Source of the DNA: Sodiomyces alkalinus F11
Lineage: Eukaryota; Ascomycota; Sordariomycetes; Glomerellales; Plectosphaerellaceae
Direction of reading: 5' to 3'
Length of the DNA stretch: 64,000 bases
Assembly: GCF_003711515.1 (NCBI RefSeq)
Contig: NW_021167080.1
Location: forward strand, 841,200-905,199
Part shown: one piece after another, positions 1 to 64,000 of the stretch
How positions within the stretch are numbered: the stretch's first letter is position 1
Layout: each line of letters begins with the position of its first letter
The notes under the pieces: generated by a model
The model's database searches: none
The model's input: the letters and a program-made list of their open reading frames with translations, nothing else
Told to the model about the DNA's origin: nothing
Position numbers and translations under genes: made by a program

Positions 1-1400
1 ATCGGAGTCATAGAAGAACCCGGAAGATGAATACCGCCGGGTGGGGGAGCCAGCACTGGCGGGGCAAGAACGGGAGCTTTGAGACCTTGGGGGGGTGGCG
101 CCAACGAGGGAGGAGTAAGAACGGGCGAACAAGTCTTTGGCGGTTGCGAAGGGAGCGGCGGTGGACCCATCACATTGAGTTGCGAATTCGGTCGCTCGAA
201 CACTGATGCCTGAGCCGTTGACGGTGAGGTGGCAGCAGGGGGTGCCATGGGTCCCGGCGCCTGCTGGGTTTCCGTGGAGGCGCTGGCGTCTTCAGGAGTC
301 CTGATTCCCGGTTGGCCCGGCCCTGACATTGCCGACATGGAGTTCGCTGTTTTGTGGTAAGCATCCGCGTTTGCCGCAGACATGGGGCTCGGTCCAGTTA
401 TTACAGTGTCATCTGGTACAGGAGCCTTGTCGTCAGTAAGAGTCCCTGTACCCTTTTCCTCCTTGTCCTTTTTCTCTCTCTTTCTCTTCGGCTTCTCCTC
501 GATGCTGACGGCCTTGCCGCCGTTCTCATCTCCCTCCCAGATGCCCATCCCGCTCCAAAACGTGACAACCGGGCCCTTGAGCGTACGATTGTTCAAGGCG
601 GCGAGTTTTGCTCTTCGTTCTTCCTCCCGTGCCTTCTCGGCCTCTTCCCAGCGGTTCAGACTTTTGGCATTCCTCTTCTCCACGATCGCAGCCTCGGCCA
701 GGCGTTGCGCTTGCGTCAAAGGTGGTTTCTTCGTAGCCTCCATTTTTTTGGCCTTGCGTTCCATCGCCTCGACCTGCTTGAGTCTTTTCGCCTCCCGTTC
801 CATCATCTGCTGGTGTAACTGCTCTTTGCTCAGAACTGTCGTTTGGCGTGCCGACGCCCTCGTGGGCAGGTCTGTGGCTGCGGGCAACCAACTCGTCCGT
901 TCCGACTTCTTCCTGGCGCGAGGAGCGGGTTGGCGAGAGTCCTGGGTCTTGGCAGGCTGCTTGTCGTTGATCCGGACCTTCTTCCTAAACTTTGCTGGGA
1001 TGGATTCTTGCGCCTTGCGCTTCCGCTGAGCGGTACGCCGCTCCTTCGCCTGCTTCTCCAGCTCGCGCTCACCCTCAAGGTCATCGGCATCGCCGTCTTT
1101 CTCGCCTTCTGAGTCGGATGAAGAATCCATCTGCAAGTCTGAGCCTTCGTCATCAATGTCCAAAAACCCGGCGTCGTCGCCATCTTCAGCGAAAAGAAGC
1201 TCCAGGTCTGAGTCGGGTTCTTCGAGGGCGAGGACCGAATTCATGCGGTTTCCGGCGGTACAGCGTTTGGCACGCCCGGTGGCGAGCCATTCGATTGGCG
1301 TGCTGTCGCCGCGGCTGTCTTCGGTGACGGTGCTGCTCTCCGAGTCGGACGATTCGTCCTTTGTCGCCGGTATCTCCATGATCTCCTCGCTCGATGCCAT
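1..1400 (-). CDS. SWC2: Swc2/Vps72 (YL1 family) SWR1-complex subunit, 3' end outside window
   Basis: This is a continuous minus-strand frame with no stop from ATG 1400-1398 to the window edge, 466 complete codons. In the family, Swc2/YL1 is the H2A.Z-H2B binding subunit of the nuclear SWR1 remodeller, which exchanges H2A for H2A.Z. The protein starts MASSEEIMEI and continues with an acidic, Ser/Asp/Glu-rich N-terminal third, as expected for the histone-binding YL1 region. An early motif reads STPIEWLATGRAKRCTAGNR. A basic Lys/Arg linker follows, then the typical stretches SKEQLHQQMMEREAKRLKQ, LTQAQRLAEAAIVEKRN, SLNRWEEAEK and LKGPVVTFWSG. The C-terminal part is Pro/Ala-rich and low complexity. 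The short YL1_C domain expected at the end lies beyond position 1. The start has a purine at -3 and G at +4. Codon use and base composition are normal, with none of the TpA excess seen elsewhere. Open frames of 65-215 codons on the plus strand and in other minus frames here are shadows of this gene. Confidence 0.93.
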   Translation of the reverse strand, partial: MASSEEIMEIPATKDESSDSESSTVTEDSRGDSTPIEWLATGRAKRCTAGNRMNSVLALEEPDSDLELLFAEDGDDAGFLDIDDEGSDLQMDSSSDSEGEKDGDADDLEGERELEKQAKERRTAQRKRKAQESIPAKFRKKVRINDKQPAKTQDSRQPAPRARKKSERTSWLPAATDLPTRASARQTTVLSKEQLHQQMMEREAKRLKQVEAMERKAKKMEATKKPPLTQAQRLAEAAIVEKRNAKSLNRWEEAEKAREEERRAKLAALNNRTLKGPVVTFWSGMGIWEGDENGGKAVSIEEKPKRKREKKDKEEKGTGTLTDDKAPVPDDTVITGPSPMSAANADAYHKTANSMSAMSGPGQPGIRTPEDASASTETQQAPGPMAPPAATSPSTAQASVFERPNSQLNVMGPPPLPSQPPKTCSPVLTPPSLAPPPQGLKAPVLAPPVLAPPPGGIHLPGSSMTP

Positions 1401-1412
1401 TGCGCCGAAGAC

Positions 1413-1433
1413 TCAACCGATCTCCTCGTGCAT
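1413..1433 (-). other. Possible 6-residue upstream ORF in the SWC2 leader
   Basis: On the minus strand an ATG at 1433-1431 opens a frame reading MHEEIG and stops at TGA 1415-1413, 12 bases before the SWC2 start. If the transcript begins upstream of it, it could lower translation of SWC2. A short intron or a downstream transcription start would remove it. Only its presence is seen. Confidence 0.35.
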
Positions 1434-1800
1434 GATCCTTTTCTTCCCCCCTCCTCAGGTGATTGCGAACTGGGCCTTCTCTGAGTAATGCCGCGAGTCT
1501 TTATAGTGGTCGGAGCGCGTTCGATTTTACCGGATTTTCTCTCAGTGGTCGTTTAGTGGTTCTGTTCTTGGACGTGACGTGGGTAGGTAGGTGGCGCGAT
1601 AGCCTGATATGTTGTTTTATTGCCCTTCTGCCCTTCAATGAGCTGGAAATCCTCCCTGTGACTCGCCCCACTTATCGTGGGTTCCTTCCTAAGTAGGTAG
1701 CTGATGCTGACAGATATTTCTCCACTTTTTCACTGCATTCAAAACGTATTATTCAGCGTTTTAAGGTACTTTATAAGGTACACACGAAGCTACTAGTAGT
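1434..1800 (-). promoter_or_regulatory. SWC2 upstream region, non-RIPed
   Basis: This is the intergenic DNA between SWC2 and the first transposon. It keeps normal CpA and TpG content, so it escaped RIP. I see pyrimidine-rich tracts (on the plus strand around 1440-1460 and 1540-1570) but no certain TATA or named factor site. A 77-codon plus-strand open frame at 1463-1696 shows no recognisable features and is probably chance. Confidence 0.5.
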
Positions 1801-1947
1801 ATGTGTAGAGAGTGTGACATAAAAGCGTATATTAAGTGTGTGTAAAGGAAGCTATCTAGATTCCTTGGCTAAAGCCTCGAGGAGGTTTAGCTACCTAGAT
1901 ACGATAACCTGATTAGTTGGCCGTGTGCACGGACTATTACCGTAACA
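1800..1947 (-). repeat. 3' LTR of copia A (left edge uncertain)
   Basis: On the minus strand the LTR begins TGTTACGGTAATAG at 1947, directly after a purine tract, as a 3' LTR should. Its other end could not be fixed, because no second LTR copy or target duplication is available; anything from about 1700 to 1810 is possible. It is only lightly mutated: TpG and CpA are still common here. Confidence 0.55.
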
Positions 1948-1959
1948 CTCCCCCGTAGG
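1948..1959 (-). promoter_or_regulatory. Polypurine tract of copia A
   Basis: The minus strand reads CCTACGGGGGAG immediately before the TGTTACGG LTR start. That is the expected primer site for plus-strand DNA synthesis. Confidence 0.6.
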
Positions 1960-2500
1960 CAAAGCTCTAAAAATAACTTAAACGGCCGAAAAGCTTAAAA
2001 AACGCGTAAAAACGCAAAGAGCTTGAAAATAATATTAAAGTCCTAAGTATTATTAGTTAGACACTTTAAAGGTTATAAACTAACTCGTACTCTTTTTTAG
2101 CTTTCTATAGCAAATCGTATATAAGAATAAATGCCGATACTTCCCGACTTCTTCTAATTAACTACTATGCTAATTATTCCTCTAAGTCTATATTATATCG
2201 AAATACTCAATAAACTATCTATATAATAATCCGCTCGCGTTATTAATCTAATTCGATAGGGTGCTTAGTGGTGTAACGACGAGATAAGGTCCTCCCTCGC
2301 GATCTCGTATAACTATATCAGCCCTTTACGTTAGTAGTCGCGCGTTTTATACCTTTTTAGAGTAGCCTATTGCTCTCGCGATAGTGATAAATTAGGACTA
2401 ATAGTAGATTAGGTCTATAACCTGGTCGAGTTGTTTTAGAGGCTAAAGATAGGGCTATAGTTAATTAGGGAGAGTCGGATCTACGCCCTTATTTCTGAAG

Positions 2501-2543
2501 GCCTTACTATCTAAGGGCCTTACTATCTAAGGGCCTTACTATC
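2501..2543. repeat. 16-bp tandem repeat, 2.7 copies
   Basis: The unit gccttactatctaagg occurs at 2501-2516 and 2517-2532, with a partial copy from 2533. It lies in the 3' non-coding part of copia A (about 1960-2600), where I see no other feature. Confidence 0.8.
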
Positions 2544-2599
2544 GTCGTCTTCGCCGCTACTATTATAGTCGTTATTCTTATAGTTATTATTAGGTAATA

Positions 2600-5500
2600 G
2601 AAATACTAATTGATTAGTTACCTATATATCTAACGTCTCTGGGTTTTTAGAGATCGTCTCTTATTAAGTTAATAGCACCTATCGGTGCTTTATCGCCTTT
2701 ATAAACTATCTTCGCTATTAACGGCTTTAGACTAGCCCTTACGGCTATGCCTTAGTGATCTATAGTTATTTATCGGCCTTTTAGCTCCTTATTAGGAATA
2801 GACTATACTACCCTATCTCCGCTATATTTAGTCTCCTGGCTAAGCTAGTCCTTAACCGTTATATAGTATCTTTATAGGTATACGAGGCTTTTTCTATCGG
2901 CGATAGTGGTAGAGCTAAGTATACTATAGGAATTATATACTTTATAGACATATAAGGCCTGTTTTATAGGCTATACTATAAGAATTATTATTTATAGGAG
3001 GAGGTGTTAAAGTAATCTTTAACCGCTCCTGCGTTAGTTTATTATACCCTTAATTAGCTAGGCCTAGCTATTCTATTAATTCACGGTGCTTTTAGCGTTT
3101 AAGGGCTTTAGTAAGGCTATCTACGGTTATCTCTCTGGTACTAACGTGCTTAAGGTCGAATTAGCCTTTCTCTATCTATTAGATAGTTTATTTATATCTT
3201 ATATCGATATACCGCGTTCGTACCCAGTTAAGGGTATTTAAAACTCAGCTTAAGGCTCTAGTGCTATTAGTTATTAAGAGGAGTAGCCTTTTAATTAGAG
3301 AGGTTATTTCCGCGACGAGCTTAGCAATCTATTAAAGATTAAGGGCTATAGGCACTATGTTAATAAACTTAGCTTCTATAGTGCTAAGGGCGATGAACGG
3401 TTATTTCTTAGATTTCTAAAGAAATAGTCCTTCTGCTAAGAACACGATATGCCCTCCTATTAACGTTCTACCCACTATATCTGCGTGGGTAGTATCTGCG
3501 GCTACGTATAGACCTTGTGATAGGCTGTTTCTAACATCTTTGCCGCTATATATAATGCTATACCTTATCGTGCCTTTACTATAGCGCTATAGATGCTTTA
3601 GTGCTATTTAGTATATCTCTGTTAGGCTAGAATCTGCTTCGTATAGCTTAGAAACGGCAAATATAATACTAGGCCTTATTCTATAGACGAGGTAGTTAAG
3701 GCTGCCCGTTTATTAAAGATATTCCCGCTTAGTTATCTTATTATAGTTAATATCTGCTAGGATCTTAGCTTTGAAGTTAGCTGGGATGGGTGTTAAAACT
3801 GTATTATAATCCTGTATCTTAAACCTTTCTAGGATCTTATTGGTATACTGCTATTAGTCGATCGTGATTGTTTTTATGATTCTGTCTCTTGTAATCCTAA
3901 AGCCTAAGAACTGCTTTACCTTACCTAGATCTTTAAGGGCGCACGCTCTTAATAGTGCTTCGGGAACGTATGCTATGGCTTACTTATTTAGTCTGCTACG
4001 TAGATATCGTTAACGTAGATAAGGACTATAACCTTAGTCTTTATATTAACGAGGATATACTTATTGCTATTAAGCGGCTAGGACTCAAGGTCTTTTATAT
4101 ACCTCGCGATATATTGAAACCACTATAATAGGGCTTCTTTTATACTGTATAAGGCCTTTCTTGGAAGGTAGACTTTATTAGGAACTATAGGAAGACCTTT
4201 TAGTTATTTAACGTATACTTTGATGCTAGGCAGTGTGTTAGCGGCGAGAAAAGCCGTATCGAAATCAAAGCTCTTGTACTCGAGATCTTCTATTATAACC
4301 ACTACTAGGAAGGTTCTAAGTAAGGCTATCTATACTACTATAGCGTATAAGTCTTATACTAACTAATCAACGACTTATTAGTTCCCGTAGACTACCTATC
4401 TAGCCCTATACCTAATAAGGTTACCTTCTTTATTGTATTTATTATTATAAACCCATGTACTAGGGAGGATTCTAACATTCTTAGGTCTATTAACTAGATC
4501 CTATACCTATCCATCGTTTAGGGCCTTAAGCTATTATTCTATAGCGGGCTTATAGGTTATTATAAAGCCTGACTGCTTGTTGGCTTTATTATGGGTCTTT
4601 AGTGGTATAGCATAGTTTATTATTAGTTTTAATTAGGAGACCATATCTGCGCTAGGTATATTAAAGTAGGTAACCCGCTCCTGATCTAGGGAATCTGGCG
4701 ATATTAGTTGTGTGACATTATTAATTGTCGGGTGTGGAGTTGACTTCTCCGTAGTTTGACTATCTCGGGATACTTCCTGCTACTGCTGAAAGTCTTTCTC
4801 CGTAGTCTAACTGCGTTATAAGGGTTCTTTAATAGTTATTTTAATAACGTCGATAGTTACCTTATTAGTTTAAACGTCTGCGTCGACTAGTATAGCCTCG
4901 TAGTCAGGCTCTTATTATTAAGGTGCTTTTTATAGAGCGTTCTCTATAAATTTAATATCTCTTACGCAGAGAACTCTATTAAGTTCCTATATCTAGACGC
5001 TATATATATAACCGTGGATAGAGTCGTATCTAACTAATCTACCCTTCTAGGCTCTTAGTACTATCTTATTAGCCTTAGGTGATTTAAGTTAACCTTTCTT
5101 ATAAATGTAGGCTATATAGCCATAGGTTCTAAGGTATTTAATATAAGGTCTTTATTATTCTTTTAGGTAGTTTAGGACTTTAGTAAGCTTCTCGTATAGA
5201 CTAAGCCCTAGCAGGACTCCCCCGTTCGAGGGCAGGAGATTTAGTATCTCCGCCGAAGTTTTAAGGGTATACGCCTAGATCTATAGTGGGAGGTGATTAT
5301 TAATAATTAAGCTGCGCGTTATCTCTATAATAATAGCGCCTACTCTCTCTCCTCTACTATTTTAGGCTAGTGTGTATACTACTATAAAGAGGATCGTAAT
5401 CCCTTCCTCTTTAAGATGTTTCTTAAGGTCGTCGTTATTAAATACGCCTCTATTATCGCTATAAAATCCTCTAATCTTAATACTAGTCTAGCGTTCCTAT

Positions 5501-6440
5501 ATAGCCTTAAAGGCTTTAATTTCCTTAGCTACTATAATACCTTTTTTATAGCGAAGCCACTATATATAGTAGTAGCCGGTATACTATTTAACCTAATAGA
5601 TTACGTACCTGTATTCTCTATAGATAATAGGCTTAATTTTGATAAGATCTATATTAAACTCGCTAGGAGTAGTAGGGACTACTAGCTTAATTTTTAAGAG
5701 CTGTTCCTTGGTCTTAGCTAGGTAGTAGACTTTATAATAGAAAGCGTTTACTCGGGTTATATTAAATTTAATACCTTTAGCTATATAAGCCCGAATAATC
5801 TTAGCCTTACCAACGTGACCGAGCCTCTGATGCTATAGCTTAAAGTCGGCCTCATGGTGCTTCGTATTAATAGCTATATAAGCCAGCGCGTCTTCGGGAT
5901 TGTAGCTTCCGTTATCTAGTTAGACTATAGCTATATCCTTGCTCTAGTTAATCTTAGTAAGGTGTTATCCTATTTTCTTTATAAATAGGACTTTCTACTC
6001 GTTATTATAACCGATCTCCTAGCTACGGAGGTATCCGGACAATAGAAGGTTTACTAGAGCTTAAGGGTAGTACTAAACCTAATCTATTTTCTAGTTATAG
6101 GTTTAATTAGTAATATAATCCTCAGTCTTAAAGAAGACTAATCCTATACTAGGTAGATAAGATCTATTACTATCTATATCCCTTATATAGCGTAGGTTAT
6201 TCCTTAGCGTATAGCTATTTAACCACTTAAAGTAGTTAAACTTGCTTACCTAGTAGCCCAAGTCCTATATAATATTGTCTAAAACTACCGTTAAAGGGTA
6301 GACTACTCCTATTACTCCATAGAAGTTATAATCTTAGAGTAGGGCTTTATAGAGGGATTATTAATTAAAAGCAGAGCCGCCCGACTTTAGTGTAACATTA
6401 CTAGTATCTTCGGGAGTCTTTTAGGTAGTGGCCGTAGGCT
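2600..6440 (-). pseudogene. copia A pol: integrase, reverse transcriptase, RNase H
   Basis: The frame is recovered by ignoring RIP-type stops. From the 5' side come an integrase zinc region with HQRLGHVGKAKI (about 5830-5790), whose two Cys have become Tyr (AFYYKVYY), then the core with DLIKIKP and SDNRGVFNND (about 5650 and 5430), and a GKAERV-like GRAERV remnant near 5350. The RT follows with FDFDTAFLAA (about 4270), KALYSIKEAL (about 4150) and the catalytic YVDD box mutated to YVND (about 4020). Next come LKDLGKVKQFLG (about 3930) and GSLNYLVYRIRP (about 3690), typical of the RT/RNase H junction of copia. Many TAG/TAA codons make it non-functional. An 89-codon plus-strand open frame at 5416-5685 is its antisense shadow. 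Confidence 0.85.
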
Positions 6441-6845
6441 TAGAGTTATCGGTTTTATCCTCTTAGTGATGCTATATATACTTACTTATCTTCTTATACT
6501 CCTTGTTCTTTCGCTAGAAGGCCTTCCTCCTATATTATAGAGCCTTGTTCGGGTAGACGATAAAGCACTGGCTCTTTAGGTGCCTGCCGCTATATACCTT
6601 ATACTTAGGAGGGTCCTAGCTCTTTTCGGATACGGACTAGGTCTTAATTATAGTATTATTAGATATCTTAAAATCTTTAGCCCTGGCTTTTATATAGAGA
6701 TCGTTAAGCAGATTTCTTAGATTAATACTTTTCTTACTTAGATATTACTCTATAAGGGCTCTATACTTGCCTCTAATAGCGTTAAGGATTATATAGTGTG
6801 ACGGCTTATTAAAAGTTATTTATGTATTAAGGCCCTAAATATAGT
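6440..6845 (-). pseudogene. copia A gag, C-terminal part with degraded CCHC knuckle
   Basis: Minus-strand reading gives NAIRGKYRALIE near 6790, then SINLRNLLNDLYIKA, then a CCHC remnant YSGRHLKSQCFIVYPNKA (about 6600-6540) in which the first Cys is lost, followed by a Lys/Arg-rich tail. Nucleocapsid-type gag proteins package retrotransposon RNA. The N-terminal half is absent here. The minus-strand gag fragment at 35.6-36.5 kb could be the missing piece (see findings). Confidence 0.65.
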
Positions 6846-7430
6846 TTATTTGAACGAAGGAAGAAAAGGAGGAAAGGAAAAGTCTACGCGGTGTGTAGAC
6901 GGCTAAGTATAGGTTAGATCGCACGGGCCTCGCTAGGAGGTCCGTGCTTCCTAGTCCCGGCTATTATCGGAGACTATTCCGTAGGCTATAGCTCGTAATA
7001 TATCCCCCCCTTAGGGGGGCGGCGAGGTCGCGGTTATATCGTGGTCGCGTAGTCGTGACCTCGTATTGCCCTGGCCTCGCTGCGTGTAATCTGAAAATAG
7101 CCTCCTGTATTTACTTCTATTAAAGGCGCTTTCGAAGGGAGGCCTTCCATAGTAGCTAAGGTCCTTTAAGGCTAAAATAGTATAAATGACCTTTTATATA
7201 GCGGTGCTATCACGAGCTTTTCGCTAGTATATATGCTCGTTATAAGCGATGTGCCTGCCGTATATATACCCGGGGGTTATTCCTTTTACCCTAATAGCGT
7301 AGGAAGAGTAGTAAAATAAACCTCCTATTATTCCTCGTTTTTCATTTTTTTCCCCTCTTCTATAGCTTCTATTTTTCCTATTTTTCTGCTTTTTCTTTTT
7401 AATTAATTTTTATATTATATGTAGCCTCGA
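6846..7430. other. Unassigned DNA between copia A and element C
   Basis: No gene recognised. It holds the left copy of a 47-bp repeat (6957-7003), a C-run/G-run pair that can fold back (about 7004-7021), and a pyrimidine-rich stretch at 7320-7410 that is a purine tract on the minus strand. The 3' LTR of element C should lie here but I could not delimit it. Confidence 0.5.
6957..7003. repeat. 47-bp repeat, left copy
   Basis: It matches 35564-35610 over 47 bp without gaps, and all differences are C/T or G/A transitions. The two copies lie in the same orientation and bracket the 28.6-kb block 7004-35563. Confidence 0.75.
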
Positions 7431-7681
7431 GATACCTTACCGGTCCCGTGGTAGTATAACTAATATCGCCGAGTAATAGCTTATCCTTTAAGCCGCCTAT
7501 ATTCTTATTCCCGTTAGTTAGCACGCTCCTCGCTTATAGTTTAGTGCTATAGCTAACTTATTAGTAGATATCTAACTTTAAATCCCTTAGTAAGCGCCCT
7601 TATAAGGGTAGTAGTAATAACGATATAGGTTTAGCCCGTATTACTATATACTATAAGGCCGGCCGGAACTAATAGCGAGTA

Positions 7682-7691
7682 NNNNNNNNNN
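7682..7691. other. Assembly gap (10 N)
   Basis: Ten N bases lie inside the antisense ORF of element C. The true missing length is unknown, so the frame cannot be trusted across it. Confidence 0.99.
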
Positions 7692-7877
7692 CCAAAGAAG
7701 CGCCGAGCCCCTAAGAACCCGCCCGGCCCTCGCCGCCTTACTCCCTACGCGTAGTATACTACCCGGTAGTATAAACAGGAATATACCGTTAAGTATTATT
7801 ATTAGTCGGGCCCCGGTACCGCTTATACTGACGCTAAGGGTTACGAGTACTCCTATTATACTTATAAATACTCCGAG

Positions 7878-7927
7878 GTAAGTATACCGGTTATACGTAG
7901 GGTACCCGTGACTAATAAGCGATATAG
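7878..7927 (+). other. Probable intron in the antisense ORF of element C
   Basis: It has a 5' site GTAAGT at 7878, a branch-like CTAAT near 7912 and a 3' TAG ending at 7927 (50 nt). It sits just after the Cys-rich module, as in the G-family antisense ORF. Confidence 0.55.
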
Positions 7928-8789
7928 CCTTCTTCCGCTACCTATAACGCCGCTAACACCTTATAGGATACCGCTTATACTATAAATAAGGACACTAACG
8001 ATAAGGATATAAGTTTATATCTGCCTTTCGCTTAATAGCCTTTATACTAATTCTTTTATATAGAATCGCCGCTAGTTCTAGGATACCTATAGCCGTTTCT
8101 AGGTCGCTTTTAGCCCAGCTAAGTTAGGTAAAAACGTCGCCGGTCCCTTATAGTCCCCGGCTCCTGCTATCGTCGCCGCCCCGCCTACCGTTATCGCCCC
8201 GCTATCCGCCGCCGCCTAGCCCTTTACTACCGAGGTTTAGGTAAGTATAGTATAAGCTCTTAATAATATTGCTACCTTTATATGTAGTATAGATAAAAGG
8301 CTTAAGGACGTGTTATAGGGGCTATAGGACTATAGTACTACCTTGTCCCTTATATAGGCAGAGGTTTGTAGTATCTTTAATAGCGCTAAGCGTATATACC
8401 AGTATTTCGTCGAGTTATACCCTATTCCGGGTTATAGTATGCCGGAGGTAGCCTTTAAGGCTATACCTGCCTCGGCTCCTCCCTAAAAGGTTATTACTCC
8501 TTTTATTATTAATAGCGAGGAGGCCGCCTCTACCTTAGCGGCTTACTTTAACCTAATAAAGGAGTTATAGGTAAATGCCGTTAAGGGCGGTATAGCCTTA
8601 TAAGAGGAGGAGATAGAGGAGGGGGAGGTTATAGAGTAATAAGTCTTTTCGGCTACTTAGGTTATTTTAGTTATTTTTAGAGTTTTAGGTCTTTACTATT
8701 TTATACTTAGTTTCTTATTACTTATAAATTGAGTAGGGTAAGGGTATAACTCTAATACGATCTCGCTTTTAGTCTTTATCCTCTTTATT

Positions 8790-10778
8790 ATTATATCGGC
8801 CTTTTTTCGCGCCCGTGTCCTTTTCGTATACTAGTATAAAGGCCCGTTATTAGACTATACCGGGCCGTGCTTCTCCTTAAACTCGTCGAGGGCTTATATC
8901 TCCCGTATACTCTTAAGCGGTTTCTATATTAGTTATAAGTACCCCTTCTATTATACTAACACCTAGCGGACCTTACAATAACCTCGCCTTCGGGTATAGG
9001 TATAAAGGACTTCCTCTATTATATATTCCTCCTCCTTATATAGCCTTTCCTGGATAGGTAGCGGCTAGGGGTCTATTATCGCTTACCCTAATAGGGGGTT
9101 ATAGTCGGCTTACCGTAAAAGATCCACGTAAAAGCGGTTATAGATCTATAAGGAGATATTTAGCTTTACAATATACGAGTAAATACCCTTTATAACTTTA
9201 TACTTATAGTAGAGCTAGGTAAGTTGCTTTAATAGCTATAGCGAGGAATAGTTACCGATATCTAACTATATAAGGTTATCCTTTTCGAAACTCTTAGCAG
9301 GATAACGCTAATAGTTCGCTAATTCCTCCTAGCGTAGTCATACAACGGCTATCGTGGTTTAGGCGAATTAGGTAGCTTCCTAAAAATAACTTCGTAGGTC
9401 CTACGCGGAAGCCTCGCGCTTATCAGATAGCGTTGTCTCATTAACTTAAACACGATCTCTATAGTACCCGTATTATAGGAAGAACGGGCATATTTAGATT
9501 ATCGAGTTTACCCGGTTATTTAAGGCTAGTTATACAACCGGTAATAGTGTATTCTAATTATCTTAGGCGTAATAGGTATACGCCCGTAAGTAGGCTTAGA
9601 CCTCTTACTTAATACGTTTAGGACCTTTATCCGTTTAATAGTAGTATACGGTACTAAGTTATTATTTAATACCCGTGAGTTGATAAAAGTATCGCTAAAA
9701 GCGGCTAGTCTAGTTTAACCCTGTATCGTTAATAATAGACTTTAGTATTCCGTGGAACCTATAATAGTATAATAAGAACCGTTTAGTATAGGCTTTAGTA
9801 TTTATAGTATCTATCGCTTTAAGTATTACCGATTATAAGAGTCGGTTAATAATTACCTATCGGTATTTATACTTACTTTCGCGGGTAGGTAATAAGTCTA
9901 TTATAAAGTCTATCATAATATTATAGAAGATTCGTTTTAGTATAAGGAGTAAGCGTAATAATCCTCTTTTTACACCCCTTTATATATAGCTACCTCGGTA
10001 TATATCGTAATTCCACACGAATCTTTTAATATCTTAATTTATACTAGACTAAAAAAAGTAACGGGCGACTAGGGTAATAGTATTATCCCTACCTAGGTAT
10101 CTGCCGACTACTAAGTTATAGATCGCTTATAGAAGGTGGCCTTATAGCGGGTGACTTACTCCGTCTTTGCTATCCCTTAGTATTTATAGGCGGTCTTAAA
10201 ATATTAGCTATCCTTAATCGATTTTATACTCCGCGATCTATATTTTAAGCTTTAGCTTAGGGGAAAAGCTCCTCTCTCCTACTATTATTACGGCGAGGGC
10301 ACCTTAATAATATTTATCGGTGGCCCTAGCTTTATCATATAATTATTAGAGGTCGGGGTTTATTTTAAAGACTATAGCTAGCTCCAGTAATATTACTCTT
10401 ACTAGGTATATCCGAGGGGAGATAGCTATATCGGGGATTATCTAGATATACCTCCCCTGCTCTTAGATATTACAAGAGTCCTTAGGTATATCTTATTTTT
10501 AATATAAGAGCATGTCGGCTATAATATTATCGGCCCCTTTTTCGTACTGTAATACGAAGTCGTATTAGGCGAGCTCTATTACCTAGTGATTTTAGTATTC
10601 GGTTAGGGCCTTTTTAGTTATAAAGTATTCCAGTACCTTATAATTAAAGTAAATCTAAAATTAATCGCTACTTAGTAGCTTAGCTTTCTAAATCTATAAG
10701 TAGTCTATAATCGTTAGTATCTCCTTATCGTGAATCGGGTAATTATACTCGGCGGAGTTAAGTTAATACGAGTAGTAT
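8790..10778 (-). pseudogene. Gypsy element C pol, 3' half: RNase H end, integrase, chromodomain
   Basis: Minus-strand reading from 10778 gives NSAEYNYPIHDKEIL and KVLEYFITKKALTEY (RNase H, 10740-10570), then GADNIIADMLLY, then the integrase: SHPLQGHLL-type zinc region, MIDFIIDLLPTRE (first catalytic Asp, about 9900), FHGILKSIINDTG (second Asp, about 9740), and a QLSTVYYYQTD-like box before the Glu region. A chromodomain follows at about 9040-8850: EEEYIIEEVLYT, a remnant of VKWKGYPxxxxTWEP, and LDEFKEKHG. Chromodomains direct integration of chromoviruses to heterochromatin by binding methylated H3K9. The 5' part of pol continues at 31776-32211 after the inserted element E. Many RIP stops are present. 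Confidence 0.85.
10774..10778. repeat. Left target-site duplication of element E
   Basis: agtat (or gtat, depending on which base is assigned to the LTR) is repeated at 31775-31779. Joining the flanks at this point restores an uninterrupted RNase H frame of element C. Confidence 0.8.
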
Positions 10779-11135
10779 TATAACCGCGCAGATGCGGCTT
10801 TGGAGTGGTTTAGCAGGTGGTTATATGACCCCCTTTTTAAGGCTACGGGGTCCACCTCCTATATATATATTAAGGACAGGCGCCGGATATCCCTATTAAG
10901 GGACTATCATATAATCATTATCCTCTTTTATAATTACTTATTCTACGTTTAAGGTATCCTTCCAGTTTAATTTACGTTGCCCGGATTAGAATAGTGACTA
11001 CTAATCTACTTCTTTACTAAAGGTTATAGTGGTATTAGTTATATTTTAGTTATATATCGTGGTTTTACTAGACTAACCTCTTTATCTAATCTTTATCTTA
11101 ACGATCTAGAGCTACTAAGTCTTTAGCCAGTTATA
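10779..11135 (+). repeat. 5' LTR of element E (357 bp)
   Basis: It starts TATAACCGCGC (TGTAACC before RIP) and ends CCAGTTATA (GTTACA before RIP), so the ends are inverted copies of each other. It has the same length as the 3' LTR at 31419-31775. Confidence 0.88.
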
Positions 11136-11138
11136 ATA

Positions 11139-11152
11139 TAGTGCTCGGAGGC
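11139..11152 (+). promoter_or_regulatory. Probable primer-binding site of element E
   Basis: The sequence tagtgctcggaggc lies three bases after the LTR. With the RIP change undone in its second base it begins TGG, as a site complementary to a tRNA 3' CCA end must. I cannot name the tRNA. Confidence 0.5.
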
Positions 11153-11950
11153 GGATTTATTCGGCGTCCCTAAAGTATTCTAACCCTAATTAGAGTAATA
11201 GTGGCGTTTAAGGGAGGTTCCGGCCCTCCTAAACGGACTATTAGTTAATAACCCTAGGAAGAATATAAAGATAACGACTAAGGAAGGATTTAACGCTTTA
11301 AGACTAAGGGGAGATTTGCCCAAATAAGATTAGGAAAAGAAATAACTACTTAGGTAAGAGTCAAAGAACTATTAATACTCTTAATTATAAGACCCGCCGC
11401 CACGGAGGTAGTAATTATAGGAACGGAAAAAACCGATTAGATCGCGATAGAGTTAGATTCCGGATATAGAATAGACTCGATAAGGGGCTTATAACCCCTA
11501 CTACTAATTAAAATAGATTCTCGTACGACGGCGAAAAAAGGATAAGACCGCCGAGAATAGCTTACCCGGATTAGGGTAACTAAACCCTAGTCGACCTAAT
11601 ACAAAGCTAATACCGAGCGTAGGAGCGAAATAACGATACCTTATAAGAGGACCCGATAGTCTAGTAAGGACCTCTATAGACCCCGTAAGCAGGTCATGAT
11701 ACTTCTTTACGAGGCTTAGCGGGTAATACTTTTAATATTAAATATCCGTGAGTATAGCCCCTTTACTAATAGGTAATCTCCTAATCGTGGGGGGCCTTTT
11801 CCTTTAAGGTGAGTTAGAAAAACTAGACCCCGAAGATAAGTATCACGGAGTAAAACCTAGGACCGCCCGCTTATTAAAGACTTTATCACACCTATTAAGA
11901 CGAGATAATATATATAATAACCTGGCTAATATCTAGAATACTTATAGGAT
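11153..11950 (+). other. Leader region of element E
   Basis: No coding frame recognised between the PBS and gag. The sequence is rich in ta, gga and cta runs, and no repeat stands out. Confidence 0.4.
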
Positions 11951-14540
11951 CTTCTTACTAGATGGTTAGTTCAAAGAACCTTACCCTAAACGCCCTAACC
12001 CTATTATTATTATTCGCTTACCCCCTTATACTTATACCTAAAATACTATAAATACTTAGAATTAGTATCGTAAGCCTACCCCTGTTATCGTCGTTAGCGA
12101 CTCCGACGATAAGGCTCCCTCGTTTTACTGCCCCTAATTAGGGGAACCACGATATCGGGGCCACGGCCTTACCTCCGCCCGCTTTTAGGCCGACTACTAC
12201 GTTTACCGCGGCTCTGACTACTATTTCGATAACTACCCCTAATACTGCCCCCGGATTAGCCTTTAGATCTGCCCCTGCCTATAGATCGACTACTACCCCT
12301 GCCTACCCTATTTTTATTACCTAGCCCGCTTTAAACGCTCCTACTACCGCCGCTGCTAAGCGTTAGTAGCCCCCTATTACCGCTAAAGACCTAATTAAGC
12401 TGCTATAAGCCCTAATAAGCCGTGACTAAGAGAGTATTATCGCCGAGATCGTTAAAGCCCTGCCCCCTGCTACCGCTACGTCAAGAGCACCCCTAAATCC
12501 CCTTACTACTAAAGCTCCCCGCTTTAGTAGTAAGTCACTCTTTATATTCCTTTAGTAGTATAATAACTACACTAAGCTTCACCGCCTTAGTGAAGCCGAT
12601 AAGATCACCTACGTTAACCTATACACGGATACGGCTATTTGTCCCGCCGTCGAGCGCCTGGTTAAAGAGGTTTAAGCCGCTAAAGGTAGTTAGTCTACTT
12701 TAGTCCAGAAGCTCGTTAAAGAGTACTTTGATCTAGATCCTAACTACTAACTTAACTTCTCTTATAAGGTTTATTAGCTTCGAGTAAAATATAAGACGTA
12801 TAAGATCAATAGTGTTTGTTAGGTTAGGGACTTACTATAGTAAATCACTATTTAGAAGGCTAAGGCAGAGCGGGTCCAAGGCACTTTTATCGAGGACTCC
12901 GAGCTCTACGGTATCGTCCTTACTATTCTGTATAGGGATATCTATATATTTATCGCTAATAAGCTTAAGATTTAAGGCACCGACTTAAGAAAGATAGTTA
13001 AGAGCTATAAGCTGCTTTTAGACCTACTACGCGAGTAGTCTACGGATATCTAAGAAGTAGAGGGTAAGCCTATAGATAAGGACGCTATACTAGGTATAAC
13101 TAAGTCTAATCAGCCTAATAGCAACGCTTTCCAGCCCACAATCTTAAGGCGGCCTACTATAGTCTAGGAGTCTATAGCCTCTTAATCGGATATAGATAAG
13201 CTCGCCGACCTCCTCGAGAAGTATACTATTTCCCTTATCTATAATAGAGCTAAAGGCGTTAGGGGTATTACCGCTTAAGTACTCGCCCTATTTAAAAGGA
13301 TAAGTATAAAGAAGGTCTAAGCCCTCCTCGCCACGAAGTCTAATCTAAAGAACGCCTTTTATACCGTCCTTAAGCACGCCCCTTAGCCTATAATAACTAC
13401 TTTAGTGTATTTCGCCACCCCTAATTAGGCTAATAGTACCGCTTCCTAGCCTAATAACGCCTAGTATACCGAGGAGATCTACTATAGAGGACCCCGCCCT
13501 AAATATAATAACCGGCGTAACGATAACCGCCCGACCTAATAACACGATAACTGCCTAGGATAGTAAAGAGGTGCCTAGAATAATAGCTAGCCCCCGCTAG
13601 CACGCTACTACAACTACGGCTAAAAAGGGTATCGGAGAGATAACTACCCTATTCTAATCCACGATACCGTCTATAACCTAGTTAAGTAGGAGTTCCCCGC
13701 GTATTTAGTTATAGATTAGACCGGTACCTAGGCAGCCTACCTAAAGAGCGAGCTACGAGTTAACGAGTACTGGCTATACTAACGCCTTATACTGTATTAG
13801 CTAGCTACTAAGCTCTATAGCCGATTTAAGGAGCTTATAGACCTCTATATCAAGGCCTTCTAGCCCGCTACCCTCCCCTATAAGACTAATAAGACTAATA
13901 GGCTTATAATTAAGTATATAGTTAAGCAGGTATAGAAGTAGCAGACCGGTCAGAGTAGTTAGGCCACCTAAGCCACTTAAGCCTTAAGGGTTACTAAGGT
14001 CACGGGATCTATTAATTTTATTACTACTAGAGTATATACTATATCTATATCGCGACCTACCTCGACCGAACCCTAGGACTCTCTTCGTACTATTAGGAGC
14101 GGTAGAGTTAGTAAACCCACGCCGAAAGTAGCTGTTTCCCTTAATTAGGCCGTTCTATAGACCCTATTAACTCCGGAAAGCTTTTAAAGGGTTATAGAGA
14201 TAGTTAACGATACCGATATAGACCATAGTCTAACCCCTAATTCGAAAGCCCCTATATCTAGACCCATTACCACCTTAACCTCTACCCGGCCTGCCTTATA
14301 AGCCTCGGGTTAGAAGGATACCCTTAATTTATTTAACTAGGAGGCTATTAGATAGAAGGTCCGAGAAAAGAGCCTAAAGCACCTTTTAGAGATAGAGGTT
14401 AAGGTTCCTATAGTTTACCTCCTCTTTACTAATAAAGCTATCCTCGCGGACTACGAGGAGACGCTAAGGTTAATCGGTAGCTAGGTAAAGCCTCGTAAAG
14501 TTATCCGCTTAACCCCTAAAAAGGCCTTTTTTATAGACTC
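11950..14540 (+). pseudogene. Element E gag
   Basis: One long plus frame remains if TAG/TAA are ignored. After a Pro/Ala/Thr-rich N-terminal region (12160-12500) comes the capsid-like part, with FLQQYNNYTKLHRLSEADK (about 12550) and YTDTAICPAVERLVKEVQAA (12620-12680, first TAG read as Gln), a form common in fungal gypsy gags. Near 13606-13650 it reads YYNYG, KGYRRDNYP. This is a CX2CX4HX4C knuckle with its Cys and His turned to Tyr by TGC to TAC and CAC to TAC. Gag builds the particle and binds RNA. The frame runs on towards the protease. Confidence 0.75.
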
Positions 14541-14599
14541 CTTACCCCTAGGACCCGAATATCCTATATAATTTACGAATACCGCGACCGCTACCCCTA

Positions 14600-17500
14600 C
14601 GCCTAATAGTGCCCTATTGATTACGCCCGCCCCGATAATTAATAAACTAAAGCCTCCTACTATTTACGCTAAGTGTATAACGATACGGGTTAGCCTAACT
14701 AAGCGAATAGCTAAGGCCTACCTTACGGAGGATTGTTTTTACGTTGTTATCGATATAGGAGCCGTCTTTAATACTATTCGGCTAGACCTCGTAGAAAAGC
14801 TAGGATTACGGAGCCGTATCGGGAAAAGTAATATCGCGATTAAGGGAATTCATAATATAGATAGGGTAAACTGCGTAGGATATCTAAAGGAGCACCTCTA
14901 GGTTAGGGACTAGTATAAGAAGGTCTATTTCGTGGTAATCGAGGGAATAAGGCCTAGGATACTTCTTAGCCTGCTATTCTTACTCGATAATTACGCCTCT
15001 TTTACCTATAAGGACGGATAAATCGATATAGACCTTACCTATAGGGATACCTATATTATTATCCCTATCGCTAGTAGGGAATAAGTCGATAATCGCCCTT
15101 ATAAATAAAGCCAGCCTAAGTTTAAAGAGGAGGAGAAGCGTTAAAAGGAGGAGGATTTAATCGATCTAAGTATCGGATAATAAGGGGAGGACGGCGTCCC
15201 GTATAGTTAGTCCGGGGCCGCTACCTTAATATCAAGTAATAATAAGACTAGCGGTTCGCCCGACTAAGGGGCGAAAGAGAAGGAGGAGGCGAGGGAGGAG
15301 AAGGAGGAGAAGAAGAAGAGCGATAATAATATTTTCTTTTATTTAGATAATAAGGACGCTACTGCTTTAGTAGCCTTCCTATTTACGGAGGAGGTAAAGC
15401 CCTTAACGAAGAAAATTATATAGCCTTAAGGGCGATACCACGAAATTAGGGCTAAGGATATAAGAGGTATATCGCGGAGGCTCCCTATATAATAACTACG
15501 ATTATATAATAATAACTAATTCACACTAACTACTTATCTTTTTCGACTTTTCTATACCACTATTAGCCTAATTACCCTAATAGCCTCTTAGTCTTATATT
15601 TTCGAAAGAACAGGATAATATAGGATAATTCCTAGATAAGAGCGCTCAAGGCTCTAAAGAAAGAGGAGGATAGTATTACTAGTATAGCCACGGGTACGAC
15701 GAGGAGGCTATAGTAGCCGAAGAGGAGGAAGTCTTAGGATCTTATTAAAGAAGCATACTATCCCCCTAATCCCGAAGGCGTCTTTACTATATAGAAGCCT
15801 AAAGCTCTTAAGGTTTACCCTCTTAACGACGTTCTGTCTAATAGAAGTATCCCCGATAAAGACCCCTACTAAAAGAAGAATATCCTTGTAGAAATTAAAG
15901 AGGAAGACTAGGAGCTAGAAGATAAGCGGTTTATTAGCCTAATTATACCGAAGTTTTCTAAAATTATACCCCGTTCGCGCCTTATACCCGAAAGACTCCA
16001 CGCTATCCTAAAGACCGTCGACTACTTAACCCCTAAGGAAAAGGAGCTCCTAATAAAGGTCCTCCTAAACCGCGAGGCAGCTATTACGTGGGACTAGACT
16101 AAGTACGGCCGCCTTAACGAACGGGTAGCCCCTTTATAGAAGGTTCGAGCGGTTTCTTATAAGGCGTGGTAGGCGAAGGGGATCCTTATTCTTAAGGCTT
16201 TAGAGTCTATAGTCGTGCAGATAATAAAGGACCGCCTTAAGAAAGGTATAATCGAGGAGAGCCACGTAGCCTATTATAACCCCTGGTTCCTAGTTGAGAA
16301 GAAGGACGGTAATATACGGCTTATTAACTCGGCTACTAAGATTAACGCAGTAACCCTTTAAGATACCTTTTATACTACTTAGGGCCGACGAGTTTACTAA
16401 GGATTTCGCTATATTTAAGCTTATATCCCTCTTAGACCTCTTTTCCGACTATAATTAGGTTACACTTAATAAGCAATCTCGAGATCTAACTACCTTTACA
16501 ATTATTATTAGACTCTTTAGGATATATACCCTTCCTTAAGGGGCCACTAATTTACTGGCCTAGTGTATACGTATTATAACCCGTATCCTTTACGACCTTA
16601 TTCTCTAATACTATAGACCCTTTATTAACGATATTATAGTAAAAGGACCGATAACCACCTACGAGGATACCCTAATTAGACTAAGAATTCGCCGTTTTAT
16701 AGCCGAGTATATCGCTAATATCGATAAAGTGCTTCTTAATATAGAGCTAACTAAAGGCATTGTCGTAGGTATTAAAAGCTAGTAGTATTAGAAAGTAGCA
16801 ACTATTATAGGCTATATCTATAGCACTAATAGTTATTCCCCTAAGCAGGCTAAGATAGCGAAGGTCTAAGAGTAGGAGAGGTATAGTATAGTTTCTGATA
16901 TTTCTTCGTTCCTCGGTCTTACCACCTTTTATAGAGTCTGGATTTATAAGTTCGCTATTATCGCTGGACCCCTAACCGACCTACTACGGAAGAATACTAC
17001 CTTTAAGTGGGAGGAGCCTTAATAACACGCTATAGACGCCCTTAAGAAAGCCCTTACTATTACCCCTATCCTAATCACTATCTAGTATAGCGAAGGCGTA
17101 GGAGTTATCTATATTATCGTCGACGCTAGTATAGATAGATAGGGTAGAATCCTCGGATAGTACGTTAAGGATAAGAGAGCCGTGGTATAGTACGAAAGCG
17201 GACGCTAGTCTCCTGCGGAGAAGGTCTATAACGCTAGTAAGCTAAAGCTAAGGGGTGTCCTAAAGACCCTTCGGCGCCTACGTAACTACCTTTATAGGGT
17301 TTATTTTATCCTTAAAACCGATACCTAAGCCCTCCTATCCTAGTTAAAAGGATCTACTACTAACCTCCTTAATATCTGAATTACCCGATAGCGCGCCTGG
17401 ATCCGGCTTTTCGACTTCGACGTTAAGTATATTAAAGGATCTAAGAATACTATAGCCGATAGACTCTCCCGGATACCCGGAACACCCTCTAATTAGACTA

Positions 17501-19196
17501 ACGACGATACCGAAGGAGACCTAGATAACTTTATAGATAATAGAATCTTCCTCACGGAAGCCGAGAAGTAGTTTAACGACCCTACCCTAGCCGACGATAT
17601 CCTCGATAAGGACCTTACTTAGAGTTAGTTTTCCCGATAAGTAGCTACCTTTTTAACGACCTTTTATATGCCTAGAGAAATAGATCCTAGGGAAGCCCGT
17701 AGAGTTAAAGACAGAGCCACCCGTGTATTCCTTAAGGATAGACGACTATAGACCCGAGTAACTAAAGCCGATTCGACCCCTAAACGCTACATTAACGATA
17801 AGGATACCTAGGTTAATCTAATTAGGAGAGCCTACGACGAATCCGGATACCGAGGAAGGCAGGGCACTTACTATCGCCTCGCTGCTAATTACTTCTAGGA
17901 TAGTATCTATAAAAGCGTTTAGAGGTTTATCGAGTCCTATTCTGAATATCAGGCCCGCCGTAGCCATTCCTAGGAGGACCCCCTAATCGTAATAAGCCTG
18001 CCCGAAACCGCCCTCCCTTTGACCTAGGTTAGCCTAGACGTTTAATATCTTTAAGGGTAGTATCTTATAAAGGCTCGCTATATATTTATAGGTTAGGGTA
18101 AGGCCCGACTACTAAAGAAGAACACGTCTAAAGCTATTACCTTATTCCTGTACAAAGATATAATCTATAGGTATAGGCTTTATATAATCCTCCTTATAGA
18201 TAGAGGTCTAGAGAATAAGGGTTATATAATCGAGCTAAACCATCGCTATAGGACTACTCGGAAGCTCGCCTCTGCCTACTACCCCCGCGCTAATAGCCTT
18301 AATAAGGTTAGGTATAAGGCTATTACGCACGCTCTATCTATCTAGTCGAAGCTTTACCCTAGAGCCCTTTATAAGATCCTCCCGATAGTCCTTTTTGCTA
18401 ACCGTATAACGGTAAGAGCTTCTACTAGCCGCACCCCTTTCTTCCTTCTACACGGCTATAAGGCTATTACCCCGATTAAAACGACCTGCCTAACCTAGAG
18501 AGTACTAGACTAAGGCCGCGTTAAAACCCCTAAGGATAAGATAATACTTTAGTTAAGGGCTTTTACCTAGCTTAATACTAACCGACGAGCTGCTCTTACT
18601 ATAATCACTAAATAATAAGGACGACGGATAGCCTATATTAACGTTAGCCGTGCCCGGGTACTCCGTAAGTAAAGGCTATAAGTTAAGGATTTTATACTGG
18701 TTTACGATACTAAGAAAGCTATCGATATAAGCTATAAGGCTAAGCTTAACTACCGCTAGAATAGCCTATATCGTATCCGAAAGGCTAATCACGATAATAA
18801 GTCCTTTATCCTTAAGACTCTTACTAGGGAAGAACTAAAAGGGATTACTTTTACCGCTAACCGCCTAAAGAAGGTTATTAAAAACGACGATAGGTACTAG
18901 GAGCCTAAGGACTAGACTATACTTAAACGGGACTATAGCGAAGAGCTTAAGGTTACGTACCCTGCCTAAGGAGCGCCTATTGCCGAAGAAGTTACCGAAG
19001 CACCCCTTTTACCTAGCGAGGACCCTACGGAAGATACTAGGGCCGAGGATAACGTTAGTTCCCTTAATTATACTATTAACGATATTTTACGCCGCTCCGA
19101 GAGACTAAGAGAGTTATTAGGGGAGTATTATAAGAAGCTAGAAGAAGAGTTAAAAAAGGTAAGGGAGTCTAGTACCGTCGAGGTATAGATTCTATA
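14600..19196 (+). pseudogene. Element E pol: protease, RT, RNase H, integrase (Ty3/gypsy type)
   Basis: The protease carries VIDIGAVFNTI (active DTGA with T to I, 14743-14775) inside a 94-codon stop-free stretch at 14617-14901. The RT includes IIEESHVAYYNPWFLVEKKDG (about 16250-16315, read from ATC at 16249), the box P*GATNLLA for PxGxTNAPA (about 16540), and FINDIIVKG for the YVDD site, Asp to Asn (about 16620). RNase H ends with NTIADRLSRIPG (about 17450). The integrase zinc region reads YDESGYRGRQGTYYRLAANYF (17830-17895, both His to Tyr), and the core gives SLDV, then LLIDRGLENKG (second Asp, about 18200), then a PRANSLNKV box in place of the usual Glu motif (about 18290). RT precedes integrase, so this is gypsy. 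I see no chromodomain. The C-terminal part is charged and ends near 19196. Confidence 0.82.
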
Positions 19197-19729
19197 ACGC
19201 CTAGACTTTAACCCGAGTAAGTATAAGGATTATACTAGCGAGCTGTATTTTATTCCTTATTATTATTTTCCCTAATTTCCTTTATTTTTAAAGCCTACAC
19301 TTATTAGGAGGCTAGCGTGTAGTCTTAGAGCCGAGGGTAAATAGAGCTAAGTCTCTTATCCATCTAGAGTCGCGATATACGCTAGTATAAAAGGCGTAAA
19401 CCTATAAATAATCTTCCTAACTACTACCCTAGTCCGTTTCTTTTTTTAAACTTTTACCTTTATTACCCTAATTAGAGACACTATAAACCTATCCAGACAT
19501 ATTTCCCCGATTAAAAGACTTTTCCCTATATTTATTATTTATTATATTTATAAGTAAGCCTAACTACGTGGACGTTATAAAGATAAACCACTATACACTC
19601 TCTTTTCTATAATAAGTATAGGTTTCTTTTATTATAATCTTAAATTCTTCACTTCTATTCCCCTAATCACCGTATAATTTATTGGACCTAAGCTAAATTA
19701 CACCTGGTTCAATATAAGCTACCTATTCT
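19197..19729 (+). other. Element E spacer downstream of pol
   Basis: No frame recognised. This spacer joins 26400 onward once the LINE is removed. Pyrimidine-rich patches at 19430-19480 and 19620-19670. Confidence 0.4.
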
Positions 19730-19744
19730 ACGGAAGGGAGTTAT
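19730..19744. repeat. Target-site duplication of the LINE (left)
   Basis: acggaagggagttat, 15 bp, is repeated without mismatch at 26385-26399. Confidence 0.92.
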
Positions 19745-21290
19745 TATTACTATTATTATTAATCTTACTCCTCTATCCTGACTAATCTACAGGAGCCTTC
19801 CTAGGCTATACGGTCCTTCTCGGGTGGCTATAGAGGGGCAAACCCGGGTAAAACTCGGGGAAAACCTTTATACACTTCCTTAGGTGGAGAGGTGCCACTG
19901 CGGGGCCGATATAGCCCCGGTTCTTCCCCGTTACGTATCTGGATCTTACCTCCAGGCTAGTGGCTAACGGGAAGTAAAGTAGGCTAGTAGTTAGGTAAGT
20001 TAGCCTAAGCTAATCTTTATCGGTAGAGCGGGGGCTAAGGGGGCGCTACCGTGCTACCGCTATACGGCGGCTACGGCTCTTTAGCCTTAGTCTCCCTGCG
20101 TCCCTCGAGGATTATACTTTTTATTCCTTCTATTCGGTTAATAAAGAGAGTAGGGGGGTAGGCGCCTCCTGCCTCGCCTGGGTGGGTTCCTGCTATATCC
20201 GGCGGTAGGTAGGGGAATAAGGCTCTACCCTGTTATAAGAATTAGATCGTTAATATCCCCTAAGGCCTTCGTGCCTTAATCCTCCCTCTTCTTCCTATAA
20301 CGCTAACGATTTCATTATTGGTTTCCTCCCCATCTATTCCCGTTTACGGTCCCGCGGGTTTATCGTTACGGCTTATACTGACTAGTAAACCCCTCTAGGA
20401 TTCTTGTCGTTTTCCTATCGTAGTTTCAACTATAAGTGTCTCGCGGGTAGCGTCGCGGTGGCGTGGCGGTATAGAGTTAACTAGGTAGTATAGTATCGAT
20501 CTATATATATATATAAGTAAGTAATAGTAGTAGCCTAATATAAGTTCTTTTCGTGGCGTAATGGTGCCTCTACGGTAGCGTGCTAATAGTCGTAGATATC
20601 TTCTCCTAATAATAACGCCACTACTAATAATAATCGTAACCGTTATAAAAAAGGTTCGATTCGGGTTATACCGTATATCCCCGGTAGTGTTAAGGCGGTA
20701 CCGTAGTGGCTAATATAGGGTAGTTATATACGTTATAGTAAGCGTTTAGGTATATACCTAAACGACGTAGAGGCCTGCTTTAATACTATAGGAACTAGTA
20801 TAGCTTGTTTTTAATAAACTAATAGTCGGCGTCTATATAAGGATATAAGTCGTACTAGTGCCGCTATAATGCTCTAGGTATGCCTTAGCGATATATCCTA
20901 ATTATCTTACTAGGTCCCCTCCGCTACTAAAAAGCAGTAATAGCGTCTTATGGATCTCTATAATACGTATATAGCGGTAAAGGCCGCTAGTAGTAACGGT
21001 GTTACTGCTATAAGCGTCCCCCTTTAGTACCGTGGTAGTCCCCTTACTAATAAGCTTTTAGGCTAAGGATCGCCTAGGGATAGCGTCCCGGTCTTTTAGC
21101 CGGGCCCTAAACCGGGCGTTACCTTCCGGTCGCGGCCGTAGCGGCACCGCGTCGGCAGAGGTATAGGAGTTATCTTACTAGATAAGGCGTTTAGAGGGTA
21201 AGATAGACCTGATTTTAGAATACATTATAAGTGGCCTCCTTTCGGCCTTATTACGGCCCCTGGCGGCGGTGGTTAGCTAACTAGTCCTTA
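19745..21290 (-). other. LINE 3' region
   Basis: No coding frame recognised after the end of ORF2. It contains a short tatatatatata run at about 20497-20512 and, at the very end, the simple repeat that forms the LINE tail. Confidence 0.45.
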
Positions 21291-24200
21291 TAGGGCTTTA
21301 AGTATATTAAGAGTGGTGTTAGCACTACCGAGGGCGATAAAGACGATAATAACTAGTAGCGCCCTATTAGTGCTATGCTGATACTGCCGGGGTCCCGGCT
21401 TATAGGACCCCCGTTAATAATCCGCTAGTTCGCTATACTATTCTATCCCCGCTCCGGTCTCGCTTCGGTATCGTTTTTATTTTTATAGGCCTCCGTGACT
21501 TTAAGGGTAAGGCGAAAGTCCTTAAGCCTTTTCCGTTATAGGAACCACTTAGCTATCGTCCCGGCTTCGGTATTATAGTCTAGTGCGTTATATAAATCCC
21601 CTTTAGTCGTGAGTAGTCTCCCCACGGCACCGAAAAGCTCTCTACGCTTTTCCTCGGTTATGTCCTAGCACTAAAGCACTACGTGCTCCGCTATTTCTGC
21701 CCCCCTAGTACCGTAGGGGCACCGCGTGGTTAGGAATCCCGGTACCCTCGCTTTTACTAAGAAGGCTTATAGGCCTAGCTTTTCTAATCTAATTTAGGTA
21801 AGTGCGGTACTCTATAGCTTTAGGAGTCCTCTATATTTCCGGAGGGAGCGGTGTATCGGGGGGCGGCTTAGTGCTGCTACGGTGCAGGTGTAGGGCCTCC
21901 GTGCCTTTACCTAGGTTCGACCCTATTCCCTTATAAGGGCTTTCCTCGGGGCCGTGTTTCCAGCCTAGGTCGTTAGGGCGTTAAGTTAGACTATCCACGC
22001 GAGGGCTGTGTAGGTTCTATAATGCCGATTCGGTGCTACTAAGGCTCTCGCTACGGCGTATACCCCGGCTAATATCTTATCCTCGGTTCCCTCCTCTTAT
22101 ATCCGGCGGACCTTCCGGGCACATAGGCTTAAGAGGTATAGGTTAAGGGGGGGGATAAAGGTCTCTCTTTCGAGGACCTTAACCGGTATAGCTTTATAGG
22201 CTCCGGCTACTAATTAAAGGCACCGGTTCTATACTGTTATAAGTGCCGCTACGGGGCTATACCGGGGGCTAGCCCCTATCTTATATATAGTTAAGGTATA
22301 ATAGGCGATTACTAGTCGTATTACTATAAGGTATAGTCTTCTTACGTCCGCGAAGCTATACCCCTACGCTACTGCGCTAAGCCTTAAGAGGACGTATATT
22401 TAGGTAGTTAGGCGGCTTTTTATCTTTTTAGTATTTTATCGGAAGTCGAGCTTCCTATTAAGCTAAACGCCTAAGAACTTTATCGCCTCCGTTACCGGCA
22501 CCGAAGTTGTATTAAGGTGAAGCGGGGTGGGTAAGGGTTAGCGGGACTTTATAAAGGGGATATAGACACACTTAGCTAGTTCGAACTATAATCCGCTCGC
22601 TATCTCCTATTCTAAGTATACCCTTTATGCGGCGGCGAGGCGTTACCGCGTCTATACCTCCGTCCTACTAAAGGCGATAATATTTATATTATCGGTAAAA
22701 CCTACTACTATCGTTTTAGGGACCCTTTTTAGCTCTTCGTATAGAGTAGAGATATAGAGGATAAAGAGGATAAGGGAGATATGGGAGCCTTACGGTATAC
22801 CCCCGCGGAGGTACCGCGGGGGGGCCGTTTCTTTATTAAGTAGTAGCTAGGCTATATAGTCCCGGAGGAAGCTACTAATTAGGGTATTAAGCTACCGGGG
22901 GTAGCCTTTCCTTTTAAGTACCTTAATAAGGCGGGAATAGGGGATAGTGTCGAAGGCGCCTTTAATATCTAGTTAGAGTATCGAAGCGGTGCCGCTATAG
23001 GCCTAGCTCGCCCTTACGGCCTCCGTGGTTCTTTATACTACCGTCTTTATACTTCACCCTATCCGGTTACCTGTTTATCCCTCCGGGAGGAGCCGATACT
23101 CCTCCGCTACGGTCACGATCCGGTTAGTAAGTATCCCCTTAAGGACCTTACCTATTATACTAAGGAGTAATATCGGTCGCTAGCCCTTTACTATCCTATA
23201 GTCGGCCGGCGGCCGGCCTTTCTTCTTTAGGACTACCACGGTAACGTGGCGGCACCTTTTCAGGTAATAGCTCGCTTTAAGGCACGCTATAAAGATAGCA
23301 CTAAGTCTTTAGTATAAGGGGGGTCTATATACTTTTAAGAGCCCTACTAGGAGTCTATCGGGACCTAGTACCGCCTAGGGTTTTATCTTCTTAAGGCGCC
23401 CCTATATATCCGCTATAGTGATATCTTAGCGGATATCCTACCCTGGGGGGGATTCCGCGCCTAAAGGCCTAGGGACGGTAAGGAGGGGGGGGGGAAAGAA
23501 CTTCCGGTTTAGGACCTCGGCCTTCTCTACGTGTATAGTTACCGGGTAAGCGCTATCGTCTCGGTATAATAGTAGTACTAATAGGGGGTCCAGTAGTACG
23601 CCCCCTTTAGTTCGTACCTATTTCTATAGCCGCTAAAGAAGGCTATCGTCCTTCCCGGTTAAGTAGAGTAGGTATCGTTAGTATATCCGTTTCGCTACCG
23701 CTATAGCCTTATCCCGGCGCCCCCCGCTTCCTAAAACTCGTCCTAAAGGTTCCGGGACTTCCTGGATATATATCTACGGTAGAGGCGCCTTACTTCCTAG
23801 GTAAGGTTAGTTAGCTCCGTGTTCTATTAAGGGGTGGATAGGCGTTTAGGGGTGCCCTTACGGCGGCGCGGCGCGGCCTTATCGGCTATAGTTATAAGGT
23901 CTGCTATTAGGTTATTTAGTGCTAAGTCGATATCCTTCAATAATATAAGGGGGCCGGTCTATTATAACCGCGTAGTAGTAAGCTGGGGGACCTATAAGGG
24001 GGTCGAAGTCTTTTTAGACCTAGCGGGGCCCGGCTAGGTCCCGCGGTAGTATCGTCGCGGTAATTAGCGAGGTATCCGTCTTTATAAGGATTTAGGCCGT
24101 CTATAAATAGTAGTTAGACCCGATAACGGTCTTATCTAGGCCGTTAAACTCGTAGCAGAGCCCTTATATTACTTATATAAGGTCGATAGTGCTAGCACGC

Positions 24201-24700
24201 CGGCCCGGGCGGTACTATATAGGTATTCCGGGGGGGGGTTATTAGGTTAAGGTTCTACCGGGTTATAAGGGTAAATAGGGTATCGGCTTAGGGGTAATAC
24301 TATAGTAGTTATAACTATAGGGGGTAGAATAGGTTAAAGTCCCCTCTAAGGATATATCGGCCCCGTAGCGGTACCGTATCGAATATATCTTATAAGGGCG
24401 TATTCTAGGGGATCCTTACTAACTAGTAGTTCTCTAAGTAAATTAACTAGATTATAAGGGTATTATCTCCGGTCCCGAATATAACCATATAGGTATTGTA
24501 GTAGGCCCGCTACGTCCATGTATATAGCGGGTGTCTTTTATAGATATATAGAAGGGCGCGGCCTCCTCCTTAGATTAGCCGGTATACCCCTTAGGAGGGG
24601 TATATAGGGCTTTTCGTAAAGCGGTTAAGGCCGGGTTCCTAAATTACTATCACGTTATACTCGGCTCGGCACCGGAGCGGTAGCTCCCGCCGCGCCTAAC
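21290..24700 (-). pseudogene. LINE ORF2: endonuclease and reverse transcriptase
   Basis: Minus-strand reading gives an apurinic-type endonuclease with RGDFNLFYPL for GDFN (about 24330), LNLITPPRNTY (about 24250) and GSNYYL for the GSDHxP site (about 24110). The RT follows with LDIKGAFDTIP (22978-22941), an RRGIPQGSPISPILF remnant (about 22790) and FTDNINIIAF for the FADD catalytic box, Ala to Thr and Asp to Asn (about 22700). Downstream comes VPGFLTTRCPYGTRGAEIAEHV (about 21750-21690), like the Cys/His tail of Tad1-clade elements, then AKWFLQRKRLKDF near 21510. ORF2 nicks the target and copies the RNA onto it. Multiple RIP stops. I could not confirm an RNase H domain. Confidence 0.82.
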
Positions 24701-24745
24701 TCCTCCCTATATTCCATAAAAGGACGTGGATTTCTATTCATTAAA

Positions 24746-24762
24746 GGGGGGGGGGGGGGGGG
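24746..24762 (+). repeat. Run of 17 G
   Basis: An uninterrupted G run lies between ORF1 and ORF2 of the LINE (C run on the coding strand). Such runs are prone to length error in sequencing. Confidence 0.9.
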
Positions 24763-24779
24763 TTAAGATAACGTACCCG

Positions 24780-26150
24780 GTATAACCGGGGTCTGGCTCT
24801 AGGGTTCCTACTACGGTGCCTTATTAGCCCTACGGGGGACTATATAGGCGCTTATCGGGCCTGGTATCGGGGAGCCCTCCTATCCCCTAGTCCTTTTCGG
24901 GGGCCGACCCCTACCTTTACGGAGGGGTTAGTTCTAGTCCTAGGCGATAATAATCGGGGGAAAGATCTACGGCTACCGCGGGTGTACCGCTTCGGTTTAG
25001 CGGGTAATATTATAGTCCCTGGCTCGGTACTTATACGCTTCGCGGGTTTTCTCGGCCTCTTTCTTTAGTAATCGGTATAAATGGTTAAAGGTATTATAGT
25101 CTCCGGTATAAGCGGCGTAGCGGCGGGAGCGCCCCGGCGTCGTAGCTTCGTAATATCCTAGGCCCTCGGGGTGCGCTGATTTAGGCTTAGCGTAGTAGCG
25201 GTATACCCTCTCCGCTATAGGGTAGCCGTTTACTCGGTAGCCGAAGTATAGACACTTATAGCACCTTCGGGGCTAAGGTCGGGGTCGTATAGTTTATAGA
25301 TATAGCTGCCCCCCTTAGAGAGGAGGGTATTCCGGGTAAGGCTCGCTGCCCTTTCCGGTGAAGCCGATTCGATAAGGAGGAGCGCTACCCTACTGGTACC
25401 GCGGTAGGGTACCCGCTATCGTGCTCGGATAATTTTTACCTCGGGGTTTATATCCCGTAGGGATACTAGCAGGTCTTCTTCGGATAGGGCGTTAAGGACC
25501 TCCTAGGGGATAGCCTTAGCCAGCGCAGGGTAGGTGTATACGGCTAGGGTGGCTCCTTTACTAAAGGCCTTCTTAATCTATTATTTCTTATAGGTAGCCT
25601 ACTACTATACCCTTTCGGTAAAAGTAAGGTAGATATCTCCGCTCGGCAGCGTCCGTGCCGCTACGGTATTATATTAAGTGGTCGTGGCGTTTATAGCTTA
25701 GATAATCTCCTTTAGGGTCCTATCCTTAAGGGGCTAGTCTTCGGGGAGGGTTCCTTAGCGGATAATTAGTTCCCGGTAATGCCTAGCAGGGACCACTTTA
25801 GGGGGTGCGGGGTCCCGCGGCGGTGCCGCTATAGGAGCCCGGGCTACGATATTAGCCTAGGTCTTTTTCGTGCCGTTTATCCCTTTTCGGAGTTCCTCTC
25901 GGATAACGTGACGGACGGTAGCGTGCAGGTACGCTAGCGGTATCGCACCGGCGTCCTTACGGGTACTACGTATCGTGATTAGTTCCTCTACTAGCTCTAC
26001 GACCTATTCGATCGTGTTCCCGATAGCCAGTAAGGCCTGAATTTCTGACTTAATCTTAGTTACTCTCGGTTCTAGGGGGCGCGGTAATCCCCTTTCGGTG
26101 TTATATCGGTTCCGCGCTACGTCCCGCCGCGGGCGAGGGGGAGAACACTT
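24780..26150 (-). pseudogene. LINE ORF1 with CCHC zinc knuckles
   Basis: On the minus strand near 25270-25190 it reads RRCYKCLYFGYRVNGYPIAE. This is CX2CX4HX4C with the first two Cys kept and the His and last Cys turned to Tyr. A second knuckle (RYYAKP, then HPEG) follows, and a third near 25130. Upstream is a long helical, charged region (26100-25400). Tad1-like LINEs carry such a gag-like RNA-binding ORF1. The reading is strong for the knuckles and weak for the exact ends. Confidence 0.7.
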
Positions 26151-26384
26151 ATATTACGAAAAGTGGGTCTATTATGAATTCTACGTCGTCGCAGTCGGGA
26201 TAATACTATCCCACGTTTCCTCCGGTTATACCGTAGCGCCGGTATTATAGTACCGCTACGATAGTATCCCGAGAGGGAGGCGGTGGTTATAATCTACGTC
26301 CCGGTGATTTTATCGATTTTACTTCTATTGCGCGCCTGTGGTTATTATGTTTATAATCTGCAGCCCAGGAGTGTGGAGTACGTG

Positions 26385-26399
26385 ACGGAAGGGAGTTAT
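26385..26399. repeat. Target-site duplication of the LINE (right)
   Basis: An identical copy of 19730-19744. Confidence 0.92.
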
Positions 26400-27300
26400 A
26401 GTCGGGAATAACTAGTATAAGGACGGTTACTAAGGGTATAATATAATTAAGACAAATACCGTTAAAGGCTAGAAGCCGTAAACCGTAAATCTCTCCTTTA
26501 CTAACCCTAGTATTAGTAACTTATTAAGTTCTTACGTTAATCTTAAAGGTCGATTTTAGAAGTATAAGAGCCACCCCCTTCCTACTACTTAAAGCCCCTT
26601 TTCCTGATCTCTATTACTAATCGCTCTCCCTATAACTAATATTATACCCCTATTCCCCTAACCACACCTATATATACTATCTTTAAGCCTACTATATGTA
26701 AGTTCCTCCTCTGGAAAGAAAAGACCAATACTATACCTATCACTAGAAGAGTAAGTTCAAGACACTAAGTTAACGGCGTTAAGAGCCCCGCTAGAAAAAC
26801 CCCGATAAAGAAAAACGTAATATCACGACGACGACGGCAGTAATAATAATAAAAACCGGAAAACCCGGGGATTCCTTAGTTTTATTAGCCTAATTAAGTA
26901 ACTACCGGCCGCTACCTATAAATCTTATTCTTCTTATAAGGGCTTTATCGGTAGATAGGCCCGTAGAGTCTACCCCTATTGGAGTAGAAAACGGTTCTTT
27001 ATAAAGAAGAGGAAAAGAAGAAGATAAGCCACGAGAAGACCTTCTTTTATACCGTTTTTTCCCCTAATGCTACTACCCTACCCTGCTTTCCTATATAACG
27101 GCTCTTTCTTACCCCTAACTACGCTAGAGACTTAGACTCGGAAATATACGTCGTTATAATTTACTACCCACTGCCCGATCCCTTCCTATTTCTCGGTCTT
27201 AGCTGCCCTATTAGCTATAACTATACTTCTATTCCCCTAATTACCGCGAAAAACACTTATTTCCCCCTTCTTTACTCCTGAACCGGTCCTTTTTTATATT
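26400..27300 (+). other. Element E, region between LINE and the unknown ORF
   Basis: No frame recognised with confidence. A purine-rich stretch occurs at 27000-27030. The string cttctattcccctaat occurs here (about 27226) and also at about 19655, before the LINE, which may be chance or a short duplication. Confidence 0.35.
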
Positions 27301-29120
27301 CCTTATACTCGGGGATATACACCTTGATTTCCCTACGCTAGATATAAGCCCCTACGGGAAGAGAAATCCGATAATATTTAATAGTCTCCCCCTTCTGATA
27401 CTAGGCGCTATCCTTAACCGTTTAGTAGTGGCTATCTAGTTTAGTCTAATACCGATATATTAGAGCTAGAACTATAGCCGGAATACTATCTCGAGCCAGG
27501 AGATCTTAACCTCACGAAGTATCGCGTTACTAGCGAGCCACCTATTAATAAATAGCCTTTATATTAATAATATAAACGCCACGCTAAGGGGACTATAAAG
27601 GTCGGTAACGGTCGTTATAAATCGACTAAGGCAGTACTATACTCTACTTAGGAGATAGGTTAGGGTAATTAACGCCCGGATACTTATTATCTGGCTAGGA
27701 GACCTCCTAATCACTCTATTAAAACTGTCCTCGGAGGGTATCGTCGCGATACGTATAGGCGGACTCGTGATATTAGCAGTTAGTATAGTCCGGGAACTCC
27801 TCGCTCTCCTAAATCGACACGCACTCGAAAAAAGGGTATATAATCTTATTATTAACCCGATTAGTTATAGCTATCTAATATTCCTCGTAGCACTAGCAGG
27901 GGACCTTATTAACGGTGCCGTATACCTAGATCAAAAGTGCCCTAATAGTATAAGGCCTTAAGATAATCTTTATAAGATATTCCCTTTAAGGGCTAGCTAT
28001 ATCCTTCGCTATAAAGATTTGACGACGAAAAAGAGGAGAGCCGTTACTAGCCTTTATCTTTATAAATAAGCTAACCTCGATATCCCTAAGGTTAAGAAGG
28101 GTATACTAGACCCGTTTAGTAATAGCCGCCTTACTTTTACTAGGAATTAACGACTATAGAAAGTCTAACTTGACGTACGATACACCGCCCTTATTAGCCA
28201 CTTTATACTAGCCGAGATAGGAGTTTACCTATAGGTTATTAGTCTCTTTATAATCCGATAAGGGTAACCTACGTAAGGAATCGATACAAACCTACCACTA
28301 TATCTATTAGGGTCACCCTAAAGGAGTACTCCTTACGGGCTTTAAGGGGTAAATAAGCCGCGGGCTAGAACCACGGCGTTAGCTTAATAGACTGCTAACG
28401 GGTAACGGCCTTCTTTCTTTTATAAGACATATCTTATTAAGTGTGCTGATTAGCCGTTTAGTCGTTATTATTACTGTTATTAGATTATTATAAGTGTAAG
28501 TAGCGGTTATATTCGTATCTGCCTCGATATTACGGTGGGAAAAAGAAGAAGAAGAGGAGGGATACCGCTAGAAAGCTCGCCCTTTATACTTAAGAGATTA
28601 AGCGATTAAGAGAGGCTATAAGCCTTATTACTGCTATGAATTATACAGACGGCTATTTAATTAAAGTAGTTATAAAGGGGCCTTTACCTGCTGCGGCCGA
28701 AGAGAGGGGTAATTCACTATTCCCCTTTTAGATCCTTTATTCCTAAATCACGGCTACGTCTATAACTAAATAACGCAGGAGCTATTTCGTCTAATCTTTT
28801 CGACTAATTAGAGCCTGGATTTTAATATCTTTTTCCTAATTAGGAACCTTCCTATCGGGTTAAAGAAGTCACTATCGTAGTAACTAAGGCACGCCTCCTT
28901 TAACTAACCGAAAAGACTCCTTTATAGATAGTAGCTAAGTAGTAACGCCTACTATAAAGGAACCCTCGAAAAGAAGACTATCACGGAAAAAGGCACTTTC
29001 GAGCTTATTAGAGGAGGATAAATATCCCTCGACGTCGAGGTCTAAGGATCTCTTTTCCTCTCTCTTCTACTCTTTAGTTTTCGACTAGCCATTACCCTCG
29101 GATATCACCCGTAACCACTA
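27300..29120 (+). pseudogene. Unrecognised degraded coding region in element E
   Basis: Plus-strand frames stay open over long stretches except for RIP-type stops. One runs through GDLLITLLKLSSEGIVAIRIGG into the 64-codon open stretch 27767-27961 (ELLALLNRHALEKRVYNLII, then VALAGDLINGAVYL). It is followed by FPLRASYILRYKDLTTKKRR (about 27985-28040), KKGILDPFSNSRLTF (28100-28140) and, in 28550-28680, RKLALYTQEIKRLREA and ITAMNYTDGYLIKVVIKGPL. It is rich in Leu/Ile, with a basic central part. It lies between pol and the Ulp1-like ORF, on the same strand, so it could be a second accessory gene of E. I do not recognise a family; more than one gene or introns are possible. Confidence 0.4.
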
Positions 29121-29261
29121 ATCTTTATTTTGTAAGTAACGACTTTTTCTTTTTCTTTTTAACTCCCTTTAACGCCCCTAGATCTAATCAGGCTAACTAG
29201 GCGTAATTTATACTTATAGTGGCTCTTATTTCCCTTTAGTACCGCTTTTCCCCCTCTTATT

Positions 29262-31396
29262 ATATACGTTACTACCGCTATAACTAACTATTAGGCTATA
29301 GCCCCTATAGGGAACTTACTTAAGCGGTATATTCAACCCAAAGCACGCGTAGTCGTTAAGTCTTATACTAGGAGCCGCGTAGAATATATTCGTAAGAAGA
29401 GTAGATAGCCTTTTCCCTTAACTAGCCTCCCCTACTATCTATTCGATGTATCTAATAATAACCCTCTCTTTTTTAGGTTCGCTATAGGCGACGAGGCTAA
29501 CTAATAGGCTATCTAGTAGCTTTTAGGAAGCGTGGAAGGGGAGTATTTAGGGGGAGAAGCTACGGATAAAATAACCTAGTTAACTCTAATAGTAAAGGTC
29601 TATAGGGATAGCGTTATATCGGCCCGAATAGCCATACTTACTGCCTAAAGAGTGTATAACGATATCTTTAAGAATAAGTGGTTAGAAAAGTCTACCCTAG
29701 AAGACCTGATTAGGGTAATAACCACTAAGTAGATTAGGGATTCTAGGCCTAAGGTTTAGATTAATAACGTTAACTTATAGGGATACGACGCGAAGACGCA
29801 GAAGTATAACTACCTAGATATTAGCGATAGGGACCTTTTCCGTATTATAACGAGTAGACTAATCCCCTTTATATATCACGTTCGAGGTAACCACTTCGTC
29901 GGCCTAATCTTAGATTAAGAAACCTGGGTTATATACGTATATAATAGTATATAGCTTAACGGAGGAGCTAAGAAGAGTTTACTAAAGAGCTTCTAAGGTG
30001 TTATAAGTTAGCTACGGTATATTAAGGCGCCTGAAAAGGCTATAGATAGCCTAATTAGAAAATTCTATATTATCTCCGGACCCTAGTAGAAAGATATATA
30101 TTCGTGTAGTCTATTCATTAGTAAATAGATTCGTTCTATTATTTAGGAGGGTTACTTATTTCCCGTATCCTTTAGGCTATATCGGCTATAGGATAGACGC
30201 TATTATACTACCGATAACGCTAGTTATATATAGTATATCCGGTATAGTTAGTTAAGCTATACACGCGAACTCTTCGGCTTCGGCTACTAGCCCGAGCTAG
30301 CTTTTAAGTAACCTACCCCGACCCCTAACCTAGCTCCTACTATTACTCCCGTTATAACCCCCTCCTATAATCCGCCTAAGATAACGGGTTTCAAGCCTAT
30401 TAATAAGAAATGGACGCCCGTTAACCCGCTTAAGGGACCGAAGACACTAAAGACGCCTAAGGCGCCCGAGACCCTTTAGACGACTAAGCAGAAGTCCCCT
30501 TCCCCTGATTAAGAACTAACTAAAGTCCCGATATTCGATAAGGATAATAGCGGCGCGTTCCTAGAACTAGGTAACCTTAAGCTTACCACCCCTAAGTATA
30601 AGAAGGTTACTAAGGAATACACGCCCCTAGCTGCCGAACCCTCTCCTATTATAATACCGCCTAAGTTTTATAAAGCCTAAGCCCCTACCGGTTCCCCTAA
30701 TCAGAAGAAGATAGAGCTAAAGAAGTAGCCGTAGCCCGCTCTTATTAAGATTAGTTCGGCTACTAGCTACTACACGTATAAGGGAGAGGACCTCGTTAAT
30801 GTTACCGTAAGGACCGATATACAGAGTAAGTAGGAGAAGGATTAAGCGTATTAAGGGTATAGTCTACAGATATCTCGTAGCCTACTATTCTATAGGCTAA
30901 TCGAGATAAAGAATATACCGTTCAGACTAAGCTACTATAGCCAGGAGGATTAGGTCCAGTTATTTAATAACCCTTATAGAGCCGCCTTATAGGATACCGC
31001 TACTAATAGTAATAAGTATCTCCCGCTATCGCGAGTAGTGGAGTAAGGAGGCTAGCGGCGTTATAATACCACTATCGAGTAGGAGGCAGATAAAGCTACT
31101 ACTAATTAGAAAGCTAAGAAGGCTAGCGAGCCTAACTATATAGTCGGAGGAAGAACGTTACGAAAGCGTAAGTAAAGGTATATATAGAGGATTAGGTAAG
31201 GGACGTCTTAAGGATATAGCCGATAAAAATAGTAAGGGAACGGTATATACGGAGGAACTAGAACTAAGAGGATCCCTAATCAGGTATACGTGGAGGACGG
31301 GGTGATTAGAGAAATAAGGGTATACGATAGCTCTATATTTAGTTTATTTACTTATATCTACTTATTTTTAGGAGTTATCTACGTTATAAGGGCGTA
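29262..31396 (+). pseudogene. Ulp1/C48-like cysteine protease ORF of element E
   Basis: A single plus frame of about 710 codons keeps the same phase from 29262 (ATA, ATG before RIP) to TAA at 31394 with no frameshift, only RIP stops. The N-terminal region reads IAPIGNLLKRYIQPK and SLPYYLFDVSNNN. The protease core shows GNHFVGLILD with the catalytic His at 29892, IYVYNS with Asp turned to Asn at 29943 (GAT to AAT), and a tag tag codon pair (Gln before RIP) 15-20 bases before YSC, with the nucleophile Cys kept at 30105 and the following Gly changed to Ser. His, Asp, Gln, Cys in this order and spacing is the Ulp1/SENP (C48) fold, which cleaves SUMO-like conjugates. The C-terminal half is Pro/Lys/Thr-rich. 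It sits downstream of pol and just before the 3' LTR. Confidence 0.7.
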
Positions 31397-31401
31397 AATA
31401 A

Positions 31402-31418
31402 GATAACTAGGGCCGTAT
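31402..31418 (+). promoter_or_regulatory. Possible polypurine tract of element E
   Basis: A purine-rich stretch (agataactagggccg) lies immediately before the 3' LTR. It is only moderately purine-pure. Confidence 0.3.
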
Positions 31419-31775
31419 TATAACCGCGCAGATACGGCTTTGGAGTGGTTTAGCAGGTAGTCACGTGACCCCCTTTTTAAGGCTACGGGGTCCACCTCCT
31501 ATATATATATTAAGGACAGGCGCCGGATATCCCTATCGAGGGACTATTATATAATTATTATCCTCTTTCATAATTACTTATTCTACGTTTAAGGTATCCT
31601 TCCAGTTTAACTTACGTTACCCTGATCAGAATAGTGACTACCGATCTACTTCTTTACTAAAGGTTATAGTGGTATTGGTTATGTTTTGGTTATGCATCGT
31701 GGTTTTGCTGGACTAACCTCTTGGTCTGATCTTTATCTTGACGATCTGGTGCCACTACGTCTTTATCCAGTTATA
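31419..31775 (+). repeat. 3' LTR of element E (357 bp), part not RIPed
   Basis: Direct repeat of 10779-11135. The stretch 31675-31755 keeps TGG, TGC and CAC where the 5' LTR has TAG, TAC and TAT. It thus shows the pre-mutation state and the direction of change. Confidence 0.88.
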
Positions 31776-31779
31776 GTAT
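31775..31779. repeat. Right target-site duplication of element E
   Basis: agtat/gtat as at 10774-10778. Confidence 0.8.
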
Positions 31780-32211
31780 ACGATAATATACGTATATCCT
31801 TATTTGTCTTCCTATAAGAATACGCTACCTAATATAAACCCCGAGTGATCCGTTTCTAGCTAATCTTCTTTCCGGGTTACTATTATTATAGGTAAGGCTC
31901 TTCCTAAAACCTGTACTTTAGCTCCTTAAAGGCTACCTCTTAAGAGGGCCCTAGTAAAACGGGGTGTTTTTTTTATTAAGGCTATAAGTAGCGCTATAAT
32001 AGCTACGAAGTCGCGGATAAATATTCTATAAAAGTTAGCGAACCCTAGGAAACTTATACCCTAGTCGCAGAGACTACGGCCTCCTATTCTATAATAGCTT
32101 TAAGTTTCTTAGGGCTATAAGATACCCTTTTTTGCACTATAATAATACACCCTAGGTATTTAACTATCCTAACGCTAAACATATACTTTGTCGGGTTAAG
32201 GTTTAGCCTAG
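31776..32211 (-). pseudogene. Gypsy element C pol, RT end and RNase H start
   Basis: Minus-strand reading gives RLNLNPTKYMFSVRIVKYLGC (32206-32145) and SPKKLKAII. These are followed by the fingers of RNase H: KHPVLLGPSQEVAFKELKYRF (about 31990-31925) and ETDHSGFILGSVFLQEDK (31860-31805), where QEDK has a TAG read as Gln. It ends YIIVY at 31776 and resumes at 10774 with SYQLNSAEYNYP. The frame is therefore continuous across the E insertion. The left end is cut by element T. Confidence 0.82.
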
Positions 32212-32575
32212 TGTTAGGTGCCCCTGCCTAGGAGATAGAGGCCGGGTACACGACGGGTTCCTGTATAGATAAGACCGGGCTCCTGTCTGAATATAGCCAC
32301 GGCTGCCCTAGGCCGATACCACTGTATAGGGCTGTGGCCTAGGCTTAGGCGTAGATACCCGTTTACGATATCTGTTTAACTATACTAGCGTTAGCCTAGG
32401 AGTATATAGTGCTTATATAGTGTCCCCTCCTTAGTATAAAGAGGGCAGCGATTATTCTAATTCTTTAGGGCTACCTATACTCGGACTAGCTATAACCACT
32501 ACTTAATCCACGCCTATTCCCCTTTCGGACCCTCTCGCTAATACCTTCTTACTCCTTATAACTACCTATCTAATA
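32212..32575 (+). repeat. 5' LTR of element T
   Basis: Begins tgttaggtgcccctg, ends ctatctaata. The second copy is at 35180-35561. A moderately RIPed 364-bp copy. Confidence 0.75.
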
Positions 32576-32639
32576 GAATAATCGCTTTACCTTTTTAAAG
32601 AGTATAAGAACCGTTAAGGAGCACCGATAGGAAAACGAT

Positions 32640-34110
32640 ATCTTCCTAAAAGAATAACGATACCTATATCGTAGTTAGCCCCTCCGACCTTTTACCGAAT
32701 ATCGATAATCCCTCTAGCCTAGGCGCCTCTACGATATAGGCATAACGTAACTAAGTCGTGCACTAGATAAGGATAGACCTTAATCCTTACCCCCCGTCCC
32801 CTTAGCGCGTAGCACCCCCTATTACCCTTACCCCGTCCCGCCTACCCTATCCTCATAAGGGTATCCCCCACACGACTAGCTTACCGATATATATATTAGG
32901 GAACGGATTAAGTAGTTCGAGGTATTAGAGGTACGGAAACGTAAACTCGACTAACTTATCGCCCTCGAAGCCACTAGGACTAGTTCCCTGACTTATCCTA
33001 ACCTTAACGGCCGTGCTATTATATAACGATATATTGCGGAGCCTTATCGCTCCGTCCTAGATACCTAGTCCTTTATCCCCTCCTTTTCTACTATTCAGGG
33101 CTATATTAATACTAATCCCCACTGAACCGTTACTAGATCTAGGGCTAATTTCTTATAGGCGAAGGTTAACTACGCGGTCTGTAAATAGAATAGCGAGTTA
33201 TAGATAAAATACCGGATATTTATTTAGGAGATAAAATAACGGTTTATAATAGCCGTCTTAATAACGCCTCGAAGAACTATTTCGTTATTGTCTCCTTACT
33301 AAACTACCTTAAAGAAAGATAGTAATCTTACCTCCGGCACGCCTACGATAATAACTTATCCCGGGTTATCTAAAGGGCCCTAAAAACCTAGTTAGGCGAA
33401 TAAGTTAAGAATTACGATATACGTTTACTCGAGGTCGCCCTATAAATATAAACTAATAACCGTTCGGACTAAAAGCCCGGCGAACCCTTTACGAAGTTTA
33501 TTTAGCGGTAGGAAACCTTAGAAGCGGAACTCCCTAATCGCCTACTAGATTAGTAGCGGATCTAGATAGTCCTTACTTAAGTCCTACCCCTAATCCGGGA
33601 TTATATCTTATCCATGTATAGAACCCCGAAAGCCTATATAGAATATAATAAGGAATATAAAAGGGCCGAGTAACTAAAATTTAAGCCTCTAATAAAGGGA
33701 TAGTAGCTATTTACCCCCCGTACTAATAACTATAGCCGAGGAACCCTCCTTAGAATACTAGTGACTTCGAACCCGCCTAGAGCCACTAAGAATATAGGAG
33801 AACCGTAGGATTAGGCTAGGCTTTATTATACCCTAATTAAACTTATTATATACTTTAACTATAACTAGAACGGTTATTACACTAGTACTTACCCCTCTCC
33901 CGCTTATACTAATCCAAATAATCTGCCTATTTCGCTAATATACCCGATAATAGGTCGTGTTATTAGTAAGATAGCCTAGGAACTAACTCCGCCTTAAGCA
34001 GCGGCTATTATTATTATACTAGTAAAGGCACGTGTCTCCCCCGCTAAGGCAGGGAATAGGTATAGACCCTGGCTCTCCTAGATAGGGGAGCCGATATTAA
34101 TATTTTAGAC
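32640..34110 (+). pseudogene. Element T gag
   Basis: Plus frame through RIP stops: an N-terminal Pro/Thr-rich region, then RKRKLDQLIALEA (about 32945, compare RKRKLAYLTKLEA in G1), then a capsid-like part (33150-33700). Near 33855-33900 it reads FNYN, NGYYTSTYPSP, a CCHC knuckle with Cys/His turned to Tyr. A trailing segment AKAGNRYRPWL aligns with the region just before the G1 protease, and homology then stops. The element has therefore lost protease and pol. Confidence 0.65.
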
Positions 34111-34204
34111 CGATCCCTTCTAGGTCTAGACTAAGTCCTGTCTAAACCCCCCCTCCCTATATGCTTATAGCTACTAAGTAAGCTATTATACGGCTAATAA
34201 ACCC

Positions 34205-34440
34205 TCTATCGGCGCGTTATAGTTCGCGCGCCCCGCGTTATTATCCTAACGCGGAACGCCCGCGGGACGTAGGGCTTTTATCGCCCGGGGTATATAATAC
34301 GCCTTATTCCCCTGGCGCTAGCATTATCCGCCCTACTATAGAACGGATAGCGCGGGAGCCATTTACGTAGATAGGGAACGTATAGCTTTAGCACTATTCG
34401 TATAGATAGAGAACGAATAGCGCCTAGACTATCCGTACGT
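34205..34440. repeat. Cluster of stem-loops in the 3' part of element T
   Basis: Several inverted repeats occur in a row: ggcgcg/cgcgcc (34211-34232); ccgcgtta ttatcc taacgcgg, perfect 8-bp arms (34233-34254); a cattatccg/cggatagcg pair (about 34320-34352); and actattcgt/acgaatagc (about 34381-34412). No ORF. Confidence 0.65.
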
Positions 34441-34773
34441 ATAGTGTAGAATCGGTAGTATAGATTATAGTTAGGCCGAACCGGCCGAGAGATATATCCT
34501 CGGCGCGGTTCGCCCTTAGTTTAGAGAAGATATCTTTATTATACCCTATTTTCTATACCTAAAGGTCGCTATTCCGAACCCTAGAGGCCCTAGGTCTGGT
34601 AGTACTGGCTGGCTAGAGATATGCCTGGACAGGGCATATTAGGGGCGTTAAGGAAGATATCCCCTAGAAAGGCATATAGGCACCGTTCCTTCCTATAAAG
34701 AAGGAAGGCACGAGGGTAAAAGGGGCATAAGAGGGAAGGAGATAAATTTCTATTTTTAGGAATATTATATAAC

Positions 34774-34905
34774 AGCGCCGGTTCTTTATATAGATTAAAG
34801 GGATATCGGCGCCGGTTCTTTATATAGATTAGAGGGATATCGGCGCCGGTTGTTTTATAGACTAAAGGGATATCGGCGCCGGTTTTTTATATAGATTAAA
34901 GGTAG
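34774..34905. repeat. 34-bp tandem repeat, 4 copies
   Basis: Units begin ggcgccggtt at 34774 (first base altered), 34808, 34842 and 34875. Each runs on as ctttatatagattaaagg with small changes. They lie just upstream of the T 3' LTR, between the stem-loop cluster and the LTR (34440-35180), which otherwise shows no gene. Confidence 0.88.
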
Positions 34906-35179
34906 GCTAATACTTACTATAGTATAAGAGCGACGGATTAGGAATAGAACTATAATAGGACTCTAACGGGGTTATCTATAGGATTAATAATAAAAGGACT
35001 ATAGGAATAGAGTAACGGACTAAGGGCAGGACTATAATAGGACCACAATAGGGTCGGGTATAGGATTAATATTAGAAAGACGGTAGGAATATAGGCCGAT
35101 ACTGGGTATAGTCGAGAAAAGTGGCCCTATCCGGTACCGGCCGCTCCTAAGGATAGGAGCACTCCGGGGGAGGTCGCCC

Positions 35180-35561
35180 TATTAGGTACCCCTACCTAGG
35201 TACCTAGGAGGTAAAGGCCGTGTATATAATAGGACTATAATAGGTACGCGTATAGATAAGGCCGGGCTCCCGTCTTAATATAGCTACGGCTACCCTAGGC
35301 CGATACCACTATATAGAGCCGTGGCCTAGGCTTAGGCGTAAATATCCGTTTACGATATCCGTTTAACTATACTAGCATTAGCCTAGGAGTATATAATGCT
35401 CGTATAGTGCACCCTCCTTAGTATAAAGAGGGCAGCAATTATTCTGATTCTTTAGGACTACCTATATTCGGACTAGCCGTGACCACCACTTAACCCACGC
35501 CTATTCCCTTTTAGACCCTCCCGCTACTACCTTCTCACTCCTTATAACTACCTATCTAATA
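35180..35561 (+). repeat. 3' LTR of element T
   Basis: Copy of 32212-32575 with some extra bases near its start (tacctaggaggtaaagg). It ends ctatctaata at 35561. Confidence 0.72.
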
Positions 35562-36470
35562 TACCGGCTACTACCAGGGACTATTCCGCGGGCTATAGCC
35601 CGTAACACATAGATATCTTTCTTATTATAGATTAACCTAATTTAGTTATTAAGCTATTGCTTAATCGCGTATATCGTTTATAGATAAGTAAAGGTTTATC
35701 TAAAGTCTTCGATCTTTATAGTATTCTACACTTAAACTAAGGTTCTTATAGCTTGCTCTAATACCTTAGGAACTATTTTCTTAACTGCCTCTAGTAGTTC
35801 GTATAGATTGAGATTATCTTTCTTTTATTTAGATCCTTCTAAGCGATAACGTATAGGCTTAATTATAGTTAGCAGGGCGCTATATACTATAAATCTCTGG
35901 TAACGGGTTATTATATCGCGACGGTGGCCCTAAGGAAGGTTAATAATATCTAAAAGGTTATAACCTGCTAGAGACGTCTTAACGTTATATTCCTAATCGG
36001 CGTAGTCTGTATCTTCTTTTAGAATAGGGTATTTAATCTATATTAGTTATATTATAATTTTATCTGCTAGGCGCTATATAAAGTCTTCTTCGTGACTAAG
36101 TTTACTAGCGGTTTATAACTAGGCGTTATTATTAGGAGTAGAGAGGTTATTTATAGTTTGACGCTTTATATATTCTTCGGGGGCGTTATCGATTTCGAAG
36201 AATAAGGGGCTAAAGGACTATCTAACGGTTTCCCTAACGTCTTAGGGTATATCTTTCTAATTATTCCTGAGGGTGTTTATAAGGTTTTAGATATTATCTA
36301 TGCCCGCCCTTTATTACTCGGCGGTTATCTTTAGCTGATATTATGCCTGTTATTATTAGGCCTGTATTTCGGCCTCTATCTCTTCTTATAGACGTGTATC
36401 GTCGTCTTTTTATTCTTTTTCTAGGAGTAGTCCTAGCGATTCCTATAGCTTCGAGGGCCCTGTTTAGCTA
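35562..36470 (-). pseudogene. copia-type gag fragment, minus strand
   Basis: One minus frame of about 290 codons is open apart from RIP stops. It begins with a Gln/Glu-rich stretch (EEIEAEIQA), then DVRETVRQSFSPLFFEIDNAP (about 36230-36170), then EYNVKTSLAGYNLLDIINLP (about 35985-35925, like the UBN2 part of copia gags), then LEAVKKIVPKVLEQAIRTL (about 35800) and finally IYNKKDIYVLRAIARGIVPG up to 35564. It is cut at 35561 by the LTR of element T. It may be the missing N-terminal half of copia A gag, 28.6 kb away on the same strand. Confidence 0.55.
35564..35610. repeat. 47-bp repeat, right copy
   Basis: Matches 6957-7003 (see there). On the minus strand it is in frame with the adjacent copia gag fragment, reading VLRAIARGIVPGSS. 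Confidence 0.75.
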
Positions 36471-36479
36471 TATAGCGTA

Positions 36480-36685
36480 ACGCATTGGCTCGAGCCTCGG
36501 GGGTGGAAATAATAAGGGTAGACCCATAGTAAAATACCGGATAGGATCTAAATAGAGCAGTACTTTCGGAGGAGTACTGCCCCTTATGAAAATATGGTAA
36601 ACGGTCTCGCACACGTTATAACTTAATATAATACACACACGCGAAGATTTCCCCTAAGTTAGAAGAGTGTATTTAACGTGTAATA
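36480..36685 (+). repeat. LTR of copia-like family I, 5' end incomplete
   Basis: It shares ggataggatctaaata, tataacttaatataatacac and the terminal cgtgtaata with the solo LTR at 60135-60408. The first part of the LTR is missing or too diverged. The gag fragment follows, so it acts as the 5' LTR. Confidence 0.6.
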
Positions 36686-36799
36686 GTTATAAGCCCGGTT
36701 TATAACGCTTAAAGCCATTTAATATCATCCACACCTTTAAGCTATCCTTTTTACCCTATTCCACTATAAAAGCAACCACGTTATAAGCACTTAATCGAC

Positions 36800-37660
36800 T
36801 ATCGTTAATCTAATCAGGGTAACCTCTTCGCTTAAGTAATAGAAGATATGCTTTAATATTCACCACGATTAATAGATCCTAACTACCTTGAAAGACTGGA
36901 TTATATAGGAACGTAGTATCTGCGGGAAGTTATCCTCTCTTTAGAACGAGTATCTTAATCCTTAACTAGATAACGATAAAGCAGAAGCCTCCCTGCTACT
37001 TAAGCCTACGCTACCTAATATACGTAAGTATAAAGCCGCGAGTAGCGTTAAGGTTCCTAAGTTAATAGACGACCTCTCTAACTAAGGAAGAACGCGATAC
37101 CTTTAAAACCATCGCGTATATCGCGAAGAAAAGGCCGACTACGATAATCAGTAATAAAAACTTAATATCCTATACTCCTATATCCTGGACACGATCTACG
37201 CCCCTCTTAGCGACCTCCTTAGAGTATTATTAGAAGACTAAGAAAATAACACGAAGGCGTGGATTACCACCCTCTATAAGCATATAGCTCCTATGCCTAT
37301 AGATTAATACCGTAAGGCTCTACGTTAATATTATTAGCTCGTTAAAGCGCCGCTAAAGCCTATCTCTAGGGATATAGATAGATAGATTACCGATTAGAAG
37401 GCTACCCTGATAGAATACTAACACGCTAGGGTTATCGAGATAGCTTCTACAGATCGTAAAGTATAAGATGCCCTCGCCCTGATACGTCCCGTTACTCGGG
37501 AATAGTATTATATCTATATAGTAACGAATAGACAGAGGATTAATAATCACGAGCTATTCATTAGGGACCTCGCGTAGGACCTTAAGGTGCTATTTAAGTC
37601 TATAAAGGATATCTAATCTATCGCCTTAGTAGAATAAACCCTAGTATTACTATTACTATA
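36800..37660 (+). pseudogene. Family I copia gag, truncated
   Basis: Plus-strand reading through RIP stops gives STDQILTTLKDWI (about 36860), EASLLLKPTLPNIRKYKAAS (36980-37040), NILYSYILDTIYAPLSDLL (37165-37225) and a W-containing ITTLYKHIAPMPIDQYRKAL (37262-37325). This is the UBN2-type capsid of copia gags. It ends without a zinc knuckle, where the LTR of G2 begins at 37688. A 65-codon minus-strand open frame at 37353-37550 is its shadow. Confidence 0.6.
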
Positions 37661-37687
37661 AAGACACTATCGCTATGACTACGAACC

Positions 37688-37757
37688 TATTAGGTGCCTG
37701 TAGCAGTGGTTATAATGGGTCCCTAGTGTGAACCCATAGGGGTCCAGGTATGCCTAG
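37688..37757 (+). repeat. First 70 bp of the G2 5' LTR, split by G1
   Basis: It is equal to the first 70 bp of the G1 LTR that follows it, and it ends in cctag. The rest of this LTR resumes at 46578 with cctag. Confidence 0.88.
37753..37757. repeat. G1 target-site duplication, left (cctag)
   Basis: Repeated at 46578-46582, directly after the G1 3' LTR. Confidence 0.9.
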
Positions 37758-38108
37758 TGTTAGGTGCCTGTAGCAGTAGTTATAATGGGTCCCCAGTGTG
37801 AACCCATAGGGGTCCACGGGTGCCTAGTCTAAGACCCCTCGAGGCATAAATAAAGCAGTTATTACATAGTAAACAGAATAGTCCCTCAAAGGAAATAAGG
37901 CAGCCCTCGAGGAAGTAAATAAGCAGTCCTTAAGGAGTAGCGGAACGTAGTCTTAAGGAGCGGAGGAGCCTCCCCTTTAGATAGGGAGGCTAGCGATTAA
38001 TCTGATTCTTTGGCTACCCCTACACTTTCCTATCGTGATCCTATTATAATTATACCTAGTTCCTTACTTAACCCTACCTTTTCACTCTTTACGACTACCT
38101 ATTTAATA
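37758..38108 (+). repeat. 5' LTR of G1 (351 bp)
   Basis: tgttaggtgcctg to ctatttaata. Same length as 46227-46577. Confidence 0.9.
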
Positions 38109-38161
38109 TTTTAATCGCTTTACCCTTAAGGGCGCGAAGACCGTTAAGAAGAGTCACTAAG

Positions 38162-41100
38162 ATATCTAATTATCCCGAAATAAACGATCCTACCTTCGAT
38201 TTCGACGAGGCTACTAGTCAGTTTAAGCGGTAGCTCCGCGATAGCGAGACTGCCTTTATAGAAGACGCCCACGACCCTACCGATAAGGGAGATAACGGGG
38301 GCACGCCGGGAACTAATACTACTCCTACCTCTACCACCGCACCGGCACCTGTTCCTGCCCCTATACCTGCTTATATCGTTAGCACTACCTTTACTACCGC
38401 CTCTGCCCCTATTACTGTCCCTGTTCCTCCTATAACTACGATAGGACCCGCGTATAACCCTAACCTGCCCCCGTATACGAACGTTAACTTAGCCACGCTA
38501 ACGGAGGAATAACTAGACGAACGCGTTAAATAGATAGAGGTATAGAACCACCGTAAGCGTAAGCTCGCGTATCTTACTAAGCTGGAGGCGGATACTACCG
38601 CCGCTACCGCTACCGCCGCCGCCGCCGCCGCTACTATTAATCCTACTATTAATCCTAGCCCGGCCGATCTTACCCACCGTTATATAGCAGAACCTCGGTA
38701 TCGTATTATCGTAACCCCGTCGGGATCCTAGTATACTTATAATATATCCACGACGTTATCTATACACGGATCCGCTACCTAGGCTAAGTTTATTTCTCCC
38801 CTTCTAAAATAGGATAGCGTGTCCTGGGCTAAATATCGCACGTTTATTTAGGAGACTAACTAGCGGTTTAACCTAGGTTCTTAATCCTTTCCCACGGACG
38901 CTACGAAAAACTACTTCGTTATATTATGCCTCCCCTACCACCTTAAGAAACGCTAGCAGGCTAAACTACGATATAAGTATAATAACGACTCTAATAGGGT
39001 TACCTGGGCCGCCTTATAGGCCTGGCTATCCTGTTAGGTTAACGATAACGATACCCGCGTATAAGAGGTAGCGGTATAGATCCAGAGCGAGTGTATCTCG
39101 TCTTAGAGAAAGGGGGAGTCTTACGCTAAATTTATATAACGGTGGGAAGCCTTAGAGTCGGAATTACCGGGCGAGCTCTTAGACTAGTAGAGGATTTAGA
39201 TAGTGCTAATAAGGGTCCTTCGACCTATTCGGGACTATATAGTGTCTATAGGGGTTCCTAAGGATTACTAGGACCTAGCCCCGGCCTATTATAGGGCCGA
39301 GGCCTTAACTATTACTAACGGACTGGCCGGCGCTCGGGCAGACTTCTAGTCCGCTGCCTAATAACGCCGCCACCGCTTGTGTGCCCTTCCTTATGCCCCT
39401 GCTTCTACCCCTATTTCTACGTCTGCCCCTACGCCTATACTAGCCTCTACTCTTAGCTACCCTATACGCCCTAGACCGTTATCGTACCTTAACTCTATCA
39501 CTTACTATAATTATAACTAAAAGGGGCACTACGCCACTACGTGCCCTAGCCCTCGGGCGTAGCGCTTAAGTATAAGTAATAGTAATCCGAATACCTAACC
39601 GGTGTCTATATCTCGCCCTATAGTCGGCCGTATTACGGGCGAGGTGCCCTAGGAATAACACCCACCTCGAGTAACCCCCTTTACCACTACTATACCGGTA
39701 GAGGCACGCGTCTCCCTTCGCCGAGGTAGGGAATAGGTGTAGACGTCGGCCCTCCTTAACGGAGGCACCGATATTAACGTTTTGGATTGGTCCCTCCTAG
39801 GACCTAGTTAGGTCCCTAAGGGGTCCCCGATCCCGGTATCCTGGATTACGGAAGGATACACGAAGGCTACCACTTTTAGGTCCACCTATAGGATTATCGT
39901 CGTGATAGACTATTAGGGTCGAAAAAGGGTATAATGCGCCGAGTTCTATATTATAAATCTCACGGGCGCGAAGATTATCCTAGGGAGGCCGTGGCTTATA
40001 GCCGTTAACCCTAACGTTAATTAGCAGTATAGCACGTGGACTTATCCCTTATCCTACGCGGAGCTTAGTATGGGTATATCCCTAAAAGAGCTACGTAGGG
40101 CAGTTAGATAAGCTAAGTCTATCCTTACTCTAACCTATCTAGGTTCTACGCGGGGCCCACGTATCGGCCACGTCGGCCTAGCAGAAAACCCTTTAGTGGG
40201 ATATAGAGATAAATTCTTAGAAGACGGGGCCCTCCCTAGTCTAGACGCGGACCCTACCGCTACCACGCTACCGGAATAGTATTAAGATTTCGCTAACGTC
40301 TTTAACGTCGAGAACGCCGGCCGCCTACTAACGCACTAGTAGTAGGACCACGCTATTAAGGTCGAGGAAGGGACAAAGCCTCTTTACGGCCCTATTTACC
40401 CCCTCGCCGTATAAGAGCTTAAGGTGCTGCGTTAGTATCTACAGGATACCGTTACGAAAAGGTGGATTAGACTATCTACTAGTCCGGCCGGCGCTCCTAT
40501 CCTATTTATCGCTAAGAAAGGTAGTAAGCTACGTTTATATATCGACTATAGGGGATTAAATAAGGTGATAGTCAAGGACTATACCCCCCTGCCCCTAATC
40601 CACGAAATCCTAGATCGGTTATTATTAGCGTAGTACTATACTAAGCTAGATCTTAAGGATATATACTATCGGCTCCGTATACGAGCTAGGGATAAGTGGA
40701 AGACAGCGTTTCGTATAAAATACGGCCACTATAAGTACCTTATTATGCTATTCAGGCTAAGTAACGCGCCCGTAAGCTTCTAGCGGTATATTAACCAGGC
40801 GCTAACGGGCCTTATCGATACTATCTATATAGTCTATCTAGATAATATTCTTATTTATAGCGAAGACTTAGCTACCCACCGCGTACACGTCCGCGAGGTC
40901 CTTATAAGGCTGAGACAGTAGTCCCTATATACTAACCCCGATAAGTGCGAATTTAAGACTAGAGACGTGAAATTCCTTAGTTTTATCTATAGTCTAGATA
41001 GGGTATGTATAGACTTATCCCGCCTTAAGGCTATCCGCGATTAGGAGCTCCCTAATAGTGTCAAGAAAATACAGGTCTTCCTAGGCTTTACGGGGTTTTA

Positions 41101-43619
41101 TAGACGTTTTATTCGGAACTACTCTAAGGTCTCTGCCCCTCTTATAGACTATCTTAAAGGAGGACTTACCGGTGGCTATATAGGGATCCTCGTGCTTTCC
41201 TAGTAGGCCCGGGACGCGTTCGAAGAAATAAAGCTATTATTTTAGAAGGCACCGGTCCTATAATACTTTAACCCCGCCCTGCCTATACGTATCGAGCCCG
41301 ACGCTTCTGCCTTTACTATTAGCGTTATTATTAGTTAACTCGAGGATAGTCTATAGTGCCCTATAGTATTTATATCCCGTAAGCTGCGTGGAGCTAAGCT
41401 TAATTATAGTATACCCGATTCCGAGCTTATAGCTATTATCGAGTCTTTTCGCACGTGGCGGTACTACGTCGCCTATAGTTAGAGCCCTGTTATAGTCCTG
41501 ATAGACTATTTGAACCACCGTTATCTATTAGATAAGCCGAAGCTTAAGGGATAGCACGCACGATGGCTTAAGGAGCTCGCCCCGTTTGATTTTAAGATTC
41601 GGCACCGTCTAGGGACGTTAAACCCTGCGGATAGGTTATTAAGGAAGCCCTAATATACGCCCTATAAGCGCGCCCTGGTTACTAACCGGGCTAAGGCGGT
41701 AGAGTCTTTTTCGAAGCGTTTTATAGTGGGGTATATAGGGAACCAGCGTGGTTCCCGTATTACCCCCGGCTTTATTCCCGCTCCTCCCACCTTAGTAGTC
41801 GAGACGTAAGAGGATAATCTTTCTTCTATCCCCGCTCCTCCTATCCTGCCGGAAAGGGTAATAGAGATATAAGCAGATAATTCTTCTTCTGTCTTAGAGT
41901 CCTTTTTAAGGTATTTTATATTAGGCTATACCGGGAATTAGCGTGGTTCCCGTGCTGCCCTAGTTTCTATTCCGGCCCCTCCTATATTAGTAGTTAAGAC
42001 GTAAGCGGATGATTCTTTTTTAGAGCCTATATCGAGGCGTTTTGTGTTAGGCTTTATCGGGAACTAGCAGGGTTCCCGTGCCGCCCCCGATCGTGTTCTT
42101 ATTCCTATTTCCCCTACTTTATTAGAAGAGGTAGTAGAGGCGAAAGCGGATAACCCTTTTTATACTAGATAGCGCGAGGCCTACGGTAACGATACTATAT
42201 ACGGATATTAGTCTCGGAGTGGTAGTATCCTTTATTTTAAGAATCGCGTTTTTATACTAGACTACTTTAGCCTCCGTTAGAAGGTCCTTTAGTGTTTCTA
42301 TAATAGACCTAGCATGGGACACTATAGGGTTATAAGGACTATTAAGAGGATTTCGGACTTCTACTTCTAGGATTATTTACCTAGGGATATCTGGCAGTTT
42401 ATACCCACCTATGCTATCTGTTAACGCACTAAGCCGCGGCACTATAAGCTATATAGCGAACTAGCGAGTCTTCTAATACCTTAGCGCCCCTTTATAGAGA
42501 TATCTATTAACTTTATCACGGGGCTACCGCCGGTTCGAGGCGCGGCTATAGATAGGAAAAGGGATACTATCCTCGTGGTGGTATACCGTCTAATACAGTA
42601 CTCTATCTATATCCCTATAAGTAGTGGCCTAACGGCCGAGGGACTTACTAAGTCCCTATAGTATTACGTCTTTCGTACTTTTAGCCTGCCTAACGGTATT
42701 ATATTAGACCGAGGCTTATTATTTATAAGTCGTTTTTAGGTAACCTTATATCAGTGCCTTAGCACTACACGACGCCTATCTATAGCGTGGCACCCATAAA
42801 CTAACGGATAGACGGAGCGGCAGAACCAGAACCTTAAGCACTATCTTCGTGTCTTCTACACCTTAGGAATAGGATAACTGGGTTAACCGGCTACTATTAG
42901 CAGAATTCACCTATAATATAGCGTAGTACTCTACGATACGTTATACCCTATCCGATGCCTTAATAGGCTATAACCTAAGGGGACCTAACGAAGTATAGCT
43001 TCTAAGGGCAGGCGAGGTCCGCGCCGCCGAAGCCGAGACCCGGGCGGAATACCTTATAGCCTAGCGCCGGTCTATTTCGGATCTTATTAAGAGGGCGTAG
43101 GCCTCCTATAAACAGTTTTATTAAAATAGTCGTGCCTAGCGTTCTTTTAAGGTCGATAAGTATACCCTACTATCCACGAAGAATATCCGATAGAAGAGGC
43201 CGTCGAAAAAGCTTAGCGATAAGTTTATCGGCCCGTATAAGGTAACTAAGATCGTCAGCACGTATAGCCTAGCTTACTAGTTAGCGCTGCCTAAAGATAT
43301 AAGGATTTATAACGTCTTCCCCGTATCCCTGCTAGAACTATAGAGGTCCCGCAATGGATTATAACAGGAGCCACCCGTGGTCGACGTTAAACTAGATTCG
43401 GATAAGTATAAGGTTAAAGCTATCCTAGCCCACCGATATTAGGGTAAGCGACGTTAATACCTAATTAAATAGACAGGGTATAACGACGAGGAAAACACTT
43501 AGGAGCCGAAACGGAATGTCCCCGACGAACTCGTCGACGCCTACTTTAGAGCGAGACTATCCGGGAACTAAGTGGGTTCCCACACTATTCCTATAGAGGA
43601 CCCGATAAAGATAACGTGA
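38162..43619 (+). pseudogene. G1 gag-pol with chromodomain
   Basis: The start is ATA 38162 (ATG before RIP; SNYPEINDPTFDFDEA), the stop TGA 43617-43619, about 1,820 codons with one net frame change. Gag: Thr/Pro/Ala-rich N-part, helical RKRKLAYLTKLEA, capsid, then the knuckle YYNYNQKGHYATTCPSP (39499-39550). Protease: SALLNGGTDINVLDW (about 39740). RT: LRLYIDYRGLNKVIV (40532-40575), YTKLDLKDIYYRLR, and YLDNILIY for YLDD with Asp to Asn (about 40840). RNase H ends TLNPADRLLRKP (about 41620). A Pro-rich repeat region follows (41730-42150). Integrase: zinc region near 42300, INFITGLPP (first Asp to Asn, about 42510), LPNGIILDRG (about 42700) and HPQTNGQTERQNQNLKHYLR (42792-42850, catalytic Glu). 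Chromodomain 43400-43560: KVKAILAHRY, YLIKQTGYNDEENT, EPKRNVPDELVDAYF. Confidence 0.88.
41730..42150 (+). repeat. Pro-rich imperfect repeats between RNase H and integrase of G1
   Basis: In frame, GN.RGSR followed by IPAPP and VV(E/K)T recurs about three to four times, roughly every 100-200 bases (GYIGNQRGSR, GYTGN.RGSR, GFIGN.QGSR). G2 shows the same block at 55600-56160. The role is unknown; it may be a flexible linker. Confidence 0.7.
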
Positions 43620-44118
43620 GGTCGTTATTATATTTTCTTCCCTACGGACGGTATTTTTATAAGCGAGACTTACTAGGAACTAAATAGGTTTACACACTAT
43701 CCACGTATCGGCTATATTAACCTAGAAAAAACCCTTTAATAGGCCGTGGAGATAAATTCTTAGGTAGGGACCCCCCCTTAACCTAGACGGGAACTATATA
43801 GGCGTTATCGTCTCGCTTACTATTTTCTCCCTTTTAAGCGTTCTGCTTCCGACCTTTATTCCTTTTCAGGCATAACGCCCCTAATCCCCGTTCCTCTTCC
43901 TTAGGCATAATAGCTTATCGCCCTTAAAGTCTATTTCCCTCTACTATTCCCTTAATTAACCGTTATAATAGGGACACGATTATATTATAATAGGAGTATA
44001 GTTAGGGACTATTAGGGTTACGATAGGAATACCCTAAAGCTGGTTAAAAAAAGAAAAAGGAAAAACCTAACTCGAAGGTTAGTAAAAAACCTAAAAACCG
44101 TTTCCTCTATATATCCTA
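43620..44118. other. Convergent 3' region of G1
   Basis: This is non-coding DNA between the end of pol and the end of the antisense ORF. It contains an LTR-unrelated duplicate-like phrase (ccgggaacta...aggtttacacactatcc) and short A and C runs. No gene seen. Confidence 0.4.
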
Positions 44119-45616
44119 TCACGGCCCCTTTAGGGCGTCCTTAAACCCTACTAACTTATCGTCTAGAGGGGTAGGCTTACGCTTAACCGCCTCGTTATTA
44201 TCCTCTATATACACCTGGCTTTACCCCGCGGTAATAGCCGTTACCCCCTTTTACCCACTACCCGCGGATAGTATCGAAGGCCGAAGAGATAAAGGCGTCT
44301 TCGCCTTCTACTGCTTCTTTTTCTTCTTCCCTAATAAAAGAGTTAAGGGCGTTAAAGGCTTCTTCCCCTTACCCTTCTTTACTAATAAGGTCGGCACTAT
44401 ATCATTATCGTCAGGCACTTCGTAAGGATTCGGGGGACCCTAAGGACCTTACGGTATAAAGCCTTAAGGTTACGCAGGACCACCGTCACTAAATATATCG
44501 TCACCTATAAAGATAACCCCCGCGGGGGCTAAGGCAGACCCTAAGGGTATAGGTATATTACCTTCCACGGCCTAAGCCTAGGCCAGGTTAAGAGTAGCTA
44601 TCTGCTCGAAGGTAGTAGCCGCATATTCCTAGGCTGTAAGGTGGCGTTAATATAACGCTAGGCGTTACTACTCGATATTAAGCCGTTACTGCTTAACGGT
44701 AAGGCGCTACTACTATAACCCGACGAATTACTTAAGGAGCGACTCTATACTATTAAGCCTCTCGTGGATATCTTCCGCCGTTTTCTAGCAGGCGTCGGTA
44801 ATCTCCTTAGCCTAACACCGAGTAGCTATAGCTTTCTCGGTAGATGACCGGTTAACCTCTAGCGTCGCTTAACCCAAAGCCTCTTTAAGGATAACCTAGT
44901 ATTGAACTACTATAGCCTAGTACTATAAAGGATTAGTAAGGGTACTATACAGGGTTAATACGGGGATATAGTTAGTAACACTTACACGACGACTCTTATT
45001 TAGACTACCTTTCTCGATAGCGATAACTAAAACCTTTTATAGCTACTCGGTAGTGTTCTTACCGGTAAGAAGGAGCTATTATTATATTAGAAACAGGCCT
45101 ATAGAGTAGTCTATAAAGGAAGGAGCTATAGGGATAATAAAGATATATAAAGAAAGACGAAGATATATAACTTACTACGCGGTATTTAAGGCTATTATAC
45201 TTAGAGTAGTAGTGGCACTTATTAATACGCCGACCGTTATCGGCGTGACGGCACGTCTTAGCCTTAATAGTATACGCCTTTTCCTCAAAGTTAATCGTCA
45301 CTAAGTTACCCGTATAACGTATATAGGGGGCCTTTAGATCCCCGCCTATACCGATATCCATTATCCTCTAGCGTGGAGTAACCGACGGCGTAGTAGTTAA
45401 CGACGACGTAGCCGTAGTAGGAGTAAGAGGCTCTAGCGTAGCTAGCTACGGGGCTAACTACCTAGCGGACTATAAGGTCGACGCCGTAACCACGATCTTA
45501 ATCCTCTTAGAGGACCGCGTTATACTCGCGGGAGTAGCGGCGCGTTTATTATTATTATTATTATCTTCCTAGGAAGATATAGTGACTATACTAGACGTGT
45601 GGTTAGCTAGTATTAT
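44119..45616 (-). pseudogene. G1 antisense ORF: Cys-rich, coiled coil, one intron
   Basis: Minus strand. It starts at ATA 45616-45614 (ATG before RIP) and stops at TGA 44121-44119. Exon 1 (45616-45176, 147 codons) contains a Ser/Thr/Arg-rich N-part, then RIMDIGIGGDLKAPYIRYTG, then the Cys-rich module KTCRHADNGRRINKCHYYSK (Tyr for Cys at one CxxC). A 100-nt intron follows. Exon 2 (45075-44119, 319 codons including the stop) has a helical coiled-coil part (DIHERLNSIESLLKQF, AQEYAATTFEQIATLNLAQA), then PQGPQGPPNPYEVPDDND and a Lys-rich KKGKGKKPLTP. Both exons are exact multiples of three. It ends in GFKDALKGP. It is convergent to pol. The role is unknown; a zinc-binding nucleic-acid protein is a guess. 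Confidence 0.68.
45076..45175 (-). other. Phase-0 intron in the G1 antisense ORF
   Basis: GTAAGT at 45175-45170, a CTAAT branch-like box about 15 nt before the 3' end, and TAG at 45078-45076. Removing it skips an in-frame stop and joins exon 1 (LKYRV) to LLLTGKNTTE in frame. Confidence 0.65.
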
Positions 45617-46226
45617 AGACTAAAAAAACGTGTAGGAGTACTTATGAGATAGTAGTTAATTGATTAATTAATTAAGTGAAGCTATAAATCTATAATTGAA
45701 AACTAAGTATAGAAGGAGAAGAAAGAATAGGAAGAGGGAATAACGGCAGGATTACGAAATATCCCCCCCTAGTAGTAGTTATATAGCACCTATTTTTAGT
45801 ATAAAGAAGGAAGCTACGAACTCGCGGAAGGAGCACTATTAGGGCCTTACGTGGTACCGGCTTAGGAGTCTTTATGGATAGATCGAAGGGATAACCCAGG
45901 AAGATAAAGGGGCAGGCCCTAAAGGCCCTGGAAGGGGATTACCCTAGAACCTATTAGGGTCCCGACTAGGATATTAGCTTTAGCGGTTTAGCTTTAGTGG
46001 TTTCGGTTTACGGATAAAGGGGGTATATACCCGGGTTAGAGCCATGGCCGAGAAAGGCTCCCTATAGGAACCCGGCGGGGACTTATCGGGGTCCTGTCGT
46101 GGAAGGCTCTGGTTCGGGGCGTCGAAGGGATTTAGAGACGGGCTCGGAGGCTAGGTAGCGGAGGAGCCGCGAGGCCGGCACGGATCGGGCGCTCCTAAGG
46201 ACAGGAGTATCCGGAGGAGGTCGCTA
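45617..46226. other. G1 DNA between antisense ORF and 3' LTR
   Basis: No ORF. It includes a taattgattaattaattaa stretch (about 45657-45675), a purine-rich part (about 45710-45740), which would be the leader or promoter of the antisense gene, and a GC-richer part (45880-46220) with gcgctcctaaggacaggag palindromic arms close to the LTR. Confidence 0.45.
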
Positions 46227-46577
46227 TATTAGGTGCCTGTAGTAGTGGTTATAATAGGTCCCTAGTATAAACCTATAGGGGTCCAGGCGTGCCTAGTCTA
46301 AGACCCCTCGAGGCATAAATAAAGTAGTTATTATATAGTAAACAGAATAGTCCCTTAAAGTAAATAAGGTAGCCCTTAAGGAAGCAAATAAGCAGTCCTC
46401 GAGGAGCAGCGGAACGTAGTCTTAAGGAGCGGAGGAGCCTCCCCTTTAGATAGGGAGGCCAGCGATTAATCTGATTCTTTAGCTACCCCTACACTTTTCT
46501 ATCGTGATCCTATTATAATTATACCTGGTTCCTTACTTAACCCTACCTTTTCACTCTGTACGACTACCTATTTAACA
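46227..46577 (+). repeat. 3' LTR of G1 (351 bp)
   Basis: tattaggtgcctg to ctatttaaca; pair of 37758-38108. Confidence 0.9.
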
Positions 46578-46868
46578 CCTAGTCTAAGACCTCTCAAGGC
46601 ATAAATAAAGTAAGTTATTATACAGTAAATAGAATAGCCCCTTAAAGTAAATAAGCCCTCGAGGAAGTAAACAAGCAGTCCTCGAGGAGTAGAGGAGCAG
46701 AGCGTAGTCTTAAGGAGCGAGGGGGCCTCCCCTTTAAAGAGGGAGGCTAGCGATTAATCTGATTTTTTAGCTATACCCACGTTCTAATCCCACTATAATT
46801 CTATCGTGATTATACTTAGTTCCTTATTTAACCCTACCTTTTTACTCTTTACGACTACCTATTTAATA
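46578..46868 (+). repeat. Remainder of the G2 5' LTR, starting with TSD cctag
   Basis: It continues the LTR from the point reached at 37757 and repeats cctag. It ends ctatttaata, followed by the same post-LTR sequence as in G1. Confidence 0.88.
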
Positions 46869-46922
46869 TTTTAATCGCTCTACCCTTTAAGGGCGCGAAG
46901 ACCGTTAAGGAGAGTCACTAAG

Positions 46923-49751
46923 ATATCTAACCATTACGAAATAAACGATCCTACCTTCGATTTTAATAAGGCTATTAGTTAGTTCGAGCGGTAGCTCCAC
47001 GATAGCGAGACCGCCTTTATAGAAGACGCCCACGACTCCGCCGACGAGGAATATAACGGGAACACGCCGGGAACTAATACTACTCCTACCTCTACTACTA
47101 TACCGGCACCTATTCCTACCCCTACACCTGCTCCTATCGCTAGCACTACCTCTATTACTACTACTGCCCCTATAACCGTTCCCGTTGCTCCTAAGGCCAC
47201 GACTATAACGGGACCCCCGTATAATCCTAACCTACCCCCGTATATAAACGTTAACCTAGCCACGCTAATAGAAGAATAACTAAATAAACGCGTTAAGTGG
47301 ACGGAGGCGTAAAACCACTATAAGCGTAAGCTCGCTTATCTCGCTAAGCTTAAGGCGGATACTACCGCTATTGCCGCCGCCGCTACTAACCCTAACCTAA
47401 TTAATACTACTACCTACCGCCGTATAGCCGAATCTTAACGCCGTATTATCGTAACCCTATCGGGATCCTAGTATACCTATAATATATCTATAATATCCTC
47501 TATACACGGGTCCGCTATATAGGCTAAGTTTAATTTTCCCCTTCCGAAATAGAATAGTATATCCTAGGCTAAGTATCGCACGTTTATCTAGGAAACTAAT
47601 TAGCGGTTCGACCTGGATTCTTAATCCTTTCCCACGGATGCTACGAAGAACTACTTTATTATATCGTGCCTCCCCTACCACCTTAAGGAACGCTAGCAGG
47701 CTAAACTACGATATAAGTACGATAGCGACTCTAATAGGGTTACCTAGGCTACCCTATAGGCCTGCCTATTCTATTAGGTTAACGATAACGATACCTGTTA
47801 ACGGGAAATAGCGGTATAGATTTAGAGCGAATCTATATTATCCTAAAGAGAGGGAGAGACCTACGCTAAGTTTATATAACGGTAGGAAGCCCTAGAGTCG
47901 GAACTACCGGGCGAGCTCCTAGACTAGTAGAGGATTTAGATAGTGCTAACAAGGGTGCTCCCGCCTATTCGGGACTATATAGTGTCTATAGGGGTTTCTA
48001 AGGACTACTAGGATCTAGCCCCGGCCTATTATAGGGCTAAGGCTTTAGCCGTTAACGATAGACTAGCCGTTACTCGAGCAGACTTGTATTCCACTGCCTA
48101 ACGATATCGTTTCCGTTTATATGCCTTAGGATAGAGTACCTAAACGGCCACGTATAGTTCTACTAGTATCCCTACGTCTACCCCTATATCTGCCCCTACG
48201 CCTATACTAACCTCTGCCCCTAGCTACCCTATACGCCCTAGACCGTTATCGTACCTCGATTCTGTTACTTACTATAACTATAACTAAGAGGGGTATTACG
48301 CTACTACGTGCCTTAGCCCCTATACCGAGCGACGCTTAAGTAATAGTAACCCGAATACCTAACCGGTATCTATACCACACGTCGGCCGTCTTATAGGCGA
48401 GGTGCCCTAGGAATAATACCCACCTCGACTAACCCCTTTTACCACCACTTCACCGGTAGAGGCACGTGTTTCCCTTCGTCGAGGTAGGGAATAGGTGTAG
48501 ACGTCGGCTCTCCGTAACGGAAGCACCGATATTAACGTTTTGGATCGGTCCCTCCTAGGACCTAGTTAGGTTCTTAAGGGGTCCCCGGTCCCGGTATCCT
48601 GGGTTATAGAAGGGTATACGAAGACTACTACCCTTAGGTCTACCTATAGGATTATCGTCGTTACCGACTACTAGGGACGTAAAAGGGTGTAACGCACCGA
48701 GTTCTATATTATAAACCTCGCGGGCGTAAATATTATCCTAAGGAGGCTATAGCTTATAGCTATTAACCCTAACGTTAATTAGTAGTATAGTATATAGACT
48801 TATCCCTTAACCTACGTAGAGCTTAGTGTGGTTATATTACTAAGAGAACTACGTAGGATAGTTAGATAAGCTAAGTCTATCCTTACCCTAACCTATATAG
48901 ATTCTACGCGGGCCCCACATATCGGCTATATCGGCCTTAACGGCCTAGAAAGCCCTTTAGTGGGATATAGAGATAAATTCTTAGAAGCCTGGGCACCCGC
49001 TACTACGCTGCCGGAATAGTATTAAGATTTTACTGATATTTTTAACGTCGAAAACGCTAGATGGCTGCCGACGTACTAGTAGTGGGACTACGCTATTAAG
49101 GTTAAGGAGGGGAAAAAGCCTCCCTACGGTCCTATATATCCCCACCCCGCTTAGGAGCTTAAGGTACTACGTTAGTACTTATAGGATACCGTTACGAAAG
49201 GATAGATTAGGCTATCCACTAGTCCGGCCGGCGCCCCTATTCTGTTTATCCCTAAGAAGGGTAGGTAGTAAGCTACATATATATATCGACTATAGGGAAT
49301 TAAATATGGTGATAGTTAAGGACTATACCCCCCTACCCCTTATCCACGAAATCTTAGATCGGTTACTATCGGCGTAGTACTATACTAAGCTAGATCTTAA
49401 GGATATATACTATCGGCTACGGATTTGAGAGGGCGATAAGTAGAAAACGGTGTTCCGGACGAAATACGGCCACTACGAGTACTTTATTATGCTATTCGGG
49501 TTAACTAACGCCCCCGCGAGCTTTTAATCGTATATTAACTAGGCGCTAATAGGCCTTATCGACACTATTTACGTTATATACCTCGATAATATCCTTATCT
49601 ATAGTAAGGACTTAGTTACCCACTGCGTGTATATCCGCGAGGTCCTAACTAGGCTTAGGTAGTAGTCCCAGTATACTAACCCTAATAAGTGTGAGTTCGA
49701 GACTAAAGACGTTAAATTCCTCGGTTTTATCTATAGTCTAGATAGGGTACG
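46923..49751 (+). pseudogene. G2 gag-pol, N-terminal part (gag, protease, RT)
   Basis: Sibling of G1 with the same order. It begins at ATA 46923 (SNHYEINDPTFDFNKA). The gag knuckle YYNYNQEGYYATTCLSP is at about 48265-48315. The protease ALRNGSTDINVLD lies near 48510, and the RT LHIYIDYRELNMVIVKD (49271-49325) is followed by YLDNILIY (about 49580). The frame stops at 49751, where element L is inserted, and resumes at 54893. The minus-strand open frames at 46979-47263, 47457-47681 and 49738-49953 are shadows of gag and of the insertion joint. Confidence 0.85.
49747..49751. repeat. Target-site duplication of element L, left (gtacg)
   Basis: Repeated at 54893-54897. G1 has gtatg at this place in an uninterrupted frame. 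Confidence 0.9.
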
Positions 49752-50114
49752 TGATATGCCCTGACCAGGTATATCCCTGGCCGGCCAGTACTCTAGGACC
49801 TATAAGCCAGGCTTTTCTCGAGGGGTAACCTTTACTATAAAATATAAGGTGTAATAAAGATATCTTCTCTAAGCTAAGGGGGCGCGCGCCCCCGGGACTT
49901 AAGTATCTATAGGGAAACCCCGTGGAATCCTCGGCTTCTACGTATAGGAACACGGGGGATTCCCCGGTATTTACTAATTATACCCTAGGGAAGCTATAGT
50001 ATACCCTAAAGGTACTTATAGTATACCCTATAGGTGCTATAGTATAAGCTATAGTACGCCTGTGGTATGCCCGTGGTACGCCCTAGTATTCCTGGTAGAA
50101 TCTAGGGCGTATTA
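49752..50114 (-). repeat. LTR of element L, left copy (3' LTR)
   Basis: 363 bp, same length as 54530-54892. Inside, the motif cctatagtataccctaaagg-like repeats twice (about 49995-50045). Confidence 0.9.
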
Positions 50115-50469
50115 TATACCCCGGGCGGAGAAGCTCTATATCTCGCGGGCTTCCCCTAATAACTACTATAGCCTTACTTAAGGCACGTCATAGTTATACT
50201 AGTAATCCATGGCTATAGTTAGGAAATAATAAAAGGAAAGTTATTTTTATATAGCGGTACCCTAATAGCGACCGCCGTTAATATTACCTAGTGCCCCCGA
50301 GTTAGAGATAGAAAGAGAAAAAAAAGATTTACCGACGCCGCGGCGTTTACTGTATACCTTAGTAAAACCCGAGATAAGTAAACGAATAGATAGAAGGAAA
50401 GAACTATTTAGTGCCGTCTCTTTATTATACCTTACCGTATTCCCCAGTAAAGGCTCGCTAGTCCTAGTA

Positions 50470-52213
50470 TCTATGCTATCTAATCCTATAATTAGTTTAG
50501 TATAGTAATCTTATTATCGTTATTAACGGGCTACGGGTTAGCTATTACGATACCCTATTACTTTAAGGACGTGTTTATAGCTAGAGCTACTTCGTCTATA
50601 GTAAGCTTTACGGTATAAGTCTTAAGTTCGGCGCGGTCGCCGATATATATTTCCTATAGGCTAGTAGCCGAGCGGTCGGCCTACACGGCTTATATCGGGA
50701 TATAGTATTTAACGATATTAACGGCCTTCTCTATATCGCTAGTTAGTATATTTACTAATATATCCCGACGCGTATCTATAAGCTAAGCGTTGGTAGTAAG
50801 GGGAGCGATAGCCACTATACGTCCTATACGCTATATAGTTAGTAGGAGTAGTAAGTTAGCGGCGTTTTACACGTTATCCTTAATTACGCTATCCCTAAGT
50901 ATAATAAGTATAAGCTTAGCTATAGGAACTAGTAAGGCGATTATATATACACGCTAATACACTATAATAACGGTTTGGTTATCCTTAGTAACGGACTCTT
51001 TTAATAGTTCTACGCCTACGATACGTAGGCGGCTAGCTATATCCTTAACGATATTATATAGGGCCTTCTCTATACTTATAACGCTAATACCTCGCTTAGC
51101 TAGTTATTCGGCGGCGTCGGATAGTACGGCGCGTTTAGTAGCTAGTATAAGGCTAGGTTCTTTACTAGTGCGTACTATAACGAGGAACTCTTAGATAGTT
51201 AGTATAATTCTTATTAGCTCCTTTTCTTTCTCGGTAAGGAGACCGTGGAGGAACTTATAGATAAGCCTATTAATTATATTAGCTTACTAGGTGTATTATA
51301 CGAGGTTTTTCTTAAGGTCGGTATACACTACTATACCCTTAGCTTCTATAAGCACTATATCGTAGACTACTTTAAAGAGGTATATATAGTCTCGGATATA
51401 TTATAGTATAAACCCGGGAACCGTTAAGCTGGCTAGTTTCTTAGGGGCCTTACCCTAAGGAATGCTAGCGGACGATAAGCTACCCGCGGCGTTCACGGTA
51501 TTTACCTCCGCTTCGAGGTCGATAAACACGGCTATTCGCTAGCCGGAAATTATAGCGGGGGAGTTAGTGTTAATAGTACGGGTTATCTACGGCGTCTTAA
51601 CGTACTTACCCGTATAATTATAAGGGGTAGTATACTCGCGGGCTATAGCGTACTCCGTAAACGATTACTACGGACGGTTCTATAACGCGATAGTAGGGTT
51701 CACGTCTAATAGAAATTCTAGTTAGGGAACCTAGCTTATAATATCCTGAGCCTTAGCCTTAGAGATAATTTAGTAGGCCTTAGGGTAATTACTTAGTATA
51801 AATACTATACGGTTTAGGTCCTATATCTCGGGATAATCGTAGCCTTAGTCCTCGGCGAAATAATAGAACTCGCGGATCTTAGCCTAGTAAGATTCCTTCT
51901 AGATTATAAATCTAATACCTAGGGTAGAAAGCTTGTTCTCTAATCGTCCCTTACCTCCGTAAAGCGTACTAGCTCGGAAATACCCTTCCTTAGTAAACCC
52001 CGCTCCGGGCCTTTTAGGGTTTTAGAAGGCTTTATTAAATATATCTCGATAAAGCTAGTCCTTAAAAGACTAGTACGATATCGGGGCTTTAACTGCAAAG
52101 TATATTCTCGGTATAAGGATTACCGGCTTATACTTTATAGTAGCACGGTGATATACAGGTAACGGCGGAAATAAAGGAGCTAAGTAAGGGATAAGAATAG
52201 GGTATATGTTTAT
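50470..52213 (-). pseudogene. Unknown ORF of element L (about 580 codons)
   Basis: One minus frame stays in phase from about 52213 (ATA for ATG) to about 50470 with only RIP stops. The N-terminus is Pro-rich (YPILIPYLAPLFPPLPVYHR). It is followed by FKD.LYRDIFNKAF, EGYFRASTLYGGKGRLENKL (51985-51930), IREFYYFAED and AKAQDIIS.VPQLEFLLDVNP. It continues as REYTTPYNYTGKYVKTP, VFIDLEAEVNTVNAAGSLSS (51530-51470), a long helical Leu/Ile/Lys/Glu-rich half (KRGISVISIEKALYNIVKDI, LIDTRRDILVNILTSDIEKA) and IDEVALAINTSLK. I do not recognise a family. It could be a diverged gag-like structural protein (helical C-terminal half, no zinc knuckle seen) or a captured host gene. Confidence 0.6.
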
Positions 52214-53650
52214 AAAATAATAAGATTATAAATAGGATACTATAAGTGTAATAGTAAAGGATTTAGGTATTAATAGTAAACCACGTTAATAATATAATAA
52301 TCGCGGTAGTAGTAAGTAGGAAAAAAAAAAGGAAATAGAACTTAGTTATTATAATACGATTTTATTTTCTTCTAGTACTATATAAAGCGCCGTGGTAACC
52401 GTGGGTATTATAGCGGTCGATAAAAGGTATATATAGGTTATAGTCCTTCTATTCCTACTATTCCCTATAGTTCACGGTTATTACCTAGGGCCTTTATCTT
52501 ATATCGTGTCGCCGGCGTGCCTTATTACCCTTAGTCCTCTAGTTCCGCCGCGTGCCCCGTGGCTCTTTAGCGTTCTGACTCCGCCTTATAATTCTTTAAC
52601 GTCTTATAGTTTTTTAGCTTCTCCTAGTCGTAGTATTACTTAGAACCTCCGCTATCTTTAAGGCTATCCTTAGCAACTAAGGTCTTTATCTTCCTTTATA
52701 GGCGTTAGTTAGTTCTTTAAGCCACTATAGCTTCTCCCGGTATCCTATCGAATCTTACGCCTCTATAGCTTCTTCCGGTATCTAACTATTCCGGTAAGCT
52801 CACTATGCTCTTTATTATACTAAGTGCTTAATCCGTGGCTAACTTCGTTCCTTAAGATAGGATTACCTTATTCTTATAGCGTTCGTATAGGTCCTGCTAT
52901 TCTATTATCTGCTATTAAACTATAACTAAACGATTACCCTTATCTATAAAGCGTTTAGGTTCTTAGCGAGGAATACCCGAATAAGGGTCTTAAGGAAACC
53001 GAGAATAGTGCCGGCCGCCTTCTACGTTGTTATCTATAGTCTACCACGGGCTATAAAGCCCTATATCCCGCGGGCTTCCTCGCCGCCTCGCGGCTATTAG
53101 CCGGGGTATATCCCCTTTAGATAAAAGGAGCCCTCCTATTAATAAGGAGAATATCTAAGGGATCCTCGGGTAATCCGACTATAGGAGTCTATTCTAATAG
53201 CGAGTCCTCCCTTTAATAGGGAGAACCAGCTAAAGGAACCTCGGGGTCCGATAATAGAATCTCTACTAATACTAGGTCGAGTAAGGGAATTAAACGCGAC
53301 TCGGGTAAAAGGGGATAAAGGCGTCTACGGTAAAAGAACCCGTAGGAAATTAATTAAGGGGGTCTTAAGGGTCCGATAGTAAAGCCTATAGCTCGCGATT
53401 AAGCCGTTCTTAGGTATACGTGCGGATATACTAGTTCCGCGGTCTTCCTATTACGGTTACCGCGTCTTTAGGCTCGGCTTCTTAGTATATAGACGGTTAA
53501 TTGAATAAAAGCGAGTAGGGTGGCTTACTCGCGAAAGAGGGGAAAAGGAAATGAAGGACGGAAAAGAAATAAACGTTCTCCGCGAAATACGGGTAAAGGG
53601 AAGATTACGGTAAGGGGAGGCTAGCTCCCCTTATACTCCGCGGGAAATGG
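52214..53650. other. Element L leader region
   Basis: No coding frame recognised. It includes a 52319-52332 A-run, GC-richer blocks at 53030-53110, and short repeats of the ctccttttagat type near 53100-53230. Confidence 0.4.
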
Positions 53651-53674
53651 GGAAAAAAAAAAGGGGGGCGGAAG

Positions 53675-53770
53675 GGAAAGTATTAAGTAGCTTAGTGCCA
53701 CGGTGAAAAAAAGGGGGGGGGGTTATTAAGTAGCTTAGTACTACGGTAAAAAGGGGGGGGGGAGGTTAAT
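53675..53770. repeat. Duplicate of about 40 bp with G runs
   Basis: attaagtagcttagt..cacggtgaaaaaaagggggggg at about 53680 is followed directly by a second copy, attaagtagcttagtactacggtaaaaaggggggggg. Confidence 0.75.
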
Positions 53771-53810
53771 ACACCCCGTGGTTCTTTTACCGGAGCTCGG
53801 GTTCTACGGA

Positions 53811-54310
53811 GGACGCTAGTATATAGGATAGTAATCGCTATTCTACGCCCTTAGCGATTATTAGGACGGTTATTATCGGTATAGGTTAGTATAATCGCTA
53901 TCCTACGCCTAACCGGCGATTATTAGGAAGATTAATATTATATTAGAGCTAGGGATCTATAGTGGGTGCTAGTATACAGGTTAGTATACTGGCTATTCCT
54001 GCGTATTCAGCGACCGTGAATTCCTTAATACTCTATATCTAGACCTATTAAAGGGGAGGCGATTAGGGGTTTAGTACCCCGTAGTTTTATCGAGACTCTA
54101 GTTCCACGGAAGATACTAGTATATAGGATAGTATAATCGCTATTCTATGCCTTTTAGCGATCGTTACGAACGGTTAGCGTCGGAGTAGGTTTATATAGTC
54201 GCCTACGCTAACTAGTAATTATAAGGAAGGTTATCGCGGTGTCGAAGCTCGGGTTCTACGGCTAGTATAGGTTAGTATAATCGCTATTCCTACGCTTAAC
54301 GGTGGTTCCC
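53811..54310. repeat. Degenerate repeats in element L
   Basis: The phrase ata-gg(a/t)tagtataatcgctat(t/c)ctacgcc followed by a gcgattattagga type ending recurs at about 53819, 53880, 53975, 54118 and 54265. Spacing is irregular (about 60-150 bp). Confidence 0.7.
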
Positions 54311-54361
54311 TTTATTACTCCGCGCCTAGACCTATTAAGGGGAGGCGTCTTTGCCTAGCGC

Positions 54362-54485
54362 GCCTCGTGTCTATTTAGTCTTAGTATACGTAGTCCGCGC
54401 CGTTAAGGGCGGCTACGCCTAGCACGCTAGCGTTTGCTAGTAAACCACGTGCCTATTTAGTCTTAGTATACGTAGTCTACGCCGG
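54362..54485. repeat. Two copies of a 30-bp motif in element L
   Basis: ctatttagtcttagtatac followed by gtagtc occurs near 54372 and again near 54452, with GC-rich sequence between. Confidence 0.75.
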
Positions 54486-54529
54486 GCGGTAATACGCGAA
54501 CCTTACCTAAAAGCTTAGTTACTACTATT

Positions 54530-54892
54530 TAATATACCCTAACTAGATATATCCCTAGCTAGCTAGTACTCTAGAACCTATAAGCTAGGCTTTTCTCGAG
54601 GGGTAACCTTTACTATAAAATATAAGATGTAATAAAGATATCTTCTCTAAGCTAAGAGGGCGCGCGCCCCCGGGACTGAAGTATCTATAGGGAAACCCCG
54701 TGGAATCCTCGGCTTCTACGTATAGGAACCCGGGGGATTCCCCGGTATTTACTAATTATACCCTAGAGAAGCTATAGTATACCCTAAAGGTACCTATAGT
54801 ATACCTTATAGGTGCTATAGTATAAGCTATAGTACGCCCGTGGTACGCCCGTAGTACGGCCTGGTGTTCCCAGTGGAATCTAGGGCGTATTA
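54530..54892 (-). repeat. LTR of element L, right copy (5' LTR)
   Basis: 363 bp; starts taatataccc on the plus strand where the other copy has tgatatgccc. Confidence 0.9.
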
Positions 54893-57630
54893 GTACGTAT
54901 AGATCCGGCTTGTGTTAAGGGTATCCGTGACTAGGAGCTCCCTAATGGTGTTAAGAAGATACAGGTCTTCCTAGGCTATACGGGTTTTTATAGGCGTTTT
55001 ATTAAGAATTATTCTAAGGTGGCCGCCCCTTTTACAGACTATTTAAAAGGGGGCTATATAGGGATCCTTATACTTTCCTAGTAGGCCTAAGCCATGTTCG
55101 AGGAAATAAAGCTATTATTTTAGAAAGCGCTAGTTTTACGGTATTGTAACGCTGCTTTACCGATACGTATTAAGCTAGATACTTCTGCTTTTACTATTAG
55201 CGCTATTATTAGCTAGCTCGAGGATAGGCTATAGAGACCCGTTACGTTTATATCCCGTAAGCTCCGCGGCGCTACGCTTAACTATAGTATACCTAACTCC
55301 GAGCTTATAGCTATTATCGAGTGTTTTCGTATATAGGGATACTACGTGGCTTATAGTTAGAGCCTTATTATTATTTTAACGGACTACCTAAACTATCGCC
55401 ACCTATCAGATAAGCCGAAGCTTAAGGGATAGCACGGACGGTGACTTAAGGAGCTCGCCCCGTTTAATTTTAAAATTCGGTACCGCCCGGGAACTTTAAA
55501 TCCCGCGGATAGGTTATTAAGGAAGCCCTAATATACGCTCTATAAGCGCGCCCTGGTTACTAACCGGGCTAATGCAGTAGAGTCCTTTTCGAAGCGTTTT
55601 GTTATAGGGTATATCGGGAACCAGGGTAGTTCTTGTAATACCCCCGGCTTTAATATTCCTACTATTAACTCCCCCTTACCGAAAAAGGTGGTTAAGACGT
55701 AAGCGGATAACCCTTTTTCTGTCTTAGAGTCCTTTTTAAGGCGTTTTATTTGAGGCTATATTGGGAACTAGCGGGGGTCCTATAATAGCCCCGGTTATAA
55801 TTTTCCCGCTCCTCCTACTTTAGTAATTAAGACGTAAGTGGATAACCTTGTTTTAGAACCCGCTCCTCCTATCTTAGTGGTTAAGACGTAAGCGGATAAC
55901 CTTGTTTTAGTGTCTATTTTAAGGCGTTCTGTCCTAAGCCTATATAGGACTTAGTATAGTATACGCGCTATTCCCGATCCTTTTATCTTACCGGAAAGTA
56001 TAGTTAATATACAAGCGGATAACTTTATCTTAGAGCCTTTTTTAAGGCGTTTTATTTTAGGCCTTATCGGAAACTAGCGTGGTTCCCGCACTACCCCTGA
56101 TTCTGACTTTCCCGCTTTTAATTCCTTTACCCTGCTAGAAGAGGTTGTAGAGGCGTAAGCGGAAGACCCTTTTTACGCCTATTAGCGAGAGGCCCAGGGC
56201 GACGATACGACGAACGGATAGTGGTTTAGGAGTAGTAGTATCCTTTATTCTAAGAATTATTTTTATACTAGACTACTCTGGCCTCCGTTAAAAGGTCCTA
56301 TAGTTTTCTATAATAGGCCTAGCGTGGGGTATTATAGGGTTATACGGACTATTAAGAGGATATCGGATTTTTACTTCTAGGACTATCTTCTACGGGATAT
56401 ACGGTAGTTTATGTCTATCTATAGGGTGTATTAACATACTAAGCCGCGGTATTATAAGCTATATAGCGAGCTAGCGAGTCTTTTAGTGCCTTAGCGCCCC
56501 TTTATAGAGGTATCTATTAACTTTATTACGGGCCTACCGCAAGTTTATAGCGCGACCATGGATAGAAAACAGGATACTATCCTTATAGTAGTATACCACC
56601 TAATAAAGTACTCGATTTATATCCCCTTAAGTAGTGGCCTAATAGTAGAAGGACTTACTAAGTCCTTATAGTATTACCTTTCCCCACTTTTAGCCTACCC
56701 GATAGTATTATATCCGATCGCGGGGTATTATTTACGAGCCGTTTTTAGGTAACGTTATATCCATATTTAGGTATAGCTCGGCACCTATCTATAGCGTAAT
56801 ACCCGTAAACAGATACATACACTAAGCGGTAGAAATTAGGATCTTAAGTATTATCTTCGCGTGCTCTGCTTATAGGAATAGGATAACTAGGTTAACCGGC
56901 TATCGGTAGCAGAATTCACCTATAATGTAGTCTAGTATTCTACGATACATTACACCCTATCCGGTACCCTAATAGGCTATAACCCCCGAGGCCCTAACAA
57001 AGTATAGCTTCTAAGGGTAGGCGAGGTCCGCGCCGCCAAAGCCAAGACCCGGGCGGAATACCTTATAGCCTAGCGCTATTCTATTTCGGACCTTACTAAG
57101 AGGGCGTAGGTCTCCTACGAACGATACTATAATAATAGCCGTACCCGGCGGAGGTTTAAAGTGGACGAGTACGTCTTATTATCCACGAAGAATATCCGAT
57201 AGAAAAGACCCTCGAAAAAGCTTAGTAATAAGTTTATCGGGCCGTATAAGGTGACTAAGATTATCGGCACTTATAGCCTAGTCTACTAAGTAGGACTGCT
57301 ACAGGGTATAAGGATTTATAACGTCTTCCCGGTTTCTCTATTAGAATTATAGAGGTCCCGTGATAGGTTATAGCCGGGACTTTTTCCTAAGATTAACGTT
57401 AAACCGGATTCGGATAAGTATAAGGTCAAAGCTATTCTTAATTATCGATATTAGGGTAAACGACGTTAATACCTAATTAAATAGGCAGGGTATAGCGATA
57501 AGGAAAATACTTAGGAGCCGAAGCGGAATATCCCCGATAAACTCGTCGACGCCTACTTTAAAGCGAGACTATCCGGGAACTATATAGGTTTATATATTAT
57601 TGCTATAGGAGACTTTATAGATACGATATA
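54893..57630 (+). pseudogene. G2 pol, C-terminal part (RNase H, integrase, chromodomain)
   Basis: It resumes after the duplicated gtacg, where the G1 frame would continue (gtatagatccg...). RNase H: IRIKLDTSAFTISAIIS (55155-55215) and LNPADRLLRKP. Pro-rich repeats follow (55600-56160). Integrase: INFITGLPQVYS (about 56520), LPDSIISDRG (about 56700) and HPQTDTYTKR near 56810; the usual Glu region is damaged. Chromodomain: DKYKVKAILNYRY, YLIK.AGYSDKENT, EPKRNIPDKLVDAYF (57415-57565). RIP stops throughout. Confidence 0.83.
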
Positions 57631-58160
57631 AGGATAATATTCTATTATTCCCCTCTTCTTACGGATACTAAGACTTATTAGGAACTAAATAGGTTTATAT
57701 ACTATCCCCGTATCGGCTATATTAACCTAGAAAACCCTTTAGTAGGCTATGGACATAAATCCTTAGGCAGGGACCCCCCCTTAACCTAGACGGGGATTAT
57801 ATAGGCGTTATCGCCTTATCACTATTTTCTGACTTTTACGTGTTCGGCTTTCGACTTTTATTGTCCTTCTTTAAGCGTTCTACTCCCGACATCTATTCTT
57901 TTTTCGGGTATAACGTCCTTAATCCTCGTTCATATTCCTTAGGTATAATAGCTTATCGCCTCGAACTTTACTCTTCCCTCTACCCTTCCCTTAACTAATC
58001 GTTATAATAAAGACACGATTATATTATAATAGAAGTATAAGTGGGACTACTAGGGTTACGATACGAATACCCTAAAGCTAGTTAAAAAAAAAAAGCAAGA
58101 ACCTAACCCGAAGGCTCGTAAAAAACCCGAAAAAGAATAACCGTTCCTCTATATATACTA

Positions 58161-59689
58161 TCACGACCCCTTTAGGGCGTCCTTAAACCCCACTAACGTA
58201 TCGTCTAGAGGGGTGGGCTCGCGCCTAACCGCCTCGCTATTATCCTCTATATATACCTGGCTCTACCCCGTGGTAATAGCCGCCGTTCCCCCCTTTTACC
58301 TACTACCCGCAGATAGTATCGAAGGCCGAAAAGATAGAGGCGTCTTCGCCTTCTGCTTTTTCTTCTTCTTCTCTAATAAAGGAGTTAAGGGCGTTAGAGT
58401 CTTTTTCCCCTTACCCTTCTTTACTAATAAGGTCGGTACTATATTATTATCGTCGGGTACTTTATAAGGGTCCGGCGGACCCTACGGACCTTACGGTATT
58501 ATAACCCCCGATAGCGAGCCTTAAGGTTACGTAGAGCTACTACCGTCGCTAAATATATTATTATCTATAAAGCTAACCCCCGCGGGGGCTAAGGTTGACT
58601 CTGAGGTTATAGGTAGGTCTTCCTAGGCCTAAGCCTAGGCTAGGTTAAGAGTAGCTATCTACTCGAAAGTAATAGCCGTCCGCTCCTAGGCCGCGAGGTC
58701 GCGCTCGTGTAACGTAAAGCGTTATTATTTAATATTAAGGCGTTTCTGCTTAACGGTAAGACGCTACTACTATAGCCCGACGAATTACTTAAGGAGCGAC
58801 TCTATACTATTAAGCCTCTTATAGATATCTTCCGCCGTTTTCTAGCGGGCGTCGGTAACTTCCTTAGCTTAACGGAGTAGCTATAGCTTCCTTAGTAGCC
58901 GACTAGTTAACCTTTAGCGTCGTTTAACCTAGAGCCTCTCTAAGGATAACCTAGTATTAAACTGCTATAGCCTAGTATTAGTAGTATATAGGATTATTAA
59001 GGGTACTATAAAGGATTAATACGGGGACACGGTTAGTAATACTCACGCGATAACTCTTATTTAGGCTACCTTTTTCGATAGCGATAACTAAAACCTTCTC
59101 TAGTTACTCGGTCGCGTTCTTATCGGTAATAAGGAGCTATTATATATATTAGAAACGGGCCTACGGAGTAGTCTATAAAGGGAGGGGCTATAGCTATAAG
59201 GATAATAAAGATATATAACTTACTACGTGGTATTTTAGGCTATTATACTTAGAGTAATAGTGGTATTTATTTATACGCCGACCGCTATCGGTGTATCGGT
59301 ATATCACGGCCTTAATAGTATACGTCTTTTCCTTGAAGATAATTGTTACTAACTTACCTGTATAACGTATATAGGGGGCCTTTAGATCCCCGCCTATACC
59401 GATATCTATTACCCTTTAGCGTGGAGTGACCGATAGGGTAGTAGTCGATAACGACGTAGCCGTAGTAGGAGTAGGAGGCTTTAGCGTAGTAGGAGTAGTA
59501 ACCTGCGTTATAGGTTAAGTAACCAATTATAGGGCAGACTACCTAGCGGACTATAAGGTTACTACCGTAGCCGTGGTCTTAAGCCTTTCAGAGGCCCGTA
59601 TTATACTCCTAGGAGTGGCGGCGCGTTTATTATTATCTTCTTAGGAAGGTATAGTGATTATATTATATCGCGTGGTTACCTAGTATTAT
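58161..59689 (-). pseudogene. G2 antisense Cys-rich ORF with intron
   Basis: Counterpart of the G1 antisense ORF: ATA start region near 59689, Cys-rich region about 59300-59230, GTAAGT at 59223, branch-like box, TAG ending at 59137 (87 nt), then the coiled-coil and Lys-rich exon to TGA at 58163-58161. The exon lengths are not exact multiples of three, so small indels are present. An 84-codon plus-strand open frame at 58213-58467 is its shadow. Confidence 0.62.
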
Positions 59690-60134
59690 AGGCTAAAATT
59701 AGGTTTAGAGATACTTATAAGATAGTAGTTAGTTAATTAATTAGTTAATAAAGGCTATAAACCGTTAATACGCGATACCTTAGACTAGGTAGAACTTATT
59801 AGGCGTAGTATAATCGAAAAACTAAGTATAGAAGAGGAAGAAAAGAATAGAAAAAAAGAGTAACGGCAGATTACGAGATATCCCTAATAGTAGTTATATA
59901 GTACCTCTTTTTAGTATAAAGAAGGAAGCTACGAAATTCACGGAAGGAGTAGTAACGAGCCCTACGTAATACTAAGAGGGAGTCTTTATAAGTCGATTAA
60001 AAGGATAGCCTAGGAGGATAAAGGGATAGACTAAGGAATTAGTAGAGGAACCGGCCTAGAACCTATTAGGTTCACGGATATACTATTAGCTTTAGTAGTT
60101 TTTAGTTAACGAATTGAAGGGAGGGGGTACGTAC
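59690..60134. other. G2 DNA upstream of the antisense ORF
   Basis: Like 45617-46010 of G1: taattaattagttaata stretch, then the purine-rich gaagaggaagaaaagaat part. No ORF. Confidence 0.45.
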
Positions 60135-60408
60135 TATCGCATAGACAGGACCACGACATGGTCCATAGGGGATCCAGGGGGGATCCACTCCCTGACTAAG
60201 GGCTTCGGGCCTCGGGTATCAGGATATAACAGGGGCGGATATCGGAAAAGACCGAATAGGATCCAAATAATATAGTACCTATAATAGAGTCTTCACCACC
60301 TAAATTAAGAGTACAAGAGACTCACACAGATATAACTTAATATAATACACATACACGTGATTTCTGCTCTACTAAGTTAATTATCCAAGTGCCTTTTGAC
60401 GTGCAACA
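60135..60408 (+). repeat. Solo LTR of family I in G2, TSD cgtac
   Basis: The 274-bp insertion is absent from G1 at the matching place (gggggtatataccc in G1, gggggta|cgtac in G2). It is flanked by cgtac at 60130-60134 and 60409-60413. It starts tatcgcatag, ends gtgcaaca, and is related to the LTR at 36480-36685. It is only partly RIPed. Confidence 0.85.
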
Positions 60409-60608
60409 CGTACTCGGGTTAGAGCCACAGCCGAAGAGGCTTTATATAGGAACTAGGCGGGGACCTATCGGGGTCCTATTATAGAGGGCTTTAGGTCGGG
60501 GTATCGGGGTTTTAGGGGTTAGACTTAGAGACTGGGTTTTCGGAGTAGCTAAAAGGCCGGCACGGACTAAGCGCTCCTAAGGATAGGAGTATTGGAGGGA
60601 GGTCGCTA

Positions 60609-60850
60609 TATTAGATGCCGATAGTAGTGGTTATAATAGGTCCTTAGTATAAACCTATAGGGGTCTAGGTATACCTAGTCTAAGACCCCTTAAGGTATAA
60701 ATAAAGTAAGTTATTGTATAGCAAATAGAATAGCCCTTTAAAGTAAGTAAGGAAGCCCTCGAGGAAGTAAATAAATAGTCCTTGAGGAGTAAAGGAGTAG
60801 AGCGTAGTCTTAAGGAGCGAGGGGGCCTCCCCTTTAAAGAGGGAGGCTAG
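60609..60850 (+). repeat. 3' LTR of G2, truncated by element H
   Basis: It matches the first about 240 bp of the 351-bp G LTR and stops at gggaggctag, where a new LTR start tattatagg follows. A 67-codon minus-strand open frame at 60680-60883 is incidental. Confidence 0.85.
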
Positions 60851-61946
60851 TATTATAGGTATACTATAAGGAGTGACAGGCAACTACTAGACGACACAGG
60901 ACTATTTAGGGACTAGTGGGAACTAAAGAGGGGGTATCGTGATAAGATTATTCGTTAAGTCCCTTTAAGACTCTAGGAACTGTAGAAGTGTTAAAGGTGT
61001 CTTCGTATAGAGTAGCATAATAGTGATTGACCGATACGTCCTAAGTGAATAGTGGTTCGTCTACAGGTAAGGGGTCTTAGAATACTTAGATTATTCGTTA
61101 CCCGCCTTAAGAAAGAGGTCCCTGAGGCGCTCCTTTTATAGCTATCCGGGGTCTAACTAGAATCCTCCTATTTATTCCCGGCTAACTCCCTTAATATAAG
61201 ACTATCACACCTAATATCTTAACCTTTATCCTCCTGTTAACTCTTAGTGGTCCCACCTCTAACTTCCTGTGGCCTAATATCTAGGAATCTAGATATAGCC
61301 TCGGCCCTTCTAGGTCGTGGTAATATCCCTCGTGGATACTATCTCTTAGCTATATAATAGCGAGACTATAGCGACAACCTATTAATTCCAGATATACCTA
61401 CTATTAGATAGGCCCTTCTAGATCGTGGACCTAAGTCGTATAGATACTATCCCTTAGCTATATAATAGCGATACTAAGGCAATAACCTGTTAATTCCTGA
61501 TATATCTGCTACTAGTGGGCAGGCCCTTTAAGATCGTGGATATAAGTCTCGTGGATACTATCCCTTAGCTATGCTATCGAGATAGTGCCGTATTAATAAC
61601 CGGTTAGTCCGTGATATATCTGCTGTTGTTGACCCGATAAGCTGAGTATATCTTATCGTCCCTTACTGAGTATATCCGTGATAAGAAGGCACTCCCCTTT
61701 TTATACCTACCTAAGGTCTTCTAACTAAGTGGGTGGCGAGAGGCCTTCTTAGGAATATGTTTAGGTGTAAGCTGGTTCCTAAGCTAATTAGCTTACTAGA
61801 TCTAAGCTGGCTTTTAAGCTAACTAGCTTATTAGACCTCGACACGTCATATCTCTAACGGTCTAACCTGACTACAATCCCCCTATCTATATATAAGTCTA
61901 GTGCTAGTCCTGTGGTAACGTATAAGCACTATATATTCTGATAATA
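60851..61946 (+). repeat. Putative 5' LTR of element H, mildly RIPed
   Basis: The start is set by the sharp break in the G2 LTR, the end by the ctgataata box near 61946; the end is uncertain since the second LTR is outside. TpG and CpA remain frequent here, so this is younger or was poorly targeted by RIP. Confidence 0.5.
61303..61632. repeat. Tandem repeat of about 110 bp, 3 copies, in the H LTR
   Basis: Units start ggccctt at 61303, 61411 and 61522 (spacing 108 and 111). Each contains tcgtgga or tcgtggt, gatactatc(t/c)cttagctat and ends (c/g)atataYctRct. Confidence 0.9.
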
Positions 61947-62640
61947 TACCCCTCTCTAAAAAATACTCCTATCTTTTGGAGCGTAAGTGCGGATAATTAA
62001 AAAGGGATTAGTTATCTAGTAAAGGAAACCTGTATTATTATAAAACTCTTTAGGATAACCGTCTTTATTTGGACCGGGTTTTTTCTTCCTACTTAGAGTA
62101 CTTAAGGAAGATAATAAGCGTTCGGCCTTTAAACCGTAGATATAGCTATATCTAACTAAGACGTTATTCGGTATAAAGGTTCTAAGGGTAGTATAATTAG
62201 TTTAAAGAGCAAAGTAAACAGGAATCTATAAATAACTATTATATAAATAAATAATATACCTAAAATATCCTTAAAATCAGTATATAAAGAGATTACCTAT
62301 AGTGTTACCGTTAACTCGCACGGATCTTATTACGGTAAGAATAAAAGGATATAGGAGGTTTAATAATAGGTGTAATATATCGTCGTGGTAGATATAAGAA
62401 AGGTATACACGGCTCTCTAGGGTTAGTTAACCTCTTACTATAGCAATAATAATAATATTAACTATTTTCTCGCATAACCTTCTTCTAATATTTTTCTTTT
62501 CTAATCTAAGTATATATTCATAGCTCTTATACTATAGGTAAGTGGCTCTATATATCTCCCGTTAACGATTGATAAGTAATAAGGGGTAGTCTTTATTTAT
62601 AATACTAAATAGTTTCTAATATTAACGCGCCGATATCCTT
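61947..62640 (+). other. Leader of element H
   Basis: No coding frame recognised. AT-rich, with several aata and tatata runs. Confidence 0.4.
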
Positions 62641-63740
62641 TATTACTATATCTAATAACCTGACTAAAAACTAGTTAGGGCTTATTATAGAGTATATAGA
62701 GAATCTCTGCTAGAAGAATATAGTATTACGGCTAATACTAGGCTAGTAGAATAGTATTAATAATAATAGTAATAATACTCCTACTAGAGTAGTTAACTAG
62801 GGTAAAAGCCCCGTTATTAAACTATTATCGGGTAGTAAGTATACTCCTAGTAAGTATAAAGAGAATAATAATAATAGTATTATTATAATTAATAATAATT
62901 CCTTTAAGGGGTTCTCCGAGGGGGAGGGTAGTAAGGCGGTTATAGTTAACTACAGGGAGGAAAAGGAGGATAAGGATATTACGGACTCGGACACGGTTAA
63001 TAACGTTAACGAGGATAAGGATATAGCCGATACCTATAAAGGCGATAATAAGCTATAGGAGGATACTATATACACGGTTAAGGAGGACGTGGAGGGTATT
63101 TACCCCCGCGCTCCTTATAATCGTTATACGTGGCACTTCCTATATCTTAAGCTAGACGGTAGTCGTGACTATATTATCTTCAGCGCCTATAAGGAGGCGT
63201 ATACTATTAATTCGTATAAATACGAGTATTACTAAGGTAATAGTTCTCGGGGTTACGTAAAGGTAAGTAATTATAACCCCTTCCTAATAAGCTACTCCGT
63301 GGATTACTAATAGACTTCTAGATAATACTTAAGGCTAAGTTACTAGGTAAGCGTATATAGCGTTATCTAATTAAAGCTAATAAACACGGCTATTACACCG
63401 ATATATAGCTTATAAGTAAACCTTACCCCCTAAGAGAGTATGTCTTACTAACTTAGTAATAGGCCGAATTAAAAGAGCTATAAGTTTTACTACGTAAGGC
63501 TAAGAGCGGCTATTAGGCCTAGAACCGTCGGGGCTTTAGTAAGGCTCTTATAGTCCGCCGCGCCGCCGAAAAGGCGGTTCGAGATACTTAGTCTTATTAG
63601 GAGATTATAAAGAGTACGCTACTATGTTCCGTAGCTATAGGTAAACGTTTATATAAGCACCTACTTAGTAAGTAGCCGTATTAAAAGGGGGGGCTAAGGG
63701 GCGGTCGATATATAGTTACCGAGTATTTATATTAGGGGGG
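62640..63740 (+). pseudogene. Unrecognised degraded ORF of element H
   Basis: Plus frame with few stops from about 62810: an Asn/Ser-rich stretch, GFSEGEGSKAVIVNYREEKE (about 62900-62960), an acidic DSDTVNNVNEDKDIADTYKGD (62984-63045) and a more structured part RAPYNRYTWHFLYLKLDGSR (63110-63170), YIIFSAYKEAYTINSYKYEYY. A second frame then reads KANKHGYYTDI and LLRKAKSGYQA. Position after the LTR suggests gag, but I see no zinc knuckle and no family. Confidence 0.4.
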
Positions 63741-64000
63741 GGGACTTTAGGCCTCAAAATTTCGCTTTTCTAGTTTTTCTATCTGATATAATAATAAGTC
63801 CTTACGGAGTAATAATTAACTTTCTAGACCCTAATTTAGGAGGTTTACGGGTTCGGTATATAAATTCCTAAAGTTCTGATACGTAAGGTGTTTCCTAGAC
63901 CTAGTATATTATGATTGAACTTTTAAGGCGTTCTAAGTGTTTATCTAAGGAGTATATCGGGACCTCCTAGTATAATACTCGCGAAGGAGTAATTCCGGGA
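63741..64000. other. End of window, no feature seen
   Basis: RIP-type AT-rich sequence after a ggggggggg run. No ORF or repeat recognised. Confidence 0.4.

Follow-up and report, generated by a model that had tools for sequence, protein, structure and literature searches.

Can an LTR retrotransposon carry a gene for a SUMO-protease-like protein as part of its own body? The question is raised by a window of 64,000 nucleotides from Sodiomyces alkalinus F11, the whole stretch of DNA analyzed here, in which a sequence-only reading had placed a Ulp1-like protease gene downstream of the pol gene of an LTR element. We compared the window element with its relatives in the same genome, from which all our element copies come and in which the known copies are RIP-mutated. 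With a probability of roughly 0.7, we consider the element a member of a RIP-inactivated, high-copy Ty3/gypsy-like family that carries, between pol and the 3' LTR, a cassette of an antisense gene and a sense C48 (Ulp1)-like protease gene.

The LTR element and its nested LINE

The two 357-bp LTRs proposed for the element were confirmed at 10779..11135 (5' LTR, TATAAC...GTTATA) and 31419..31775 (3' LTR), both on the plus strand, and differ at 32 positions (91% identity). The LTR starts with TA in the window copy and with TG in copy L047 (TGTAAC), and we infer that the LTRs originally ended in CA, giving TG..CA termini. Including the window LTR, the 357-bp sequence was found at at least 40 places in the genome with 88–100% identity. 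The target duplication, earlier put at 4–5 bp, is 4 bp long (GTAT at 10775..10778 and 31776..31779), because the flanks overlap by exactly 4 bp in uninterrupted copies of the host repeat. Among the matches listed, the left and right 400-bp flanks did so at the four places checked (C2:37986-38385 / 38382-38785, C17:155311-155710 / 155707-156110, C1:3912583-3912981 / 3912978-3913381 and C2:194890-195289 / 194491-194893), and the claimed continuity of the host repeat across the element is borne out by the flanks adjoining in these other copies.

A LINE of 6,640 bp is nested on the minus strand at 19745..26384 (RVT_1, E=1.2e-19) and lies outside the LTR element proper. Its interpretation as a separate insertion with its own duplication held: the duplication, identified by eye, is 15 bp long (19730-19744 and 26385-26399), and the LINE is missing from four of the four copies compared. 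Subtracting the LINE and its 15-bp duplication from the 20,997 bp of the insertion leaves 14,342 bp, in agreement with the proposed 14.3 kb.

A putative primer-binding site is located directly inside the 5' LTR (11139..11156, plus strand). The 15-mer at its core (11142-11156) is present at 59 places genome-wide, and 15 of these directly adjoin an LTR when only the 40 LTRs listed are counted; at the 5 of 59 places scanned for a tRNA gene, none was found. The RIP-degraded gag-pol region extends on the plus strand over 12300..18700, with ends placed approximately by eye, and contains a protease-like stretch within 14572-14901 (DIGA, taken by eye as a former DTGA), an RNase H at about 17008-17307 (Pfam E=7.7e-9) and an integrase zinc finger H2C2 at about 17812-17964 (E=5.2e-4, below its cut-off). 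The order of RNase H and H2C2 was the same in the window copy and in L047, with H2C2 below the cut-off, and Pfam gave no match to the reverse transcriptase or integrase core of the LTR element. By its sequence, the pol of the window element is gypsy-like.

Two accessory genes and a putatively exchangeable cassette

The sense gene, described earlier as an open reading frame of about 710 codons at 29262..31396 (plus strand), is not open in the window copy: the frame of 711 codons contains 45 stops and nowhere runs for 100 codons without one. The stops are the product of heavy RIP, and the region is, on sequence grounds, the remnant of a former gene, because the frame is kept across copies, transversions are in excess at third positions and a His-Asp-Gln-Cys core is present. 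We used transversions as the measure of selection, as RIP does not make them. The genome holds the window type of the gene (type A) at at least 40 places and a diverged second type (type B) at at least 40 places. Among 31 distinct type-A copies, shared transversion sites were distributed over codon positions 1/2/3 as 45/42/85 (p=4.3e-5) with blocks of more than 12% transversions dropped, and as 60/67/99 (p=0.0032) without this filter. Between types A and B, the corresponding counts were 97/80/151 (p=3.5e-6), and 190 of 452 aligned residues were identical.

Upstream of this gene, a coding region of unknown type had been proposed. Its coding nature is upheld, the region being best read as a minus-strand gene with a core part of about 310 codons or more (27269..28198). 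In comparisons of types A and B, the minus frame scored 117 and 123 bits in the bins starting at 27586 and 27826, and the best sense frame 93 and 84 bits. Sense coding at 27-28 kb was rejected as the minus strand outscored it; at 28.07-28.4 kb, the sense frame was slightly above the antisense frame (60 vs. 53 bits). The antisense proteins of the two types are 38–52% identical, and the transversions fixed between them fall at codon positions 2/1/3 as 40/50/84 (p=7.8e-5). Such codon patterns show protein-level selection on the accessory genes. Against Pfam, the antisense gene gave a best E of 0.063.

The two genes diverge in orientation, the antisense gene lying 5' and the sense gene 3', and are separated by a stretch at 28200..29261. 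Little protein similarity between types A and B was seen in any frame at 28546-29260, and a codon-like transversion bias (32/16/14, p=0.009) was detected over 28020-29250. The stretch is possibly coding in part; judging from the arrangement of the genes, it may also be a promoter region common to both, in which case both would be expressed from it, a guess from the layout.

The gene pair exists in two versions of about 40% protein identity on similar LTR and pol backbones. The transversion difference between the types jumps from 0–3% to mostly 15–35% within about 100 bp at either edge, delimiting a cassette at 27050..31050 (both edges from copy L045, the left edge also from L048). The raised difference spans both accessory genes and the stretch between them, and the final 350 bp or so of the Ulp1-like remnant lie outside. 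Two diverged versions with sharp edges on similar backbones suggest that the cassette has been exchanged; the swap would have occurred through template switching between co-packaged RNAs.

Rather than by exchange of the whole cassette, the difference between the types could have arisen by fast local evolution in conflict with the host. Measured against the window copy, eight type-A copies show 6.7–7.1% transversions in the protease-like gene; the seven of them that have a 5' flank show only 1.4–3.2% there. However, a jump within about 100 bp that takes in both genes fits recombination of old lineages better, and we consider fast evolution on its own rather unlikely; the two processes may have acted together. 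Far less probable is that the protease-like gene arrived with a nested DNA transposon (MULE, Ginger or KDZ), in this copy or in a founder, and stands outside the biology of the element. According to excerpts of one study, Ulp1 domains do occur in Ginger1 and Mutator transposons (PMC2836005), but 33 of the 40 best pol matches have the gene on their downstream side (15 of type A, 18 of type B), in 25 of the 33 at a distance of 6.6–6.8 kb. Nor did the cassette edges, searched over 26900-31200, show the terminal inverted repeats of a Ulp1-bearing DNA transposon. Seven copies that have lost their flank break at seven different points with none in common, and the accessory genes show the codon-level selection described above. 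We saw no set of LTR copies ending after pol: of six gene-less pol copies, the three examined proved to be damaged type B. A nested transposon is thereby mostly refuted for the window copy, and the recurrence of the gene lends good support to the proposal that the LTR element includes it. As the origin of the gene, an ancient capture from a Ulp1-bearing DNA transposon is possible.

Probable assignment of the sense gene to C48 peptidases

The catalytic positions of the sense gene were located at 29892-29894 (His), 29943-29945 (Asp), 30087-30089 (Gln) and 30105-30107 (Cys), all on the plus strand. The His-Asp-Gln-Cys layout claimed for the window holds for the type-A copies, but the window copy itself keeps only His and Cys and has Asn and a stop at the other two positions. 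Among the 31 type-A copies, we read His in 21 and Tyr in 10 at the first site, Asp in 17, Asn in 13 and Tyr in 1 at the second, Gln in 4, a stop in 26 and Glu in 1 at the third, and Cys in 24 and Tyr in 7 at the fourth. In total, 122 of 124 readings were the catalytic residue or its RIP-type form; the remaining two are non-RIP changes (Asp to Tyr in L023 and Gln to Glu in L034). The spacing, 17 residues from His to Asp and 6 from Gln to Cys, is presumably that of yeast Ulp1. In type B, the His and Cys sites read Tyr and the Gln site reads as a stop in all 10 copies, and Asp is found in 2 of 10 and Lys in one at the Asp position; from these readings, the type-B protease may have been inactive already before RIP.

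Profile searches gave a graded picture. Peptidase_C48 (PF02902) was the most frequent family among 24 core sequences, with matches in 8 of them (best E=4.1e-4, given without a score), but the best score displayed was 18.0 bits against a cut-off of 20.7, in copies that are RIP-mutated and with stops written as X. As the cut-off was not reached, we call the gene C48-like rather than C48. Of the 10 matches displayed, 4 share the profile register at which they stop. Rarer families were Transposase_32 in two sequences (E 0.073), CaMBD in one (E 0.024) and PP-binding in one (E 0.1). The accessory region of the window copy, including 29262-31396, had no Pfam match, and no C48 match was found in the nine type-B copies scanned. 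Searches of PDB sequences with two profiles returned one match outside the core (E 0.42) and none, respectively, and a protein database search with 14 copies, in which 7,994 candidates were scored, gave none at E ≤ 0.001. A structure model built from 24 rows was poor (pLDDT 34.5); among 350,542 PDB chains, its top four Foldseek matches were Ulp1, Ulp1, SENP5 and Den1, with nonsignificant E values of 0.13–0.75.

The same genome contains host C48 genes. A genome search with the PF02902 profile found four places above the cut-off (on C1, C12, C2 and C11), all host-type, and no element copy among them, in our reading because stops and RIP hide the latter. We read the host genes as Ulp2-, Ulp1- and Den1-like; unlike the element gene, they are free of RIP, with a GC content of 0.53–0.55. 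With the element core, tblastn found no match at three of the four host loci even at E 10 and a weak one at C11, the only host locus to score above shuffled controls with the element-gene profile. As the origin of the gene, C11 was rejected as too weak (11.6 bits vs. 5.5 for the controls).

Taken together, the assignment to C48 is likely. That the resemblance is due to chance and the gene encodes something else, such as an env-like or a DNA-binding protein, we regard as unlikely: the displayed scores stay below the curated cut-off, database homologs are lacking at E ≤ 0.001 and two catalytic sites carry non-RIP changes, but the frequency of C48 among the core sequences, the fit of motif order and spacing, the agreement of the 122 readings and the four C48 peptidases heading the Foldseek list speak against it. 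A more serious competitor, still short of even odds, is an accessory protein with a C48 fold that is no deSUMOylase: its substrate would be ubiquitin, NEDD8 or a polyprotein, or, especially for type B, it would be a catalytically dead binder. The presence of Den1, a NEDD8 enzyme, among the top structural matches, the Tyr residues at the His and Cys positions throughout type B and the large share of the 711-codon frame outside the protease core are in its favor. Tyr is, however, the RIP product of His and Cys codons, type A keeps both residues in most copies, and three of the top four structural matches are SUMO proteases.

Known systems and the possible role of the cassette

Ulp1 domains are shared by several kinds of mobile elements, among them KDZ transposons. 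The Ginger1 and Mutator-like elements bearing them are DNA transposons bounded by terminal inverted repeats, in contrast to the LTRs and gag-pol found here; in excerpts of the study cited above, the Ginger1 domain lies within the transposase and not in a separate gene, and the Ginger transposase is related to the gypsy integrase (PMC2836005). A Ulp1-like cysteine protease is also described in part of a study on the NeSL and Utopia retroelements (PMC4640811), but these are non-LTR elements of nematodes with the protease N-terminal in their own protein. Peptidase_C48 is named 13 times in the portion seen of a paper on Chenopodium CACTA elements (PMC8978399), which are plant DNA transposons, unlike the window element. 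Similar in layout are the Boty-like Ty3/gypsy elements of Botrytis cinerea, which likewise have an antisense gene, brtn, between pol and the 3' LTR; excerpts of the two papers describing them mention no Ulp1-like gene (PMC7264820, PMC8365987). We liken our antisense gene to brtn by its position. Additional open reading frames are also known from plant gypsy elements (Grande, RIRE2, Retand and env-like elements), and the words Ulp, SUMO and protease are absent from a review of them. A limited literature search found no description of an antisense gene and a Ulp1-like protease combined in an LTR-element cassette.

As a deSUMOylase, the protease would free host factors of SUMO or of a similar modifier, a role with some support from yeast, and would thereby lift SUMO-dependent repression of the element or aid its nuclear steps. 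According to excerpts of one study, lower SUMOylation derepresses Ty1 in yeast, but Ty1 RNA also rises when it is Ulp1 function that is lost (PMC8585004), and the direction of the effect is therefore uncertain. Doubtful as a whole is the more far-reaching picture of a first LTR lineage with its own SUMO protease and antisense regulator, in which an anti-silencing cassette at the env position is swapped like retroviral env and diversified by the host.

Many extra genes of LTR elements have no readable function; with a protease-like gene, a biochemical role can be put to the test. A deSUMOylase encoded by the element itself could directly counter SUMO-dependent repression, and the occurrence of Ulp1-type genes in Mutator, Ginger1 and NeSL/Utopia as well as in an LTR element would point to SUMO as a recurrent battleground of transposons. 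That one backbone occurs with two versions of the cassette would demonstrate modular exchange of accessory genes among fungal LTR elements.

The LTR element and its insertion

The Ty3/gypsy-like LTR retrotransposon at window positions 10779–31775 lies in a genome of 43.4 Mb and is bounded by two LTRs of 357 bp each (10779–11135 and 31419–31775), which in pairwise comparison show 32 differences, including 27 transitions. The LTR ends read TATAAC...GTTATA and, as another copy (L047) starts with TGTAAC, we take them to be the RIP-mutated form. The element sits in an older repeat, and in other copies of that repeat the 400-bp left and right flanks adjoin, with an overlap of exactly 4 bp at the four places checked; this establishes the insertion and a target duplication of 4 bp. 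Two further copies of the element read at both ends show CTAT and GTAT as their duplications. These results bear out the sequence-only reading of two LTRs inserted as a single unit and narrow its duplication of "4–5 bp" to 4 bp. The LINE interrupting the element (19745–26384, minus strand) was likewise correctly seen as a separate insertion, with its own 15-bp target duplication; without it, the LTR element measures about 14.3 kb. The interrupted repeat is a high-copy family with at least 40 places (from 103 and 92 candidates; e.g., G000:C2:37986–38785). The RIP signature is strong beyond 2 kb of the window (per kb, TA/AT 1.47–2.38 and (CA+TG)/(AC+GT) 0.11–0.59); ordinary host-like sequence is found only in the first 1–2 kb (GC 0.52–0.59), nearly all else being RIP-marked. 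Such a signature suggests that the host is a filamentous fungus.

A protease-like gene that recurs across the family

The protease-like gene (29262–31396, plus strand) exists in two versions, type A (as in the window) and type B, and the genome search found at least 40 places of each. The 40 best pol matches were followed by type A in 15 cases, type B in 18, the antisense region alone in 1, and none of these in 6. Pol and gene were 6.6–6.8 kb apart in 25 of the 33 gene-bearing copies (13.4 kb in the window, including the LINE) and, among the matches listed, the LTR started 1.83–1.94 kb past the start of the protease-gene match in the rows with an LTR (12/40 for type A and 4/40 for type B). No inverted repeats were found around the accessory cassette (~27050–31050), and the break points differed among all seven copies that had lost a flank. 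Given its recurrence after pol, the mostly constant distances, the lack of framing inverted repeats, and the scattered break points, the gene belongs to the standard make-up of the LTR family, as originally proposed. That proposal had named as counterevidence a cassette with its own terminal repeats, of which we saw no sign, and LTR copies ending soon after pol; the three gene-less pol copies examined, of six, all proved to be type-B elements that had suffered losses in this region. At one place (L024; G000:C7, about 2300449–2303565), type-A and type-B genes share a strand with ~2 kb between them; the elements are probably nested.

Former coding status and likeness to C48 peptidases

The presumed ORF of about 710 codons is not open, as the window copy contains 45 in-frame stops. 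RIP creates stops from Gln, Trp, and Arg codons, and transversions are not RIP products. Among 31 distinct type-A sequences (window, L014–L042, and L049; blocks with >12% transversions excluded), shared transversion sites fell at codon positions 1/2/3 as 45/42/85 (p=4.3e-5), or 60/67/99 with no blocks excluded (p=0.0032); in a comparison of the window with L045, a type-B copy, the transversions were 97/80/151 (p=3.5e-6). Both tests show 29262–31396 to be the remnant of a former gene.

In the 31 type-A copies, the catalytic positions read His 21 and Tyr 10; Asp 17, Asn 13, and Tyr 1; Gln 4, stop 26 (17 TAG and 9 TAA), and Glu 1; and Cys 24 and Tyr 7. Apart from Tyr at the Asp site of L023 and Glu at the Gln site of L034, every reading is either the intact catalytic residue or lies one to two RIP-type transitions away from it. 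The spacing (His–Asp 17, Gln–Cys 6) is the same as in yeast Ulp1. The C48 model was the commonest Pfam match, hitting 8 of the 24 core sequences scanned (22 from type A, 2 from type B; best E=4.1e-4), and the scores available all lay under its cut-off; the window copy and nine type-B copies scanned singly gave no C48 match. When a low-confidence predicted structure (pLDDT 34.5) was compared with 350,542 PDB chains, the top four were C48 peptidases, none matching significantly. Taking tetrad, spacing, Pfam matches, and model together, we put the probability that the gene is C48-like at about 0.85. The proposed His-Asp-Gln-Cys layout holds for type A in residues and spacing. What speaks against C48 likeness is that neither His nor Gln nor Cys was intact in any of ten type-B copies, so that type B may have been inactive. 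A host-type C48 gene (L012; G000:C11:294915–295295, GC 0.53) has a motif, RGNHF...YDSL, resembling the element's and, at a weak score, is possibly a relative of the captured gene.

The accessory cassette and its possible role

The "coding region of unknown type" noted after pol retains a codon signal and scores best as an antisense gene (core 27269–28198, minus strand). In A-versus-B comparison, the minus frame scored 79, 117, and 123 bits in bins from 27346, 27586, and 27826, against 62, 93, and 84 bits for the best sense frame, and fixed transversions at minus-frame positions 2/1/3 were 40/50/84, a third-position excess (p=7.8e-5). In the bin from 28066 a sense frame was slightly higher (60 versus 53 bits), and transversions at 28020–29250 were biased to a different frame (32/16/14, p=0.009), so that the gene's upstream part is tentative and the stretch between the two accessory genes may be partly coding. 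A Pfam search of the antisense gene gave nothing below E 0.063. Compared by position alone, it resembles antisense genes described in passages of PMC7264820 and PMC8365987, such as brtn of fungal Boty elements. The type-B copy L045 lacks ~0.5 kb of this region, which is kept in L048, L051, L052, and L053 (all type B).

Type-A and type-B backbones are 87–93% identical in the copies compared. Between the window and L045, transversions amount to 0–3% over 18.4–27.0 kb and the last 700 bp including the LTR, and to 14–33% in most bins over ~27.1–31.05 kb, with edges ~100 bp wide (L048 carries an extra insert, and its right side was not alignable); the A and B versions of the protease-like protein are identical at 190 of 452 aligned residues. 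Judged from these patterns, cassettes would have been exchanged, most simply through recombination at the reverse-transcription step. Rapid evolution driven by the host may have contributed to the divergence as well: eight type-A copies differ from the window by 6.7–7.1% transversions within the protease-like gene, 1.4–3.2% in the 5′ flank (7/8; lost in L035), and 1.4–2.4% in the 3′ part (7/8; lost in L041).

Ulp1 domains are reported, in the portions of the sources consulted, from Ginger1 and Mutator DNA transposons (PMC2836005) and NeSL/Utopia non-LTR elements (PMC4640811), and the term C48 appears in a CACTA paper (PMC8978399); a limited literature search found no published LTR element with a Ulp1 domain. 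The element is an LTR element with accessory ORFs, already known in such elements, one of them Ulp1-like. As an alternative to removing SUMO, the product of the Ulp1-like gene may act on a ubiquitin-type target or have a structural role. According to sections of PMC8585004, Nup84-complex repression covers Copia and Gypsy Ty elements, and yeast Ty1 RNA rises in ulp1 mutants, leaving the direction of a deSUMOylase effect uncertain; it also rises when SUMO conjugation is lowered by loss of Ubc9 or Siz1/Siz2, and by analogy a SUMO-stripping protease could raise the transcription of its own element.
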